64,000 nt of DNA from Ceratodon purpureus (lineage: Eukaryota; Streptophyta; Bryopsida; Pseudoditrichales; Ditrichaceae), in assembly GCA_014871385.1 (NCBI GenBank), contig CM026426.1, positions 72,010,756 to 72,074,755 of the forward strand, given 5' to 3'. The position numbers were made by a program, and so were the translations under genes. Within the stretch, counting starts at the first letter, position 1, and each line of letters opens with the position of its first letter. Of this stretch, positions 1 to 64,000 are shown piece after piece. Below the pieces are notes generated by a model. It was not told the DNA's origin and made no database searches. It saw only the letters and a program-made list of their open reading frames with translations.

Positions 1-19
1 CCTCTGCGCCGAAGGTCCA

Positions 20-493
20 TTGCTGAAACATTTGCCGAAGGCCTATCCCTTCATCACCGAAGAGGAGATTGTAGCCGTGTGGAGGCCAGGTGGTCAACCA
101 AACCGGTACGAGATCTGTAGGTGCACAGATCTTGCTGAGCGAAAGCAATTTGCAATCCAGTACTTCAAAGTCTACGGGAACAAGCCCGACAATTCGTATT
201 ATTCCCTCCGATTCTTGAGGGCTTGCTACGCTACTTTTGGTTATGGTTTACCTGTGAATTGGCTTGCGGAAGCAATGTCCTGCATGGCGCTTCGAGTGAA
301 GAATCAGCGCCGCAATCCTCTGAAGCTTGGGCCGGTGGCGACGCGCTGCCAAGTCGAAGGATTGTGCAAAATTATTGCACAATTGTCGTGCGGGAGCGCA
401 GCATCGGTGAACCTTGACCCTGGGGCATCCACTTCAGGTTCTTCATCTGCCTTTGCTTTATTCCACTTTGTAATATTCCACTTTCATTTCTAA
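20..493 (+). CDS. Hypothetical ORF near left edge, possibly partial
   Basis: A 157-codon open frame begins at the first in-frame ATG and ends at a stop in T-rich DNA. The first 110 residues look like real coding sequence (mixed composition, several Trp/Tyr/Cys, no low complexity). The last 20 are Phe/His-rich and probably run past the true end or into an intron. I recognise no domain. Upstream sequence is cut by the window edge, so a larger gene, perhaps part of a transposable element, is possible. The next supported coding region lies about 775 bp downstream. Confidence 0.3.
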   Translation: MLKHLPKAYPFITEEEIVAVWRPGGQPNRYEICRCTDLAERKQFAIQYFKVYGNKPDNSYYSLRFLRACYATFGYGLPVNWLAEAMSCMALRVKNQRRNPLKLGPVATRCQVEGLCKIIAQLSCGSAASVNLDPGASTSGSSSAFALFHFVIFHFHF

Positions 494-1268
494 TTTGAGA
501 GGATCTGTTTTGAGCCTTTATGTTGTGTGCTTACATGTTTCTCGTTTTTTGTCTTTCATTTTCCACTCTGTAACGACGATGCTCTTTACTTTTAAGGTTT
601 CGTGAAAGTGTTGTATTCGATGTTTTTTGTTTCATCCTTTCATTGCCTCGTCCAGTCTGAACACATTTGGGATTGATTCCTACATAATCAAGATAAATAT
701 GCGGTAACAACTTCTCAACAAGTCAGTTGATTAGGGATAAGATCAGAATTAACATCGTAGCATTGAATAAATTTGCGGACTGTTTTGTTGATTCGTGCAA
801 GGTGCTGGGGGGTATGAACCGTGAGACCACTTGATACCCGGATTGGGATTTATTTTTGAAATTTCTCAAAAGTAATAAGGAACTTTCAGAAGTTCGTGTT
901 GGCGGATTGGAAACTAGTTCTATTTTTTGCACATTAGAAAAGTCCAATTTGTAGAAAGAATCAAAAATTGTAGAGTCCACCACCATCAGAGTCTTCAGTA
1001 CTCATCTACTGAATCATACTCAACCAATCCTTGCAATGTTTTTAAAAAAAAAAAAAAAAGATAACCACGAGCGTTTGCTTAATCATTTATGACTTCCGCC
1101 TCCATATCATTTCAAAAGAGCATTTCATTGTTTCTGATATTTGACGTCTTTGCAATTTGCTAAAAATGAGGGTGGAATTTTGTGAGCTCAAGACTAAAAC
1201 ATTGCCTCTGGTTTATGGGGAGTTTTCTCTTGTGGTGAATCTACGTACTGACCACGCACAATCGATTT
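494..1268. other. AT-rich stretch without a recognised gene
   Basis: T-rich DNA with a poly-A run near 1040-1059. A minus-strand open frame at 723-986 has unremarkable composition and no recognisable motif. Nothing here supports a gene. Confidence 0.5.
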
Positions 1269-1826
1269 ATGAAGACCTACTTACCTCAATGTGTGCTTCC
1301 TGTTTGCAAAGCAGCGGTTACTTGCAACAAAAGCACGCAGACTCAAGATGCACTTGCTGGCGCAAAGGAGGAGGAGTTAGCGGCAGCAAAGGAGGTTGCT
1401 CAGACAGAAGCGCTTCTGAAGGAGGCGCGGATGAAGCTCGACTCCGCCTTGGAGAAGTTGCGTGAGGAGGACGACGACGCCGCGGATGCACTTCATGCAG
1501 CTTATCTTGCAGCATCAAAGGAGGCAAAGCAACTTCTGCGTGAGGGCGCTCCAGCTGCAGATTACGCAAACAAGGCTGCGGAGGTGAAGGCCATGGCCAC
1601 TGACCTTGATACTTTGCAAGCTGCAGACGCCGCTTTTCGGGAGGAGGTGCAGAGGCTCGAGTCCACCTGCGCAACGCAGGGTGAAGCATACCATGTGGCA
1701 GTTGATTTGTTTACTCGTGCTCAAGCGAAGGTTGCTGATGCACGCCAGCAGTCACTCGGACTTTCTACACCGAGCCCATTACAGAATGCCATTGTGCTTT
1801 ATGCAGCCACGCAGACAAGCGGGTAG
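1269..1826 (+). CDS. Ala/Glu-rich coiled-coil protein, unrecognised
   Basis: A 185-codon frame. From about residue 28 to 165 it is dominated by Ala, Glu, Lys, Leu and Asp in heptad-like spacing, including an EEDDDAADALHAAY stretch, which predicts a long coiled coil. GC-rich codon use contrasts with the AT-rich flanks and supports real coding. No catalytic or nucleic-acid-binding motif is visible. It could be one exon of a larger gene, because the first 25 residues look less like the rest and an upstream overlapping frame begins at 1157. Its link to the transposase at 2.8-6.8 kb is unknown. Confidence 0.4.
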   Translation: MKTYLPQCVLPVCKAAVTCNKSTQTQDALAGAKEEELAAAKEVAQTEALLKEARMKLDSALEKLREEDDDAADALHAAYLAASKEAKQLLREGAPAADYANKAAEVKAMATDLDTLQAADAAFREEVQRLESTCATQGEAYHVAVDLFTRAQAKVADARQQSLGLSTPSPLQNAIVLYAATQTSG

Positions 1827-2825
1827 TACATGTTACTGCGAAAATGGGAAATTCTGAGGACTTCAACGTTTTTAGCTACATACACGTTGTTCACAGACCA
1901 TAACCTTAAACTCTTCGAATTTCAGACTTACATAATGCTTTCATTTTGGTGATATTGATGGACAAAGACTTTCCTGGGCCTTGAAGTTGCAAACTAACTC
2001 AATGTTTTCCTCTTGTAAATAGAGTATCGTTTCTTAATTTGAAGAGCTCTTGCGGAAGTTCTGAACCATACAGAATGTTGTATCAGGTGGTCTGCTATAT
2101 TGTATACATTGCTTGGAGGTTTGTTGGTGAGCTTGTTAAGTTTGTTAAGCTTGTTGGTTTCGTAGTGGATTTTGTGACATTCAAAAATTGTAGCAAGATG
2201 TTTGTAACCGCAGCCCAAGCATGCGATGCATTTGATATAAGCATGTCATTGCACACATTGTTATAATCTTTGCGGAAATTTGTATTCAAGGTTGTCAGCA
2301 CGTAGTTTTGCTACTTATCTATACTCTTGCGGCTGCAACAATGAACACTGCATTTTTGTCGATAAATTAACAAGGCTAGATCAGTGGTGAAGCACCGACG
2401 TGTAACCCAACTATATGTTCCCGCCAATCTATTCCGCTTAATCTATTCCATCTCTCAGGACAACAAGTTCTAAAATAATGTTCACAACATCAAGTGGAGA
2501 ATAGTTGTTTAATCATGGTACCATCGCTACCGCACACAGCACTTGGTACTCGCAAAAATGGATGCCGAACCTAATTGGCTGTGGTTCTAGTACCTGGGAG
2601 CAACGACAATGTCCCAAGCAAAGGTGGCACCCACCGTACCAGCAAGGTTTTTGTACATTGTAAATCCTTTCCCCGCCACAAACTTGCTGCCCCCTTGATC
2701 TTCCACAGGGCCCCTTGGAGACTCAAAAACTTTTCTAATGCGCATCGAGTACTCGGTCTTTTGTAGATGTCGATACCAACACTCAGGAGTCTAGTACGTC
2801 CAAACTCAATGACTTTGGCCGATCT
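1827..2825. other. Intergenic stretch before the transposase
   Basis: AT-rich sequence with short open frames on both strands and no convincing coding signal. It contains a short iteration of GTT-rich words near 2125-2160. It may hold the left end of the element carrying the transposase, but I could not find a terminal inverted repeat or target duplication. Confidence 0.4.
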
Positions 2826-5800
2826 ATGCTTGGGGCAATCGAGCGGTCCGTGCAGGACCCGCCTCCAGGAACATTCACATCAAGGGATCTTCTGTGGGTG
2901 CTCCAACGGAGGGCACGGCGTGGAAAATACGGTAAGAACCTCGTGGTACAACAATGTTATATCCCGACGTCGCGAGTTCCAGATTCTGTGGCTGGTATGC
3001 AGTCCGGAAAAGATGGAGCTCAATGTGTGTTCCGAGAAACCAAGGAGAAGCCAAAGGCAGAGGCTCAAGAGAGAGGAGGGCCACGAACAGCTCTGCATTA
3101 CTCTAGGTATGCACCTGTACAAATTTCCAGCTTAGTCGGTGTGTTTATCATGCCTCTGAGATAACTGTGACATACTCCATGTGCCGGTGCAGGTGGCACT
3201 GTGAGTATGGGCCCGAGGATTTTTCGGGAATTGTAAAAGACATCACAGCCGACCTCTTGCCGAAGCCCAGAATGAAATTCAGCGTCTCTTCTTTGCCAAG
3301 GGAGGAAGCTCATCCGGGGTCCAACAAGTCTCCTTTAGGAAAAAAACAAAGGAAGCCTCCAAGAAAGTTCAAGCAGAAGCCGACATCTCCGCTGGATTTG
3401 AACTCGATTCCTGAGGTAGAACCAAGTCCGATGAAGCGTCGAAGAGCCCCCTGGAAGAAGGCCTCCGCAGACGTGGTCAACCCGGTATGTCCCGCTAAAT
3501 TAATGAGCAAGCACTTAACGCACTTGCGGAATAGGAGATGTGCGAAACCGGCTCCCATCTCAGACAATGGGTCCGAGAGTGCTGTTGACAGTGTTCAAGG
3601 TATCGACGGGACTGATTCAGGCATACATGACAACAAGACTGTAACACAAAAAAAAAAAAACTAGTTGTGCACCTAGAAAGAAGAAACTCCCCAATTTGAA
3701 TGCCGCAGTAAAGATCCCGAAATCTCCAAAGAGGGGTACAGCGAAGGGTGTTACGAAGAGACGTGGCACAAGGCGGAGCCTGAAGCCTGTGTCCTTGTCC
3801 ATGGAGGGGATTGGTTCAGTGCTAACAGACCTTTGTGCCCCATGGAGTGAACTTGTTCATTCACTGAACACTCCGGAAAGTCTCAAAGAAGGGGCCGTGA
3901 CAACTGCCCAAGTTCTGGGTGTCACGGCGCAAGATGGAGTTACGGGGTCAGTGTCATGGAGGGAGGAACAGGGATCGCAGTCGTCTGTTGCGTTCGATTC
4001 GTCGCAGGCATCAGGAACAGGATTTTCTGAGGCAAGAAGTAGGGATACTATACAGGGATCTTCCTATGCTGCACTCGCTGCCGTCCATACGGCATCAGAC
4101 TCCACGCAGACGGATGTCACGGACTGCGGGAGTCAGACATCGCACGTACCGCAAGGAGATACGGTCTTGCATGCTCCAGGCTCCATGCAATTGGAGGCTG
4201 ACATCGCTTTTGAGACAGGAACAGGTGGCCTCCAAGCATCCGACAGTGTCACGGTTAAGAAGGAAGGGTGTACTCGAAAGCAATAGAGGGACTCCAAGAA
4301 GAAGTGGGGTCTCTCCATAAAGCGAGGGTGCACTACGAGGTTCACAGTCAAGGTTCTGCTGCATGCGCCGCATGTATCGGAAGTGTGTATTTTACAGGGA
4401 AAGCACGTAGATGAAAACGGATTTCTTGTTCACGGGGGACTGAAAATTGGCAACCGTAGTGCTTATTCAGCCCACCTCTCCCTTGTCATAAAGGAGTTTG
4501 TTGACGGGTGTTTGCGGGAGGGATACAACGCTCATCAGATTATGAAGAAGCACTTGACATTCATCCGGAAGTGGCAGGCTGATGGAAAGGATGTCACAAA
4601 AGATCTCCTCATAACAAGGAAGGACATACGAACATATCCCAGAAGCTTGCGAGTGAGACCTACATGCTGAATCCAAATGACGCACAAAGCGTACAAATGT
4701 GGGTTCAGAAGAATCCTGACAAGACTTTTTACTACAGCGAGACCAACTTAGCTAGTCCCGTCCAGGTGCAGGGGCAACTAAACGGTGAAAATATGCCCTT
4801 CACTATTGGTATTCAAACACCTTGGCAGAGACTAATGATGGCACAACACGGGAATGGTGGCGGTGTGTCAATAGATGCTACCTTCGGGACAAATGATAAG
4901 AAGGTGAGCACTTCATACTCCCACAGTACTACTTTCCATGCGTTATCAGAACTACTTACGGCCTCAATTACTTTACAATTCTACGGTTCCTAATATCCAA
5001 GACATTGAAGCACACTAATACATTGCACTACCGTGACACTAATGCAGTTTCCTTTGTACACCTTAATGGTGTTTGATGAGTAACACCAAGGGATTCCGAT
5101 AGGTTGGGTCCTCACATCAAGATGCGGAGAGGTGAACTTAACGCCGTGGATGACCGCACTTAACCAGAACATGGCTACGACGTGCCCTGGGTGGAATCCT
5201 TCAGCTTTTATTGTTGACTGTGCTCCTGGTGAAATTAATGCACTCACGTAAGCTGCTCCTATCACTGCTTCTGGTTAAGTGTGTTACTGTTTCTACGTAG
5301 AGGAACCTCAACTTGTTCATATAAAACCGCAAAAACCCATTTTAAATCGTAACAGAGCTATGACGTCCCTTGAGGGTTCCGTGACTGCTCGTGACATTGT
5401 AGAGTACCAATGCTAGCCACAGAGAAAATGACATCCACTGAAGCGTAATGTGCCACTACTCCTGCTTGCTGAATCTATGGCGCTTTTACACTCTTGCAAA
5501 CTAATACAAACGATTTCACGAGTGCGATCGGAAGAATTTTGCGAAGCCTGTATTAATGTGACATCAAACTGCGTGTTTTGGTGTATTTGCAGAAAGGTAT
5601 GGCCGCAAACACCGGTGTTCTTGTGCTTGTGGCATGTTCGCCGAGCATGGCAAAAACATTCCTGTTACAAGATTTCGAATATTGCCCGTTGTGGGGAAGT
5701 GCTTCGTAAGCTGGGACAAATAATGTATGACAGGACGGCTCTACCTGGGAAAGCGTCGGAGGCCTGGGCAAGGGAGAAATTAGACGCCCTATCTAAGAAG

Positions 5801-6759
5801 TACCCGGTAGAGAAAGTGTTCTGGAAGTACATGGAGAAGCAGTGGTTGGGGAAAGTCCAAATGTGGGTTGTTGGTTACCCCAACCTGCCCTATGCGGGTC
5901 AGGATACCAACGCTGCTATTGAGGGCTATCATGGCTTCCTGAAGTCTATGCTGAAGTCTGAAAGGAGTCGTATGCACGGGAGACGTGTCGATTGGACAGT
6001 TACTGCTCTCACTGAGGACGTCGACGACCATTACTGGTACAAGTCCCTGAGAAAGGAGAAGGAATTCATCGATAACAAGCAGATGCAGGACTACGCGACA
6101 TCTTCAATCTTGAAGGCTCGTGAAATTCCTGACTCAGACGTATCTTTTGACCAAGAACCAGGGAATTGTGCACTAGTTAGTTCAACAGAACATCGCCACA
6201 TACGCTATGTGGTCCACAATCCTGGCGAAGAATGGGCAGGATGTAATTGTATTTGGGCTCAGAGAGGGAACTTGTGCAAGCATGTAATGAAGGTACTACT
6301 AATGGTACGACCAGACATAGCGGAGGGAACCATAGCACGATTTTGCGGCAAACAAGCAGGTAATGTCACGGGGGGGATGCAAAGGCTTCTGAATTGCCAA
6401 GAGTCGTTCCCGAGTTCTCCTTTGCGAGACTCAAGCCCCGTGGCAACACTTGCCCCGAGACTCAAACCTCGGCGCGGACAACCAATACGACCACGGATCT
6501 AAGTGAATCTCTAGTGCAATTGGTGATTACACTATCTAATGAAGTTTACGGGGAGCGACTGCTCATGGAGCACCTCGTTGCAGATTTAAACCAAGCTGTA
6601 GGGAGAGTAAAGGCATTGAAGGCAGAGATGCGGTCGGGAACAGTGCACTCACTTGTAGCCTCCCAAGTGTTACGTACTGTTGAAGATGGCAAGTATTTTA
6701 GTCTGGTGCGGGACAACGACTTCCTTAAGAGGGATTTAAGCCGGCATTCAGACGGATGA
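2826..6759 (+). pseudogene. Decayed MULE-type transposase with SWIM zinc finger
   Basis: A multi-exon Mutator-like transposase that would cut and paste its own element. Exons can be followed at 2826-3106, about 3193-3660, 3661-4902, 5048-5256 and 5592-6502; the intron 4903-5047 has clear GT/AG borders. The N-terminal part is Lys/Arg/Ser-rich. The core shows SIDATFGTN (first Asp, near 4875), FIVDCAPGE (second Asp, near 5215) and TNAAIEGYHG (Glu, near 5915). A SWIM finger CNCIW...CKH lies near 6242-6285, and a coiled-coil tail continues in another frame to 6759. Lesions: length change in the poly-A at 3650-3661, an in-frame TAG near 4285, loss of one base near 4628, and TAA at 5081-5083 where a Trp codon is expected. 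It probably belongs with the Ulp1 gene to its right, since both share the RTGTCACR motif, but element ends were not found. Confidence 0.8.
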
Positions 6760-7079
6760 AAATAGGTGTCTAGGTAGAGGAACTGTGACTCTCGTTCAGA
6801 CATGAATAAAGTTAGGGCACTGCTTGTGACACTAGCGACCCTACCTCCACCATCAGACTCCCGTACTTTTGTTCATATCTTCGTGGAGCTACAGAACGTC
6901 ACATGGGTGTGGCCTCGCTTCAAGGGCAGGCTACCTCTTAGGGTTCACATATTAGATAGGTAGATTATGCATTAATCAGTCTTTGTCACATAGTGTTATA
7001 GCCGTTTTTTGGACACGGCTTTAGGTCCATTTTCAGATGACACTAATACGCGGATTCGTCGTGTACCGGGGGGGCATCA

Positions 7080-7463
7080 TTAAGAGACCTGAAGTTCCTT
7101 AGTCCTCTCTCTTTGCAACTTTTCTCTTCTTCTATCGAGTGATGCATCATGGCCGAGGATAGTATAGTTTCTCTGGAAGACGAGGTCGTTGAGTTCCTTA
7201 TATCTTGGGCTTCTTTGGGTGACGCTGTCAAAGATGATCTGGTCGAAGACTTCTCTGTCAGCAACGATGGGGCCGTGGACAAAGACACGCGTACTAACAC
7301 CATCCGAGAGAACAGCATGGGCGAACCCACTATAGAGCCAAGCACTGTCTGCGTTTTCAGGGAACGGGCATCCAATGCAGCCGCAACTGAGAAGATCCAG
7401 CGTGAGGGACGGAGGGAGCGTGCCAGTTCCGGTAGATGACATCCTTACTGTAGACCTAAGCAA
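7080..7463 (-). CDS. Unrecognised ORF conserved between both Ulp1 element copies
   Basis: A 127-codon minus-strand frame of natural-looking composition. Part of it (EVFDQIIFDSVTQRS) has a recognisable counterpart in the second element copy near 17250-17340 (EVFGTDIMRS). That conservation favours the minus strand over the overlapping plus-strand frame 7149-7439. It lies downstream of the Ulp1 gene on the same strand and may be a separate small gene or a final exon. No domain is recognised. Confidence 0.45.
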   Translation of the reverse strand: MLRSTVRMSSTGTGTLPPSLTLDLLSCGCIGCPFPENADSAWLYSGFAHAVLSDGVSTRVFVHGPIVADREVFDQIIFDSVTQRSPRYKELNDLVFQRNYTILGHDASLDRRREKLQRERTKELQVS

Positions 7464-8716
7464 GGTGTTCTGGTCGCGTCCACAAATGCCACGCAGAAGT
7501 CTTCGTACTTGGAAGATCTGAAGGCAACTTGGCCAGCGCGTTACTGATAGCTAAAGGCAAGCTTCGTCGTCGGTGTGGACTACAGGTGACATTCTGTGGA
7601 TCTTGATCCAGAATCTTGAATTATAGAGCGGGTCAGAGAGTATGCGCAGGTCCTGGATAGAAGTTCAAGAGGGCGTCTGGGACCATAGGACATAGACAAT
7701 GTCTAGAACATAGGACATAGGCATTAGTCAGTCTAGTAGGCAGTGTCACGGGAGGACTTAGCTTGTGTGTGACGCTACCGCATTCAATCGGATATATAAG
7801 ACACCTTTTCTTCATTCTTCTCCTCTTTGAACTGTTGATTCCCGTCGCTTATGCAGCAGCATGGGTCTTGCCATGGGCTACTTTCGCTTGGTTGTGGTCG
7901 TAGAAGTGCGAGTCCCTTTCCATGTACTCTTATGTATTGTGGCTGCACTGGTAGTGATGCTACTGTTTTTGGTGTTCGGATTGAGGAAGATCCTCGCCGT
8001 GAAGGTTGGACCGCCGCCCCGAGTCTCTAGCATTTCTACTGGCCAGATCGGCCGGAAGAGGCGGTTTAGGATCTTGCGACCACAAGGTGCGGCGTCAGGA
8101 GCAGTGGGGGTGCGTCTTCGGGGTTTCGACGCGGACGACCACGGACTGGAAGATGTTGCGGGAGAGCAGTGGACCAACGCACATGGTCATTGTCTATGGG
8201 AAGAGTTCTCCTTAGGAATGAGCAACAAGGCGGCGGATAATGTTAGCAATCACAGTGCAGACTAGGGCAGTGTGTTTAGCAATGGCAGCAAGGATTGGTC
8301 TTCTTCGTCCGCAGTTCCATGTATTTCATAGGGTGCAGCGTACAATGTTGTATTACATGGTCTCTGTATAGGGCACTTGTTTTGTAATGAAAAATCAAAT
8401 GTCTTGTAATGAAAGGACAGATATGCCATAAATCTGTTTTCATTCGCATTCACAGTCTTGTGTAGGAGATAAAGCATTTTGGGGTCGAGTGTCACAACAC
8501 GCGTCACGGATTGTGCTCACTCGGATTGAATAAATAGGTAGTAAACAAATGCAGTCATGACGTACTGTACTTTATAAACGCGTTTGCCACTTCACATACT
8601 AAGATTACAAACTAACGCTACGGGATCCTATGGAGGGAGGGCCCCGCCCGGAAATCCTAATTCCGTCCCTACTGATCGTGCCAATGTCACAACTGTCTTT
8701 CGCCCGCGGCCACGCA
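7464..8716. other. Spacer between small ORF and Ulp1 gene
   Basis: No recognised gene. A plus-strand ORF at 7861-8265 (134 codons) has a hydrophobic stretch at residues 9-42 that could be a membrane segment, preceded by a TATATAAG sequence near 7792. An overlapping minus-strand frame makes it uncertain. RTGTCACR motifs occur at 7585, 7742, 8490 and 8683. Confidence 0.3.
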
Positions 8717-11700
8717 CTATAGCTTCTTCAGTACCCTTAGTCTATGCTTTCGTGCAGGAGCACACTTCCCATTCATCAGGAGGTCAGCGTCATCTTTTTC
8801 AGCGGGATTTTTGTATTTCAGGGGACAGAACGGAGCAATGTATCTAGTGTCTCTAACACGAGGGTCCAGTTCTTTCGCGAGTAGCACCATCATCTCGACG
8901 TTGAAGTCTCTAATGTTGTATGCTTGCAAGTAATCTTCGGAGAGCTGCACCGTTGTCGCAGCAAGATCCTTCGCGCGATCGTGTGAAACAATCAGGTCCA
9001 CAAAGGTCAGAAGTTAGTGTCATGGACCCGCAGTGTCACGGAGTATTTCGCAAGGTGGTATCGTAGTGGGCGTTCCATGCACGGGAAATGTACTCACCTT
9101 CAGGTATAGCATGGCGTTACATATGGACAAGTGGTCGCACTCGGTGTTCCCAGTTTGCTGGGTGACTTCCACCGTGACAACTTCTTCAATCTCTTGCTTG
9201 GGTTCGCCGCAGAGACATTGCCAGGCCTTCGACAGAGAACGCCAGAACTCTGAGTGAATCCCTCTCGGTTTATGAATCCCGCTTAAGGAGTCAAAGAGGA
9301 GCAACGCACTTTGTTAAAGAACTAGAATCGACGAGTGGTCGCAACACACCCACGGAATTATGAGGTCCTTCACACTCCGTGGGTCCACACCTGCCGGGGG
9401 CGTCAACCATTTCTTCGCGAACTTCTTTACTTCATCGGGACGGTCCATGATTGAGGGAAGGATGGAACTTACGTAAGAACTCACAATGTGGATGTGGGCG
9501 AGCAAGTTCTCACCACCAGCCTATACTAGCCGTGACATTGCAAAATCCACGATATCGTTTCCAAGGCGCGTTTTCACATGCTTCAGGTCCCGGATAGTCT
9601 TGTGTTTCATTATTATTTCTTTCCCGCACTGGTTGGAAAATACTGTCTTAGGCTTCCTAATAGAACCCTCTCCACCTTTGGGTACGCTCTTTAAGAGGTC
9701 GTCTACTTTGAGAACGCGGTAAACCTCCTCTAAGGACAGACTTGGGAATTGAACATCACCAACACGTCGCTCACTCCCACATGCTGGGGCTACTGACCCT
9801 TTCTTCTCCTTAGTATGCTCCTCTGTTGGAGGCGCCATCGCTATGTTCGGCTTCAGGTTCTTCTAGACGTCATCGGAATGGCTTGATAAGCCTATCAATT
9901 GCTCGACGGCCTCGGATTGGCCGTCTTTCTGGAACTTTTGTGAGAGATTTAGAGGGCAATTGTTAAAACCGTCTTGAAGTGACACTAAATCCGGCGAACG
10001 TCCGCAATGGATTGATACTCCTATGATAGGGGCCAAATTCCCGTTGATCCATTGAGACAAGGAGCCCTCAAACGTGGGTGCTTCTACATCGACCCTTCGG
10101 ACGCCTTCTACGCTCCGCATCACCTGTGTTACGGTCATACAGAGTTCCTCTGTTGGTGACTCATGTTTGGCCTTTATGGTGTGCGCGATCTCAGGGAACA
10201 ATGTCAGGATTGGACACTTTTGTGACCTCTGTCCCCCATGTACTTCAACCTGGTCTTCACTGCCACTGCGTAATGTCGCGGTGAATTCGGATTCGGGGGA
10301 AGTCCGGACATTTGCTGTGTCACCACGCTCTTCGCCTTCAGAGGTACGTGTCTCAAAATCCGCTCGGTATTCCATACCGTCAAAAGTATATGGGTTGTTC
10401 CTGTCAGCATCTCCAGCGCCCGGTTCGGGAGCTTTGGAGTCACTGTCACGGACTCCTGCTTCTCGACAGTCCGTGCCCGTCACAATAGCGCTCAAAGACG
10501 GTTCCGCCCCTGGTGCGACCTCCTTGGGAAGACCATGTTCCAAATCGGCAATGTCGTCTCCAGTGGCACGCTGAAGTTCACAAGTAAGACTGCTGTCAGC
10601 CAAGTTTCTCGGAGGGTTTTTCAAGGAGACGTCAGGCGTAACACCTAGAAGATGAGCACGGTCAGTGGCGGCTTCCAAACCTAAATCCGATTCTTTGCTT
10701 TTTTCAATCCTCGCATTCGGTGCGTCCACGTACTGTGCGTCTCCTCAAGCTGACGGGAGGAGAGCCTTTGTTGACCTCCCTCAACATTGCCTCTTTTGTG
10801 ACGCTGCCAGTGCGCGTAGTCTTCCTTCCTTGTGGCCGCGGCAATCTTAGCAACAAGTCAACGGATGTCATTCCAGAGGGATGCCACCTCACCGGTGCAA
10901 AAAGGAGTGTAAGGTCTAGGCACCCATCCAATGTCACGTTCCTCTCTGGTGCCCAACGTCGTCAGCCACGGTTCCCATTGTTCAGCCCAATGACGTAGAC
11001 TTTTTGCGCACCACGCCTGGTCAAATTGGAATGAACTCATGGTGGCGTGGTCTTGTAGGGCCCGGAACTGTACGTTCCTGACCCACCTCATCACGTCCGG
11101 CACGAAGTCGTCCCCTTCTCCGTCTCGTATTGCCGTGATCACTGCTTTCAATCAATGGAGTGCAACTTGTCGGCCCTCGAGCCCTGCATCTGCAAAGTAG
11201 ATATGCCTTTGGTAGGCAAACATTGCGGCTGCCCGCATGATCCGCTTCTCTTCTCTATAAGCCTCACAGATAATCTCCTTCGACACCCCATACAAAGGAC
11301 ACGCAAGTTGACGAAAGGGACCGTATTCATACAAGATATATATCTTCAAGACGTAAACAAGGGACGCGGGCTCGATTGGACGTGCTCGCTTCTACAGAAG
11401 GCGTTGCCGCACCATTCAGGGACTCAGGCACTGCGGAAAAAAAAGAATTCTCCCGATCAAGTATTGCATCCCGGGTATACAGAGACACAGGCGCGCAAGA
11501 CAAGTAACCAACAAAACCAGAGGTCCATCTAATGAGAAGGGGAGTAGGCGTTACAGTGAACCCTCAGTCGTGTATCCATGGCAGGGACGGCAAGTCCTTC
11601 AAAACATCTGGGTTGTCCATGAGGATTTGCCAAAACGGGCACCAATCCCAAACAATTTGTTCTATTGTCCACGCGTGTTGCCTCCTGAATTTCGCCATAG

Positions 11701-13917
11701 CGATTTCAAGGTCGGCTCTATTCTCCGCCTCGACTCTTTCCCTGAACTCCAAATTCTCTTTCTCGTATGTTGCGTATTCTTTGATCCACTGGACATATGC
11801 GCACAGGGCGTCTAGCTCGGGATATGGCTCCTTCGCGGTCATGCTTGCCACAAGGTTCTCTATGCTTGTGGAAATCCGATCCCGCACCGCCTTCAAGGTG
11901 TTCGGCAGATTTTTGTCCGTCTGTAAGTGGTCACACAGAATACTATCAAACACAGCACTTGACATGGCATTCGTACAAGCTGCAAACAACCGCCGGACAC
12001 ATACTGCACGGTTGTATAGTCATTGTTTGCTTATAGTAACCGTATTATCACTTGCCACGTTTTTAACAAACTTGGATCATTGTTGGTGTAAGTTACCTTT
12101 TTAGCAGTCCACCACCAAAGACAGCCCATGAGCGACTCTTGGAACGCGGCACTTAAGAATGATGAATCCGACTTCCTTCTGAAGTCATCCGCACCTTCAC
12201 AATCCCGCGATTATGGCAGTTCCACGGCGTCCTGGAATGTGCGCAAGTAATAGAGACCAGGCATAGGTGGTTCCGTTGGGGGAGCGGGGGGCTGTAATTT
12301 AGAGAGTCTGTCATCAGATTTATGTTGCGCAAGTGAGAGATGCATTCTCTCAAAATCCCGGAGGACTTCTTCCCAAGCCAATAACGTTGGCTCTAGTTCG
12401 GGATGGAACGTGGCTCGGTTGGGTGTTCCATGGCCCTCGGTCCAGTACTGTGACAACCTTAGATTCGTGTCAAATTCAACTTCCCAGGTGACCATGCTCA
12501 AAATTGCTTCCTCAACAGATTTGTTTCGTGGCACATTACAGGCAGTGTCACGAGCTTGGATCCTTGGTTTTTTCCACCATAAGCCACCATTATGTCTGGT
12601 TTTGTCACCACGTTGTACGCTCCTGCATACTGGTCGGCTTGGCATTCTTCTCCCGTCTTTGTTGCGGCCAGGAGGTGGGCAATCTTGTCTCCGAGCGGTT
12701 TATGCACCGCAACATGTGCGGCGTATCTTCTATCCGCTCCACGCTATCCCTGGTGTGCATGAGGGACCGTGTCCAGCCGGGCAGTACTTGTACCAACACT
12801 GCCAGTGGCCTTCTTAGGAAGCTTCTGCTTGAGCGCACCCCCTCTTGACGTGGTCGCTGGTCCAGCCTTTGTGGTAACATTGATATTTGTTGTCGTCAAA
12901 GGAAGTGGCAACCCCCCGCCCTGGTACTCATTGGCAGCCATCGCGAAGGGCATTGAGGCCCAAGCCAAAGTATCAAGACCTTCACATTCAAAGTTCGTTG
13001 TTTGCCGCAACAAGGTGCACTGTCGAATCTCCCCACGCATTCTGTCTGGACGCTCAATTACTGAATTAATGAGCGCACCGTCACCTTCAAAAGATACATA
13101 ACGACATACTCTCTTAGATCTACGCACCGGCTCCTCTCCGTCTTGCGAGACCTCTTTGCTTGGTCTCTTCCCCTTGAGCACTTCGTGACCTGCACTCAAC
13201 TTTCCGACATTTCTTGCGTTACGCTCGCCCTGCAACACTTGCTTCCCTCTCTGGGTCTGTTTCCGGATCAGTACAGCGGTGGCGCCGGATTTAACGGTCC
13301 TCCCAATGGTTTTTGTGTTCTTCGGGGGGGGGGGGGGGTGCCAGACCACAAAGAAAATCACCTCCGGGACGAAGAACGGTATCTGACACCGGACTTGGTG
13401 CTCCCGTGACATTGCCTCGGTTCTTCGTGGCCGAGACGCCGTTGTGTACATTGTCAAAAGAAGCGAAGTCCTCATCGGAGATATCTTTCCTCTCTGGAAT
13501 CCCCGTCGTCTTCGCAATAGTACGTTCCTGTCAAATCTCAGTGGACCTTGGAGAAACTGTGACCCCCTTCACCAAGCTCTGCACCATCTTCCCATGTCCT
13601 TGTAAAAAAGCCGGATATGGAAGCAGTAGTGCTTGCCTCCCGTCCGGATACTTCGCTTCCGGACAACCATCTTCGTACCTATGCTGGTTCAGCTGGAGCT
13701 TATTGCTGAAATCATCCTTGCCGCAATAAATGCAGACAAAGTACCTTCGATTAGCACCTGGTTTCTTATCCCCTTTGCACTTTGTTGCAAACTCGAGCAT
13801 GAGTTCCTCCACTTTCTGCTGGTCTGGATACTCCATGTTGTAAAGACGTTCATAAATCTTCACCGGCTGTGTCACGGACCCCGTGTCTACCATGTCTCCC
13901 TCCTTGCGACGCACCAT
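8717..13917 (-). pseudogene. Zinc-finger / Ulp1-like (C48) protease gene, copy 1
   Basis: A long multi-exon minus-strand gene. The first exon (13917 down to about 13530) has a C2H2-like finger, CIYCGKDDF...HRYEDGC. The middle (about 13500-9860) is long, mostly charged or disordered, with a conserved LWWWTAKKV stretch near 12120 and a Trp-rich segment near 10900-11100. The C-terminal part (9838-8717) has a C48 Ulp1-type peptidase layout: His in CDHSS near 9345, Asp in LFDSLSG near 9292, Gln in TQQTG and Cys in ECDHLS near 9150-9130. C48 enzymes cleave SUMO-like conjugates, and such domains are often carried by plant MULE and CACTA elements. Lesions include a TGA near 13530, a TAA near 12210 and a TAA near 9318. 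Exon order and many residues match copy 2 (52.3-56.0 and 17.6-18.5 kb). Confidence 0.75.
13324..13338 (+). repeat. Poly-G tract (15 G)
   Basis: A run of 15 G on the + strand inside the Ulp1 copy 1 gene, reading as poly-Pro on the coding strand. Copy 2 also has a long G run, but at a different place (53969-53985, in an intron). Confidence 0.9.
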
Positions 13918-13929
13918 CCGCGTTACTAG

Positions 13930-15180
13930 TATGAGACCAGTAGACCAACTAAAATTCCATGTAACCCTGTAACATACAGAAAAGGGATATTAGATAATGC
14001 AATGGTTTAGCAAGTACAACCCAATGACCCTTAATGCCCTAAGTGCTTCTAACTCGACATACGTCAGTGTCACAAGCATCATAGGTCATCTCAAATGTTG
14101 CACCTATGCGGTATGCCGCCCTTAAAATAAAATTAGCTTAGGAGTCAAAGCTTTCCACTCCTGTCGTAAATACCTAGAACGTAACTGGAGAAATTTGGGC
14201 AAGCCGTTTCAGTACTACATATTAATCCTGTATTCAATTGATCAGTTTGTGCATTTCAGCCTAGGGACAATCCCCCAAGCGATGAGTCTTACATTGAACC
14301 AAATACAGTAGCGACCAACACGGCAGCTATTACATGCAATTCTGGCTAGACAGAGTCCAACACGGGAATTCCGCTCCACAGAATGACCTCCTCCTATTTC
14401 CAATCGGCCCTTCCTGAAATTCAAGTACTGACAAACCCTAAGATGCACTAAAGTATTGCCCTAACGAAGAAGACAACCCCGAACTCTCATGGAAATGTCG
14501 AAATCAGGAGCGCAGATAAAAGGAATGCACTGGGCAAACCCGATCGCTACAACCCACATCACCTTCTAATCGATTAAGGGTTCATGGTCTGTGAGTACAC
14601 ATTTTAGAGAGGCGCAAACCTAACCTCCTCCGAACCCAAAACCTCTAATTTTAAAAGATTCAAACAGAGATGGTGGGGCGCAATAGCTGAATTCCTTACG
14701 AAGTTCTGAAACTTACGACCGCCCGGAGTAGGAGGGCAACGCCCTCCACCACAGCGGGTGATTCCAACGTTGCTCCAAAAAGAAGAGCAATCGGTGTGTA
14801 AAAGCGCGGCACGGTCTAGTCGCCGCACTGCAGTGTCTTCACGCAACCTGAATCAAGAATGCACTCCCCGTATTTCCCACCCCAACTCTCCATGTCCATA
14901 GTTGCTCCTCAAAGAAAACTAGGTTGTCGCAAACACCGCGCAATCTCCTCTTCCCGATCTTCACAAGAACTGCTCTGTAGCGTTGGGATTCAACACGCGC
15001 GAAACACTGGCGGGCAAATGCTAACCCCATGTGTCACGAGCAATGGACGTCGATGACGTGGGATAGTACGTATGCAAGCCCATGTATGCGAATTCAATGA
15101 TCCGAGGCAACGAACTGTAGGAAACCTAATCCAGGGTTTCCTGAATTCCCATTGAAAAACTCGCAACACCTTCGAGGCAC
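13930..15180. other. Upstream region of Ulp1 copy 1, no gene
   Basis: Mixed-composition DNA 5' of the minus-strand Ulp1 gene; it should hold that gene's promoter. No coding frame stands out. RTGTCACR motifs occur at 14066 and 15031. Confidence 0.4.
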
Positions 15181-15197
15181 CAGACCATTCCATACAT

Positions 15198-15200
<3 letters not shown>

Positions 15201-15257
<57 letters not shown>
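15201..15257. repeat. (AT)n microsatellite
   Basis: About 28 uninterrupted AT dinucleotides. It produces a spurious Ile-Tyr repeat in the minus-strand frame across it. Confidence 0.97.
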
Positions 15258-15259
<2 letters not shown>

Positions 15260-15429
15260 CTCTAAAGGCCACGTGAAACAAGGTACTTCCAAGAACTCAC
15301 TAAAGAGCCCTCTTTTTCCTTTTAATTGAACACATTTGTGACATTGAATTTCTCAACTTCAAATATGTATACATTGCCCCACCGTCATCGATCTTTTTTA
15401 TTTTGTGCATAACATATTTTGTACTCCCC

Positions 15430-16290
15430 TTTTTTTTTCAAGTCGTACCCATCTTTATTATTATCTTCAATGCTATCTCTAATGTTTCATGCGTTTATTT
15501 TCCCATTGCTCCCTCTTTTATTAGTGTCTTCATCCTTTAAATTCTACCATTCCACTCCGCGTTCTTATATTTCGCCCATAATTATGTTTCTAAATTGCAC
15601 ACCTTGGTTTATTCCTATGTCAACGATATTTAGTGGCTTTTACTTCCCCTCCTTTTTAATTTTTTTTTATTTTGATCTTTACCTTATTTATTTTGTCCTT
15701 GACATATTTCTTACTCTCCTTTCTCTTTTTAAGTCGTACTCATCTTTATTATTATCTTCAATGCTATCTCTAATGTTTCATGCGTTTATTTTCCCATTGC
15801 TCCCTCTTTTATTTGTGTCTTCATCCTTTAATTTCTACCATTCCACTCCGCGTTCTTATATTTCGCCCATAATTATGTTTCTAAATTGCACACCTTGGTT
15901 TATTCCTATGTCAACAATATTTAGTGGCTTTTACTTCCCCTCCTCTTTAATTTTTTTTTCATCCTTACCTTTTTTATTTTGTCCAGCCTATATTTGTTAC
16001 TTTTTTTTATTTATTTTCAACTCCCACACACCCTTATTATTTTCTTCAATGCTATCTGTAATGGTTGACGGGTTTATTTTCCCATTGCTCCATTTCTATT
16101 AGTGTCTTGATCCTCTAATTTCTACCATTCCATTCCGCGTTCTTATATTCCGTCCATAATTATGTTTCTAAATTGCACCCCTCGATTTTCGCCAATGTCA
16201 ACAATATTTGGTGGTATTTACTTCCCCTTCTTTTTAAAATTTATTTTTCATCCTTCCCCTTTTTATTTTGTCCACCCTATCTTCTCACAC
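15430..16290 (+). repeat. T-rich tandem repeat, about 290-bp period, three copies
   Basis: The word TGCTATCTCT recurs at 15471 and 15762, and as TGCTATCTGTA at 16050, giving periods of 291 and 288 bp. Longer blocks around it repeat in the same order, for example ATGTTTCTAAATTGCAC. The first two units are nearly identical; the third is more diverged. The strand is strongly pyrimidine-biased. The long Phe/Ser/Leu open frame 15419-16102 is a by-product of the repeat and not a gene. Confidence 0.85.
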
Positions 16291-16299
16291 TTTTTTTCT

Positions 16300-17249
16300 T
16301 TTAATTTCTTCCATTCTGTCTCCGTCGGAATCATCTTAATTTTTATTTTTTATCATTTTCATCTGTATATTTATTTGCATTTCCATGTCTAATTTAGTGG
16401 CTTGCTTTACTTTCTTTCCCCTTTAGTTTTCAAATATTTTTTGTAGAACTTTCCATTCTACCTATCTCTTCATCTTCATTTTTATATGATTGTTCGTTCT
16501 CATCTTTCTATTTTACATTCACCTTTGACTCTAAAGAATTTTGTATTGTCTTCCCTTTTTTAAATTGGTTAAATACCTCTTCTTGTTCCCATTATCCAAC
16601 TTATCGTCTGTGTTTTTAATTTAGTCCGTAATCTCCCCTGAACCCATAGTTTTTATTTCGACTGAAATATTTCCCCGACTTATAGTGCGTTTCTACCGAA
16701 ATTTCATAGTAGATCAACATGTTACAGGAACCTTCCTCCCCATCCCCCAACCCCCTCCCCATTGTGACGCCCTTTTGTGTCACGGTCATACTCCTAAACA
16801 CTAGACTACAATAACACTCTTAAAAAACATAATACATTAGGGCGGCCACTACGAGGACTATCTGTAATTGTTTGTGACTATAACGCTGGTAGGTTGTATA
16901 AGAAGATATCACCTTTACTTATTTCTTATTCTCCTCTCTCTCCCTAGCTGTGACATCACGGAGTTATACATAATTGGCTTCCTTATTAGAGTGCCTTGGA
17001 AGGCCATACTGAATTAAGAAAAACCGAAACACGCTGCGAATCCTACCTTCTCGCACAATTTATTGCTGTTCCGATTCTGTCCCTCATTCCTTATTAGTGG
17101 TACATAAAATTGTGTTTTAGGCAGTGCTTGTGCGGTGTTCTGACGATACGGTTGTTTGTTCTCACGTATTTGCTGTAGTTTCCAAGTAGAGGGCAGACAT
17201 GTACGTTGCTTAAAGGAATCGTGTTTGAGGGGAGTATGGGAAGGTCATT
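16300..17249. other. Pyrimidine-rich and intergenic DNA
   Basis: T/C-rich sequence continues from the tandem repeat to about 16600, followed by mixed sequence with a C-rich patch near 16735-16760. No gene is recognised. The boundary between the two level-0 element copies may lie here, but no terminal repeat was found. Confidence 0.35.
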
Positions 17250-17485
17250 CCATGTCACGTCCTACCATAGCACGCGAGTGGGAATACTTCGCATGATGTC
17301 CGTGCCGAAGACTTCACTGTGGTTACCATGAAGACTCTGGTGTTCAATTCTTCGTCACGAGAATGGTGCAACCAGCCTCTCTCAGTGCACATAGAGAACT
17401 CTGCCCCCTTTTCCAACACATTCGTAGTGTCACGAACGCATTTACAGTCACATACCTGATGCTCTAATGAAAAAAACAAACTCAC
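17250..17485 (-). pseudogene. Second copy of the small conserved ORF, decayed
   Basis: Read on the minus strand, a segment near 17250-17340 contains EVFGTDIMRSIPTR, resembling EVFDQIIFDSVTQRS in the ORF at 7080-7463. The reading frame is broken by frame changes. Its position downstream of Ulp1 copy 2 matches the layout of copy 1, which shows that the two blocks are copies of the same element family. Confidence 0.4.
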
Positions 17486-17650
17486 AGCATTTTGAAAGAG
17501 TGTCCCCGGGATTTACAAAGTCTTACAGAGCTATAATACGTTCGGTGTGAATGATGTCTAGATACCTACTTAGCCGGCCTGTCCCTATACATCATCTCCT
17601 GTCATCTCGACCTCAACAAGCAGGAGACTCAAAATTCTGAAGTTCCAAAG

Positions 17651-18528
17651 CTATTCCCACCGCAAAATGAACTCGTCAAGGCTTCTCGTCCTCGCTAGGA
17701 GAGATTGCACCTCTCGCTTCATCCAACAAGAGGTCAACGTCCCCCCCCAGAGTCTGGATCGACGTCTACAAGCGGGCAAAACTAGGGAGGGAGGCGTTTG
17801 TCCATGGCAGTATGGCTCATCTCCTTCGACAACAAGACCAGTATCTCGATGCTCATCTTTTTCGCACTCGTCGGCTTCAGCAGAGCCTCGTATCCTTCCA
17901 TTGACGTAGATAAATTTGTCCAGTACTACAAAGAAACATTCCCGCATGAACCCCACATCATCAACTTTCAAATGTCACAGCAATTCCCAGAGAAACTAAT
18001 ATCCATTTCTGAAAATGAGAGGGACACGAGAGGATAGAAAGTGGAAGACGGGAAAGGATGTTGGTCAAGGGTAGTACTTTTTACCTTAAGATATATAATG
18101 ACGTTGCGAATGCTAAGGTGCCCGCACTCGTAGTCTTCTGGTTGCTGGCACACCGGTACGGAGAGGACATTCTCCACAAGATCAGCTTGCACTCCTCGAA
18201 GACACTCCCACGCAGTAGATATCCACCTCACAAAATCCGAGTGCTCTTTGTTTGGATGATGGCAGCTGCCCGCGCAAATATGGAGTCCATATAGAGGACG
18301 GCTCCAGTCCGGAACACTAGGACGGACCAGTGCCCCTCGCAAACCCATGGAAGAATCAGATCCTTAACCTGCATTGCATGTACGCCTGGAGCGGGCTGCA
18401 ACCAAGTTTCACCAAACTTTCGAAGATCAGCGTCGCTATGTACCGACCCTCTCCAATGCGTGCTAACCCGCGAACTGACGATGTGTATCTCGTGACGTTG
18501 CTTCCCAGGGTATGTCAGATACACTCGT
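17651..18528 (-). pseudogene. Ulp1-like protease copy 2, C-terminal part
   Basis: Continuation of the gene whose first part lies at 52331-55996; an LTR retrotransposon separates the halves. It carries the C48 catalytic landmarks: His in CEGHWSV near 18325, Asp in YMDS near 18290, Gln and Cys in CQQPEDYECGHLS near 18130. A frame change lies between the Asp block and the Gln/Cys block. Further on, EILVLLSKEM near 17830 matches EMMVLLAKEL of copy 1. The break point follows VISRV, the position where copy 1 reads without interruption. Confidence 0.75.
18524..18528. repeat. 5-bp target duplication of LTR retrotransposon, left
   Basis: CTCGT immediately precedes the LTR starting TGTTAAAGGG; the same CTCGT follows the right LTR at 52326-52330. 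Five-base duplications are typical of LTR retrotransposon integration. Confidence 0.93.
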
Positions 18529-19150
18529 TGTTAAAGGGTGATTTAGCTTCACCCTTAAAAAGCTCGTTTACTGTCCAGATCTAAAGAGAAACCTACAAAA
18601 TTTTCAGACCCACCTAGCTAGTTCCACTCAACACCATTCTGCTCCTTTACTGCAACAGATTCTAAGTCGTCTGCCCCTTTCTACTGCCATTAAAGCAACA
18701 ACCGAACAAACCCACATACATTTCCCCTACCCTAACATCAATGCATACACTCAATCTGCTCAAAAGAGTCTTTGTTTTCTCATTAATCCCCGCCTCATAC
18801 AATCAGTCCTGCCCTATCAATCCTGCTCCTGCTATCCTAATCTCTCAACGAATCTCTTAACCACTTCCTAATCCTCCATAGCTGCACAAACTGCAAGAGG
18901 AGAGAGAGAGAGTGAGAGCCGCCAAGGCCTCACTCCTCACTACCCCCCCCCCAAAACCCTAGCCGTCACCACCAATCTCTCCATTTTTCATCCAAGTCAA
19001 TTTTTCATCCGACTGTCAAAACTTCATCCAAAACGCAATAACTAGTAACTGGATAGTAACTAACTGTTTTACTGCTCCTGGCAGTTTACTGTTCCTGCTC
19101 CTAATTTATTGCTCCTAGTATTAATCCTAAAGAGAAAAATCCCGTTAACA
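18529..19150 (-). repeat. Left LTR (3' LTR of the minus-strand element)
   Basis: Begins TGTTAAAGGG and ends CCCGTTAACA on the + strand. It matches 51699-52325 along its length with scattered substitutions and small length changes in a C run and a GA run. Confidence 0.95.
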
Positions 19151-19163
19151 TTATCCCCCTTTT
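19151..19163 (-). promoter_or_regulatory. Polypurine tract
   Basis: Minus-strand AAAAGGGGGATAA directly adjoins the 3' LTR. This is the expected position for the plus-strand primer in reverse transcription and sets the element's orientation. Confidence 0.8.
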
Positions 19164-21349
19164 AGTCTGCATCTGCCCTCAGATGCTCCGATTTTTATGT
19201 AGTTAGCCAAAAATAAAAAAAATTCAAAAAATTTGAAACAGAGTCTACCACTGGTCCTACTAGTACTCTTCGTACTCAGCTGCTGATTCTCTAGTGCCAA
19301 TCGGTCGAAGTCGTTCAATCGTGCATTGGTCTTGAGCTCCAATTCCATCTTCCTGGTCCTGAGTACCTCTGCCTGGCCCCCCTGATCAACCCAAGCCAGT
19401 CTCTCCCTCTCTTGGTCCTACTGAAGTGCCACCAACCGCTGCTGAGCATGTTGGAGCTGGTTAGTGAACTCGCGAATCTTCACCTCCTGACTAAGCCTGA
19501 AGCTGATAAGGTCTTGGTAGCTTGGGCCAGACCGATCCTCCTGCTCCTGCAAATCCTGCACACGAGATTCTTGTGCCAATGCCACTTGCAACTGCTGAGC
19601 CAAGATGCCCACTTCCTTGGTGATACTCACTTGGTCCTCTCGTGCCTGCTGCCATGCCCCTCCTGATGTGGTTGTGATCGTGGTGTCTACCTGGCTTGTG
19701 GATAAATCCCCACTTGGCTCCTCCTATTGGTCTATAGGATCCTGCTCCTTTGGCTGGTCCTGATGCTGATCTTGGTGCTGATCCTGGTGATGCTCCTCTA
19801 ATACTAGCAGCTGCCTGGTGAGTGCCAACACTAAAACCATTTGTGGGCTACTGGAGAGCTGTACTGGACTACTCCTCTGCCCACCCATCCTCTTGACTTG
19901 GTGTCCTCCTCTAGATCCCTGTGGCATCCTAGCCTGGTCTTTGGATCTTTGATGCTCTTGTTCTACCTTCTGTTCGTCCCATTTCTCTTGGTCAGTTCCT
20001 TCATTTTTCTCTTTTTTATTTTTCTTACCTCCTCCATCTCTGGTCCACCTTGGCTGGTCCATGTTTTCTTGGTCCAACCTATCCACTCTCTTTTCCTGGT
20101 CATTTGGACTGATGTCTTGCTGGTCCTTGTCCAGACTCCCGTTCTTCTGGTCCTCTATCTTGCCTGTTGCCTCATCTTTTTGGTCTCCAACCACTTTCTT
20201 CTGGTCTTCAAGCTCTTGCTGTTGGTCTCCTTGGCCATTGCTCCTGCTATAACCCTGGCTGCCTCCTCCTCTTGGCTCACAATGCTCCTGCTTCTCTGTG
20301 CTTTGGCAGCCGCTCCTACTGAAACCCTGTCTGCCACCTCTTCTTGTCTGATAGCGCTCCTTCTGCTGTCCCATGTCTTGTTCCTGTTTTAGAGGGCTGA
20401 TTCCCACTACCCCGCACAATACTGCTAGCTGCTTCCTTTCTTTCTCTCCTGCCCCTTTTCTAATTACTTCCTCTTTTTTTTCTCTTTTTTCTATTATTTT
20501 TTTCTCTATTTCGCCCTCATCTCCTTTTACTAAACTCTGGCCCTCTTCCCACCTATTCTCCTGCTCCTAATCTTTGTCATGTCCCTCTTCATTTTTGCTG
20601 TCCTGGTCCTCTCTGTTCCTCCTCCACTCATCTTCGTCTGCTTCCTGATCCTTGAAAAAATTGTTGTCTAGGTCCTTGAGGCCTGCACTATCTTGGTCTG
20701 CCTCCATGTCCTCTCTTCTCTTCCTTTGCTGGTCTTGGTCTTCTCCCTGGTCCTCTCTTGTCTTGTTCAGGTGGTTTTGGTCTTCTATCTGGTCTTCTCT
20801 TGCCTTGCTTTGCTTGTCATGGTCTTGTGAACCTGATGTATGCTTCTCTCTAGTCCCAGCTCTGTCCTGGTAATCTAAACTGTTCCCTTCCTGGCGTGTG
20901 TGACAACGATCCCCCTTTTGTTGTTCGACCAGTCCCTTGGTCGAGTACTCTGGTATGCTTGTCAAAAACTGGTCCAGATAGGCTCTTTCTGCTCCTGCCA
21001 CCGGCTTCTGGTCTCCATCTTTTTGGGGCAGTGCCACTGTCTCAACGACCAGTACATCCTGCTTGGTGGCCAGCCAATGTTCCTCCTCTTCATCGATGAG
21101 TCCTTCAGTAAAGTTGTAGCAGACCAATACCTCAGGTCAATCTGGTCCAAACTCCTTCTTCTGGCTCACTGATACTGTCTTGACAGTCCCGTTGCCTCGA
21201 ATTGTGACCAGATTTCTACCCCAGTCATGATTGACTTTTGCATCGATCAACCAAGGACAACTTAACAGCATGCTATACTCCTCATTCACTTTCTTATTCT
21301 TGATGACAGTCAGTGTAATTTGATAAGAAATGCTATGGATGTGTACCTT
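19164..21349 (-). pseudogene. C-terminal part of gag-protease ORF: charged coiled-coil tail
   Basis: Continues the frame broken at 47126 by the level-2 MULE; joining across the 11-bp target duplication restores an unbroken protease-like stretch. After about 60 residues of protease-like sequence the protein becomes rich in Asp, Gln, Glu and Lys, with DQ-rich and HQDQ repeats near 19760-19800 and a predicted coiled coil near 19420-19620. No reverse transcriptase signature such as YxDD appears. In-frame stops occur near 21135, 20570, 19723 and 19417. The region's length and strong charge bias suggest a structural role, but this is inference. Confidence 0.7.
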
Positions 21350-21360
21350 CACATTTCTGA
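21350..21360. repeat. 11-bp target duplication of level-2 MULE, left
   Basis: CACATTTCTGA occurs here and at 47115-47125 in the same orientation. Removing the element plus one copy rejoins the retrotransposon protease reading frame as IIRNVKVHIHS. MULEs usually make 8-11 bp duplications. Confidence 0.93.
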
Positions 21361-21377
21361 GGGAAATGCTATTCTGC

Positions 21378-21412
21378 GAGTGGTGAGCGGTGAGCGGAGA
21401 GCGGTGAGCGGT
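21378..21412 (+). repeat. Left TIR heptamer array of level-2 MULE
   Basis: Five consecutive 7-bp units: GAGTGGT, GAGCGGT, GAGCGGA, GAGCGGT, GAGCGGT. The inverted partner is at 47064-47098 with the same unit count. Confidence 0.93.
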
Positions 21413-22164
21413 AACTTTGCGGAAATTTTGACGTTTCTGTGAAGTTTTTCACACCCTAAAGCTGCAGCATGTTGGATTTATTCTAAACTTTTTCTTCAAA
21501 AAGTATGACCCAAAAAACACCTATGACCGTGCGTACCTATTCCCGTGCATGCTTATATCCTTGTTGAGATGTGTTTTATAGCAATCATTGAAGACTAGGG
21601 ATGTTAGTATTTTGACTTTTCATCTTTCCACGTACTAAGTTCAGAAGAAGTGAATGGGTTAAGTTTATTTTGGGGTGGATACAGTTTAGAGTAATGAAGA
21701 CTATTGGATCATTTAGAAATTTTCTATGAATACAATATTATCCTTTATTTAGTTCCTAAGTCTATTATCAATATAAAGCATAGCCAAATAAGAGAGATAA
21801 AGGATAACTGAAAAATAAAACTGGAATGGAAAAAACATAAGAGAAAGATAATGAGAATTAAAATGAGAATGCTAATGAGAATGATAATGAGAATTAAAAT
21901 GAGAATGAACAGTGGAAGTCGAATGGATAAATGAATCGACATGGGAGTCACAAAGATCCGTCATGTCAACGGCGTCATTGGAAGTCATAGTTCGAAGTAC
22001 TCCATTTTCAATAGGGAGATACTTCAATACCACCTGTGCGAGGGTACCCACCTCGTCTTCATAGAAGTTCAAAGTAGAAGCCCCTCCACAAAGCTGTGAG
22101 CCATTGCTCGTAGTAAGAGTTGATTCGTTTGACACCGTCACCTGGTGGAAAGAATTAACTGCAT
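21413..22164. other. Level-2 left subterminal region
   Basis: AT-rich DNA. Near 21840-21910 lies a purine-rich iteration of AATGAGAAT-like words. A minus-strand frame at 21872-22130 (for example YEDEVGTLAQVVLKYLP) could be further captured gene sequence but I cannot name it. Confidence 0.4.
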
Positions 22165-22188
22165 TCTCACAACTTCCACAGCTAACAT
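22165..22188 (-). pseudogene. Captured methyltransferase exon, end portion
   Basis: Minus-strand continuation of the exon at 36591-36652, separated from it by the level-3 element. Joined across the 10-bp duplication it reads GGVLIDVSCGS, the AdoMet-binding glycine motif seen in plant chloroplast-type methyltransferases of the At2g41040/At1g78140 kind. A GTGAGA donor-like sequence follows, so the exon probably ends here. Confidence 0.55.
22179..22188. repeat. 10-bp target duplication of level-3 MULE, left
   Basis: CAGCTAACAT here and at 36591-36600, same orientation, directly outside the inverted ends. Excision restores the captured methyltransferase reading frame. Confidence 0.92.
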
Positions 22189-22205
22189 GGGGAAAGTTCG
22201 TATGT

Positions 22206-22261
22206 GAGCGGAGAGCGTAGAGCGGAGAGCGGAGAGCACAGAATGGAGAGCACAGAATTGA
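22206..22261 (+). repeat. Left TIR heptamer array of level-3 MULE
   Basis: Eight 7-bp units in register: GAGCGGA, GAGCGTA, GAGCGGA, GAGCGGA, GAGCACA, then GAATGGA, GAGCACA, GAATTGA. The inner units drift from the consensus. The inverted partner is at 36511-36573. Confidence 0.9.
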
Positions 22262-22944
22262 CAATTAGCAAAATTTTCAAAAGCAAAGTAGACCCTATAA
22301 CCGTGGAAAATTACTAAATTAAGGCTTGATTTTGTCACTTTTTTTAGGAAAAGAGTATATTACCGTGGAATTCAGGGTTAATTCTGGTAAGAATTTGTTA
22401 CGTTTGTTCTCTAAGATACAAATTAGGGCTGATGTCATGATGACGTCATGCATATATTTTGTTGGATTTGTCATGGGTACAGGCAAGTTACAATGATCAT
22501 GTGTTAAGTTTTAGATCAAACAAATAATTCTTTCATAGGATTATGTAAATGCACAAGGCAAAAAACAACTTTCACAAAACATAAAGGAGGCAAGGTTTGA
22601 AAACTTCCTGGAATATTTCAAAATTCGTGTAAAATATCTTAACTGCTGAAACCAAGATATACCTTGTTAGAGTCCTTGTCTTCATCGAAGATTACTCTCT
22701 TCCTAGGCAGCGAAGCATCTTCATTTGAGTGATACAAGTAGGAGATTTTCATCATGATACAGCACTTGGTAAGCTGGGTTCCAGATGAGGAGGTCACTCT
22801 TGGTTTCTTGAGCTTGTTTCTAGGTGGCGTATTAGGATAGTGACACAGTCCTTGGCATTCTGTGTTGTATGCGAAGGTAGCGATGGAGTTCAGGGGGGTC
22901 AATCTGTAGGCTTATGTGGAACTTTTTAAGACTACAACAATTTA
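22262..22944. other. Level-3 left subterminal region
   Basis: AT-rich DNA containing TGATGTCATGATGACGTCATG near 22431-22451, an imperfect palindrome around TGACGTCA. A minus-strand frame at 22639-22902 (87 codons, basic then acidic) could be an exon but has no recognisable domain. Confidence 0.4.
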
Positions 22945-23328
22945 GTGTGTTGCGCCATGCCGAAGGTGTGTAATGCGAGATCGAGGAGGACGAGAGCGGC
23001 TGTAAGTTTGCCCCCAAAGGCACCGGCGAGTTATCAGGAGCTGCGGCCCTGGCTGTTGGAGGTGGAGCGCGCTAGAGAACGAGGCATGGACCTGCCTCCG
23101 TTTAGGCACATCGGAAGGCTCCATGTTGGTGAAGGTGAATGGCGTTGGATAGTGCTTTGTACCAATGAGCTTCTCCGTATTATGGAGTTGTCCCTAATCC
23201 CGTATCCCTTGCTATCGAACGTCGATGAGAATCCAGTTGTTCAGCTGCCCGAAGTGATCATATCGGATGGCGAAACTTGCTGGTTTGATATCGAAAAGAG
23301 TTGGACTGTATATCCTCCGAAGGATTAG
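22945..23328 (+). CDS. Unrecognised small protein near left end of level-3 element
   Basis: A 127-codon uninterrupted frame of natural composition: a basic N-terminus (residues 5-25), then a compact Trp/Leu-rich domain, ending in an acidic stretch and WTVYPPKD. The likely start is the Met at residue 1 or 6. It lies between the left inverted end and the convergent ParB/methyltransferase gene. No known motif is seen. Its intact state, when the two large genes carry stops, makes it worth testing as an accessory gene. Confidence 0.45.
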   Translation: MCCAMPKVCNARSRRTRAAVSLPPKAPASYQELRPWLLEVERARERGMDLPPFRHIGRLHVGEGEWRWIVLCTNELLRIMELSLIPYPLLSNVDENPVVQLPEVIISDGETCWFDIEKSWTVYPPKD

Positions 23329-23844
23329 TACCGTGAAGTCTAGTGGGGTGGTCGAATACATTCCTTTAGATTTGGTCCCTTATTGGATCTAGATACGAGT
23401 ATTCCAGCATGATGGTTTCAGATAAGAGAGACAATTCTAGGAATAAGACAACTCGAAACCAACTAAAAGAAATGGTCCTAAAAGTGCGTGGAATATTTCA
23501 GCGTTTGTGTACAATAATGGAGTAGCAGAAACCAAGATGTACACCAAGTCAAGAATAGGTAACATGGCTATGGAAATGTGGGATTTTGAATGATTAAAAT
23601 ATAAATTAAAGCGCAATTTAAATTTTGAGCATTTCTTTTGTAACATTTCATTCTTCATATTATATTTTGAGCATTACAGTTGTGACATTTCATCCTTTAC
23701 AAACACGGAGAGGAATAGGAAATGAGAATCATAACAAGTTTAGGTTTAGGGTAGTAGAGTAGACGACGGAATAGGCAATGAACTCCAATTAAATCAAATC
23801 AAATCAGATGAAAACAATGAAATACCAGAGCCTCCTTCAAACTC
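23329..23844. other. AT-rich 3' flank
   Basis: No gene. AT-rich sequence between the convergent 3' ends of the ORF at 22945-23328 and the ParB/methyltransferase gene; terminators for both are expected here but no specific signal is recognised. Confidence 0.4.
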
Positions 23845-26800
23845 ACAACATGCTAAAATCGCTACTTCCACTCTCAGAATTAGATGACTCTGAATCTCCT
23901 TCTACAGCCTCTTCATCGACGAATAGAAGGGCCCTGGGATCAAAAGTAGTTGGCCGACTAGAAACATATGTGAGGGCTCCAGATTGAAACGCCTGTGCTA
24001 AGTCCTCTACGTAGTCCGGAAGTATAAAAGGCTGAATCAGGCTGGAATGAAGACGCCACGATGGAGTGGATACTGATGTTGGCCCACGTGGCGGTGTTGC
24101 CGAAACTACTCTGCAATAGAAAACCAATTGTGGTTAGATTAAATACGTAGAGGTGCAAAGAGAAGCAATGCTTGGAGAATTTGAACAAAGAATAGAAGAC
24201 TTACACCACTTATCACGTCTTCTTGATCTCTTTGCAGGCGCTTCCTCTGCTGCAGCGGGCCTAGGATGTTTTGGAGGGCCCATGGCAGATGACGTAGCCA
24301 TATACGGTTTGAGAAGGGCGTTGAATATGGCTTTGTCCTCCTCACAAGCTATAATATGACGACCAATACTCTGGCAAGCCTTAAGGGAGGCACCTAAAAA
24401 CACGTAGCACAGAAAAGTAGTGAGTCCCTGTGGAGAAAATCAGAGGATTGGAAATGCAGAAATTGTTAATGGAGGATTACATGTTCCTGTCGACCACTCG
24501 AAGACTATGTCACCGGGCTTGGTCATCTCCTCAATGATGCCCTGCATCATCTCAGGGGCTTTCTCTCTCGGGCCTCTCCACGGCACCTCCCCATTCATGA
24601 GCTGCGAGTCTGCATCGGTGAAGTTGAGAATGGCATCACTCTCGGTAATGTGGAGGTCGTTGTAGACGACATCAGATTTCTTCGTCTGAAAAGAAAACTT
24701 GGATGGGGGGGAACCACCACGAATGAAGACGTGCACCCAGAATCGAAGAGACTGCGAGAAACAGAAATATGTGAGTGTAATTAAAAAGAAAACTGAGTAG
24801 AATGCAAAGTCAAGCAAAGATTATGATGTACATACCAAGGAGCCGGGCATCGTTGGGTGAGCCAAGCCTAGTGCATTGAAGCCCCACCAGTCACGGTGTT
24901 GCACGAAGCCATCAGCAGCAGCCACTTTGGAAATCTTCGTAGCCAGACGTTGGTCGTTGTTGTGGATGATGCAGAGAGCACCATCAAACTACAAATAATG
25001 TCTTGCGAATTCGAAGAGGTCCTCCAAATAATCCTTGCCGCGTTTGTTCCAAGACGGAGGGACGTAGGTGGGATTGGATATCGTGGGGACCGGAAGATTC
25101 TCAGGAACGTCGACAATGATCAGGTCGAATCCCAAGTGATTCTCCTCATTGCATCTATCAGGAACTCGGTTCTCGCGACCTGCCCCAAACTTGAGTAAAC
25201 AAGAAATCAGAGTTAGAAATTACAAGTTTTACAGAATATAAGAATTAAAGGAAAAGAATGAAACAACGAATCATACCATTCGAATGATGTCTAGAGCCTT
25301 GTTCCATTCGGGATCGCCACCAACGTCTTCAAGTTCCTTGTGTCGGGATAGAACCGAGCCCAAAGAGGAGTTGATGACATAAACCTGAGAGGAATTGAGA
25401 GTTCCAGCCGAAGAGGTACACTGTGGGAATTTCTTGGTTTTCCTCTGCTCGAGGAGACCTCTGGTGACCTCGGAAGCACTTATCGAAGAAGGAGCCGGCG
25501 AAGAAACAGGAGAAGGCTTCGTAACGACAATACCTGGAGAGGGCTCTGGTGCCTTCTCAGCTGGCGCGGAAGACTCCGCACCAGTTTGCTGTGATGCCTC
25601 TGACTCAGAACGCAGAGATTTCAGTCGCCTTCCTCTCCCTCTCTTCGGTGGTGGAGCAGAAGACTGGTCCTGCTTTCCTTCACGACCTTCTGCATCATCC
25701 AAGGAGGCTTCGACCACCACCTCACCCCCATCGTGTAGCATCTTAACGTCCGCCTCCGAGTCAATAGTGAAACCACCAATACAATCAAGATACCAGCATC
25801 CAGCATCCAGGTTAGCAGCTTTGTACCTTTTTATCTGCTGGGGAGAGTACATACACTGGTCCGAGGATGTCTGCGTCCAAAGCTTGAAGTACTTGGGGAG
25901 GTGCTGGACGCTGATGGCCCCCTTCAAAAGAAGCTCTCGTTTGAAGTACCTATGGTAAGACATATAGAAGGTAAGTATAAGAAACAATTGCAATGAAAAA
26001 TACGAAACGGAAATGCAATTTAGTTACTTCAAGTACCGGTATGTAACCCGCTTGACAACTTGAGCGGTTCCAGGGAATTTTGCGAAGTTGGACTTCTTGT
26101 CGAAGTGCTTATCAGCCTTTTTTCCAATGAATGTAGGGAAGGCCTTGTCCCACAGCAGAATACGTGAACTCTCGACAAAATCGCCCGGCTGTTGGACATC
26201 AGGAAATGCCATCCAATTGATGTCGAGGTTCTTTGTTTTGAATATGTCCTCGACTTCGTTGATGACGGCGTCCTCCAACTGTAAAACGAAATTCACATAA
26301 GTAGCAACGAGAAATAATTTGTGAGATAATAAAGGAACATGGAATTAGAAAGGTTTTATTATGAAACTTACCCCAGCCCAGAATGAAGCTTTGTTCAACC
26401 ATGGGTCAAATTCGGTGTCCTTGAATTCAGCTGGCAGAAATCTGTAAGACATTCGAGCACTCGGTGATGAGTTCCACCACTTCAACCAACGAGCCTTGTA
26501 TTTGGCCTCAACGGTCGCTGGAACAAGCCTCTGAAGCTTTTTGAGCGTCATCTCAGGCTTATTGTTGAGACTGTAATGGCGATTGATCTGCAAGAAGCAC
26601 CAAAGTTTTAAAAAGGATTAATACAGAAATTATTGAAGTCATACGAAACAGTGAATTGAACAATGATCAGTGAGTCACCTCATTGAGGAAGTCGTCACCA
26701 TTCTTGGGATTTGCAATGGCCAAGTACTTGGTAAAGTCCTTCTTCTTGATGGCTTCGACCATTCTCTCTGATGCCTCATTCATGACATCCCAAACTGCAC

Positions 26801-28640
26801 TTGCAGACCGCTCATCCTCGGGTGTCTTCTTGAGGTAGGCAGTGGCTGCTTCATCGGAGGCCGCAGCAAGTTCCCGCTGTAGAAAAGATAATCAAGCCTT
26901 AGGAAATTCCATGAGTATTGAATAATAAGAAGCAAATAGAGAGAGGAGGTAGGACTTACTCGGTACAAAAATGCGATGAAAACTTTAGTTGTCAAGGGAA
27001 ACCAAGAGGGATTAGGTGGCTTGTTCTTCAAACATGCGTCATACTCTTCAGGACTGAGGAGGTCTTTAAATTCCTCCAGCTTCATCATTCCGAAGGAGCG
27101 GATTCGAAATAGTTTTGCGGGGAGATTACTCTTCACGTGGTCATTCTCAGTCGACCTGAAAATAAACCAAAATACGTATGATGAATAAAAGAGATGAGAT
27201 AAAGTAACAAATGGAAAAACAAGAAAAAAGAAACAAGTACTTACCAGTTGATGTCATGCATTGCGTGAAGAAGATTGCCAACATAGCCACGAGGGTCGAG
27301 TACTATGCAGTGCACAGATATGTGCCACGATGGGTCGTCTGCATGGTGCTTGTTGATATGACGAAGCCATGCTGAGAGGCGATGGTTACCTTCCCAGACA
27401 AAAAACATCTTCCCCGAGAACTGCGACCACTCCTCGTCACTTTTAAGCTCAATTTCAAAAGCATCATTCGCGTCCCTCCATAATGGGCTCCATCTAGCCA
27501 TGACGTCATCCGTAACATCTCTTGTCTGCTCTTCGTTGTTGTACATAGAGATGTACATGACGCGGTCGCCATCTCTATAGCCCTTAACAAACTCCCGCTC
27601 CAAATGCTGTACCCCCACTTCGCCAATCGGTCTAACCTTGGTCATTGGGATCATCCTGCACAAGGGCACCGACATTCGGGACTTCTGCGATGGCTTGATC
27701 CTGAGCTTGTTGATGACGGCGTTGGAGTCCACCTTGTATTAGGTTCGATGTTCCAATTCCCCTTCCTTGGCAGTCTTCAAGTTTAGTGGACAAGATGGTT
27801 TCACCAACACATCTTGTGTTTGCGTAACCTGCGAGGGTGTGCGCAAATTAGGAGATCAAGCACAATCAAAGAAAGTCATGCAAAGTAGAGAAGTATGTAA
27901 AAGAAAGTAACAATATATCTTCATACTGTCATCTATCTTTTAACAACTCAATCATCATCTGTGATTGATAAAACTATCTACGTGAGGACCGACTATAGTA
28001 CTCCTTCAACTGTCTACAGTTCCAGTGACGGCGCCTCCTCCAAAATCGCTTGGTCTGTTGGACAGGGCACGGCAGAATAGCCGGCAGAGCAAAGACCACA
28101 TGGGCTGGCCTCCTGACTCTAATTGGCGAGGAAGGAGAGGGTGGAGACATCGGCGGGGAGCCTTGTGGAGGAGACGTAGGCATATAGCCCGGGGAGGTAG
28201 GCTCATACACCGGGGATGTAGGCATGTACACTGGCGAGGTAGGCATGTACACTGGCGAGGTAGGCATGTACACTGGCGAGGTAGGCATGTACTGTGGAGA
28301 GTGGACCTCGAGAGGTCCACTTTCCAGACCTACAGGGTTGGCTACATCACAGGTACAGTAGTACTGATTAAATGAATCCGAAAGATCGGAAACATTGATC
28401 ACAAAAATGGGGGAAGTAGCGGACATCTCAGGAGCATCGGATGATACGTAGAGTAGAAGAAATGGAGTGAGGATTAACTTCCATTTTTAAAAAGAGTAGG
28501 AAACAATGAAGGGTACACGGCGAAAAGAACTCAAATTCATAAACATAAGAAAATAATATAAATTGTAAATTAAATGAAATACCTCAGTTTCTGCAGGCGT
28601 CGGGACCTGACGTTCACTCTTGAGATGACCTCCATCTGAG
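23845..28640 (-). pseudogene. Multi-exon gene: CTD-like heptads, ParB-like domain, beta-class DNA methyltransferase-like domain
   Basis: Exons in order: about 28640-28583; 28460-27972 (CTD-like heptads); 27822-27242 (ParB-like); 27136-26945; 26880-26681; 26587-26373; 26283-26029; 25955-25280; 25190-24838; 24755-24430; 24398-24200; 24120-23845. The ParB-like part has VPLCRMIP and the core FFVWEGNHRLSAW (near 27405-27365), like the ParB/Srx fold's GxHR element. The last third resembles a DNA N4/N6 methyltransferase in beta order: IIVDVPEN in the place of DPPY (near 25095), then PGDIVFEWSTGTG (AdoMet motif, near 24500-24390) and CQSIGRHIIACEEDK. The DPPY-like motif is altered, so catalysis is doubtful. 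Two in-frame stops are visible, TAA 27739-27741 and TAG 24989-24991, each one change from Gln. ParB plus methyltransferase fusions are known in phages and bacteria; origin here is inference. Confidence 0.65.
28172..28294 (-). repeat. RNA polymerase II CTD-like heptad array
   Basis: Inside the second exon of the ParB/methyltransferase gene. Successive heptads read YMPTSPV four times, then YEPTSPG and YMPTSPP, followed by a Pro/Ser-rich tail. The DNA shows a 21-bp tandem repeat (GTAGGCATGTACACTGGCGAG) at 28217-28288. The form YxPTSPx matches the RPB1 CTD heptad except at position 2, where Met or Glu replaces Ser. Confidence 0.9.
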
Positions 28641-28770
28641 TCCTAAGCAATGTGATATTTATTAGAAAAAAAAGCAACTATAAAGAATCAAACAACACCC
28701 TCGACAAGGCTCACAAAAAAACCTTAAAAACTGAGAAAAACTTATTAGACTTTCATCAAAACTCTGAACA

Positions 28771-29060
28771 AGGTTTACATTTCAATTCGGATTTTGTGAG
28801 AAGCAAAGCATTAACATTACCCAAATGGTCACCCAATAAAAGAAATAAAAATATCAAACCAAAATCCCCAAAATACCCCCCCCTCCCCCTCGCGGCCCTA
28901 CTGTCGTGCACGACAGTAGGCGGGCGGGTTCTCAAATTTTGCAAAATGAAAAAAAATAAAAAATTAAATCCCAACAAATCCCCACGACCTTTACATTTCA
29001 ATTCAGATTTTGTGAGAAGCAAAGCATTAACATTACTCAAATGGTCACCCAAGAAAAAAA
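28771..29060. repeat. Direct repeat pair flanking a palindrome
   Basis: A block of about 70 bp beginning TTTACATTTCAATTC occurs at about 28774 and again at about 28990, differing at a few bases. Between them lies a perfect 24-bp palindrome at 28897-28920 (arms CCTACTGTCGTG). This looks like a small insertion or a solo repeat pair inside the gap between the two leftward exon groups. Confidence 0.75.
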
Positions 29061-29324
29061 AAATGCACTAGGCCTCATTGGAGGCCGAAGCCTCCTCGGC
29101 TGGAGTGCTCTAAGATCAACTGGAGTGCTCAAAACCGAGGCTTCATCGAAGGCATAAGCCTTCTCGGCCTGCAAGAGTTCGAGCGGAGGGGAGGTGAAGC
29201 CGCATTCAATGCTCAAAACAACCCAACAAATCCATGGCACTCAACAACAATTCCGAAGCACCCAATAAGAAAATTAAAAATAACAACCCAGTCCAAGTAC
29301 CCAACAACAGACTCACAACCCGAA

Positions 29325-29535
29325 TCCACATGCAAACTCACAACCCAAATCCACATGAATACTCACAACCCGAATCCACATGCAAACTCACAACCCGAAT
29401 CCACATGAATACTCAAAACCCGAATCCACATGAATACTCAGAACCCGAATCCACATGTACTCAGAACCCGAATCCACATGAATACTCAGAACCCGAATCC
29501 ACATGAATACTCAGAACCCGAATCCACAAGAATAC
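29325..29535 (+). repeat. Minisatellite, CCGAATCCACATGAATACTCA unit
   Basis: About nine imperfect units of roughly 24 bp; variants end in CAAACTCACAA or ATACTCAGAA. Its + strand frame encodes PNPHEYSEPEST-type repeats, but I regard this as a by-product since no start, intron or domain context supports a gene on that strand. Confidence 0.9.
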
Positions 29536-29711
29536 TCACCATAATGTTTAAATCCAAATACATTGTACCCTCTTATCACAACCTTGCCGTACGAGCTCAT
29601 GATGGTGCTTACGTCCGTACAAAAATCCAAGATTCAAAAACCCAAGATTCAAAAATCCCAACTTCCAAACAACCGGAATAGAATCTATGCACAGGTGGAG
29701 GGCGTTACCTG

Positions 29712-30680
29712 GTCTTCCTCTTCCTCGTTGTCGAGAGGATTGTCGTCTTCATCTTCCTCGCTGCCCTCGCTCCCGTCGCTCCCGCCTGGAGCTCCTACGC
29801 CGAGCTCAGGCTGAGGCTCGGGCTCCTCCAGCCGCAGCTCCTCTTCTCCCAGGCCTTGGGCCTCTCCTCCATCTCCTTGTCCGTCCTCCTCGACTCGCCC
29901 TTGCTGCTCGAAGCCTCTTGCCGCCATCGCAACCCCACCTTCCCCACCCTGCAAGATCCCCTCCCTGGCTCTCCTCGCAACTTCTCGCAAGCGCATGCTC
30001 TCGGTGCCCTCTCCAACTAGTGAGAGTGGAGTTGAAACTCCCACCTCCCTTATCCACTTGTTACTCTTTGTAAAATTAGGAAAAAAATAAGGATTAGCCG
30101 TCAAATGTAAAAAATTTCAATAAATCATACCCTAGTTTTGCAATAAATAAATGCTATATTTTTATTCAAATTGCACATGTACATAAGAGATTCATATTAA
30201 ACTTTGTCTGCGTACACTTACTTCAACGGAATTAAAGTCATGCTCAAATTGAGAATTAGGGCCCCTTGTCAAAGAGTCAATGAATCTGATAGAAGTCTCT
30301 GGTGATTCTACTCTCTGACTACAATTAAAAACTAATTCATCCGTCATGGCCTCACGTGCAACTCCACTTACGAGTACCTCCTCTTCGTGCTCTTGACTCT
30401 CAACAACGGTGTTCTCTAATATCTCTTCCTTCTCCTCCACTATAGACTCGATAATGAGTTTGCGAATGCTACAGAACTTCAATGCTACAGGCAGGCCGAC
30501 TCCTCTCCTTTTTACAGGAGCACTCAAATTGTCACCTTTAAAAACTACCTTCTTACGTAATGCTCTCTTCGTTCTAGCTCTCCTATCCGTGAAATCTGTA
30601 CCACCTGGTTTTCTTCTAGGTTTAGGAGTGACAAAAGTGGAGGGAGATGGCCCTCCACTCTGCTTCATGTGTCTAACCAC
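29712..30680 (-). CDS. Acidic/basic two-exon protein, or 5' end of the leftward gene
   Basis: The first exon, from the ATG at 30680 to about 30228, starts with a Lys/Arg-rich segment that could direct nuclear entry, and then becomes Glu-rich. The second, about 30062 to 29712, begins NKWIREVGV and ends in a strongly acidic run (SEEDEDDNPLDNEEEEDQ) at a GTAACG donor-like site. Because it lies just upstream of the ParB/methyltransferase exons on the same strand and ends at a donor, it may be that gene's 5' end, with the repeats at 28.77-29.5 kb in the intron. No domain is recognised. Confidence 0.45.
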
Positions 30681-31197
30681 AGGAAGGACTCTCTTACAAA
30701 AAGACTCTCATGAGAGCTTCCTCCCAGCTTAAATACCTATGACGTACCACTATTTTTATTAAACCTTAAGCTCAAATACATTCTAAACCACTGACACATT
30801 ATATACCCATTTTATATTAAGAGTACCAATGACAATTCTATATTAAAGTATAGTTTAAAATTTCAGCCCTAAAATAAAAGGTAGAAATTCGAGCACTTCA
30901 ATGCTTGCCGCTTTTAAAAATCATTGTTTTAAATGTAGAATTTAAATGACGGCTCATTCTAATCCTATAATAAATCATAACAAATAGAATGTGCTCCTGG
31001 ATTCAAATTATCAATGTAGAGTTCTAAAAATCTTGCCTGATATTCTTAGACCTGCAAAAGTGGCATTATAATTAGTTAGCGCCGTCTCTAATAAATCTTA
31101 CATTCGTTACCTAACAGAATGAATCATTCTCCATCTGTTCACAAGGACATTCCAACTTGAATAAAATGATCAACAACGATGCATCATTCCTCTCACT
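30681..31197. promoter_or_regulatory. Divergent intergenic region between the two main level-3 genes
   Basis: AT-rich gap separating the leftward start (30680) from the rightward transposase (31198). It should contain both promoters. No TATA box could be assigned with confidence, and no repeat shared by the two directions was seen. Confidence 0.5.
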
Positions 31198-34100
31198 TTG
31201 GTCTCGCGATACGGCATTGCTAATACACTCTCTCTTCTACTCTCTGCGTCTGTAAACATGGGAATGGTGTGCCTGTACGCCCAAGGTATGGGCATCCCTC
31301 TTAGGTTTCGCGTAGATGACGATGGTCTTGCTACAGTCTCCTCTCTTCGCCTGAGTCTCAGATTCCATTTCCGTGAGGATTCTATAAGTATAGAGGAGGA
31401 GATGTTTGATGACGTTACTGCCGAGGTTACCCACACCCTCGGGCAACCTTCAGTGAGAGATGAGAACAATATGTTGCAGTGGAGACTCCTCCCTGGATCC
31501 TATAGAGTCTATGGTCTTCCTGATTCTCTGATGGCTGCATCCACTGAGATCCTCACCCCCCGTCGCTCTTCTACTTGCATAATTCAGACTCCCTTACCTC
31601 GTGATGTCAAGGTCAAGGTCGAGCCTGGTACTGAAACTTCAGACGTAGAGAAACCTCCCCCTCCGACAGTCATTACTCTCTCCTCTGATGACGAAGTCAG
31701 TCCCGTAAAGTTGGTGTCCAAGGTCGACGCTCATGCTCCTCCTTCCAATGTCTCTCCTCCATTGTCCCAGGTCACAGTTAGCATAGTTCCGCACCTTAAA
31801 GAGATTGCTAAGACGCGTGGGTCAAAAAACATTTTGAAAAAGTTGGACTATTCCACTATTAGACACGAGAGAGTAGAGTACTTGCCTGCGAAGTTTGATG
31901 GTCCGGTTCTTTTTGAGTTGCCCCCAGCTGCTGCAGGATCCTCTAAGCTCGCCGCCAAGTCAATGCAGGGAATGGACAAACGATACGACGCACACTTGTG
32001 GACCAAGACCATCACAACAAACATCAAAAACGACTTCGGACTCTCTTTTTGAAGTTCCACCTGCGTCGGATGGCTCCGCTGCAGCAACAAGGAGTGTGAC
32101 TTCCTGAAGCGTGTTCCCAAGATCTTCGAGGTTAACGAGACTGAGTTCGAAGGCTGTACCCTGCAAGCTTTTCTCATGGATCAGCCTCCTCCACCTGACT
32201 CCACGCTAGTGTGCAAGGTATGTAAAGAACCTCCATCATGTGTAGCTACATGCGAGGCTAAGATTTATTACGTTGTGGGCAAACCGAATCAGACTAGAGC
32301 TTGTATTCACATAGGAACACATGATCATCCAGTGAAAGTTGGAGACTATAGAGACTCTAAAGCAGAGATTAGTAGCTTAATAGAAGAGCAGGTAGAGATG
32401 AACAACAAAGCAACAAAGAGCGCTGTTGTCCTGGAGGCGAGCAAACTCCTCATCGGGAGCTACCTTCTACAGCCCGAGGATGCACCACCGAGGAAGCTGA
32501 CGATGGAGGAGCTGGTTCCTGTTCTGGATCGTTGCAAAGACATGGCGTCACCAAACATCCGCAACAAAGTCGCCACCTTCAAGAAATTCAAAAGGTACGG
32601 AATCATGGACGGTATCACCAAGGTCCGTGGAAACAGTCTCTGGGCGTATGTGCAGGAGAATAGGTTTCCTGGTCAGGGATCTATGCGTGACAAAGTCTTC
32701 GTCTTCAAGATGTCGGAGGTCGGGCCGGGAAGTGGTGTCGACTTGGTCAGCCGAATGCAAGCTGGTGGCGACTTGGAGAACGCATGGATCATGTTCGACC
32801 ATGTAAAACGCGTTAAAGACTGGTCGACGATGGCGTGCCATGTGTACGACGCCACCTACTGCCGCGTGATGACAATCGCCACTTGCGACATGCAGTCCGA
32901 GGATACGGAGGCCCAGCTCGTCTTCTGGAAAAACCTGAACGTGGTCATGGAGATCAATGGCGTTGTAGCGCCGAACTTCAAGGGGTTCATGGCGGATAAC
33001 GCATAGGCGAATTAGAATGCAGTGCGAATCCTTTACGGCAATGGCAACAAAGAGGACCCAATGGAGGACCGGGTGAGGTCGTGCTTGTTCCACTGGACTC
33101 AGAACATGGTGGCGTATACGCAGAAGCACTTCCCCGAAGAACTCTGGGAACAGCACAAGAAGATGTGCACTCAGTACAAGAATTCGACCAGCATGGCAGA
33201 GGCGGAAACTTTGTACCACGCGTTGCGAGCATGGTAGGCATCCACCGGGGTCGTTGGCGAGAGCGGGCTCATCAAACTCGATCAGTGGCTGTCATTCTGG
33301 CACCACCCCTTCCGCCAGTGGGGGGGATTCATGACCGAGGTATTATCTCTGCACTCTGTTTTCATGTTTTTGATACTGGTTTCCTAGCCCTAACCTACAA
33401 AACTCTAATCGGTGAATCTAACGTCACCTACTATCTACACTGCAGAAATTTACGGAAGAAGAACTCACAGAGATGCCGACCTATAACCTCGCCGAAACAA
33501 TTCATAACAAGTGGCTCCAAGCTTCAGGAAACAACGGGAACGACCTGTACGTTGCTACCGTGGACGATTTCGTTCGGGCATTTCTACAGGTTGGCAACTA
33601 CTACCAGTTCCTCAAAGGTGACGTCGGGGGAACAGGACCGTCCAAGAAGGAACTCTGGCTTCGGATGGCTGAACGCAACGCAAAGAAATGGGGAAATCCT
33701 ACACTGCTCGATAAGCCCATGGACGATATGCCAGGCGCGGATGAGTTCTGCACCCGTCAGCCTATCATGCCTGGAGCGGAAGTCTTCGGTTCACAGAAGC
33801 GAAAAGCCGACGTCCTTATCGGAGCTGACGAGGAGTCTCATCGCCCGGACAAGACAAACTTCTCACGCCCAAGAGGCCCAAGACGTGCCGTCAGGGCTCG
33901 CCCTATGCAGATGCCTGTCATTGTGGAAGACGACTCCGAACACGACCCCGAGGTAGAAGGTACCCAATCTCCTGCCCCGGAAGTTGATTCCCCTTTACCT
34001 TCACCTGTGAACAAGGGCGGCATTTGCCATGTCAACGCGGTTGAAGAAACTAAGGTGGACGTGAAGGAGTGGCACATTTCGAGACTTCACAAACTTTCTG

Positions 34101-34939
34101 CGAAGTGCTGCTGGGCCCAAAGAGCTGAAACGAAGAAGAAGTGCACTGAGAGAATTGTCAGGGGGCCCCATTGCACAGCTGCCCCGACCTACACTGGGCT
34201 TTGGACTAACTACCGCAAGAACACAGTCGAGAAGACAGAGTTCTTCTTCTGCTCTGATGATATTGAGCGCTGCGTGAAAGGCTCTAAGCGGAAGTGGATA
34301 GCGCACTACTCAAAAGACCAGGAATTCCCCTCCATTCCAGAGGTGTGGCCAGTGAAACTTGGTACTAACCTAAAACTCACTGAGATTCTTGCCCTCGAAG
34401 CAGCGGGCTTTCAACTTCCGCCGAAGAAACCGGTCTCCCCAAGACGCCTGTTCTCTTCTGCCCCGCCCATTGCAAATCTCAGCTCAGTGCCAGTCCATGC
34501 AGACGCTGACCGCTACCCAGGCAAGAGAGACGGCAAGATGGTGAAGCGCACTGCCACTCGTCCCAATCAAGCGCAGCGACTGTCCATGGGCTCCTCCGAG
34601 TCTCTTAAAGCGCGCCTCCGTTCCGTCACCATGATACCTGAGCCGGGCCACCGTTGCATCATTGGGCTGGATTCGGGCGTCGCTCCACACATCGCACAGT
34701 ACCAGATTACCATCAGTTCTTACCCTGGTTGCACTTGCCCAGCATTCAAGAAGACGATGACTACGTTCGTTGGCAAGACTCAGTTCACGTATTGTAAGCA
34801 CCTATACTACATACTCTTGAAGGTCTGCAACCGTGATCCCGAAGCCGAGCTTTTCATCCATGCGCCTACCTTCAGCTTCAACGAGGTCAAGCTACTCTTA
34901 GAGAGTGGAATCTTGCGTCACCCCTTGGCAAAGAAGTAG
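31198..34939 (+). pseudogene. MULE-type transposase with SWIM zinc finger, level 3
   Basis: Two exons, 31198-33339 and 33446-34939, joined at a GT/AG intron: about 1,211 codons in one frame apart from four stops (TGA 32050, TAG 33004, TAG 33013, TAG 33235), each one change from Arg, Gln or Trp. Order: an acidic/Ser-rich N-terminus; a Cys/His-rich DNA-binding-like region (residues about 286-385); a DDE core with Asp near codon 551 (VYDATY), Asp near 600 (MADNA) and Glu near 731 (NLAETIHNKW); a linker; a second Cys-rich stretch; and a SWIM finger CTCPAF...CKH near 34729-34800. The start could be downstream, as the first 50 residues are weakly supported. It would act on the heptamer-array ends; that specificity is inferred. 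A decayed relative lies at 45540-46345. Confidence 0.85.
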
Positions 34940-35190
34940 GTAGCCCTCCTACTTTAGAACTGCCATTTCCACAATGGCCATTTGTCACGTAGTGAATGAT
35001 TTTAGTAATATCCCATGTACTAAGTCCGCAATACGGAAGCTATATTGACTTTTTCATTATAAAGGCTTTGTTGTTCTCATTGATTGTACTCTATTTGAAA
35101 ACATTCTATCTTGAACAAGTGCACTATATACTTCGTATCCCCTGACATGTATCTTTTATTACAGCAAACATATACTTGTTATTAGATGTC

Positions 35191-35643
35191 TCAATCTTCG
35201 AACCTAACACGTTTAGGGTTGCCCACTACACTATCAGCAGGACTGCCAGCCGCTGACTGTACTACAGGACAAACTACATTTGCATTCACTTTCGTTCCCA
35301 CACTTGGAGCGTGTCCTTGGTATGAACGTTTCAGCAATGGCCCACCTCCCCGCCTCCGATTAACTGATTCCCTGGAATAGGTTCCCCTTGGGATCTTTCC
35401 AACCTTTGAGTATGCATGTGGTTGCAAAGGCACATCTGCGTCCTTCTCTAGCACTATGATTTCATCCGAATTTTCTGAACGTGGAGGGTCAGCTCTTACA
35501 TCCGGTTGTACGTCAACATCCGTTGTCGAAGGACGCCCTTGGCTGTTGGCCATCACCTCTTCTTCGTCCTCCACCTCAACATATGGTTGAAATGGACAAA
35601 CATCGTCAGCAAGTGGAACAACAATATCTCTGACGTCTTCCAT
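35191..35643 (-). CDS. Small acidic protein with basic C-terminus
   Basis: A 150-codon intact frame convergent with the transposase. It is acidic in the first half (for example EVEDEEEV), has an ENSDEIIVLE stretch in the middle resembling a SUMO-interaction-like hydrophobic-acidic patch, and ends PKRVRFED, a possible nuclear-localisation or docking tail. An identical-type IV(I)LE patch cannot be confirmed in other genes here. No family recognised. Intactness beside damaged large genes suggests a retained accessory ORF or recent acquisition. Confidence 0.5.
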   Translation of the reverse strand: MEDVRDIVVPLADDVCPFQPYVEVEDEEEVMANSQGRPSTTDVDVQPDVRADPPRSENSDEIIVLEKDADVPLQPHAYSKVGKIPRGTYSRESVNRRRGGGPLLKRSYQGHAPSVGTKVNANVVCPVVQSAAGSPADSVVGNPKRVRFED

Positions 35644-36510
35644 AGCTGCTGTCCCGCACTATAGAAAAGAGCTTCACATAACACCAACACAAAAGAGGCA
35701 GAGACATTCCCTACTCTTATCTTAAATATCCTTGAAGAAGATGCTTGGCGCCCTTGAAAATCGGCTATTCATTCATTTAAAAGTTGTCATCCTCCTAAAC
35801 CGAATGGAAAAAGATGAAGGTTTAGCAGAGGTCATTTAGCATTTAATTTTTTTTTTAAAAAATTAAAGAATGAAAAAAAAAAAAAACATTTATATAAATT
35901 GAAATTAAAAAGATTAAAGTAAAGAATAGCAATATTTAATATGAAGGTTGAAAATAATATGAAGGAGATTAACAAATTGAATGTGAAAATAAAATGAAGG
36001 AGAGAATTAAATGAAAGGAGGCTTTTGACCCCTCTAACAAGATAGATAGAATAAAGAAAATTTTATAAAAAATACAAGACAAATATCAAAAAAAATTTAA
36101 AAAAATTAAAAAAAGGAGAAAGGCATGTAGACTATGGTGGATGAATTCTAGCAATGTTAAGAAAATGTTACGAAATTAAATGTTACTTGATCCCTGTTCA
36201 GAGGTTTAATACCAATACATTTTAAGCGGTAATTTGCATATAAATTTGAGGAGATAAGGGGAACTAATGTATGCTTGAACTAGTTAGAAGGAGCTGGAGC
36301 ATAGTAATTAGTGCACGTTAAAAAATTAATCACCAAGAAAAGAGAAAACGAACTACAAATTCAATGAAAATACTGTAATTAGTCCACGGTTATAGGGTCA
36401 ATTAAATTAATAAAATTAGTAAATTTCCAAAAATACACTAAGAATATTCGAATCTTCTAATTTTATAATTTATTTTTAGTAAAAAAAGTGTTATTTTAAG
36501 GTTCTGTCCC
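35644..36510. other. AT-rich right subterminal region of level 3
   Basis: A/G-rich, very low GC, with several poly-A and poly-T runs near 35845-35890 and 36080-36120. No coding frame. Confidence 0.6.
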
Positions 36511-36573
36511 CCATTCTGTGTTCTCCGCTCTCCAAATCTGCGCTCACCGCTCTCCGCTCTGCGCTCTCCGCTC
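36511..36573 (-). repeat. Right TIR heptamer array of level-3 MULE
   Basis: Read on the minus strand from the element end: GAGCGGA, GAGCGCA, GAGCGGA, GAGCGGT, GAGCGCA, an 8-bp variant, GAGCGGA, GAACACA. Partner of 22206-22261. Confidence 0.9.
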
Positions 36574-36590
36574 ACGTACAAGCTTCCGTC

Positions 36591-36953
36591 CAGCTAACAT
36601 CAATGAGGACACCTCCAGCAACTGCCTTGAAATAGTCTTGTGCCATCTTGAACTACAAATTTCAACAATATAGGGTGCCCTTAGAAGGGCCACCAATATA
36701 ATATAGTGTTGCTTAGCAGAAGTGAAATTGAAATGCATGAGCAACTACTGTATACACTAGAAGTCTGCAACTGGTTATTACAAGTAGGGTCTTCGTGCTG
36801 ATATGCTGTATCTCTGCTCTGCGACTAATGTGCACAGTTCAATGTATATACTCATGTAGCATAATCTAAAGCAACAAAGTGTTTGCAAAGCTGAGACTAA
36901 TTACCTCCTCATCAGGACCTCGAAAATTGGCCCAGAAAAAGCTATTTTGCACT
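36591..36953 (-). pseudogene. Captured plant methyltransferase exons
   Basis: Two exon pieces on the minus strand: about 36953-36905 (FFWANFRGPDEE, ending at a GTAATT donor) and 36652-36591 (FKMAQDYFKAVAGGVLIDVS, after an AG acceptor). The second continues at 22188-22165. The wording FxGPDEEFxMAxDYF and GGxLxDVSCGSG is characteristic of plant chloroplast-targeted, UbiE-like methyltransferases (Arabidopsis At2g41040 and At1g78140 type) as I know them. Introns are retained, so capture was from genomic DNA. It is not a complete gene and not translated as such. Confidence 0.6.
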
Positions 36954-37044
36954 AGAAGAAAATGTGTCGTTTTTTATTTGAAAAAGCAATCAAACTGCGC
37001 CACTCTGACATAAAGCACTCGAATCGGTCACAACAGACAATTTT

Positions 37045-39466
37045 TCGTCTAACAGCATTTCATACAGTAGTATGCCTGCATCAAGACAAAGGGGTTACCA
37101 GAATATAATATTAGCTTGTGATGTTGCCCAACAAATATTCTATACCCTTGCTTCAGTTGAATATTCAAGTGAGTTTCAACATGTAAACCTTTTGAAGGTT
37201 AGCAAAAAGTCTCACCTAAGACCCACCAATCCACGGCATTGATGTGCCCTTGTCCAGCAATGACCTCCTGCATTGAAAATAATCCACGATTATTTCAGCA
37301 ATGTTCAAGAAATCAAAGTCTAATTTTTGTGTGGCTTGGAATCTGATACTGATGCATTATCATTCTACTAGCTTCTGGGATAAAGAGAACTGCCAGGGAA
37401 CAATAAAAAATGGAGAACATAGAGTAAGTGCCATCCTTAAAGGGGCTATATACTCTTCTGTCCCCACAAAAGAGTTAGATGGTGTCACTGGCTCTGCAAG
37501 GAACACAGGACGAACTATGTCCTTCGATTTCTTCACTTTCTTTTTGGGCTTCTCTGTAGGAATTACGTGGATGGCAGATTTCAAATCTTGTCTTAGTCCA
37601 ACTGAAAAGAGTGACTTGTCCACGAATTGTGGTCGTTGCATTCACTGACAAATTGGTGTTAAACTTCACAAGAAATGCATTCGAACTGGTTCAGGTTAAG
37701 AAATTTGAACAAATTTGCACTTTAGGCGCGGATATGAATGAAAGATCAAAATCAGTCAGTTGCTCATGCCCACTCTCAATGACCAGGATATTCTCTGGTT
37801 TCAAGTCTCTGTATTCCACACCTGAAATTGAAAAAATTAGAACAACGGGAATTAGAAACTAAACACTGATCACCCACTTTAACGAGTCTCGACACCAAAT
37901 AGCTCCAATCGCTGAAATTGGTTCTGAAGCAGTCTAAGCACGTACACTTCAAGCGTAACAAGACAGAAATTAGGACCTTCAATTTGCTGGTAGGGTTTCG
38001 ATACTCGAAACAAAGATGCCGTTCTAAGTCTTAAAATCTCCTCAACGAGATTGAACCGTGGCAATGAATCATTGCGATCCGGTTGAGAATACAATGTGCA
38101 AGAAAGACGATGAAGAATATCTCACTCACTCTTGCAAATTGAATGCAGGTACTCCTATGTAAGCACCACCTCAGCAGCGTAGAACCTATCATCAAACGGA
38201 GGTCCAACGATTGATAAACCGGTTTGGATTCAAGCCATCACATACTACAAACACAAGTGCAGATGCAACAACACGTCATAGCAATACCTACTAGCGGAAT
38301 CTTCACGGAAATGTTTCTTGGGCTATCTCTCAAGCACCAAGAATAGCTCTCCGCCTGGGCAGAAGTCTGTAAGCAAACACACATGTGTCAGATCCCGCAT
38401 ATTTCAGTTTCAACACTGGCCTCAGTCCATTTATGCTACTTCCAACTTGACGATATGAAATCATCACCATAGCTAGCTGGATGCGGAGGACAGTTGCCTA
38501 GGTACGACAAAGTTTAGGTGATATAAGTAAGGTGTAAGAACCTGAAATGACGCGTACAGAGTAGGTAGAAAAGGGTGATCCAAGAGATCCAAGATCTGCC
38601 TCTCAGCGCAAGCTCTGTGCACCTTGTTGCGATCCAGCATCACCATCTTGTCCATGGCCTTCATAGCATATACCATGTTAGTCACCCGCAACTCAACCAG
38701 ATGAACACTTCCCGTGTCACCGCATCCCAGAGGCTTGACGGGCTTGAAGTGCTTCAACCCCAGCTTCTGAACTGAAGTTCTAACCTGCTTACAAAAGAAC
38801 CACATCAAGCTCATCAGTCAAGTGCATGTCGTCTCACTTCTCTGCAGTAAATGAGCGTCAAGAAGCTTAAAAACTTACAATCACAACAATGTGGCTTGAG
38901 TCTAACCTTTATCGTGGCTTGCACACCTTGCACCGGCGTACCAAGCATGTGTGGCTTAGGGCGAACAATCCTTATATGGAACACCCACAAGTCATCCGGT
39001 GCCTACAAATTTGTCAATATACTTTCAATTCAGAACATTTCACAACCATGGAATATTTCAGAGTCAAGAATTGGCATTAAGCTTTTGCGCCACCTTAGCC
39101 AAAGATGTAGGTCACAAACTCACCGTATTCCCGTCTGGTAACTCACGAACTGCGACGTCAATGTTCCTCGCAGTCTCTCGCACCTGAAGTGATCATCACC
39201 AGCCAGATATTGAAATCCAACCATTGTCAATTAAAATTGACCGTGGATATGTATAAATATACAAGAAGTTCTTAAAGTTTCCTTCGCATGAATGGATAGT
39301 ATGCTCACTAGCTTGGGACTTTTCTCCTCGGTGTTATCAGAAAGTCGATGACGCACCGGCTCCATGTATTCGCTCCCGTCGAGCTGCACTCCAATGAAGT
39401 ACTGCAGCTCACCTTTCTGATCACCCATATCTTGCAAATGAAACAGGTTCCTGAACGGCTTGCAGA
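37045..39466 (-). pseudogene. PHOT: Captured phototropin fragment (end of LOV2 through kinase)
   Basis: Exons with plant phototropin wording in correct order: 39466-39309 (NLFHLQDMGDQKGELQYFIG, LOV2 end), 39183-39124 (VRETARNIDVAVRELPDGNT), 39002-38907 (DDLWVFH), 38784-38542 (PLGCGDTGSVHLVEL, AMKAMDK, HRACAER), about 38392-38297 (DFCPGGELF), about 38200-38140 (FYAAEVVL), about 37815-37735 ([17 protein letters not shown]), about 37660-37440 (NSFVGTEEYIAP), 37271-37215 (GHINAVDWWVLG), about 37085-37045 (GILLYEML). Phototropins are blue-light receptor kinases; TDFDLSF is the family's DFD variant. LOV1 and most of LOV2 are absent. In-frame stops include TAG after LVLER and TAG before EYLH. Introns are retained. 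This is a transposon-captured relic, not a receptor gene. Confidence 0.9.
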
Positions 39467-39479
39467 AGGTTCAAACGCG

Positions 39480-39660
39480 GTCGTGATAAGTCTGCTCGGA
39501 GCCGAGCAGACTTGAACGTGTTCAAGTATGCTTTGCAATGAAGTCTACGCTGCAACGAAGTCTGCCCCGCAACGAAGTCTGCCCAGCAACGAAGTCTGCG
39601 TTGCAATGAAGTCTGCCCCGCAAGGAACAGACTTGATCACCTTCAAGTCTACTCAGCACT
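39480..39660. repeat. Short tandem repeats, GCAACGAAGTCTGCCC unit
   Basis: Five to six imperfect units of about 15-18 bp (39530-39620), flanked by GAGCAGACTTGAAC-like words at 39500 and 39660 that can pair with each other. Adjacent to the captured phototropin exon. Confidence 0.8.
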
Positions 39661-39699
39661 GAGGAGACTTGAACACAGGGAATGGTCATTGAGAAGCCA

Positions 39700-40308
39700 G
39701 CTGCCATTTTGGATATTCATACCATTTCTAACTTTTAAAACTGATATTGAAAGGGAAATATAAAAGAAGAAATGAAAATGATTTTGAAAAGGAACATGAA
39801 GATGGAAGAGAAAGATAGAGGATAAAATTAAAAAACTAAGGGTTAGCATAAAAATTAAAATGAAAGGGATAAATGAAAATGATAGGAAAAAATGACAATG
39901 ACAGGAAAAGATGGAAATGAAAGGGAAGAATGAGAAGAAGATAAAGAATGAAAAAAAGGTAAAAATTAGAATAAAAGTGAAAAATGATAATAAAAAAGAA
40001 ATATAAACGAAGAAATGAAGCTGAAGATGAAAAAGAACATGAACATGGAAGAGAAAGATGGGCAATAAAATCATAAATAAATGAGTTAACAAAAAAATAA
40101 AAAAGGATTCACATAACAAGGAAATGAGGGGAACAAAAGAAAATGAAAAAGAGTAATGAAAATGGAATTCAATACTGCTAGAAAAAAGAGAATGACAATA
40201 GAAATGTTGGGAACAAAAGGAAGGGAAAAATCAGAAATAGGAGACGAAATTGAAGAGGAAAGTGGACGTGGAAAAAAAAAGATATCATTGAAATAGAAAT
40301 ATACCAAG
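39700..40308. other. Purine-rich low-complexity stretch
   Basis: The + strand is almost all A and G, with recurring GAAAATGA-like words. The long Phe/Leu/Ser minus-strand frame across it is a composition artefact. Confidence 0.75.
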
Positions 40309-40309
40309 A

Positions 40310-42722
40310 CTTATCAAGAAAATTCATCCTATATTCTAAGTAATTGTAGCTTTCACAAAAGAATATGAATTGTGGAACTTAGTTTTGACACCAAGGAGGC
40401 AATGTAAGAGCAAGATGTTTGATCGAAACCTCACGTCATTCTACTTAAAAATTATAAAATTTTAAAAAATTGGATAACGCCATTTAATGTTTTGGGCCCC
40501 AAACAACATGAAAATGCTCCAAAAATAACTACTTATTAAATATTATCATTGTGTGAGAGCCATTATATATGATTTGGGCCTAAATTCTCTATTAAACACA
40601 TTGCTCGGTAATGTCTCAAAAACAATGTGATTAACAAAAATCTACTTTCTTTAAAGATTGAAGTGTTCATGTGAGGGTCTTTACGACCACTTTCATGAAA
40701 TAAGGTGCCTCAATAGAGGTGTTTTAGGCCCAATACAATTTCTTGTGGCACCAAAACTCCATCAAGATGAGCGACCGGTAGAATAGAAATCACAACCAAA
40801 ACCAAAATTTTCAAAAAAATAAAATCTTCATGGGATGGTTTTTGGGATCATTGCTTGGGGTGTGGGGACCCTTTGAAGTGTGTTTGGCACCGAGCACACT
40901 TATTGAAGCCTTGGAATTGCATCAAGATGAGCGACCGGTAGAATAGAAATCACAACCAAAACCAAAATTTTCAAAAAAAATAAAATCTTCATGGGATGGT
41001 TTTTGGGATCATTGCTTGGGGTGTGGGGACCCTTTGAAGTGTGTTTGGCACCGAGCACACTTATTGAAGCCTTGGAATTGCATCTAGATCATCGAGTAGA
41101 AGTTTTAAATGAAATATTGAACCAATATTGAAAAACCTAATATGTTTTTTAGAAATTGTTCATTTGCATGAGGTTTTTTCGGTGCGAAATCTCTCCATGG
41201 GGTCCCAATTACCTTCTAAACTGCTCTAAAAAACCCTCTTAAGAAACTTGTAATTCATTGCCCATTTGATAAAGGTATTTAATTTAACGCTGATGTTTAT
41301 ATATATTAAAGAGGTTTCCAGAGCCTCATGGACTTTGCTCGATGCCAAACACACTTCAAACGGTCCCCACACCCCAAGCATTGATCCCAAAAACCATCTC
41401 ATGAAGATTTTATTTTTTTTGAAAATTTTGGTTTTGGTTGTGATTTCTATTCTATCGGTCGCTCATCTTGATGCAATTCCAAGGCTTCAATAAGTGTGCT
41501 CGGTGCCAAACACACTTCAAAGGGTCCCCACACCCCAAGCAATGATCCCAAAAACCATCCCATGAAGATTTTATTTTTTTGAAAATTTTGGTTTTGGTTG
41601 TGATTTCTATTCTACCGGTCGCTCATCTTGATGCAATTCCAAGGCTTCAATAAGTGTGCTCGGTGCCAAACACACTTCAAAGGGTCCCCACACCCCAAGC
41701 AATGATCCCAAAAACCATCCCATGAAGATTTTATTTTTTTGAAAATTTTGGTTTTGGTTGTGATTTCTATTCTACCGGTCGCTCATCTTGATGCAATTCC
41801 AAGGCTTCAATAAGTGTGCTCGGTGCCAAACACACTTCAAAGGGTCCCCACACCCCAAGCAATGATCCCAAAAACCATCCCATGAAGATTTTATTTTTTT
41901 GAAAATTTTGGTTTTGGTTGTGATTTCTATTCTACCGGTCGCTCATCTTGATGCAATTCCAAGGCTTCAATAAGTGTGCTCGGTGCCAAACACACTTCAA
42001 AGGGTCCCCACACCCCAAGCAATGATCCCAAAAACCATCCCATGAAGATTTTATTTTTTTGAAAATTTTGGTTTTGGTTGTGATTTCTATTCTACCGGTC
42101 GCTCATCTTGATGCAATTCCAAGGCTTCAATAAGTGTGCTCGGTGCCAAACACACTTCAAAGGGTCCCCACACCTCAAGCAATGATCCCAAAAACCATCC
42201 CATGAAGATTTTATTTTTTTGAAAATTTTGGTTTTGGTAGTTATTTCTATTCTATTGGTCGCTGATCTTGATGGAATTTTGGTGCCACAAGAAATTGTAT
42301 TGGGCCTAAAACACCTCTATTGAGGCACCTTATTTCATGAAAGTGGTCGTAAAGACCCTCACATGAACACTTCAATCTTTAAAGAAAGTAGATTTTTGTT
42401 AATCACATTGTTTTTGAGACATTACCGAGCAATGTGTTTAATAGAGAATTTAGGCCCAAATCATATATAATGGCTCTCACACAATGATAATATTTAATAA
42501 GTAGTTATTTTTGGAGCATTTTCATGTTGTTTGGGGCCCAAAACATTAAATGGCGTTATCCAATTTTTTAAAATTTTATAATTTTTAAGTAGAATGACGT
42601 GAGGTTTCGATCAAACATCTTGCTCTTACATTGCCTCCTTGGTGTCAAAACTAAGTTCCACAATCCATAATCTTTTGTGAAAGCTAGAATCACTTCGAAT
42701 AGAGGATGAATTTTGTTGATAG
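40310..42722. mobile_element. Foldback element with 160-bp internal repeats
   Basis: Left and right arms (about 40310-40760 and 42270-42722) are inverted copies. Inside them are tandem 160-bp units: two in the left arm (starting 40761 and 40921) and six in the inverted right arm (landmark GCTCATCTTG at 41461, 41621, 41781, 41941, 42101, then GCTGATCTTG at 42261). A spacer of about 240 bp near 41085-41330 separates them. The right end abuts a ParB-type exon at 42722, so it probably inserted there. No coding capacity. A target duplication was not found, so exact ends are approximate. Confidence 0.8.
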
Positions 42723-45270
42723 GTTGTTTCCTCTTGCGGCATCGAGCGAGTTGATACTATCATATCAATGGTAATACGGTCTTGACGCACAATCTCTTCA
42801 AAGGCTGTCGTGGCTTGATCTGATAGCTGTCAAATTTGTATAGAAATTGTAAGCTAGGGCTGGACTCACCTCTATGGAAGTCATAAACAACTTGGCTATG
42901 CATCTCAATACAAATTCCTCTACGTGGGTCCGTGAACAACGAGGAGGTTTTCTGGTCAAAATGATACCTTTGCGCAAAATGTGGCTTTGTGGAGCCAAAG
43001 AGCAAGCTTCTCTTTGTTGATAGGCTTTGGAGGGATCTTCCGGGCCTCACGAGTAGCAGCAGAGGAATGAAAGAATTTGAGCCACATGATCTTAGCTGCT
43101 GCTAAGGCCTTCCTGGTCTCAATGAGCTGCAGCTTTTCCATAGTCAAGTCCGGGTTGCTGGAGTTGAAAGAGTAATGTCGCTCGACCTGCAAAAGAAAGA
43201 GTGGCATGGTGATTCATAAAATCTGAAGAGAAGTAACTGCAAAAAGTATGAGCTGCCTAGCCTACGTTACGCCGTCGACGTCTTGGCACAAACCTCGTCT
43301 AACTCAAACTAAACATGAAGATATGAGTGTGCTCGGTGCCAAGCAGAGATGCACGTACGATGCCGAACAGAGTTGTAGGACGTAGAAAATAACTCATCAC
43401 CGATGTGGTAGTAAGGCGATGAGGTGTTGGTCGCCACCAAATTTGCTGGGTGCCGAGCACACTTGCTTTGGCAGACTCAGTCACACTACACCCCAACGAA
43501 CAGAGTTGTAGGACGAACAGAGTAACTGGTGACGGCAGTCGCGGTAAGACGAAGCGGTGTTGGTCGCCGCTAACTCTGATTGGGGCCGAACACACTTGCT
43601 TAGACAGTCCAAGTTACACTCCACCCCAACAAACGGAGTTGCAAGACGAAAAGAATAAGCAATGATAGAAGTCGTTAACGACGACCATGGTAGTTCTTCA
43701 CCAACTCTGATCGGAGCCGAACACACTTGCTTAGGCAGTCCAAGGTATAATCCACCACACAAACCAAATTCGGATGACTTCCACACTGTAGGACTATGTC
43801 AGATCCTACTGCGTTTGGTACTAAGCAATTCGTCCAAAGCCGAGTGCCTTGCATTCAAAATAATACTTAAAAGTATGCATTTTTCAAGCAAGTGCATTAA
43901 ATCATATATTTATAAAGTGTTGCATTAATACCAGGTACAGTCTCACGCACATTAGATTATGGAAGAGGCCAAACATTATTTACCTCACGTAACCAAGCTA
44001 GTGTCAGCTCGAGATTCGCCACATTGACAAATTTATTCATCTTTTGTCGAAGTTTATCTGTTACCTTCTTCACGGCTGCTTTGATGGCAATCAATTTTTT
44101 TGCTTTGGTGACGTCACCATTGTTTTGCTCCAAGAAACCTTTTAGACCATCGTCGGCCGCAACGTAGTATAGGCTAAAACATAGACAGTTCAGGTACAAG
44201 AGAACACGTCAACTGCGCTTGTTCAAGTTAATGTGGCAAGAACGTGGGGACCCATCGCCATAGATTCCCCGGCAGAAATCGAATGGAAATGAAAACGAAC
44301 GAACAACCTTGCCTTATAGCCACCCAGAGAATCAACTTGTTACAAATCAATCTTTGAATTGATTCCTAATTTAACATTGCAGCTGAGACTATAATGCAAC
44401 GGAACTAGGCATAAGCCCGCTATGATTTGCTTTATTGTAAACATACCTGGAAGATGAAACTTGTAAACACTTTAATCGGCAGAGTCTGCCATGTATTGTG
44501 CATTGTGTTCTTGCATCTTCTCAAATCAGAGTCCGACAAGATATCCTTGAATTGTTCCAAAGGCATGAAGCCATATTTTTGAAACCTAAAGAGGGTATGA
44601 ACTGGATTGGTTTTAACATGAGAGTCCTCCGTGTGCCTATCACATGAGACATTATTAAAAAAACTCATATAGCAAGAAATATCCAAAATCACTTGCTTAG
44701 AAAACTAATGGAACAATATCCTACTTGCTTGAAATGATCTCTCACTGAAAGGCAATACTTGCTTGTTGATATTATGCATCAACTGCATGACTACACCAAT
44801 TCTCCCCTTGGTGTCTAGGAGAATGGAGTCAACCAAGTAATGCTAGGACTCCTCCATCTTGTGCAATCGATCAATATGGTTCATCCAGGCTTGATATCAA
44901 TGGTTTCAATCACACACGAAAAACATCATGTTTGTAAAGGAAGCTAACTCTGGAATTGAAAGAAGGAAGTTATTAAATTCCTTGTTTTTTTTAGTCCAAA
45001 TTGCCAATTGGTCCCCACTTTGCCTTGTAAACCTCGGTAACCTCTCTGGTCTTGCCGTCCTTGTCGGTAGTTGACACATAGAATACTGATGCACCCTCGC
45101 AATATCCGTGAACAAACTCCTACTGGAGTTCTGAACGATCACTCTGTAAGGTTGGGGAAAGATCACTCTGTAAGGTTTGGCAAAGATCACTTTGTTGATA
45201 GTCGTGCAAGAGGGCGAGTGGTGCACCAAAGATCTACATCTCGGAGGTATTTTTTTCTCTAGAATGCAAA
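42720..45270 (-). pseudogene. Decayed level-2 copy of the ParB/methyltransferase gene
   Basis: Exon remnants match the level-3 gene in order: about 45100-44910 (ending FFVCD, cf. FFVWE), 44587-44445 (YGFMPLEQFKDILS, cf. FGMMKLEEFKDLLS), 44170-43965, 43189-42965 (RHYSFNSSNPDLTMEKLQ, cf. RHYSLNNKPEMTLKKLQ), and 42822-42720 (LSDQATTAFEEIV, cf. LEDAVINEVEDIF). The methyltransferase part is missing: the sequence stops at the foldback element. Several frames are broken. It lies divergent from the transposase remnant at 45540-46345, as in level 3. Confidence 0.7.
43330..43745. repeat. Diverged tandem repeats of about 125-138 bp
   Basis: Units marked by CACACTTGCTT at about 43457, 43582 and 43720. 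They share the word GTGCTCGGTGCCAA with the foldback's 160-bp unit, suggesting common origin. Located between two ParB-type exons, so in an intron. Confidence 0.75.
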
Positions 45271-45539
45271 CCTAATATTGCTTTTGGAGATGAGCGTGGG
45301 TCTCACAGGACGGATAAAATCAGTATTAAGACCTCATGTCTAGACTAGATGTGCACATAGAGAGAGCAAGAATCATGCAATAGTGGTGATAGTCGACCCT
45401 ATTACAACCAACAAAGAGGAGGAACCCAACCTTTCTCCACACCAATCTCCACCGCAAGTGGACCGCTACCACATCACTACTGTTGAAAAGACCGCCCGCA
45501 ACCGTTCTCAGTAGCACGTGTCTCCAAGACACTTGCCAA

Positions 45540-46345
45540 AGCCTGCTTTGCTCAACAAGCTGTCACAAAAATAAAGTGTGGCATGGATTGTGCAAGATGG
45601 GAAGAACACCCTAGCTCCCACCTACACTGGCCCTATGAAAAACTACCAGAAGAATAGAATTATTAGAAACTATGTACTTCTTTCTTTGTAATGACAACAT
45701 TAATAGGTACATAAAGGAGACTGGGTTCTATCAGTGCCAGAGGTTTGTGAAGTATGGCCCGAGAAGTTGTGGACACACTTGACCTCTAAAGAGATCCTCT
45801 CGCTCAAGAAGGCAGGCTTTAAGCTTCCACAACAGAAGGAGACGTCACCAAAGAGAATCTTTCAAGACCAGCCATTTGCACCAAACTTATGAGCTTACCC
45901 AACGCCAACATATCTAGATGAATTTCCCACTCGCCGTTCAGGGAAGAATATCCGACGCAACAAGAAAGCCTCGTTGATCAAGCATTCCAATAATTGTGTT
46001 TTGGCCCTTTCATTGAACGACAAGGTGCGCAAGTTGTGCATGCTTCCAGCCTTAGCCCTGGGATGCATTGTATCATTGGATTAAGGAAAGCCTCCAAAGG
46101 TGCAATAGTATCACTTGACCATTTCGCACTTTCCATCATGCACTTGCCCAAATTTCAGGGAGATGGCAACAAAGGCACTTGGAAAGCAGGGTCAATGGAC
46201 CAATTGCAAGCACTTGTACTATTTGTTCACAGTGGATTCTGGTTTGGACTCAGATTCAGATACATTTATTCATGCAGCTAGTTTTAGCTTTAACAAAGTA
46301 AAGCGAGTCTTGGAGAGTGGCATACAGAAGTACCTTGACAACTAG
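45540..46345 (+). pseudogene. Decayed level-2 MULE transposase, C-terminal part
   Basis: Frame-broken remnants align with the level-3 transposase: APTYTGPMKNYQKN near 45620 (cf. APTYTGLWTNYRKN), a KEILSLKKAGFKLP stretch near 45790 (cf. TEILALEAAGFQLP), GMHCIIGL near 46063, and a SWIM finger CTCPNF...CKHLYY in the frame of 46115-46345. The terminal FIHAASFSFNKVKRVLESGI matches FIHAPTFSFNEVKLLLESGI. The N-terminal and DDE parts are missing, so this copy could not act. Confidence 0.8.
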
Positions 46346-47063
46346 TGATTTTTGTTTCTTCAATGAAACATATGTATCCCGGATTTAAGTTAATGGTGAA
46401 GTAGTGAGACTAAAGTGCCACTACCAAAAATTTGAAGTAGCACTGGTTTCTATCTCCTCTATTTGGTGTGATTTAAACTCTAAGTATACTAATCTTTTAA
46501 TTTGGTTTTTTGAGTCTATCTAACTTTAGGACCATAAATATGATTATCCCGGGATCAGTGTTTTGAATATGATTTCTCTTCCCTTCTCAATTCACTCTCT
46601 ACAAAGTATAATATAAATCCTTACAAGAATCAATGTTGTGCAATGTTTCTGTTCATTTGGATAATGTTGTGTCACGTAGATGCTCAATGACCGAATTCAT
46701 ATAGTCCCCATGAGATTTACAATACATCTCTTTATCGAGTTATAGTTACTTGCACGCCAGAAAGAAAGCCATGAATGGAGAGGTGAAAATGGAATATACT
46801 TTTTCCAAATATCTTCGTCCAAATTCGTAGGCTCTACTTGGTAATTTATGACACCATTCCACGGCCGTAGACCTATAATGGGTTCTAAGATTTCCACGGC
46901 CATAGATCCAACTTCTCCACTTATTTCACTGAAATTGTCCACGGTCATAGGTCTCATTAGAAACTATATTTAGAAATAAATAAAAACTTAAATTTTGTTA
47001 GTCCATACAATACCGTAATCTTACCGCTCTGAATCATATTTTCATCAAAATATCCGAAAAGTT
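46346..47063. other. Right subterminal region of level 2
   Basis: AT-rich, no gene. Near 46855-46955 the word CACGG(C/T)C(A/G)TAG recurs three times at about 40-bp spacing. Confidence 0.5.
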
Positions 47064-47098
47064 ACCGCTCACCGCTCTTCGCTCACCGCTCACCGCTC
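47064..47098 (-). repeat. Right TIR heptamer array of level-2 MULE
   Basis: Five 7-bp units on the minus strand: GAGCGGT, GAGCGGT, GAGCGAA, GAGCGGT, GAGCGGT. Partner of 21378-21412. A tip of 16 bp separates it from the target duplication at 47115-47125. Confidence 0.93.
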
Positions 47099-47125
47099 GC
47101 ACTTTAGCGACGTCCACATTTCTGA

Positions 47126-50100
47126 TTATCCCTATTGGTTCCACCACAGTTTGGTCTGCCATCCTCAATCTGTAGGGAGCAGGTTGTGGGTCCTTCAGTC
47201 CTAAACGCTTTTGTTCCTCTTCAGTAATGAGATTGACACCAGATCCACCGTCGAGCAATACCTTGTCCAAGGTCCCTTTGCCAATCTGCACAGTTAACAT
47301 AGGCAATTCTGTGTCGACATCTACTGCCAAGCTGGGTATCAGACCGAGTTGACCTCCTTTTCTAGTCATCTACTCCACCCCCGCCGTTTTGCCTTGACTA
47401 GAATCCTTACTGGCCCTTAACTCCAGAAACACATGAGCCTTGACAATCTTAGTCATGTTTGGAGTCATCTGTAGTAGCTGACCCAAAGGCACAGTGACTG
47501 GACTGGCCAATATCCTCCTGCCCACCAGGTTTGCATAATATTGCTCATGGTCCTCCCTGGTACGGGTTTCCGCAGGTACTCCTGGTCCCTCTTGGTCAGC
47601 CTTAAAGCTGTAATTGAGGACGTCAGAATCTAGGAATCCTGCCCACTCATTGTCTTGCATCTCTCCTTCAGCCATCTCCTTAAATTCAGGTGACTGGACA
47701 GTTCTGGCCTGCTCTGCTGCTCTGGCCTCCTGCTCCTCCTTAAAATGAATCTCTTTCACGGCTTCTAGCATAAAATCCCTGACCCGTTCTTCCTCCTTCA
47801 AGTCTTTCTTGGTCTCGGCCTTCCTTGGTTCTGGTTCCTTGGACCGGTCTTCAATAGGAGGTAATCCTTCCTTCTTCCTTTGGGCCCTGGTCATACTGGC
47901 CACGTCCTCTAGGTCCTGTGGCTCATCCAGCCATTCAATTTCCACATTGCTCACATGGTGATCCTGTTTTTTGTTCGTCTTCTCCTGGTTAGCTAAAAAT
48001 TGATCCCATTGTGCCTTCTCGGGGCAGTTCCAGCTTCTGTGGTCTGCTCCTCCACACAAGAAGCAACACGGTGGTTGATCACAATAACTCCTCTATTGAC
48101 TACTGCCTGCCCTGGGGTTTGGTGGTCTCTCGTACCCTTGGCTGTAACTGTAGGTTCCTGCAGGTTTAGAACCAGATACTTCGTTTACATAGACAGGCTC
48201 CTCTCCTTCCTTCTTCGCACCTGACCCCCTCTGGTTGGCTGGGTTGTACCAACAGCTTGCATCGTCATGGCCCAGCTTCTTACAGATACTACAGGCTCTC
48301 CTTGGAGCCTCCTGGCCTGTTTCCTTCCTGGTCACTGTGGCTGCCTTACTGCTGGTCTCCACTTTCTTCACCTCAATCTTAGTGGGTTTACCACTAGAGT
48401 CAGTGCACTTCTCCTCGCATCTCAAGGCTGCATCCACTAATTCTGTTAAGCTCTTGACTGTTGCTACACTGGTAGTAATCTTAATATACTCCAGCAGTCC
48501 TGCTCGAAAATTAGTGATTCTGAACCCTTCTCCTGGATCAGATTGTAGACATTTAATCAATGTCATAAACCGATCATAGTAGTCTAGTACCTTCTCTCTG
48601 TCCCCCTCTTTGAAGGACTTCAATTCCCTGTATACTGCCTCATCCGTGGTTTGGTCTCTGTACCTCCTCCTGAAAGCAGCTTTAGCATCCTCCCATGAGC
48701 AGTAGATATGGTTCTCCAGGAAATTCTCATACCATGCACCAACCTTGTCCAGCAAAGTGGTACCCATCAGGTTGATTATCACCTGCTTATCTCTTTCTCC
48801 ATTGTGCTATAGGGTCCTCTCAAACTGCCGTATGTGAGCGTCTGGATTCGTCCCCTCCTTGTACTTGGAGTAGATCAGCGGCTTCCTCTGTGCCACAAGG
48901 ACTGGTCCTGTCACTGGTGGTACTCTGGGTCTAGCAGCTGGTGGGTAGGCTGGTCGACCATGCCTCACTGGATAACTGCTGTCCACTGTATCCCCTGGTA
49001 CTCCTATTCCTGCGGGTGGCCTAGTATCATACGGCATCCCTCTCATGATCTCCGCTGGCCTTCTGTATCATGTCCCTGTATCAGGAACTCCTGCTCCGGC
49101 TTTAGCTCCTCCATTTGGCCAGTATGCATTTTTGTTAACTTCTGGTCTATACTCATCACCTGTGAGATGATCCACATAGGTAGAATGTACCCCTCCTCCT
49201 CCTGTTGGGCTCACCCGAGTCCTCGAGGTTGAAAAATGGTCTGTCCCTGGCCTTCCTAGTAAAGCAGATGTAGTGTAGGGTGCTCCCATCAATTCTACCT
49301 CCTTCAGCTGACCTGGTCTGTCCCCCTGGACCACTTAATGGTCATATGCTGCCCACGGATCCGCCCTTGGTTTGGCCTAGAGTTTATGGCTCTTTTCCCT
49401 CAGTATCTCCTGCCATTTGTAAAGGGTCGCCTGCCGGGTAGCTTCTTTCATCTCTTCCTCCTTCTTCCGGTCGTCTAATCTCTGTGCCTCTTGTAATAAA
49501 CGCAGAGCCTCCTGTCTAAGCAAGTCCTGCTGCATTGCTTCTTTTCTCTCAACTGCCTGCTTCATTTCCTCCCTTCTTTGAGCCTCCTGCCAGGTTCTAA
49601 GAGCCTCCTGTCTCTGTTTCTCCTGGTCCTGCTCTTCAAGTCTATTTGTTTCCTACCATAGCTTCATCGCTTCCTTCAATTTAATCTCCTCTGGATTCTT
49701 TTCTTCCCAAGCCTCCATTGTCTCTCTGAACGTGGCTGCCTGGCCTAGCTCCTCCATCAGCCTCCTGTACAGGTCCTCTGTCGCCTGCTGGGTTCTTCGT
49801 TCTCTCTCTGCTTGTCTTCTAGCCTGCTGTCGAGCTTTTAACTCCTCCAGCTGTCTTCTATCTTCCTCATCTTCCTCCAGCTCCATCCCTTGGAACTGTT
49901 CTTGTGCAAAATGTACCACTGGTCTCTTCGGATTCACCTGTGCTGGCTTACACATTTTATACATCTCTGACAGTGCTGCTGCTCCTGTCTGGACTCTATC
50001 CCCAGTCTCAACTTCTTCCAATTACTTCTTCAGCGTCTCCAATGTCTCCACCAAATCACCTGGTGTCTTCTCCCCTGGTTTTGGTGTGTCTGGTCCGCTG

Positions 50101-50552
50101 CGTCCTTTCTTTTCCTCCTCCTGGTAATGGTCATATGCTGATGCCATTCTGGTCTGGGGGTTCCAACAATGCTGTGTGTCTCCTTCACCTGGCCTTGGGA
50201 ATTCCCTCTCGCTGGTCCTGGGTGATAATGGGTGTCCCTCATACTTTCGAATTTCTTCCTCATCCTCCTGCCAATTCTTGAAGCTTGGGCCAGGTTCTCT
50301 TCTTGCTGACCCTGTCCTCCTGCTTACTCTTAGTATTGTCTCCTGGCTCGAATTCTCTCCTACCAGGTCCATATCAATCAGATCCCTGATTCTCCCTTTA
50401 GCTATGCTTTCTTGTGAACTCAATTGTCCTCCCATTGGTTTTCCTACTTCTGGTGCTGCTCTTTGCTCCCTGAGTTCGTACCTTGCCAACCGTTCTGCTG
50501 CTTGTCTCCTGGCTATCTTCTCCTTGTCCCACCCTGGGTATTCACTATCCAT
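47126..50552 (-). pseudogene. Gag and protease part of the LTR retrotransposon ORF
   Basis: One minus-strand frame with scattered stops. N-terminal third (50552-49300): charged and coiled, with RR/EE/QQ-rich helices. Next comes a retrotransposon gag domain (about 48780-48480, core YCSWEDAKAAFRRRY), two CCHC knuckles (CSICKKLGHDDASC near 48300 and CFLCGGADHRSWNC near 48060), a charged linker, then an aspartic protease with LLDGGSGVNLI near 47250. The frame is cut at the level-2 insertion and resumes at 21349. Stops near 49650, 49375, 49335, 49066, 48807, 48095 and 47370 are compatible with loss of Gln or Trp codons. A frame starting at 50751 may be the original N-terminus. Confidence 0.8.
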
Positions 50553-51698
50553 TGCAGTACAGTTTGCTGCTCTTCCCTTGGTACTCTCTGGTCAGATGCT
50601 CTTCTGGTTTGGCTGGTGCTTTCAGTAACTGAGTCTGCTCCTTCAAAACTCCTGGATAGGTGCTGTCGGCTCCTGTCCTCAGCCCTTCTCTGATTTGTCG
50701 GATGCTAGTCCTCATGTTTCCTGGTTCCTGTCCAGTCCATCCCTTTGCCACCCTTCTACTTTGGTTCCTTTGGGACCTGTCAGTCTTTACTGTCCTACTG
50801 TAGATAGTTTTCTGCCTTTAGTTTCGCAGGTTCTAGCATAGTCTCAGTTTTTCCAAGCTTCCACACATTACAGTTTGCAAGCTTCTCCCACAGATTTTTC
50901 CTGGTTCTTTACTGTCCCTTCATTTTTGTTTTTGACTTTTCAATTTTTCCCATTCCTCATTTTCTCCTTAAGTTACTTACTGTTTTTCTTAACTCATTTT
51001 AACTGTTCGCATTTTTACCCTCAGTTTCCACTGTTACCTTTTACTGCTCAACTGTTTTTTATCGACTGGTAACTTTTTAACTCTTTACCGTTACTTTTTT
51101 ACTGCTCGAGTATGTTTTTATTGACTGGTAACTTTTGCACTTTTTACCGCTACTTTTTACTGCTCGAATGGTTTATAGTGCCTCGTAACTTTTTGATTTT
51201 TACTGCTACTTTTTACTGGTCGTTTTTTTCAGGCAACCTACTGTTCCTTTCCTGACTGTCTGAATTCACAATGGTTTGGAACATACCTGATACCCGTGAC
51301 TATCCTCCCTCTACTTTGGAGCTGTCCTCAGCTCCTGTGCCATTGACTGATTAGCATTGGCTCCTCTCCCACGAGATGCTGGAACTTGGCACCCTCAGCT
51401 TGGAAAAATGCTCTAACTGCAGCATCTGGGGTCCTCCTGTAACGTTGACTGCTCGAACATTGGTTCCTCCTCACTTGATTCTGGAACCTGATCTCCTCGG
51501 CCTCGAACTGTCCTCCTGCTGCAGCATCTGTGGTACTTCTGCTACTGTAATCCCGTGACTTTAATTCTGTGACTATAATCCTACGACAGTAACCTTCTGC
51601 CTCGGCCACTGTGCTTGTCTACTTGTTCCAGAACTGTCCTGGACTGTACGGATTCGCAGCAAGAGCCACCTGATCGGTTCTTAGTGCATGGTCGCCAA
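50553..51698 (-). other. 5' leader of the LTR retrotransposon with candidate primer site
   Basis: Internal region between the 5' LTR and gag. Directly after the LTR, minus strand reads T then TGGCGACCATGCAC (51697-51684), a plausible tRNA primer-binding site beginning TGG. The rest is C/T-rich on the + strand with repeated ACTGCTC and GGTAACTTTT words (51040-51220). No coding frame is convincing except a possible gag N-terminus at 50545-50751. Confidence 0.55.
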
Positions 51699-52325
51699 TG
51701 TTAAAGGGTGATTTAGCTTTAGCCTTAAAAAGCTAGTTTACTGTCCAGATCTAAAGAGAAACCTACGAAATTTTCAGACCCACATAGCTAGTTCCACTCA
51801 ATACCATTCTGCTCCTTTATTGCACCAGATTCTAAGTCGTCTGCCCCTTTCTACTACCATTAAAGCAACAACCCAACAAACCCACATACATTTCCCCTAC
51901 CCTAACATCAATGCATACACTCAATCTGCTCAAAAGAGTCTTTGTTTTCTCATTAATCCCCACCTCATACAATCAGTCCTGCCCTATCAATCCTGCTCCT
52001 GCTATCCTAATTTCTCATCGAATCTCCTAACCACTTCCTAATCCTCCATAGCTGCACAAACTGCAAGGAGAGAGAGAGAGAGTGAGAGCCACCAAGGCCT
52101 CACTCCTCACTACCCCCCCCCCCCCTCAAAACCCTAGCCGTCGCCACCAATCTGTCCGTTTTTCATCCAAGTCAATTTTTCATCCGACTGTCAAAACTTC
52201 ATCCAAAACGCAATAACTAGTAACTGGATAGTAACTAACTGTTTTACTGCTCCTGGCAGTTTACTGTTCCTGCTCCTAATTTATTGCTCCTAGTATTAAT
52301 CCTAAGGAAAAAAATCCCGTTAACA
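51699..52325 (-). repeat. Right LTR (5' LTR of the minus-strand element)
   Basis: Begins TGTTAAAGGG and ends CCCGTTAACA on the + strand, followed by the target duplication CTCGT at 52326-52330. Copy of 18529-19150. Confidence 0.95.
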
Positions 52326-52330
52326 CTCGT

Positions 52331-55300
52331 GATATCACGAAGTCCATAACATCATTGCCCAGGCGGGTCCTAAGTCTCTTCAATCCCCTGATGGCCTTGT
52401 GGGAGACCTCGATCTCCTTCATACAGTGACTGTAGAACACCGTCTCTGGTTTCCGTGCGGTACCTCCTCCCTTGGCCAGCAACTGTGCCAGTAGCCTCTC
52501 TATCTGCAAGTACTCGTACACTTCCACCAAGCCCTTGTTCTCGCTCCCTCCGTCGTCGTTGTCTTTTATACTCGGTCGCTACATGTCTTCGGCAACGTCG
52601 TCTCTTCCCTCGGCGACGTAACCGCGCCCGTCCAATCCGCAAGACTTGCTTCCTCCGTTGCCCCTTCTATTGGTACGTTCTCCCCCGGCCCAATCCCAGT
52701 CTCTCCACTCTCAATAGAAAGTCCAGCACACTCACATGCAATTTCAATCTCGATTGGAGAGGTTCCCTCTGCCCTCCTCTGTCCACCCGAAATGCCTTCC
52801 GCCCGACTGTTGGTGATTTCTTAAGAGCGTTTCTCTGCCTCGCATCCCCTGACCTGCCCGTCTAGACCAGCTGGCCGCAATGGTTCCACAGCCATGGGCG
52901 ACTCCGTCAGCATGACAACTGAAGCTGTGTCAGTTCTCGTGACACAACCCAATTTTGGGATCGCAGCCAGGGACCCAACGTCACTCTCCAACGGTGTATG
53001 AACCTCTTGTCCACTGACTCGCTGCTTGGAAGCGATCGTGGCACCTTTCCCTTTAATACTTCCCCGCCCCCCTCCCGTGTCTCCCAATCAGTACCGTCTT
53101 CATCCCAAAGCGCGTTTACAAGTCTGTCAATAGCGTCCCGCATCAACTTCCTTAGGAAGAGTTCTTTGTCGCTTCCCGACAGTGTCACTGGACCTGCAAC
53201 CCACTCCAAATCCCGATCCTCCCTCCTCAACAAAGTAGTGGCCCATTGTTTCGCCTGCGACGCCCATGCACCATACGTTGTTATCTTCCACGCCTCCTGA
53301 AAGTCATCATGGCTATGAGCAGCATAGTCCTGCAATGCCTTGGACTGACTGGCCGTCACCCAAGTTAACATCCATTGCACGAGATTATCCCCGCGTCTCT
53401 GTCTGATAAGTGTCGTGTCTACCTGTAGCCGCTGTAGAAGATCCGCTGGTTTGAACCTCCCTAGAAAAGCGCAGCAGTATGGGCCCTGGGTAACAAGGAA
53501 GTAAAATTAGCAACCTAAATTTCTGGAATACAGTGGTATCATTTCAAAGCATGGGGAGTAATTATCGCGATTACCGTCGTGACACCAAGGTGTCTCCGGT
53601 AGTATGCTGAAAATCTGGTCATTTGCCGACACAACTTGCTAGAGCAGAGACCAATCCCAAACAATCCTTTCCCTTAACCCCCCACTCTTCTTTTGGAAAT
53701 CTAGCCTCACCCTGTCCCCTACCGCCGTCTTCTCGTTCTCTTCATCTTCTATCCGCTTTAACCGCAACGTGTTGTACGCAAGTGAGTCCAGAGTGTACTG
53801 GAAGTAGGTGCACAACTCCTCAAGGCCTGAATATGGCTCCATTGCAGTCCGACAGGCGATAAGAGAATCAAGTGCTGCAGAGACCTGGTCATGCACGGAC
53901 TTCAAATCTTCCGTCATCGCCTTCTCTCCCTACACGTTGAGAAATCACAAGTCAGCGTTTTGGTTTGTTTGGGGGGGGGGGGGGGGTTGGGGGGGACGTA
54001 TTGGGATTGGGGGCGACTAAAATCAGAAATTATGTTACGGAAACAACCACATAGTGGGCCCTCCATCTCAGATATTGCAGGGACCAGTGTCACACCTTGG
54101 ATTCCAGTGTCACATATGGGATGATCGTCTCGTAACAATGACCGAACTTCAGTAGGGATAAGAAACTAACCTTCTTCACCGTCCACCACCAGAGGCAGTC
54201 CCTGAGTTGAGCCTCAAATTCTGGCTTCCAGTACTGCTCCTCCCACCTCCTTCGGAAGTCGTCCCTGTCGTCACCCTCCCAACTCCACGGCAAGACAGCG
54301 TCCCTGAACATGCGTAGAATGAATAAACCTGGTGTAGCCGGCTTCTCGGGAGGGGCCGGGAAATGGACGTTCTGGTTTTTTCCTTCATAGGCACATCGAA
54401 CTTCATTTACGTATGTCTCTTCCAATATCTGCACTTCTTTCTGTCTTGCATCGAGGACACCTGCACGAAGTCACTATAAACGTGCGGCATAGGGATGCCT
54501 TGTCTTTTGGCCCACCACGTAACCATCCGCAACTTTTCATCGCAGTCTCTTTCCCACACTGTCACGGCCCCGATTATATCAGCAAGGCGACTAAGATACT
54601 CTCCGGATTCCGGCGCGGTACAGTGGATGGGCCGTGGAGAGGAGTCCACCATCCCCTCTATTTCCATGTACGATCCATCCTCCACGGGTGTCGCTCCAAT
54701 GGTTGTACCGGCATTGCCACCTCTACAGAAAGTAACTTCCTAGGATTCACCCCCGAATCAGCGGCCTCGTTCTCTGTAGTCCGAACCTCTTCATTCCCCA
54801 CTTAAAACTCTATGTCACGACTTACCTTCTGCCCCTCCACCATACTGTTGCCCCCTATGAAACTGCGGTACTTTTCTTCCAGTGCCTAGGCTGCGCCCAT
54901 ACCTGCCGCAATATGGAACTCCTCCTCTAGTGTTTTCCTTTCCTTTTGATGCACCCGGATGAGGTCACCTGCCCACTCGTGGATTGTGACCTTGGACCGG
55001 GAGTTGGTCTTCAGAGTATTCGCAAATCTATCCTTCTTTTCCAATGGACTTCCTCTTGAGAGTTCTGTGCAGGGGGACCGTTGAATCACAAGCCTACGTA
55101 GACTCTCCTCGGCGCTTGGTGTCACGAGATCTCTGCAGGTAGGCAACGGCTCGTCCATCGCTGCCTCCACGTCAACAGCAGCAATCAATTCTGATACCGC
55201 TCCCTTCCCTTCTCGTTTCCGTTTGTTATCCTCTAAACAGATCTCGACCTCCCCTCCCTCTCCACTTGGCGCAGGCTGCGCTTTCTTTCCTGAAGACGGA

Positions 55301-55996
55301 CTCGGATGGTGTTTAGCAGATGTCCGAGAGAACAACCTCCTCCGCAGTGTTTGGATCTACAGGATCCATGCAAGGAATTTTCCTGGCAGCAGCATCTCCC
55401 GCCCCTTCTCCTCCCTGCAGACTGCCCCCGTCCATCCTACACGTTGCACGGCCACAAAAAATATCCGCAGAGGAAGCAACAACCTTGAAGGTCCCACTCT
55501 CCGACGCCGTAGCCAACTGTCTAATCTTTTTCCTAACGGGTGCAGTACTTGGACATGGAGTCCCTTCAGTGTCACGTGGTAAGTCTTCACTACCAGGTGT
55601 GTGGTTTCCATCACTACCGTCTCCAATCTGCTGCTCCTCGGCTCGTTCAGCCAATAACTGCTTGACGGTCCAGCCCATATCTTTCACAGCCTTTCCTTGT
55701 CCCGGAAGGAAGTCCGGGTACGGAAGTAGAAGGGCCCTAGTTCCATCAGGGTAAAGAGCCCTGTCGCACCCTTCTTCATACCGATGTTGATTTAGAGTAA
55801 GCTTACCGGAGAAGTCGTCTTTCCCACGATGAATGCAAACGAAGTAACGCCGCGTTGCTGGCGGTGGCTTCTTCTTCCCTTTGCAGTGGGTTGCAAACTC
55901 TAGCATGAGCTCATCCACCTTGCGTTGGCTGGGGTACCTGATGTTGTAGTGACGGTGGTAAATGTTCACAGGCAGTGTCACAGCCTCGGACCCCAT
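52331..55996 (-). pseudogene. Zinc-finger / Ulp1-like protease copy 2, N-terminal part
   Basis: Starts at the ATG 55996. The first exon matches copy 1 (13917) closely, with a finger reading CIHRGKDDF...HRYEEGC, in which the second Cys is replaced by Arg. Following blocks keep the copy 1 order: a charged region (55335-54886), LWWWTVKKV near 54180, IVWDW near 53650, a Trp-rich block (53380-52907), then a segment ending RLGNDVMDFVISRV at the retrotransposon. The C-terminal protease continues at 18528-17651. Frame changes occur between blocks. GC content is higher than in the nested elements. Confidence 0.75.
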
Positions 55997-57000
55997 CTCT
56001 CACTTAAAACCAGCATAAGACGGCGGTGTATAGAGATGCTCGACGACAGAGACGGAGCGGCGGTGAGAGGCTACGTGTAGAGAACAAGGTGGCGAAGAAC
56101 AGTATGGCAGCTGCTGCGGGTCAAGTGTCCATGTTTCAATGTCACAGAATTGGCGAGATCAGCTTGTAATCTGGATAAACCCTAATCTTACGATGTACAT
56201 GAGGGGGAATTGTGGAATAACCTCTCCACTGATTTTGATCTTCTAAACCCTGAATAGGAAGGCGCAACCTTCACCCTAAGCGAATACAAGACAAAGAGAA
56301 GCCGCCAGCAGAAAAGACCGGATAGAAAAGGGACTTCGATCAAACGGGAGGAAGACGTACCTCAAAGACCTAACCCGTTTGCGGCCCTAACCAGCGGCCT
56401 AAATCAGGAGCGCCATGTGTGCACAGGTACCTCTCGGCATAACCTGCACCTCAACCACAAGAAAATGAACATGCACCGACAAAAAACAGGGAAACTGTTA
56501 ACCCTAATGGAGACATTGCCTAAACATTTCGAATTGTTTGTGCCAGACACACATCCTACTAAAGTCCTACAAGTCCAGCGTGGAACAAACAAGATGCATC
56601 ATAGCAAACTCTAAAGAACCCTAACAGCAAAGGAACAAGGTGGGTGCCCGGGAGACAGCGGTTTCTAATGCTCACCACGTAGGCTGTCGTAGTTGGTCTA
56701 TCGCAGCTCCCTTCTCCAAAGCATTACACCCGCCAAATTGAAGTCAAACTCCCTTGCCATGATGCAGAACCTCAAGTAATCGACGGAGTTGTAACCCTAA
56801 ACCTCTCGGTTCTCTTCCTACCGCAATGCAGCCGTTGACGTCCACGCCACATCGAAGGGCCCCTCGCAGTTACACCAGAATGCAAGGAGATCGCTACAAT
56901 ACGCTAAACCTGCACAGTGCGCTCACGGCTCTTCGAGAACCAGGACCCAGAACAAAAAAAAATATACACCCTAAACCCTAATGCGAGGGTAGTGTCACGA
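52930..57000. repeat. Dispersed RTGTCACR motif, right block
   Basis: Twelve TGTCAC or complement occurrences in about 4 kb (52940, 53182, 53578, 54087, 54107, 54559, 54812, 55121, 55569, 55976, 56141, 56991) against roughly two expected by chance. Same flanking preference as the left block. Confidence 0.6.
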
Positions 57001-57307
57001 GTATGGTGCATGGGGGCTTCAGGGGCCATGGCCATGGCTATGGCAAACGGGCCATAATGGCCATGGCATGCCCAATGTCTCGGTAGGGGGGAAACGCATG
57101 CCCTCGGGACACACGCCAGTGTTCCGACGGGCGGGCTTTAAAACGCGGGGTAAATTACTCCGTGTACCGGCGGCGGGGTAAAACCGGGGCGGAGGGCACG
57201 GGTCGAGGAACCGGTCCAGCGGGCGGACCGGCCACGTAGGCTCTCACTACGAGGGAAATAGCCATCTCCATGCAGGGCTAGCTAGTTACCTGGAACGACA
57301 CTTTGCA
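55997..57307. other. Upstream region of Ulp1 copy 2 and GC-rich patch
   Basis: No gene. Near 57020-57085 the word GGCCATGGC recurs, and 57100-57240 is notably GC-rich. This may hold the right end of the level-0 copy 2 element, as RTGTCACR motifs stop at 56991. Confidence 0.4.
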
Positions 57308-57799
57308 GTGGAGAATTGGGGCACCTACGTGTATACACATGTCAAAAAATGCATGTTGCGGGGAGTACTTTATGAAATTGGAAATGACGTCATTATTCAA
57401 CCACAGGATTTGGAACGTGTATCAATAAAAGCCAACATTACACAGTTCATCCATGTGTGGTACGAAGGAGAGGTGCACGTATTTTTTGGAGCAACTCCTT
57501 ATTACCTTTATGGAGCGTTGAAAACAAATAGCAGGAGGCGCAAACGAAAAGCCAACGTTTGTAAAGGAAAGGAGTTTGTCGAGCCAGTCACAGGCATGCA
57601 TATGATACACACAGATCGAATGGTCGAATTTGATGAATATTGTTTTTGGCCCATGAGCTCATTACAACATAAGTTTATGAATATTGGACCTACTCATCAT
57701 GGGTATAAAAGAAATGGCTTGCGAATTGCTTACGAAATGTGTGATAGCACAAAGCTTGAGCCCATACTAGAAATAAATAGAAGAGTGTTTGACGAATAG
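57308..57799 (+). CDS. Unrecognised intact ORF, 163 codons
   Basis: An uninterrupted frame of natural composition, rich in Tyr, Phe, His and Trp, with a basic patch NSRRRKRKANVCKGK in the middle that could bind nucleic acid or direct nuclear entry. The segment VRGVLYEIGNDV-like wording (here RGVLYEIGNDVIIQ) followed by an aromatic-rich fold is reminiscent of small BAH/Tudor-like barrels in plant transposon proteins, but that is a guess. It is followed by AT-rich DNA. The first ATG is used; the GC-rich patch immediately upstream may contain its promoter. Confidence 0.5.
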   Translation: MENWGTYVYTHVKKCMLRGVLYEIGNDVIIQPQDLERVSIKANITQFIHVWYEGEVHVFFGATPYYLYGALKTNSRRRKRKANVCKGKEFVEPVTGMHMIHTDRMVEFDEYCFWPMSSLQHKFMNIGPTHHGYKRNGLRIAYEMCDSTKLEPILEINRRVFDE

Positions 57800-58929
57800 G
57801 AAATGTAGATGAAGCAAGTAGCTCGTGTTAAAGTATGTAAGTAATGAGTACCAAACTTTGAATAAAATATATTGATTTGAATTTGGAAGGCACATTAATG
57901 TAGCATATTACTTGTACTAATTAAAATAATGTTCTCAAAAATGTTCATATATGAATGGATTAGAAGTCAAACAAAAGGCTTTGAATTTTTGTTTTGGAGG
58001 CATTTAGTATTGTTATAGAATTTAGGTTTTTTTGTTTTTTTTTGAAGAATTTGTATTTTTTTCATACATCCCAAAATAATATATTTTAAAGTCTGTAATA
58101 TTTCCTTTAAAAAACATCTGCAAGGATAAAAAAAAAAACCTAATGATAATAACAATACTCATGGTATTTTTATAAAGATGGCTACACGACCCAGTGATTT
58201 ATAAATTTGACTTAGTGATGATGTAGTGATGATGTCGATGATTGTTTATAAATTTGAGCCCATTGATGACCCAGTCATGGTAAATTTATAAAGATGGCTA
58301 CATGACCCATTTTATAATAACAATCATTGGGTCAAATTTATAAACCAGTATGGATCTGTCGTTAGAAGAAAATAAAAGGTTTTGTCCTTAACAAGCAGCC
58401 TACACTAAATGCAAATTCTCTCTGATTAAGTTATACCATGGTACAGTTTGGTATTAGCACTTTGATTTTACCATAATGTCACACCTTGTACTGAAATTAA
58501 GTTTGCATCTAGCAGCCGCAAGTTGGAAGAAGTTTGGCTGCAGGCCCTATTCTGGCACTGGCTCCTTAGGCCGGGCCCCAGGCATCTACTATCCTCCACG
58601 AAACAAAATTTGGCAAAGCACCTCACCACCCCCCTCTCCCCACGCTCCTCCGTCGAAGCTCCCCACGTCAGTACTTTACTATATAGTAAACTGTCCAGTT
58701 TACTTGGCAGTAAACTATACACGGTTCCTTGTGTTCAACTCATCCATTCGAGCTGCATCATAAGTGTATCAATGAGAAAATGAACTTCATCGGTGTCACC
58801 TAGATCACTTGTTCGCAGGTTGTGGATCTGTTTCTTCACAAGAACCGCCAAGGGATTCTTGTACGCGATCAGTGACATACAATTTTGTAGCTAAATTTTC
58901 AGATGATCTAACTAGCACCTCATTGGTGT
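57800..58929. other. AT-rich spacer with small inverted repeat
   Basis: Near 58197-58346, ATTTATAAATTTGAC and its inverted form GTCAAATTTATAAA flank about 120 bp, and GATGGCTACA(C/T)GACCCA occurs twice. This resembles a small MITE, but a target duplication is not evident. No gene. Confidence 0.4.
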
Positions 58930-59103
58930 ATTATATATGACCCAGGCTGTACAGCCCACACAACATTTGTTAATCGTTGCTAACGGTTTGGCTTGCTTGA
59001 GGTGAGCCCCACTAACATCTATCAACTTAGCGTTGGACGTGGGGTGGCTACTCAGAATGTACAATCCGAGTCAGCACCATGCCACCTGGGGCTTAATTTA
59101 ACA
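58930..59103 (-). repeat. 3' LTR start of Ty1/copia element with polypurine tract
   Basis: On the minus strand GGTGAGGGAGGG (59115-59104) is followed by TGTTAAATTAAG, as expected for a polypurine tract and LTR start at 59103. A TATA-like TCATATATAATA lies near 58941-58930. The far LTR end is not determined, because the 5' copy is outside the window. Confidence 0.5.
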
Positions 59104-59682
59104 CCCTCCCTCACCGCGAGTACTCCTGTTTTTGGGGTGCTCTTTTGGTGGTGGACACTAGATTGAAATGGCGAATCCTATTGAGATGTCGAGGCAAGTG
59201 CTCTGTGCGGTTGTCGCAGATAATGCATCAATCTGGCGGATTTTTCTTTTGTGTCTTTGCATGCTTTGTCACTTGGTTCGCAGAATTGCAGGGTTGTCTG
59301 CGAATTTGCTGAAGCAGATTCTCCTTGACTCTTTTGCGGGAGGTGAGACGTCGGTGCTTGTGGGAGGCGAGACGTCAGTGCTTGTGGGTAGCAAGACGTC
59401 GATGCAGGAGCAGCGAGTTGCATCTCAGTTAGAGCAGGAGAAGAGGGTTGAGCCGGAGATTTGTTGTTGGCGCCTGCATTAGTCTTCTTAAGGGACTCAT
59501 CAGGGTACTACAGGTTTGAGGTTTAGGGTTTGAAGTCTTTTAGTTGTGTACATAGTTTTGGGAAGTAGGTGAGATAGGAAGCAGGTCTGCGGTTTTGTTA
59601 CCATCCGAGGCTCTGTCTTCCTACTTTGGGTGAGTGTTCTTCTCGCTATGGCTTGTGAATAAAAACTTGACAGTGGATTCTC

Positions 59683-62600
59683 TCAATTTACTCTGCATTC
59701 TGTATTGACTAAACCTAGCTTGTCCCTGAGTCTTTTGAAAGCAATTTTGCCTAGAGGTTTTGTTAGAATGTCTGCTAGCTGTTCTGTCGTTGGAACATAA
59801 TCTAGGGCAAATTCTCTAGACACAATTTTTTCACGAATGAAGTGGTGTCTTACCTTGATATGTTTTGTGCGTCCATGATACACTGGGTTGTGAGCAAGAT
59901 TGATGCTCCCTTGGTTGTCTCCATAAATTTGTGTTGGATCCTGCAAGTTTTGAACCTGTATTTTGCCAAGAAGTCTTCTTAGTCATACGGCTTCCTTTGT
60001 CCCCTCTGTATCCGCCATGTACTCAGATTCTGTCGAGGAAAGAGCAACGGTGGACTCCAGGTAATAGGAGTTTTTCCGAGAAAAAACACAAAGCCCGTTG
60101 TGGACTTGCGGTCATAAGCGTTGGCCGCCCAATCTGCATCTTTGTAACCGTACAGATCATTTGTCTCCCCCCTGCGGTAACACAGAGCAAGGTCCGAAGT
60201 ACGCTTCAAGTACCGGTAGACATGCTTCACAGCTTGGGCATGTGGCTCTTGCGGGCAATGCATGAAACGGCTGATTACACTCACGGCATAAGCTATATCA
60301 ATTCTGGTATGTGTAAGAAAAATCAGTTTACCAACCATTTGTTGCTAGCGTGCTGCATCGGCAGGTGGAGCTCCCATGTCCGGGGTAAGCTTCAATTTTT
60401 CTATCATGGGCGTTTGCACAGGCTTGCAGTTTTCCAGGCCGAAGTCACTCAGCATCTCCTTGATGTACTGTTGTTGGGTCATGAGTATTCCTTCAGGCTG
60501 AAAAATGAATTCGAGTCCAAGGGAGTAGGACAGCAAACCGAGGTCAGACATTTCGAATGCCTCTTGAATTTCTTAACGTATGAGGGCAATGTGTTCGGTA
60601 TTGTCCCCTGTGAGATACACATCGTCAACATAGAGAATGAGAAGTGTGAAGAAGTATAGGTTATAGTCTGCCTGGGATTTAAGGAGACCTTTGCTGAGTA
60701 GGTAACTATTAACCTTGTTGTACCAAGCTCTAGGAGCTTGCTTCAGCCCATAAAGGGCCTTTTTTAATCTGCATGCATAGGTGGAGGAAGAAGAGGTGTC
60801 GAAACCTGGTGGTGGGGTTACATAAATCTCCTCTTCCATAACACCGTTAAGGAAAGGTGTCTTGACATCAAGGTGGAAAATCAGCCGTCCTTGATGTCCT
60901 GCAAGTGCCACTATGCTCCTTAAGGTATTCCACTTGACCACCGGTGCAAAGGTTTTGGTATAGTCCTGACCTTCTTTCTATTGAAATCCCTTTGCCACCA
61001 GTCGAGCTTTCAGTTCCTCAATAGATCCATCTGCATTTTGCTTGACTCGGTACACCCACTTGGTGGCTATTGCTTTCCGGCCTAGAGGAAGCGGCACCAT
61101 ATCCCAGGTGTTGTTTTTGTGTATGGAGGCTAATTCGTTTTCCATCGCCGTTTTCCAGCCTGGGTAGAGCAGTGCGGCATCAACGGACATAAAAAGGCTC
61201 ACATGGGGTGCAGCTTCGACAACATGCAGGTGAAAATCCTGGAGTTGGGTCGGCAGCTTGAGAGTTCGTCCACTCCAAGTGGTGCAAGTGGCCTGAGTGG
61301 GCTGGTTGGTGTGGTGAACCAGATCACCTTGCTGTCTGCGTTGGTATGTATGCAGCGGAATTTGAGCATGGTGAGAGATATCAGGAGTTACTTGTATGTC
61401 AAGTGAGAAGTCATTTGCTGGAAAATGAGCAGGTTCAGCTGGTTCTGTGTAACAATCATGGTAAGCTGGGACTAATGAGGAGCTTGTGGATGAGGTTAAA
61501 TCATAACCTGTTGTTTGAGTTGAAATGGACGGAGTACTGCCCTCGAGATGTGCCACTGGCGCCCGATTGCTTAGACCTGTGCTAAATTGGGGAACCACCG
61601 GTGGGCTGCCTAGTGAGTTTGGTTGCAGGAAAGTACCCAGCGTCTCCACCATGGAGCTCGGGGCCGTAGGTTCAATGAACGAAGGCCAATCGGGCTAACG
61701 ATTGGAGTAGAGACTGGAGCGTCTCGTCCTGATGGTGCAAAGGGAAAGGTGAGTTCATCGAACTTGACGTCTTTTGATATAACTATTTTTTGTGTAGGGT
61801 GATGGTAGTTGCGGAAGCCCTTGGATGTTGGATCATATCCCAAGAATATACATTCCGTTGCCTGGGCGCCCATTTCTTTCTTGCGGGTTAAGTGTTAAGC
61901 ATGTAGCTTCTACAGCCAAAAGTCCTAAGGTGAGCTACTGATGGTACTCAACCAGTGAGTCGTTCATATGGTGTAGTGCCATCATTGGCTCTGGTTGAAG
62001 TTCTGTTTGCCAGGTAATTGGCCGTGGCCACTGCCTCTGTCCAGAGGTGAGGTGGAACATGGCTGGCAAAGGCCATGCAACGAGCTTTATCTAGTAAAGT
62101 TCCGTTTTTCCTCTCAGATATTCCATCCTAGTGTGGAGTATACGTCTGTGTGAGTTGTCGCAAGATTCCAGAATTCTCACAGAATTTGATAAAGTCATGA
62201 GAAATATATCCTCCCCCGTTGTCCAAACGGATAGCTTTGATGCGGTGACTGCTTTGAAGTTCAATCATGGATTTAAAAGCTTTAAAACGTTCCAATGTCT
62301 CAGACTTATGCTTAAGGAAATATACCCACGTGTACCTGCTGAAATCGTCTCTGATTGTGAGGAGGTACTCGGAGCCGGATAGAGATTTTGTTGAGACAGG
62401 GCTGCAAATGTCAGAATGGAGAAGCTCCAAAGGCTCCGTGGCACGAGACGCGGCTGGTGGAGCGCTACTGTCTTGTGCATGCCGGTGGGTTGCCCTTCGC
62501 GGTTTTGGAGTTTGGGATTGCTTTCCTTGACAGCAAGCGGTGCACAATGGTCTCGTGGATGAAAGGGAAGGTAAGCCGCTTACTTTTGACCTGGTCTGCA

Positions 62601-63992
62601 TGTATGCGAGTACCTTGTAGCTTGGATGACCAAACCGGTAGTGCCACAATAAGGACGGAGAGTTTTTTATGAGGTTTATCGAGGGGCAAGGTGGTCTAAA
62701 TTCATAGAGACCATTTCTACAGTCCCTTTTTCCAGCAGCCTCTATCTGATGTGCATCAGGGAGGGGAAAGTCCTTGAGAATCCAAAAGTTTTTAGAATCA
62801 AACAAGATTTTAAGCTTGCATTTTCCATCAGCTATAGATCCTACAGAAAGCAGATTCTTTGTCACTCCTGGCACATAAAGAACTTTTTCAAACTTTAATG
62901 CACCTGAGGAAGTTGGAAAATCCACTGTTCCTTTGCCTGCTACATTCAGCGTTTCCTCTCCCGCTGTATTGACCTTAGATCGACACCCTTCCTCTAACTC
63001 GCTAAGCAAATTTTTGAGGCCGGTCACATGCTTGGAGGCACCACTATCAATAAACCAGTCACTTTTCTAGCTACCTTTGCTGCTATTGACTAAGTTGAGC
63101 TCTATGAAATTTACCGCTAGGTCTGGTTCTGCGTCGACGAATTCATCGTCATCCCTGCTGAAGTTGTCAACAAGGTTGACGGAGGTCTTGTCTTGACGGC
63201 TGGCCTTCCGGTTCTTGATTTCACTTGCCAAGGTGGGGCAGTTTTGCATCCAGTGTTCCTTGGAGCCCCAGTAATGGCATTCCCCTGCTTCACTCTTCTT
63301 GTTCTTGAGCCGGTTGCTATCGCCTCTAGAGTTTGTCTTGCGGCTGCCAGCGTTTTTCTTGTTTGTGCTCTTGATCAGCAAAGCCTCGTGATCACTTCGG
63401 CGGTTCCCTTTGATTTCTCTGCAAAGGTCATCCTATAGCAGAATCACGGTTAGCTCGGCTACAGAGGGAAGAGAAGGGCAGTACATCAGAGTATTTACAA
63501 GTCCCTCGAAGCTATCAGTTAAGGCCATTAGCACATGCTCTACTATCTCAGGATCACTGATAATCTCACCAATGCATGCAAACTCATTAAACAACTGTTT
63601 GACGAGTTGTAGAAACTCTGGCATTGAGCTGCCCTCCTCCATCTTTAGGTTCGTCAATCGCCTACGTAGCATTAGTTTACGAGAATTTGTGCCGCTTGCA
63701 TAGAGATTCTTGAGAACCTCCCAACACTCATCTGGCTTGGTGATGTTGGCGATGTAGGGAATCATATTGTCTTTGACAGAGAGGGCAATCATTGTGAGAG
63801 CTCGGTTCTTGAGAACCTGCAGTGCTGCTATATCAACAGCGTCAGTGGGTGCTACTGTTCGTGCAGGTGGATCAACTATCTTCCACGGATCATCTCGGCT
63901 CATGAGGTTTCTCATCTTGAAACTCCAAACTGAGTAGTTTGAATTTTTCTTCAAGCTTCGAGGCATCTCCGATGAGTGAGTCCTTGGAAGTC
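59683..63992 (-). pseudogene. Ty1/copia gag-pol, decayed
   Basis: Minus-strand order from the right edge: gag (about 63992-63433, SNYSVWSFKM near its start), zinc knuckle CHYWGSKEHWMQNC near 63280 with Trp in place of the second Cys, protease with FIDSGASKHV near 63040, integrase (GAG-pre-integrase LLWHYRFGHPSY near 62640, CTACC zinc ligands, catalytic-region LHSDI, IRLDNGG and SERKN), reverse transcriptase (61020-60345, KTPFLNGVMEEEIY and YVDD near 60620), and RNase H (GDNQGSINLAHNP near 59920, ending 59683). Stops and frame changes occur between domains, for example a TAG near 62127. Order protease-integrase-RT identifies copia. The 5' LTR is beyond the window end. Confidence 0.92.
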
Positions 63993-64000
63993 ATACTGAC

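What the first reader, a model, noticed from the sequence alone, without database searches (positions are those of the whole stretch)
23845..28640. A MULE-like transposon carries a ParB-like plus DNA-methyltransferase-like protein
The leftward level-3 gene combines a ParB/Srx-like element (FFVWEGNHRLSAW), a long unknown middle region, and a methyltransferase-like domain in beta order (DPPY-equivalent before the AdoMet motif). ParB plus methyltransferase fusions are known in phages and bacteria; I know of none described in a plant MULE. A transposon-borne DNA modifier could mark the element's own DNA, affect silencing, or guide transposase. The DPPY position reads DVPE, so it may bind without methylating.
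Basis: partly seen in the sequence, partly recalled or inferred. Interest (0 to 1): 0.9.

Follow-up and report, generated by a model that had tools for sequence, protein, structure and literature searches.

The report
Transposon with ParB–methyltransferase-like gene
A 14-kb jumping DNA element, repeated in what is probably a moss genome, carries besides its own mobility gene a second, opposite-facing gene for a protein that looks like a DNA-binding part joined to a DNA-methylating enzyme, plus a repeated palindromic DNA site that this protein might recognise; similar genes are known from algal transposons, so it is a striking new variant rather than a wholly new thing.

Summary
Window 22189-36590 is one 14.4-kb transposon with terminal inverted repeats and a 10-bp target-site duplication. 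It carries a plus-strand transposase and a minus-strand multi-exon gene: GNHRL (ParB-like) motif, long middle, beta-order N6/N4-methyltransferase-like domain. The window copy and all 10 other copies read have stops, yet substitution patterns show past purifying selection. DPPY is D[VI]PE in 8 of 9 copies with that exon, so its loss is family-wide; related loci in the same genome read DQPF, DQPY or DTPF. The ParB call rests on motif alone: profile and fold tests failed. The element is MULE-like (TSD, TIR, by-eye motifs), but Pfam's MULE model misses its transposase. The architecture is not new: an Ectocarpus paper describes it in a Sola1 transposon and cites green and red algal cases. New here: probable moss host; MULE-like carrier; similar genes on backbones that differ much more; a methyltransferase cassette swapped between copies; and ~212-bp tandem units in the putative first intron, with a 22-bp palindrome in 9 of 11 copies (1,875 pattern matches genome-wide, control 0). 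Best mechanism: VANC-like self-targeting; inferred, not shown.

The parts
22189..36590 (.). Whole transposon copy, 14,402 bp
   Evidence: Left edge shared by 10 other copies, right edge reached in 6 of them
22179..22188 (.). Target-site duplication, left (10 bp)
   Evidence: Identical to 36591-36600
36591..36600 (.). Target-site duplication, right (10 bp)
22189..22242 (+). Left terminal inverted repeat (GGGGAAAGTT...)
   Evidence: Pair I15, 49 nt, 88% complementary; left end present in all 10 copies
36537..36590 (-). Right terminal inverted repeat
30222..30668 (-). Putative first coding exon (149 codons) of the ParB-like/MTase-like gene
   Evidence: Phase-0 GTAAGT donor, donor GT in 10 of 10 aligned copies; open from its ATG in 9 of 10 copies where found
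28583..28642 (-). Exon 1
   Evidence: AG/GT, in frame
27245..27828 (-). Exon 2: ParB/Srx-like region with GNHRL; one in-frame stop in this copy
26960..27155 (-). Exon 3
26679..26876 (-). Exon 4
26372..26587 (-). Exon 5
26028..26278 (-). Exon 6
25277..25949 (-). Exon 7, with low-complexity linker
24836..25189 (-). Exon 8: DPPY-equivalent DVPE; one in-frame stop in this copy
24481..24751 (-). Exon 9: middle of the methyltransferase-like domain and start of AdoMet motif I
24205..24393 (-). Exon 10: rest of AdoMet motif I (IGRHIIACEED)
   Evidence: PF01555 profile positions 163-218 over exons 9-10
23843..24108 (-). Exon 11, C-terminal tail and stop
24100..25450 (-). Swapped methyltransferase cassette: 57-87% identical to c4, c6, c9, c10 (six of nine 150-bp steps at 57-70%), introns included
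28774..29061 (.). Remnant of the ~212-bp tandem array in the putative first intron (two 72-bp blocks 216 bp apart)
   Evidence: (D10)
28897..28920 (.). 24-bp perfect palindrome CCTACTGTCGTGCACGACAGTAGG, about one per array unit in other copies
29311..29539 (.). 25-bp tandem array, 9.2 units
31258..33339 (+). Transposase exon 1 (YDATYC ... FMADNA motifs); four in-frame stops in this copy's transposase
33446..34939 (+). Transposase exon 2, SWIM-like CxC..CxH tail (by eye)
22957..23328 (+). Small conserved ORF of unknown function
   Evidence: Open in 6 of 8 copies where found, window included
27974..28426 (-). ORF with YMPTSPV heptads (RNA polymerase II tail-like)
   Evidence: Open in 9 of 11 copies; in these the length varies by whole 21-bp units
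35191..35643 (-). Small conserved ORF of unknown function
   Evidence: Open in 7 of 8 copies where found, window included

Best explanation
The locus is a decayed copy of a large, multi-gene, MULE-like DNA transposon. Shown: one element holds a transposase and, facing the other way, a gene joining a ParB-motif region, a long middle and a beta-order N6/N4 methyltransferase-like domain; the gene is present in other copies and was constrained at the protein level. Inferred: the protein is a self-recognition and anti-silencing accessory, working like VANC of Arabidopsis VANDAL elements. It would bind the element's own palindromic site, carried about once per ~212-bp unit in an array inside the gene's putative first intron, and so keep the family expressed. 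In this family the methyltransferase fold has lost DPPY and probably binds DNA or AdoMet without methylating, while related loci with DQPF/DQPY may still methylate. Swapping the methyltransferase cassette may change what DNA is recognised.
For: Element edges and TSD. Past constraint. Methyltransferase: a profile of seven sequences from this genome hits DpnA at E 1.8e-7 and CcrM at 3.9e-6; sister locus L031, joined at an approximate splice, hits PF01555 at E 2e-9, over cut-off. A search for palindromes without a motif found the same site in 8 of 10 delimited regions, window included (not c4, c6). Consensus palindromes of the array types agree at 22 of 22 (A-B) and 20 of 22 (A-C, B-C) bases, the rest of the unit at 57-60% (the units were picked by likeness to the motif, which favours the palindrome). 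Genome-wide 1,875 matches of the pattern with two free central bases, reversed-pattern control 0. Of five arrays in the listed part, two lie 3.3 and 3.4 kb from a transposase match, against 3.1 kb in the window. VANC precedent: a VANDAL protein binding short motifs that form tandem repeats in noncoding DNA, VANC introns included (PMC5735166, passages read).
Against: No binding, expression or methylation data. No fully open copy of this gene among the 11 read: each has at least one stop or a deletion. ParB fold not confirmed by Pfam, PDB profile, hhalign or AlphaFold/Foldseek. Two copies have no recognisable site at up to 5 mismatches, one of them (c4) although it has a ~211-bp array. The transposase or a host factor could bind the palindrome instead. 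The cassette swap does not track the palindrome: types A and B differ in cassette but share the site. The dN/dS of 0.32-0.45 would equally fit an active enzyme.
Confidence: 0.4

Rival explanations
1. Active modifier: related members methylate element DNA (4mC or 6mA), and the mark protects it or guides the transposase.
For: N6/N4 methyltransferase profile matches; related loci keep D-x-P-[FY] and a fuller AdoMet motif, 31 of 32 PF01555 matches without a stop inside the matched stretch; constraint on the domain.
Against: In this family DPPY is D[VI]PE in 8 of 9 copies with that exon, window included, and EVPK in the ninth, and motif I reads EWSTGT, DWNAGT or similar. Whether the related loci lie in transposons was not shown.
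Confidence: 0.25
2. The palindrome array is the binding site of the transposase or a host factor (enhancer or satellite-like repeat), and the ParB/MTase-like protein does something else, such as transposition cofactor or chromatin silencing.
For: Transposases can bind repeated motifs (general knowledge); the unit is near nucleosome spacing.
Against: The site stays alike (20-22 of 22 consensus bases) between backbones whose transposase DNA is 66-71% alike while the ParB/MTase-like gene is 88-97% alike in 400-bp steps, which fits the shared gene better.
Confidence: 0.22
3. Passenger: a captured gene with no role for the element, now decaying.
For: The window copy and all 10 other copies read carry at least one stop, and half also frameshifts or large deletions.
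Against: Constraint between subfamilies, in-frame indels in five copies, a shared gene on two backbones, and a similar pairing in algal transposons of other superfamilies (PMC12477816).
Confidence: 0.09

Closest known systems
ParB-like plus N4/N6 methyltransferase protein of Ectocarpus Sola1-1_Ec32 (PMC12477816; passages read), with green algal (Iyer 2011) and red algal (Petroll 2025) cases cited there; the last two are not held
   Same: Same two domain types, similar length (1104 aa there, 1085 to about 1234 here), opposite strand to the transposase, large transposon; the authors suggest binding and marking of the element's own DNA
   Different: Carrier is MULE-like (10-bp TSD), host probably a moss, catalytic motif degenerate in this family, palindromic tandem array in the putative first intron, cassette swapping. 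Sequence relatedness could not be tested: the algal proteins are not held
VANC of Arabidopsis VANDAL (Mutator-like) elements (PMC5735166, passages read)
   Same: Accessory protein of a Mutator-like element; element-specific tandem-repeat motifs in noncoding DNA, partly in the accessory gene's own introns
   Different: No shared domain was tested; the passages read do not describe VANC as ParB- or methyltransferase-like
DNMT-carrying retrotransposons of Symbiodinium and Klebsormidium (PMC5890265, passages read)
   Same: Transposon-borne DNA methyltransferase, one host a charophyte
   Different: C5-cytosine enzymes on retrotransposons; no ParB-like part mentioned in the passages
N4CMT of bdelloid rotifers (PMC8885841, passages read)
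   Same: Permuted (beta-type) N6_N4_MTase family protein in a eukaryote
   Different: Host gene with a chromodomain, SPPY motif, activity shown in E. coli; not transposon-borne
Bacterial DpnA and CcrM
   Same: Same methyltransferase family by profile
   Different: DpnA keeps DPPY (for CcrM recalled); no ParB-like part (recalled)

Membership tests
Mutator-like element (MULE) | Target-site duplication of about 8-11 bp (range recalled) | tested here: met
   10 bp in 6 and 11 bp in 1 of 7 copies with both ends in hand, window included
Mutator-like element (MULE) | Terminal inverted repeats | tested here: met
   49-nt arms, 88%; same ends in other copies
Mutator-like element (MULE) | Transposase matches the MULE model PF10551 | tested here: not met
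   No match at E<=1 for the spliced transposase with X at stops, though the model finds 93 places in the genome
Mutator-like element (MULE) | DDE core and SWIM-like finger | tested here: inconclusive
   By eye DATY..D..CxxH and CxC..CxH; no Pfam SWIM match. Hence 'MULE-like'
N6/N4 DNA methyltransferase (PF01555), beta order | Profile match over cut-off | tested here: not met
   Window protein 19 bits against 26.7; sister locus L031 38.2 bits, over cut-off
N6/N4 DNA methyltransferase (PF01555), beta order | Catalytic motif before AdoMet motif | tested here: met
N6/N4 DNA methyltransferase (PF01555), beta order | [DSN]PP[YFW] catalytic motif | tested here: not met
   D[VI]PE in 8 of 9 copies with the exon, EVPK in 1; DQPF/DQPY/DTPF in sister loci
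ParB/Srx-like | ParB_N profile (PF02195) | tested here: not met
   0 matches in the whole genome; window exon and four relatives no match
ParB/Srx-like | G-x-H-R motif after a strand, then helix, then strand | tested here: inconclusive
   GNHRL invariant in the 5 sequences of A2, but GNHCL in copy c2; a low-confidence model has strand-helix-strand there
ParB/Srx-like | Fold match to a solved ParB | tested here: inconclusive
   pLDDT 43.7; no Foldseek match at E<=0.001
Algal transposon ParB-methyltransferase accessory proteins | Sequence homology to the algal proteins | not testable with these tools
   Sequences and supplements not held
VANC-type anti-silencing | Accessory protein binds own tandem motifs and removes silencing | not testable with these tools
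   Only the motif array was found

The most novel reading that the evidence does not exclude
A eukaryotic transposon carries a partition-like pair: a ParB-like protein fused to a catalytically dead methyltransferase, and a cognate palindromic array in that gene's own intron. The pair is a self-recognition module passed between transposon backbones; its methyltransferase cassette is exchanged, rather as specificity parts of restriction-modification systems are, and the protein keeps the family out of host silencing.
Probability: 0.24. Interest if true: 0.9.

Novelty: new variant of a known kind. Interest (0 to 1): 0.72.

Why it matters
How transposons escape silencing is an open question with few known factors (VANC is one). 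A probable moss host makes it testable, since mosses are known for efficient gene targeting (recalled). The family offers natural experiments: similar genes with two methyltransferase cassettes, related loci with and without a DPPY-like motif, and a defined candidate site with 1,875 genomic matches. It also widens a little-known class of algal transposon proteins to what is probably a land plant and to a MULE-like carrier.

Tried and rejected
Prokaryotic or viral relatives: the search for related loci found none in viral contigs or genome contigs (methyltransferase profile only). tblastn in phages gave weak methylase matches for the methyltransferase part (139 records at E up to 1, best 2e-3 in the 20 listed) and none for the ParB part; in plasmids 4 weak matches at E about 2. 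PHROGs and NCBIfam gave only weak, unrelated matches for the ParB part.

ParB by profile: hmmsearch of the PDB with A2 gave no ParB. A DndB match in one of five members at E 0.027 was not trusted, since thymidylate synthase scored 0.023 in the same scan. SopB-family hhalign: 3%, and on the wrong stretch. The phage neighbourhoods held no annotated ParB.

DQPF/DQPY loci: whether they too lie in TIR-flanked elements is open. Two copies (L046, L047) stayed homologous through nearly all of the 3 kb fetched, so no edge was seen. No palindrome site of this family at up to 6 mismatches in L029-L047, which do not reach the matching intron.

A cassette/array co-evolution idea was not supported: array types A and B share the palindrome though their cassettes differ.

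Literature: no paper on such a protein in a moss or a MULE appeared in the listed parts; most subscription papers are not held, and Iyer 2011 and Petroll 2025 could not be read.

Changes on re-checking: best explanation 0.42 to 0.40, passenger 0.07 to 0.09, novel case 0.25 to 0.24, because all 11 copies read carry stops or deletions and c4 has an array without the site.
Full report
What is there. The window lies in a held genome, G000, at C6:72010756-72074755; G000 has 362,488,568 bases in 151 contigs and C6 is 110,524,308 bases. A review gives Ceratodon purpureus a 360-Mb genome with sex chromosomes of over 100 Mb each (PMC8000587, passages read).

The gene. On the minus strand, 11 exons from 28642 to 23843, chosen by eye, join with GT/AG at all 10 introns into one frame of 1085 residues with two in-frame stops. 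An open frame at 30668-30222 ends in GTAAGT in the right phase, and GT stands there in 10 of 10 alignable copies, window included, as GTAAG or GTAAT in 9. It is probably the first exon, which makes about 1234 residues and places the repeat array described below in intron 1.

The element. Ten further copies were fetched, the best ten of 39 other ParB-exon matches listed (40 listed with the window itself; 760 candidates). All 10 have the left end found near window 22189; the right end near 36590 was reached in 6 of them. In 7 of 7 copies with both ends in hand (window, c2, c5, c7, c8, c9, c10) the element is flanked by a direct repeat, 10 bp in six and 11 bp in c2; exact ends were chosen within a few bases to give the longest match. 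The plus-strand transposase was found in 9 of the 10 copies, partly truncated or broken in several; c8 lacks it. It has DATY, FMADNA and CLFHW motifs and a CxC..CxH tail by eye, but Pfam MULE does not match it while matching 93 places in the genome. I call it MULE-like.

State of the copies. No fully open ParB/MTase-like gene was seen: spliced stops number 2 in the window and 9, 1, 17, 5, 2, 1, 19, 1, 1 and 2 in c1 to c10, the higher numbers after frameshifts or deletions, and c8 lacks the methyltransferase exons.

The methyltransferase part. The window protein reaches PF01555 at E 0.0014, under the cut-off; phmmer finds DpnA at E 0.0014 and CcrM at 0.11. A profile of seven sequences (window, c9 and five sister loci) finds DpnA at 1.8e-7 and CcrM at 3.9e-6. 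PF01555 run on the whole genome gives 32 matches, all over cut-off, 31 without a stop inside; 24 of these 32 places also match the L034 exon in DNA. I read ten loci (L031-L040): all ten have the AdoMet exon of this family. The catalytic exon was read in eight: DQPF in five, DQPY in L031, DTPF in L038 and L039; for L036 it was read in the added stretch L045 and is DQPF; for L037 it was not reached. In the window's own family the place reads DVPE (w, c1, c2, c3), DIPE (c4, c6, c9, c10) and EVPK (c5); c7 and c8 lack the exon. So the loss is old and family-wide.

The ParB part. GNHRL is invariant across the five sequences of A2; copy c2 has GNHCL. Sister loci have VWDGNHRLVAW. No profile tool confirms ParB: PF02195 has no match in the genome, A2 finds no ParB in the PDB, SopB hhalign gives 3%. 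A single-sequence AlphaFold model has pLDDT 43.7 and no Foldseek match at E<=0.001. ParB-like stays a motif-level reading, strengthened only by the same pairing reported in Ectocarpus.

Constraint and mosaicism. Nine pairs were computed. In six more distant pairs (c2-c9, c2-c6, c5-c6, c2-c4, c4-c6, c2-c5; not independent) dN/dS is 0.11-0.24 for the ParB-like exons and 0.32-0.45 for the methyltransferase exons. The window pairs give 0.30 and 0.37 (w-c6) and 0.35 and 0.25 (w-c2). The closest pair, c6-c10, gives 0.42 and 1.42 on few changes, so little can be said about the recent past. Against c4, c6, c9 and c10 the window is mostly 89-98% identical in 150-bp steps, but 57-87% over 24.10-25.45 kb (six of nine steps at 57-70%), introns included; c6, c9 and c10 have a second low patch at 25.75-26.05 kb (65-81%), and all four drop to 80-82% at 28.6-28.7 kb. 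c1, c2, c3, c5 and c7 carry the window's cassette where present. Against c5 and c7 the gene is 88-97% identical in 400-bp steps over 23.8-28.6 kb, while the rest of the element is 43-79%, apart from one 213-column stretch of c7 at 92%. The gene thus appears on different backbones and its methyltransferase cassette is swapped; gene conversion or recombination is the likely route (inference).

The palindrome array. The putative intron 1 holds a ~212-bp tandem array in 8 of the 9 other copies where the region could be delimited (c6 has none); in the window two 72-bp blocks 216 bp apart remain. A search for palindromes without a motif found the same site in 8 of 10 delimited regions, window included (not c4, c6). 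A scan at up to 5 mismatches finds 1 to 13 sites per copy, 36 in all, in 9 of 11 copies, window included; c4 and c6 have none, c4 despite its array; none lies outside the element in these stretches (where the right end was not reached, only the left flank counts as outside), and 20 base shuffles of the window gave none. Consensus palindromes of the three array types agree at 20-22 of 22 positions, the rest of the unit at 57-60%; the units were picked by likeness to the motif, which favours the palindrome. Genome-wide there are 1,875 matches of the pattern with two free central bases and none for the pattern read backwards. Only the first 50 sites are listed, in five arrays on C1; those at 10.93 and 14.07 Mb lie 3.3 and 3.4 kb from a transposase match, against 3.1 kb in the window. 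The other three were not resolved, since one search lists only the best 40 transposase places.

Reading. The closest working model is VANC: a VANDAL accessory protein that binds short motifs arranged as tandem repeats in noncoding DNA, including VANC introns, and removes silencing from its targets (PMC5735166, passages read). The present gene and array fit that plan with different domains. I hold self-recognition at about 0.40 and catalytic self-methylation by relatives at about 0.25.

Known or new. The same pairing, on the strand opposite the transposase, is described in the Ectocarpus Sola1-1_Ec32 element with a similar proposal (PMC12477816, passages). The class is known; the probable moss host, MULE-like carrier, intronic palindrome array, cassette swap and family-wide loss of DPPY were not met in the listed parts of the paper searches.

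Noticed in passing
window 40309-42724: Large inverted repeat (676-nt arms, 97%) containing ~160-bp tandem units: a foldback-like structure.
   Followed up: no
window 38476-38817, minus: Open frame resembling a plant AGC (phototropin-like) kinase fragment (recalled likeness, no search); perhaps captured host DNA.
   Followed up: no
window 4287-6499, plus: Second transposase-like stretch; Pfam SWIM finger E 0.00058 on 5432-6499.
   Followed up: partly
window 27974-28426, minus: ORF between exons 1 and 2 of the ParB/MTase-like gene with RNA polymerase II tail-like heptads (PF05001 E 0.0022, under cut-off); open in 9 of 11 copies, where its length varies by whole 21-bp units.
   Followed up: partly
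G000, PF01555 matches: 32 methyltransferase places over cut-off, 31 without stops in the matched stretch; two (C1:5958254, C5:15306119) have a different shape and were not read.
   Followed up: partly
G000 C6: 20 of the 40 listed ParB-exon matches lie on the 110.5-Mb contig (12.2 expected by length, P 0.008), but 12 of the 40 listed transposase matches (P 0.59); both lists are identity-ranked tops, so the contrast is only a lead.
   Followed up: partly
window 13534-13989 and 55316-55999, minus: Two related open frames (YFVCIxxGKDDFSxKLxLNQHRYEDGC, by eye), probably another repeated element.
   Followed up: no
window 59982-63990 and 47037-48806, minus: Ty1/copia-like and gag/pol-like retrotransposon open frames (by eye).
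   Followed up: no
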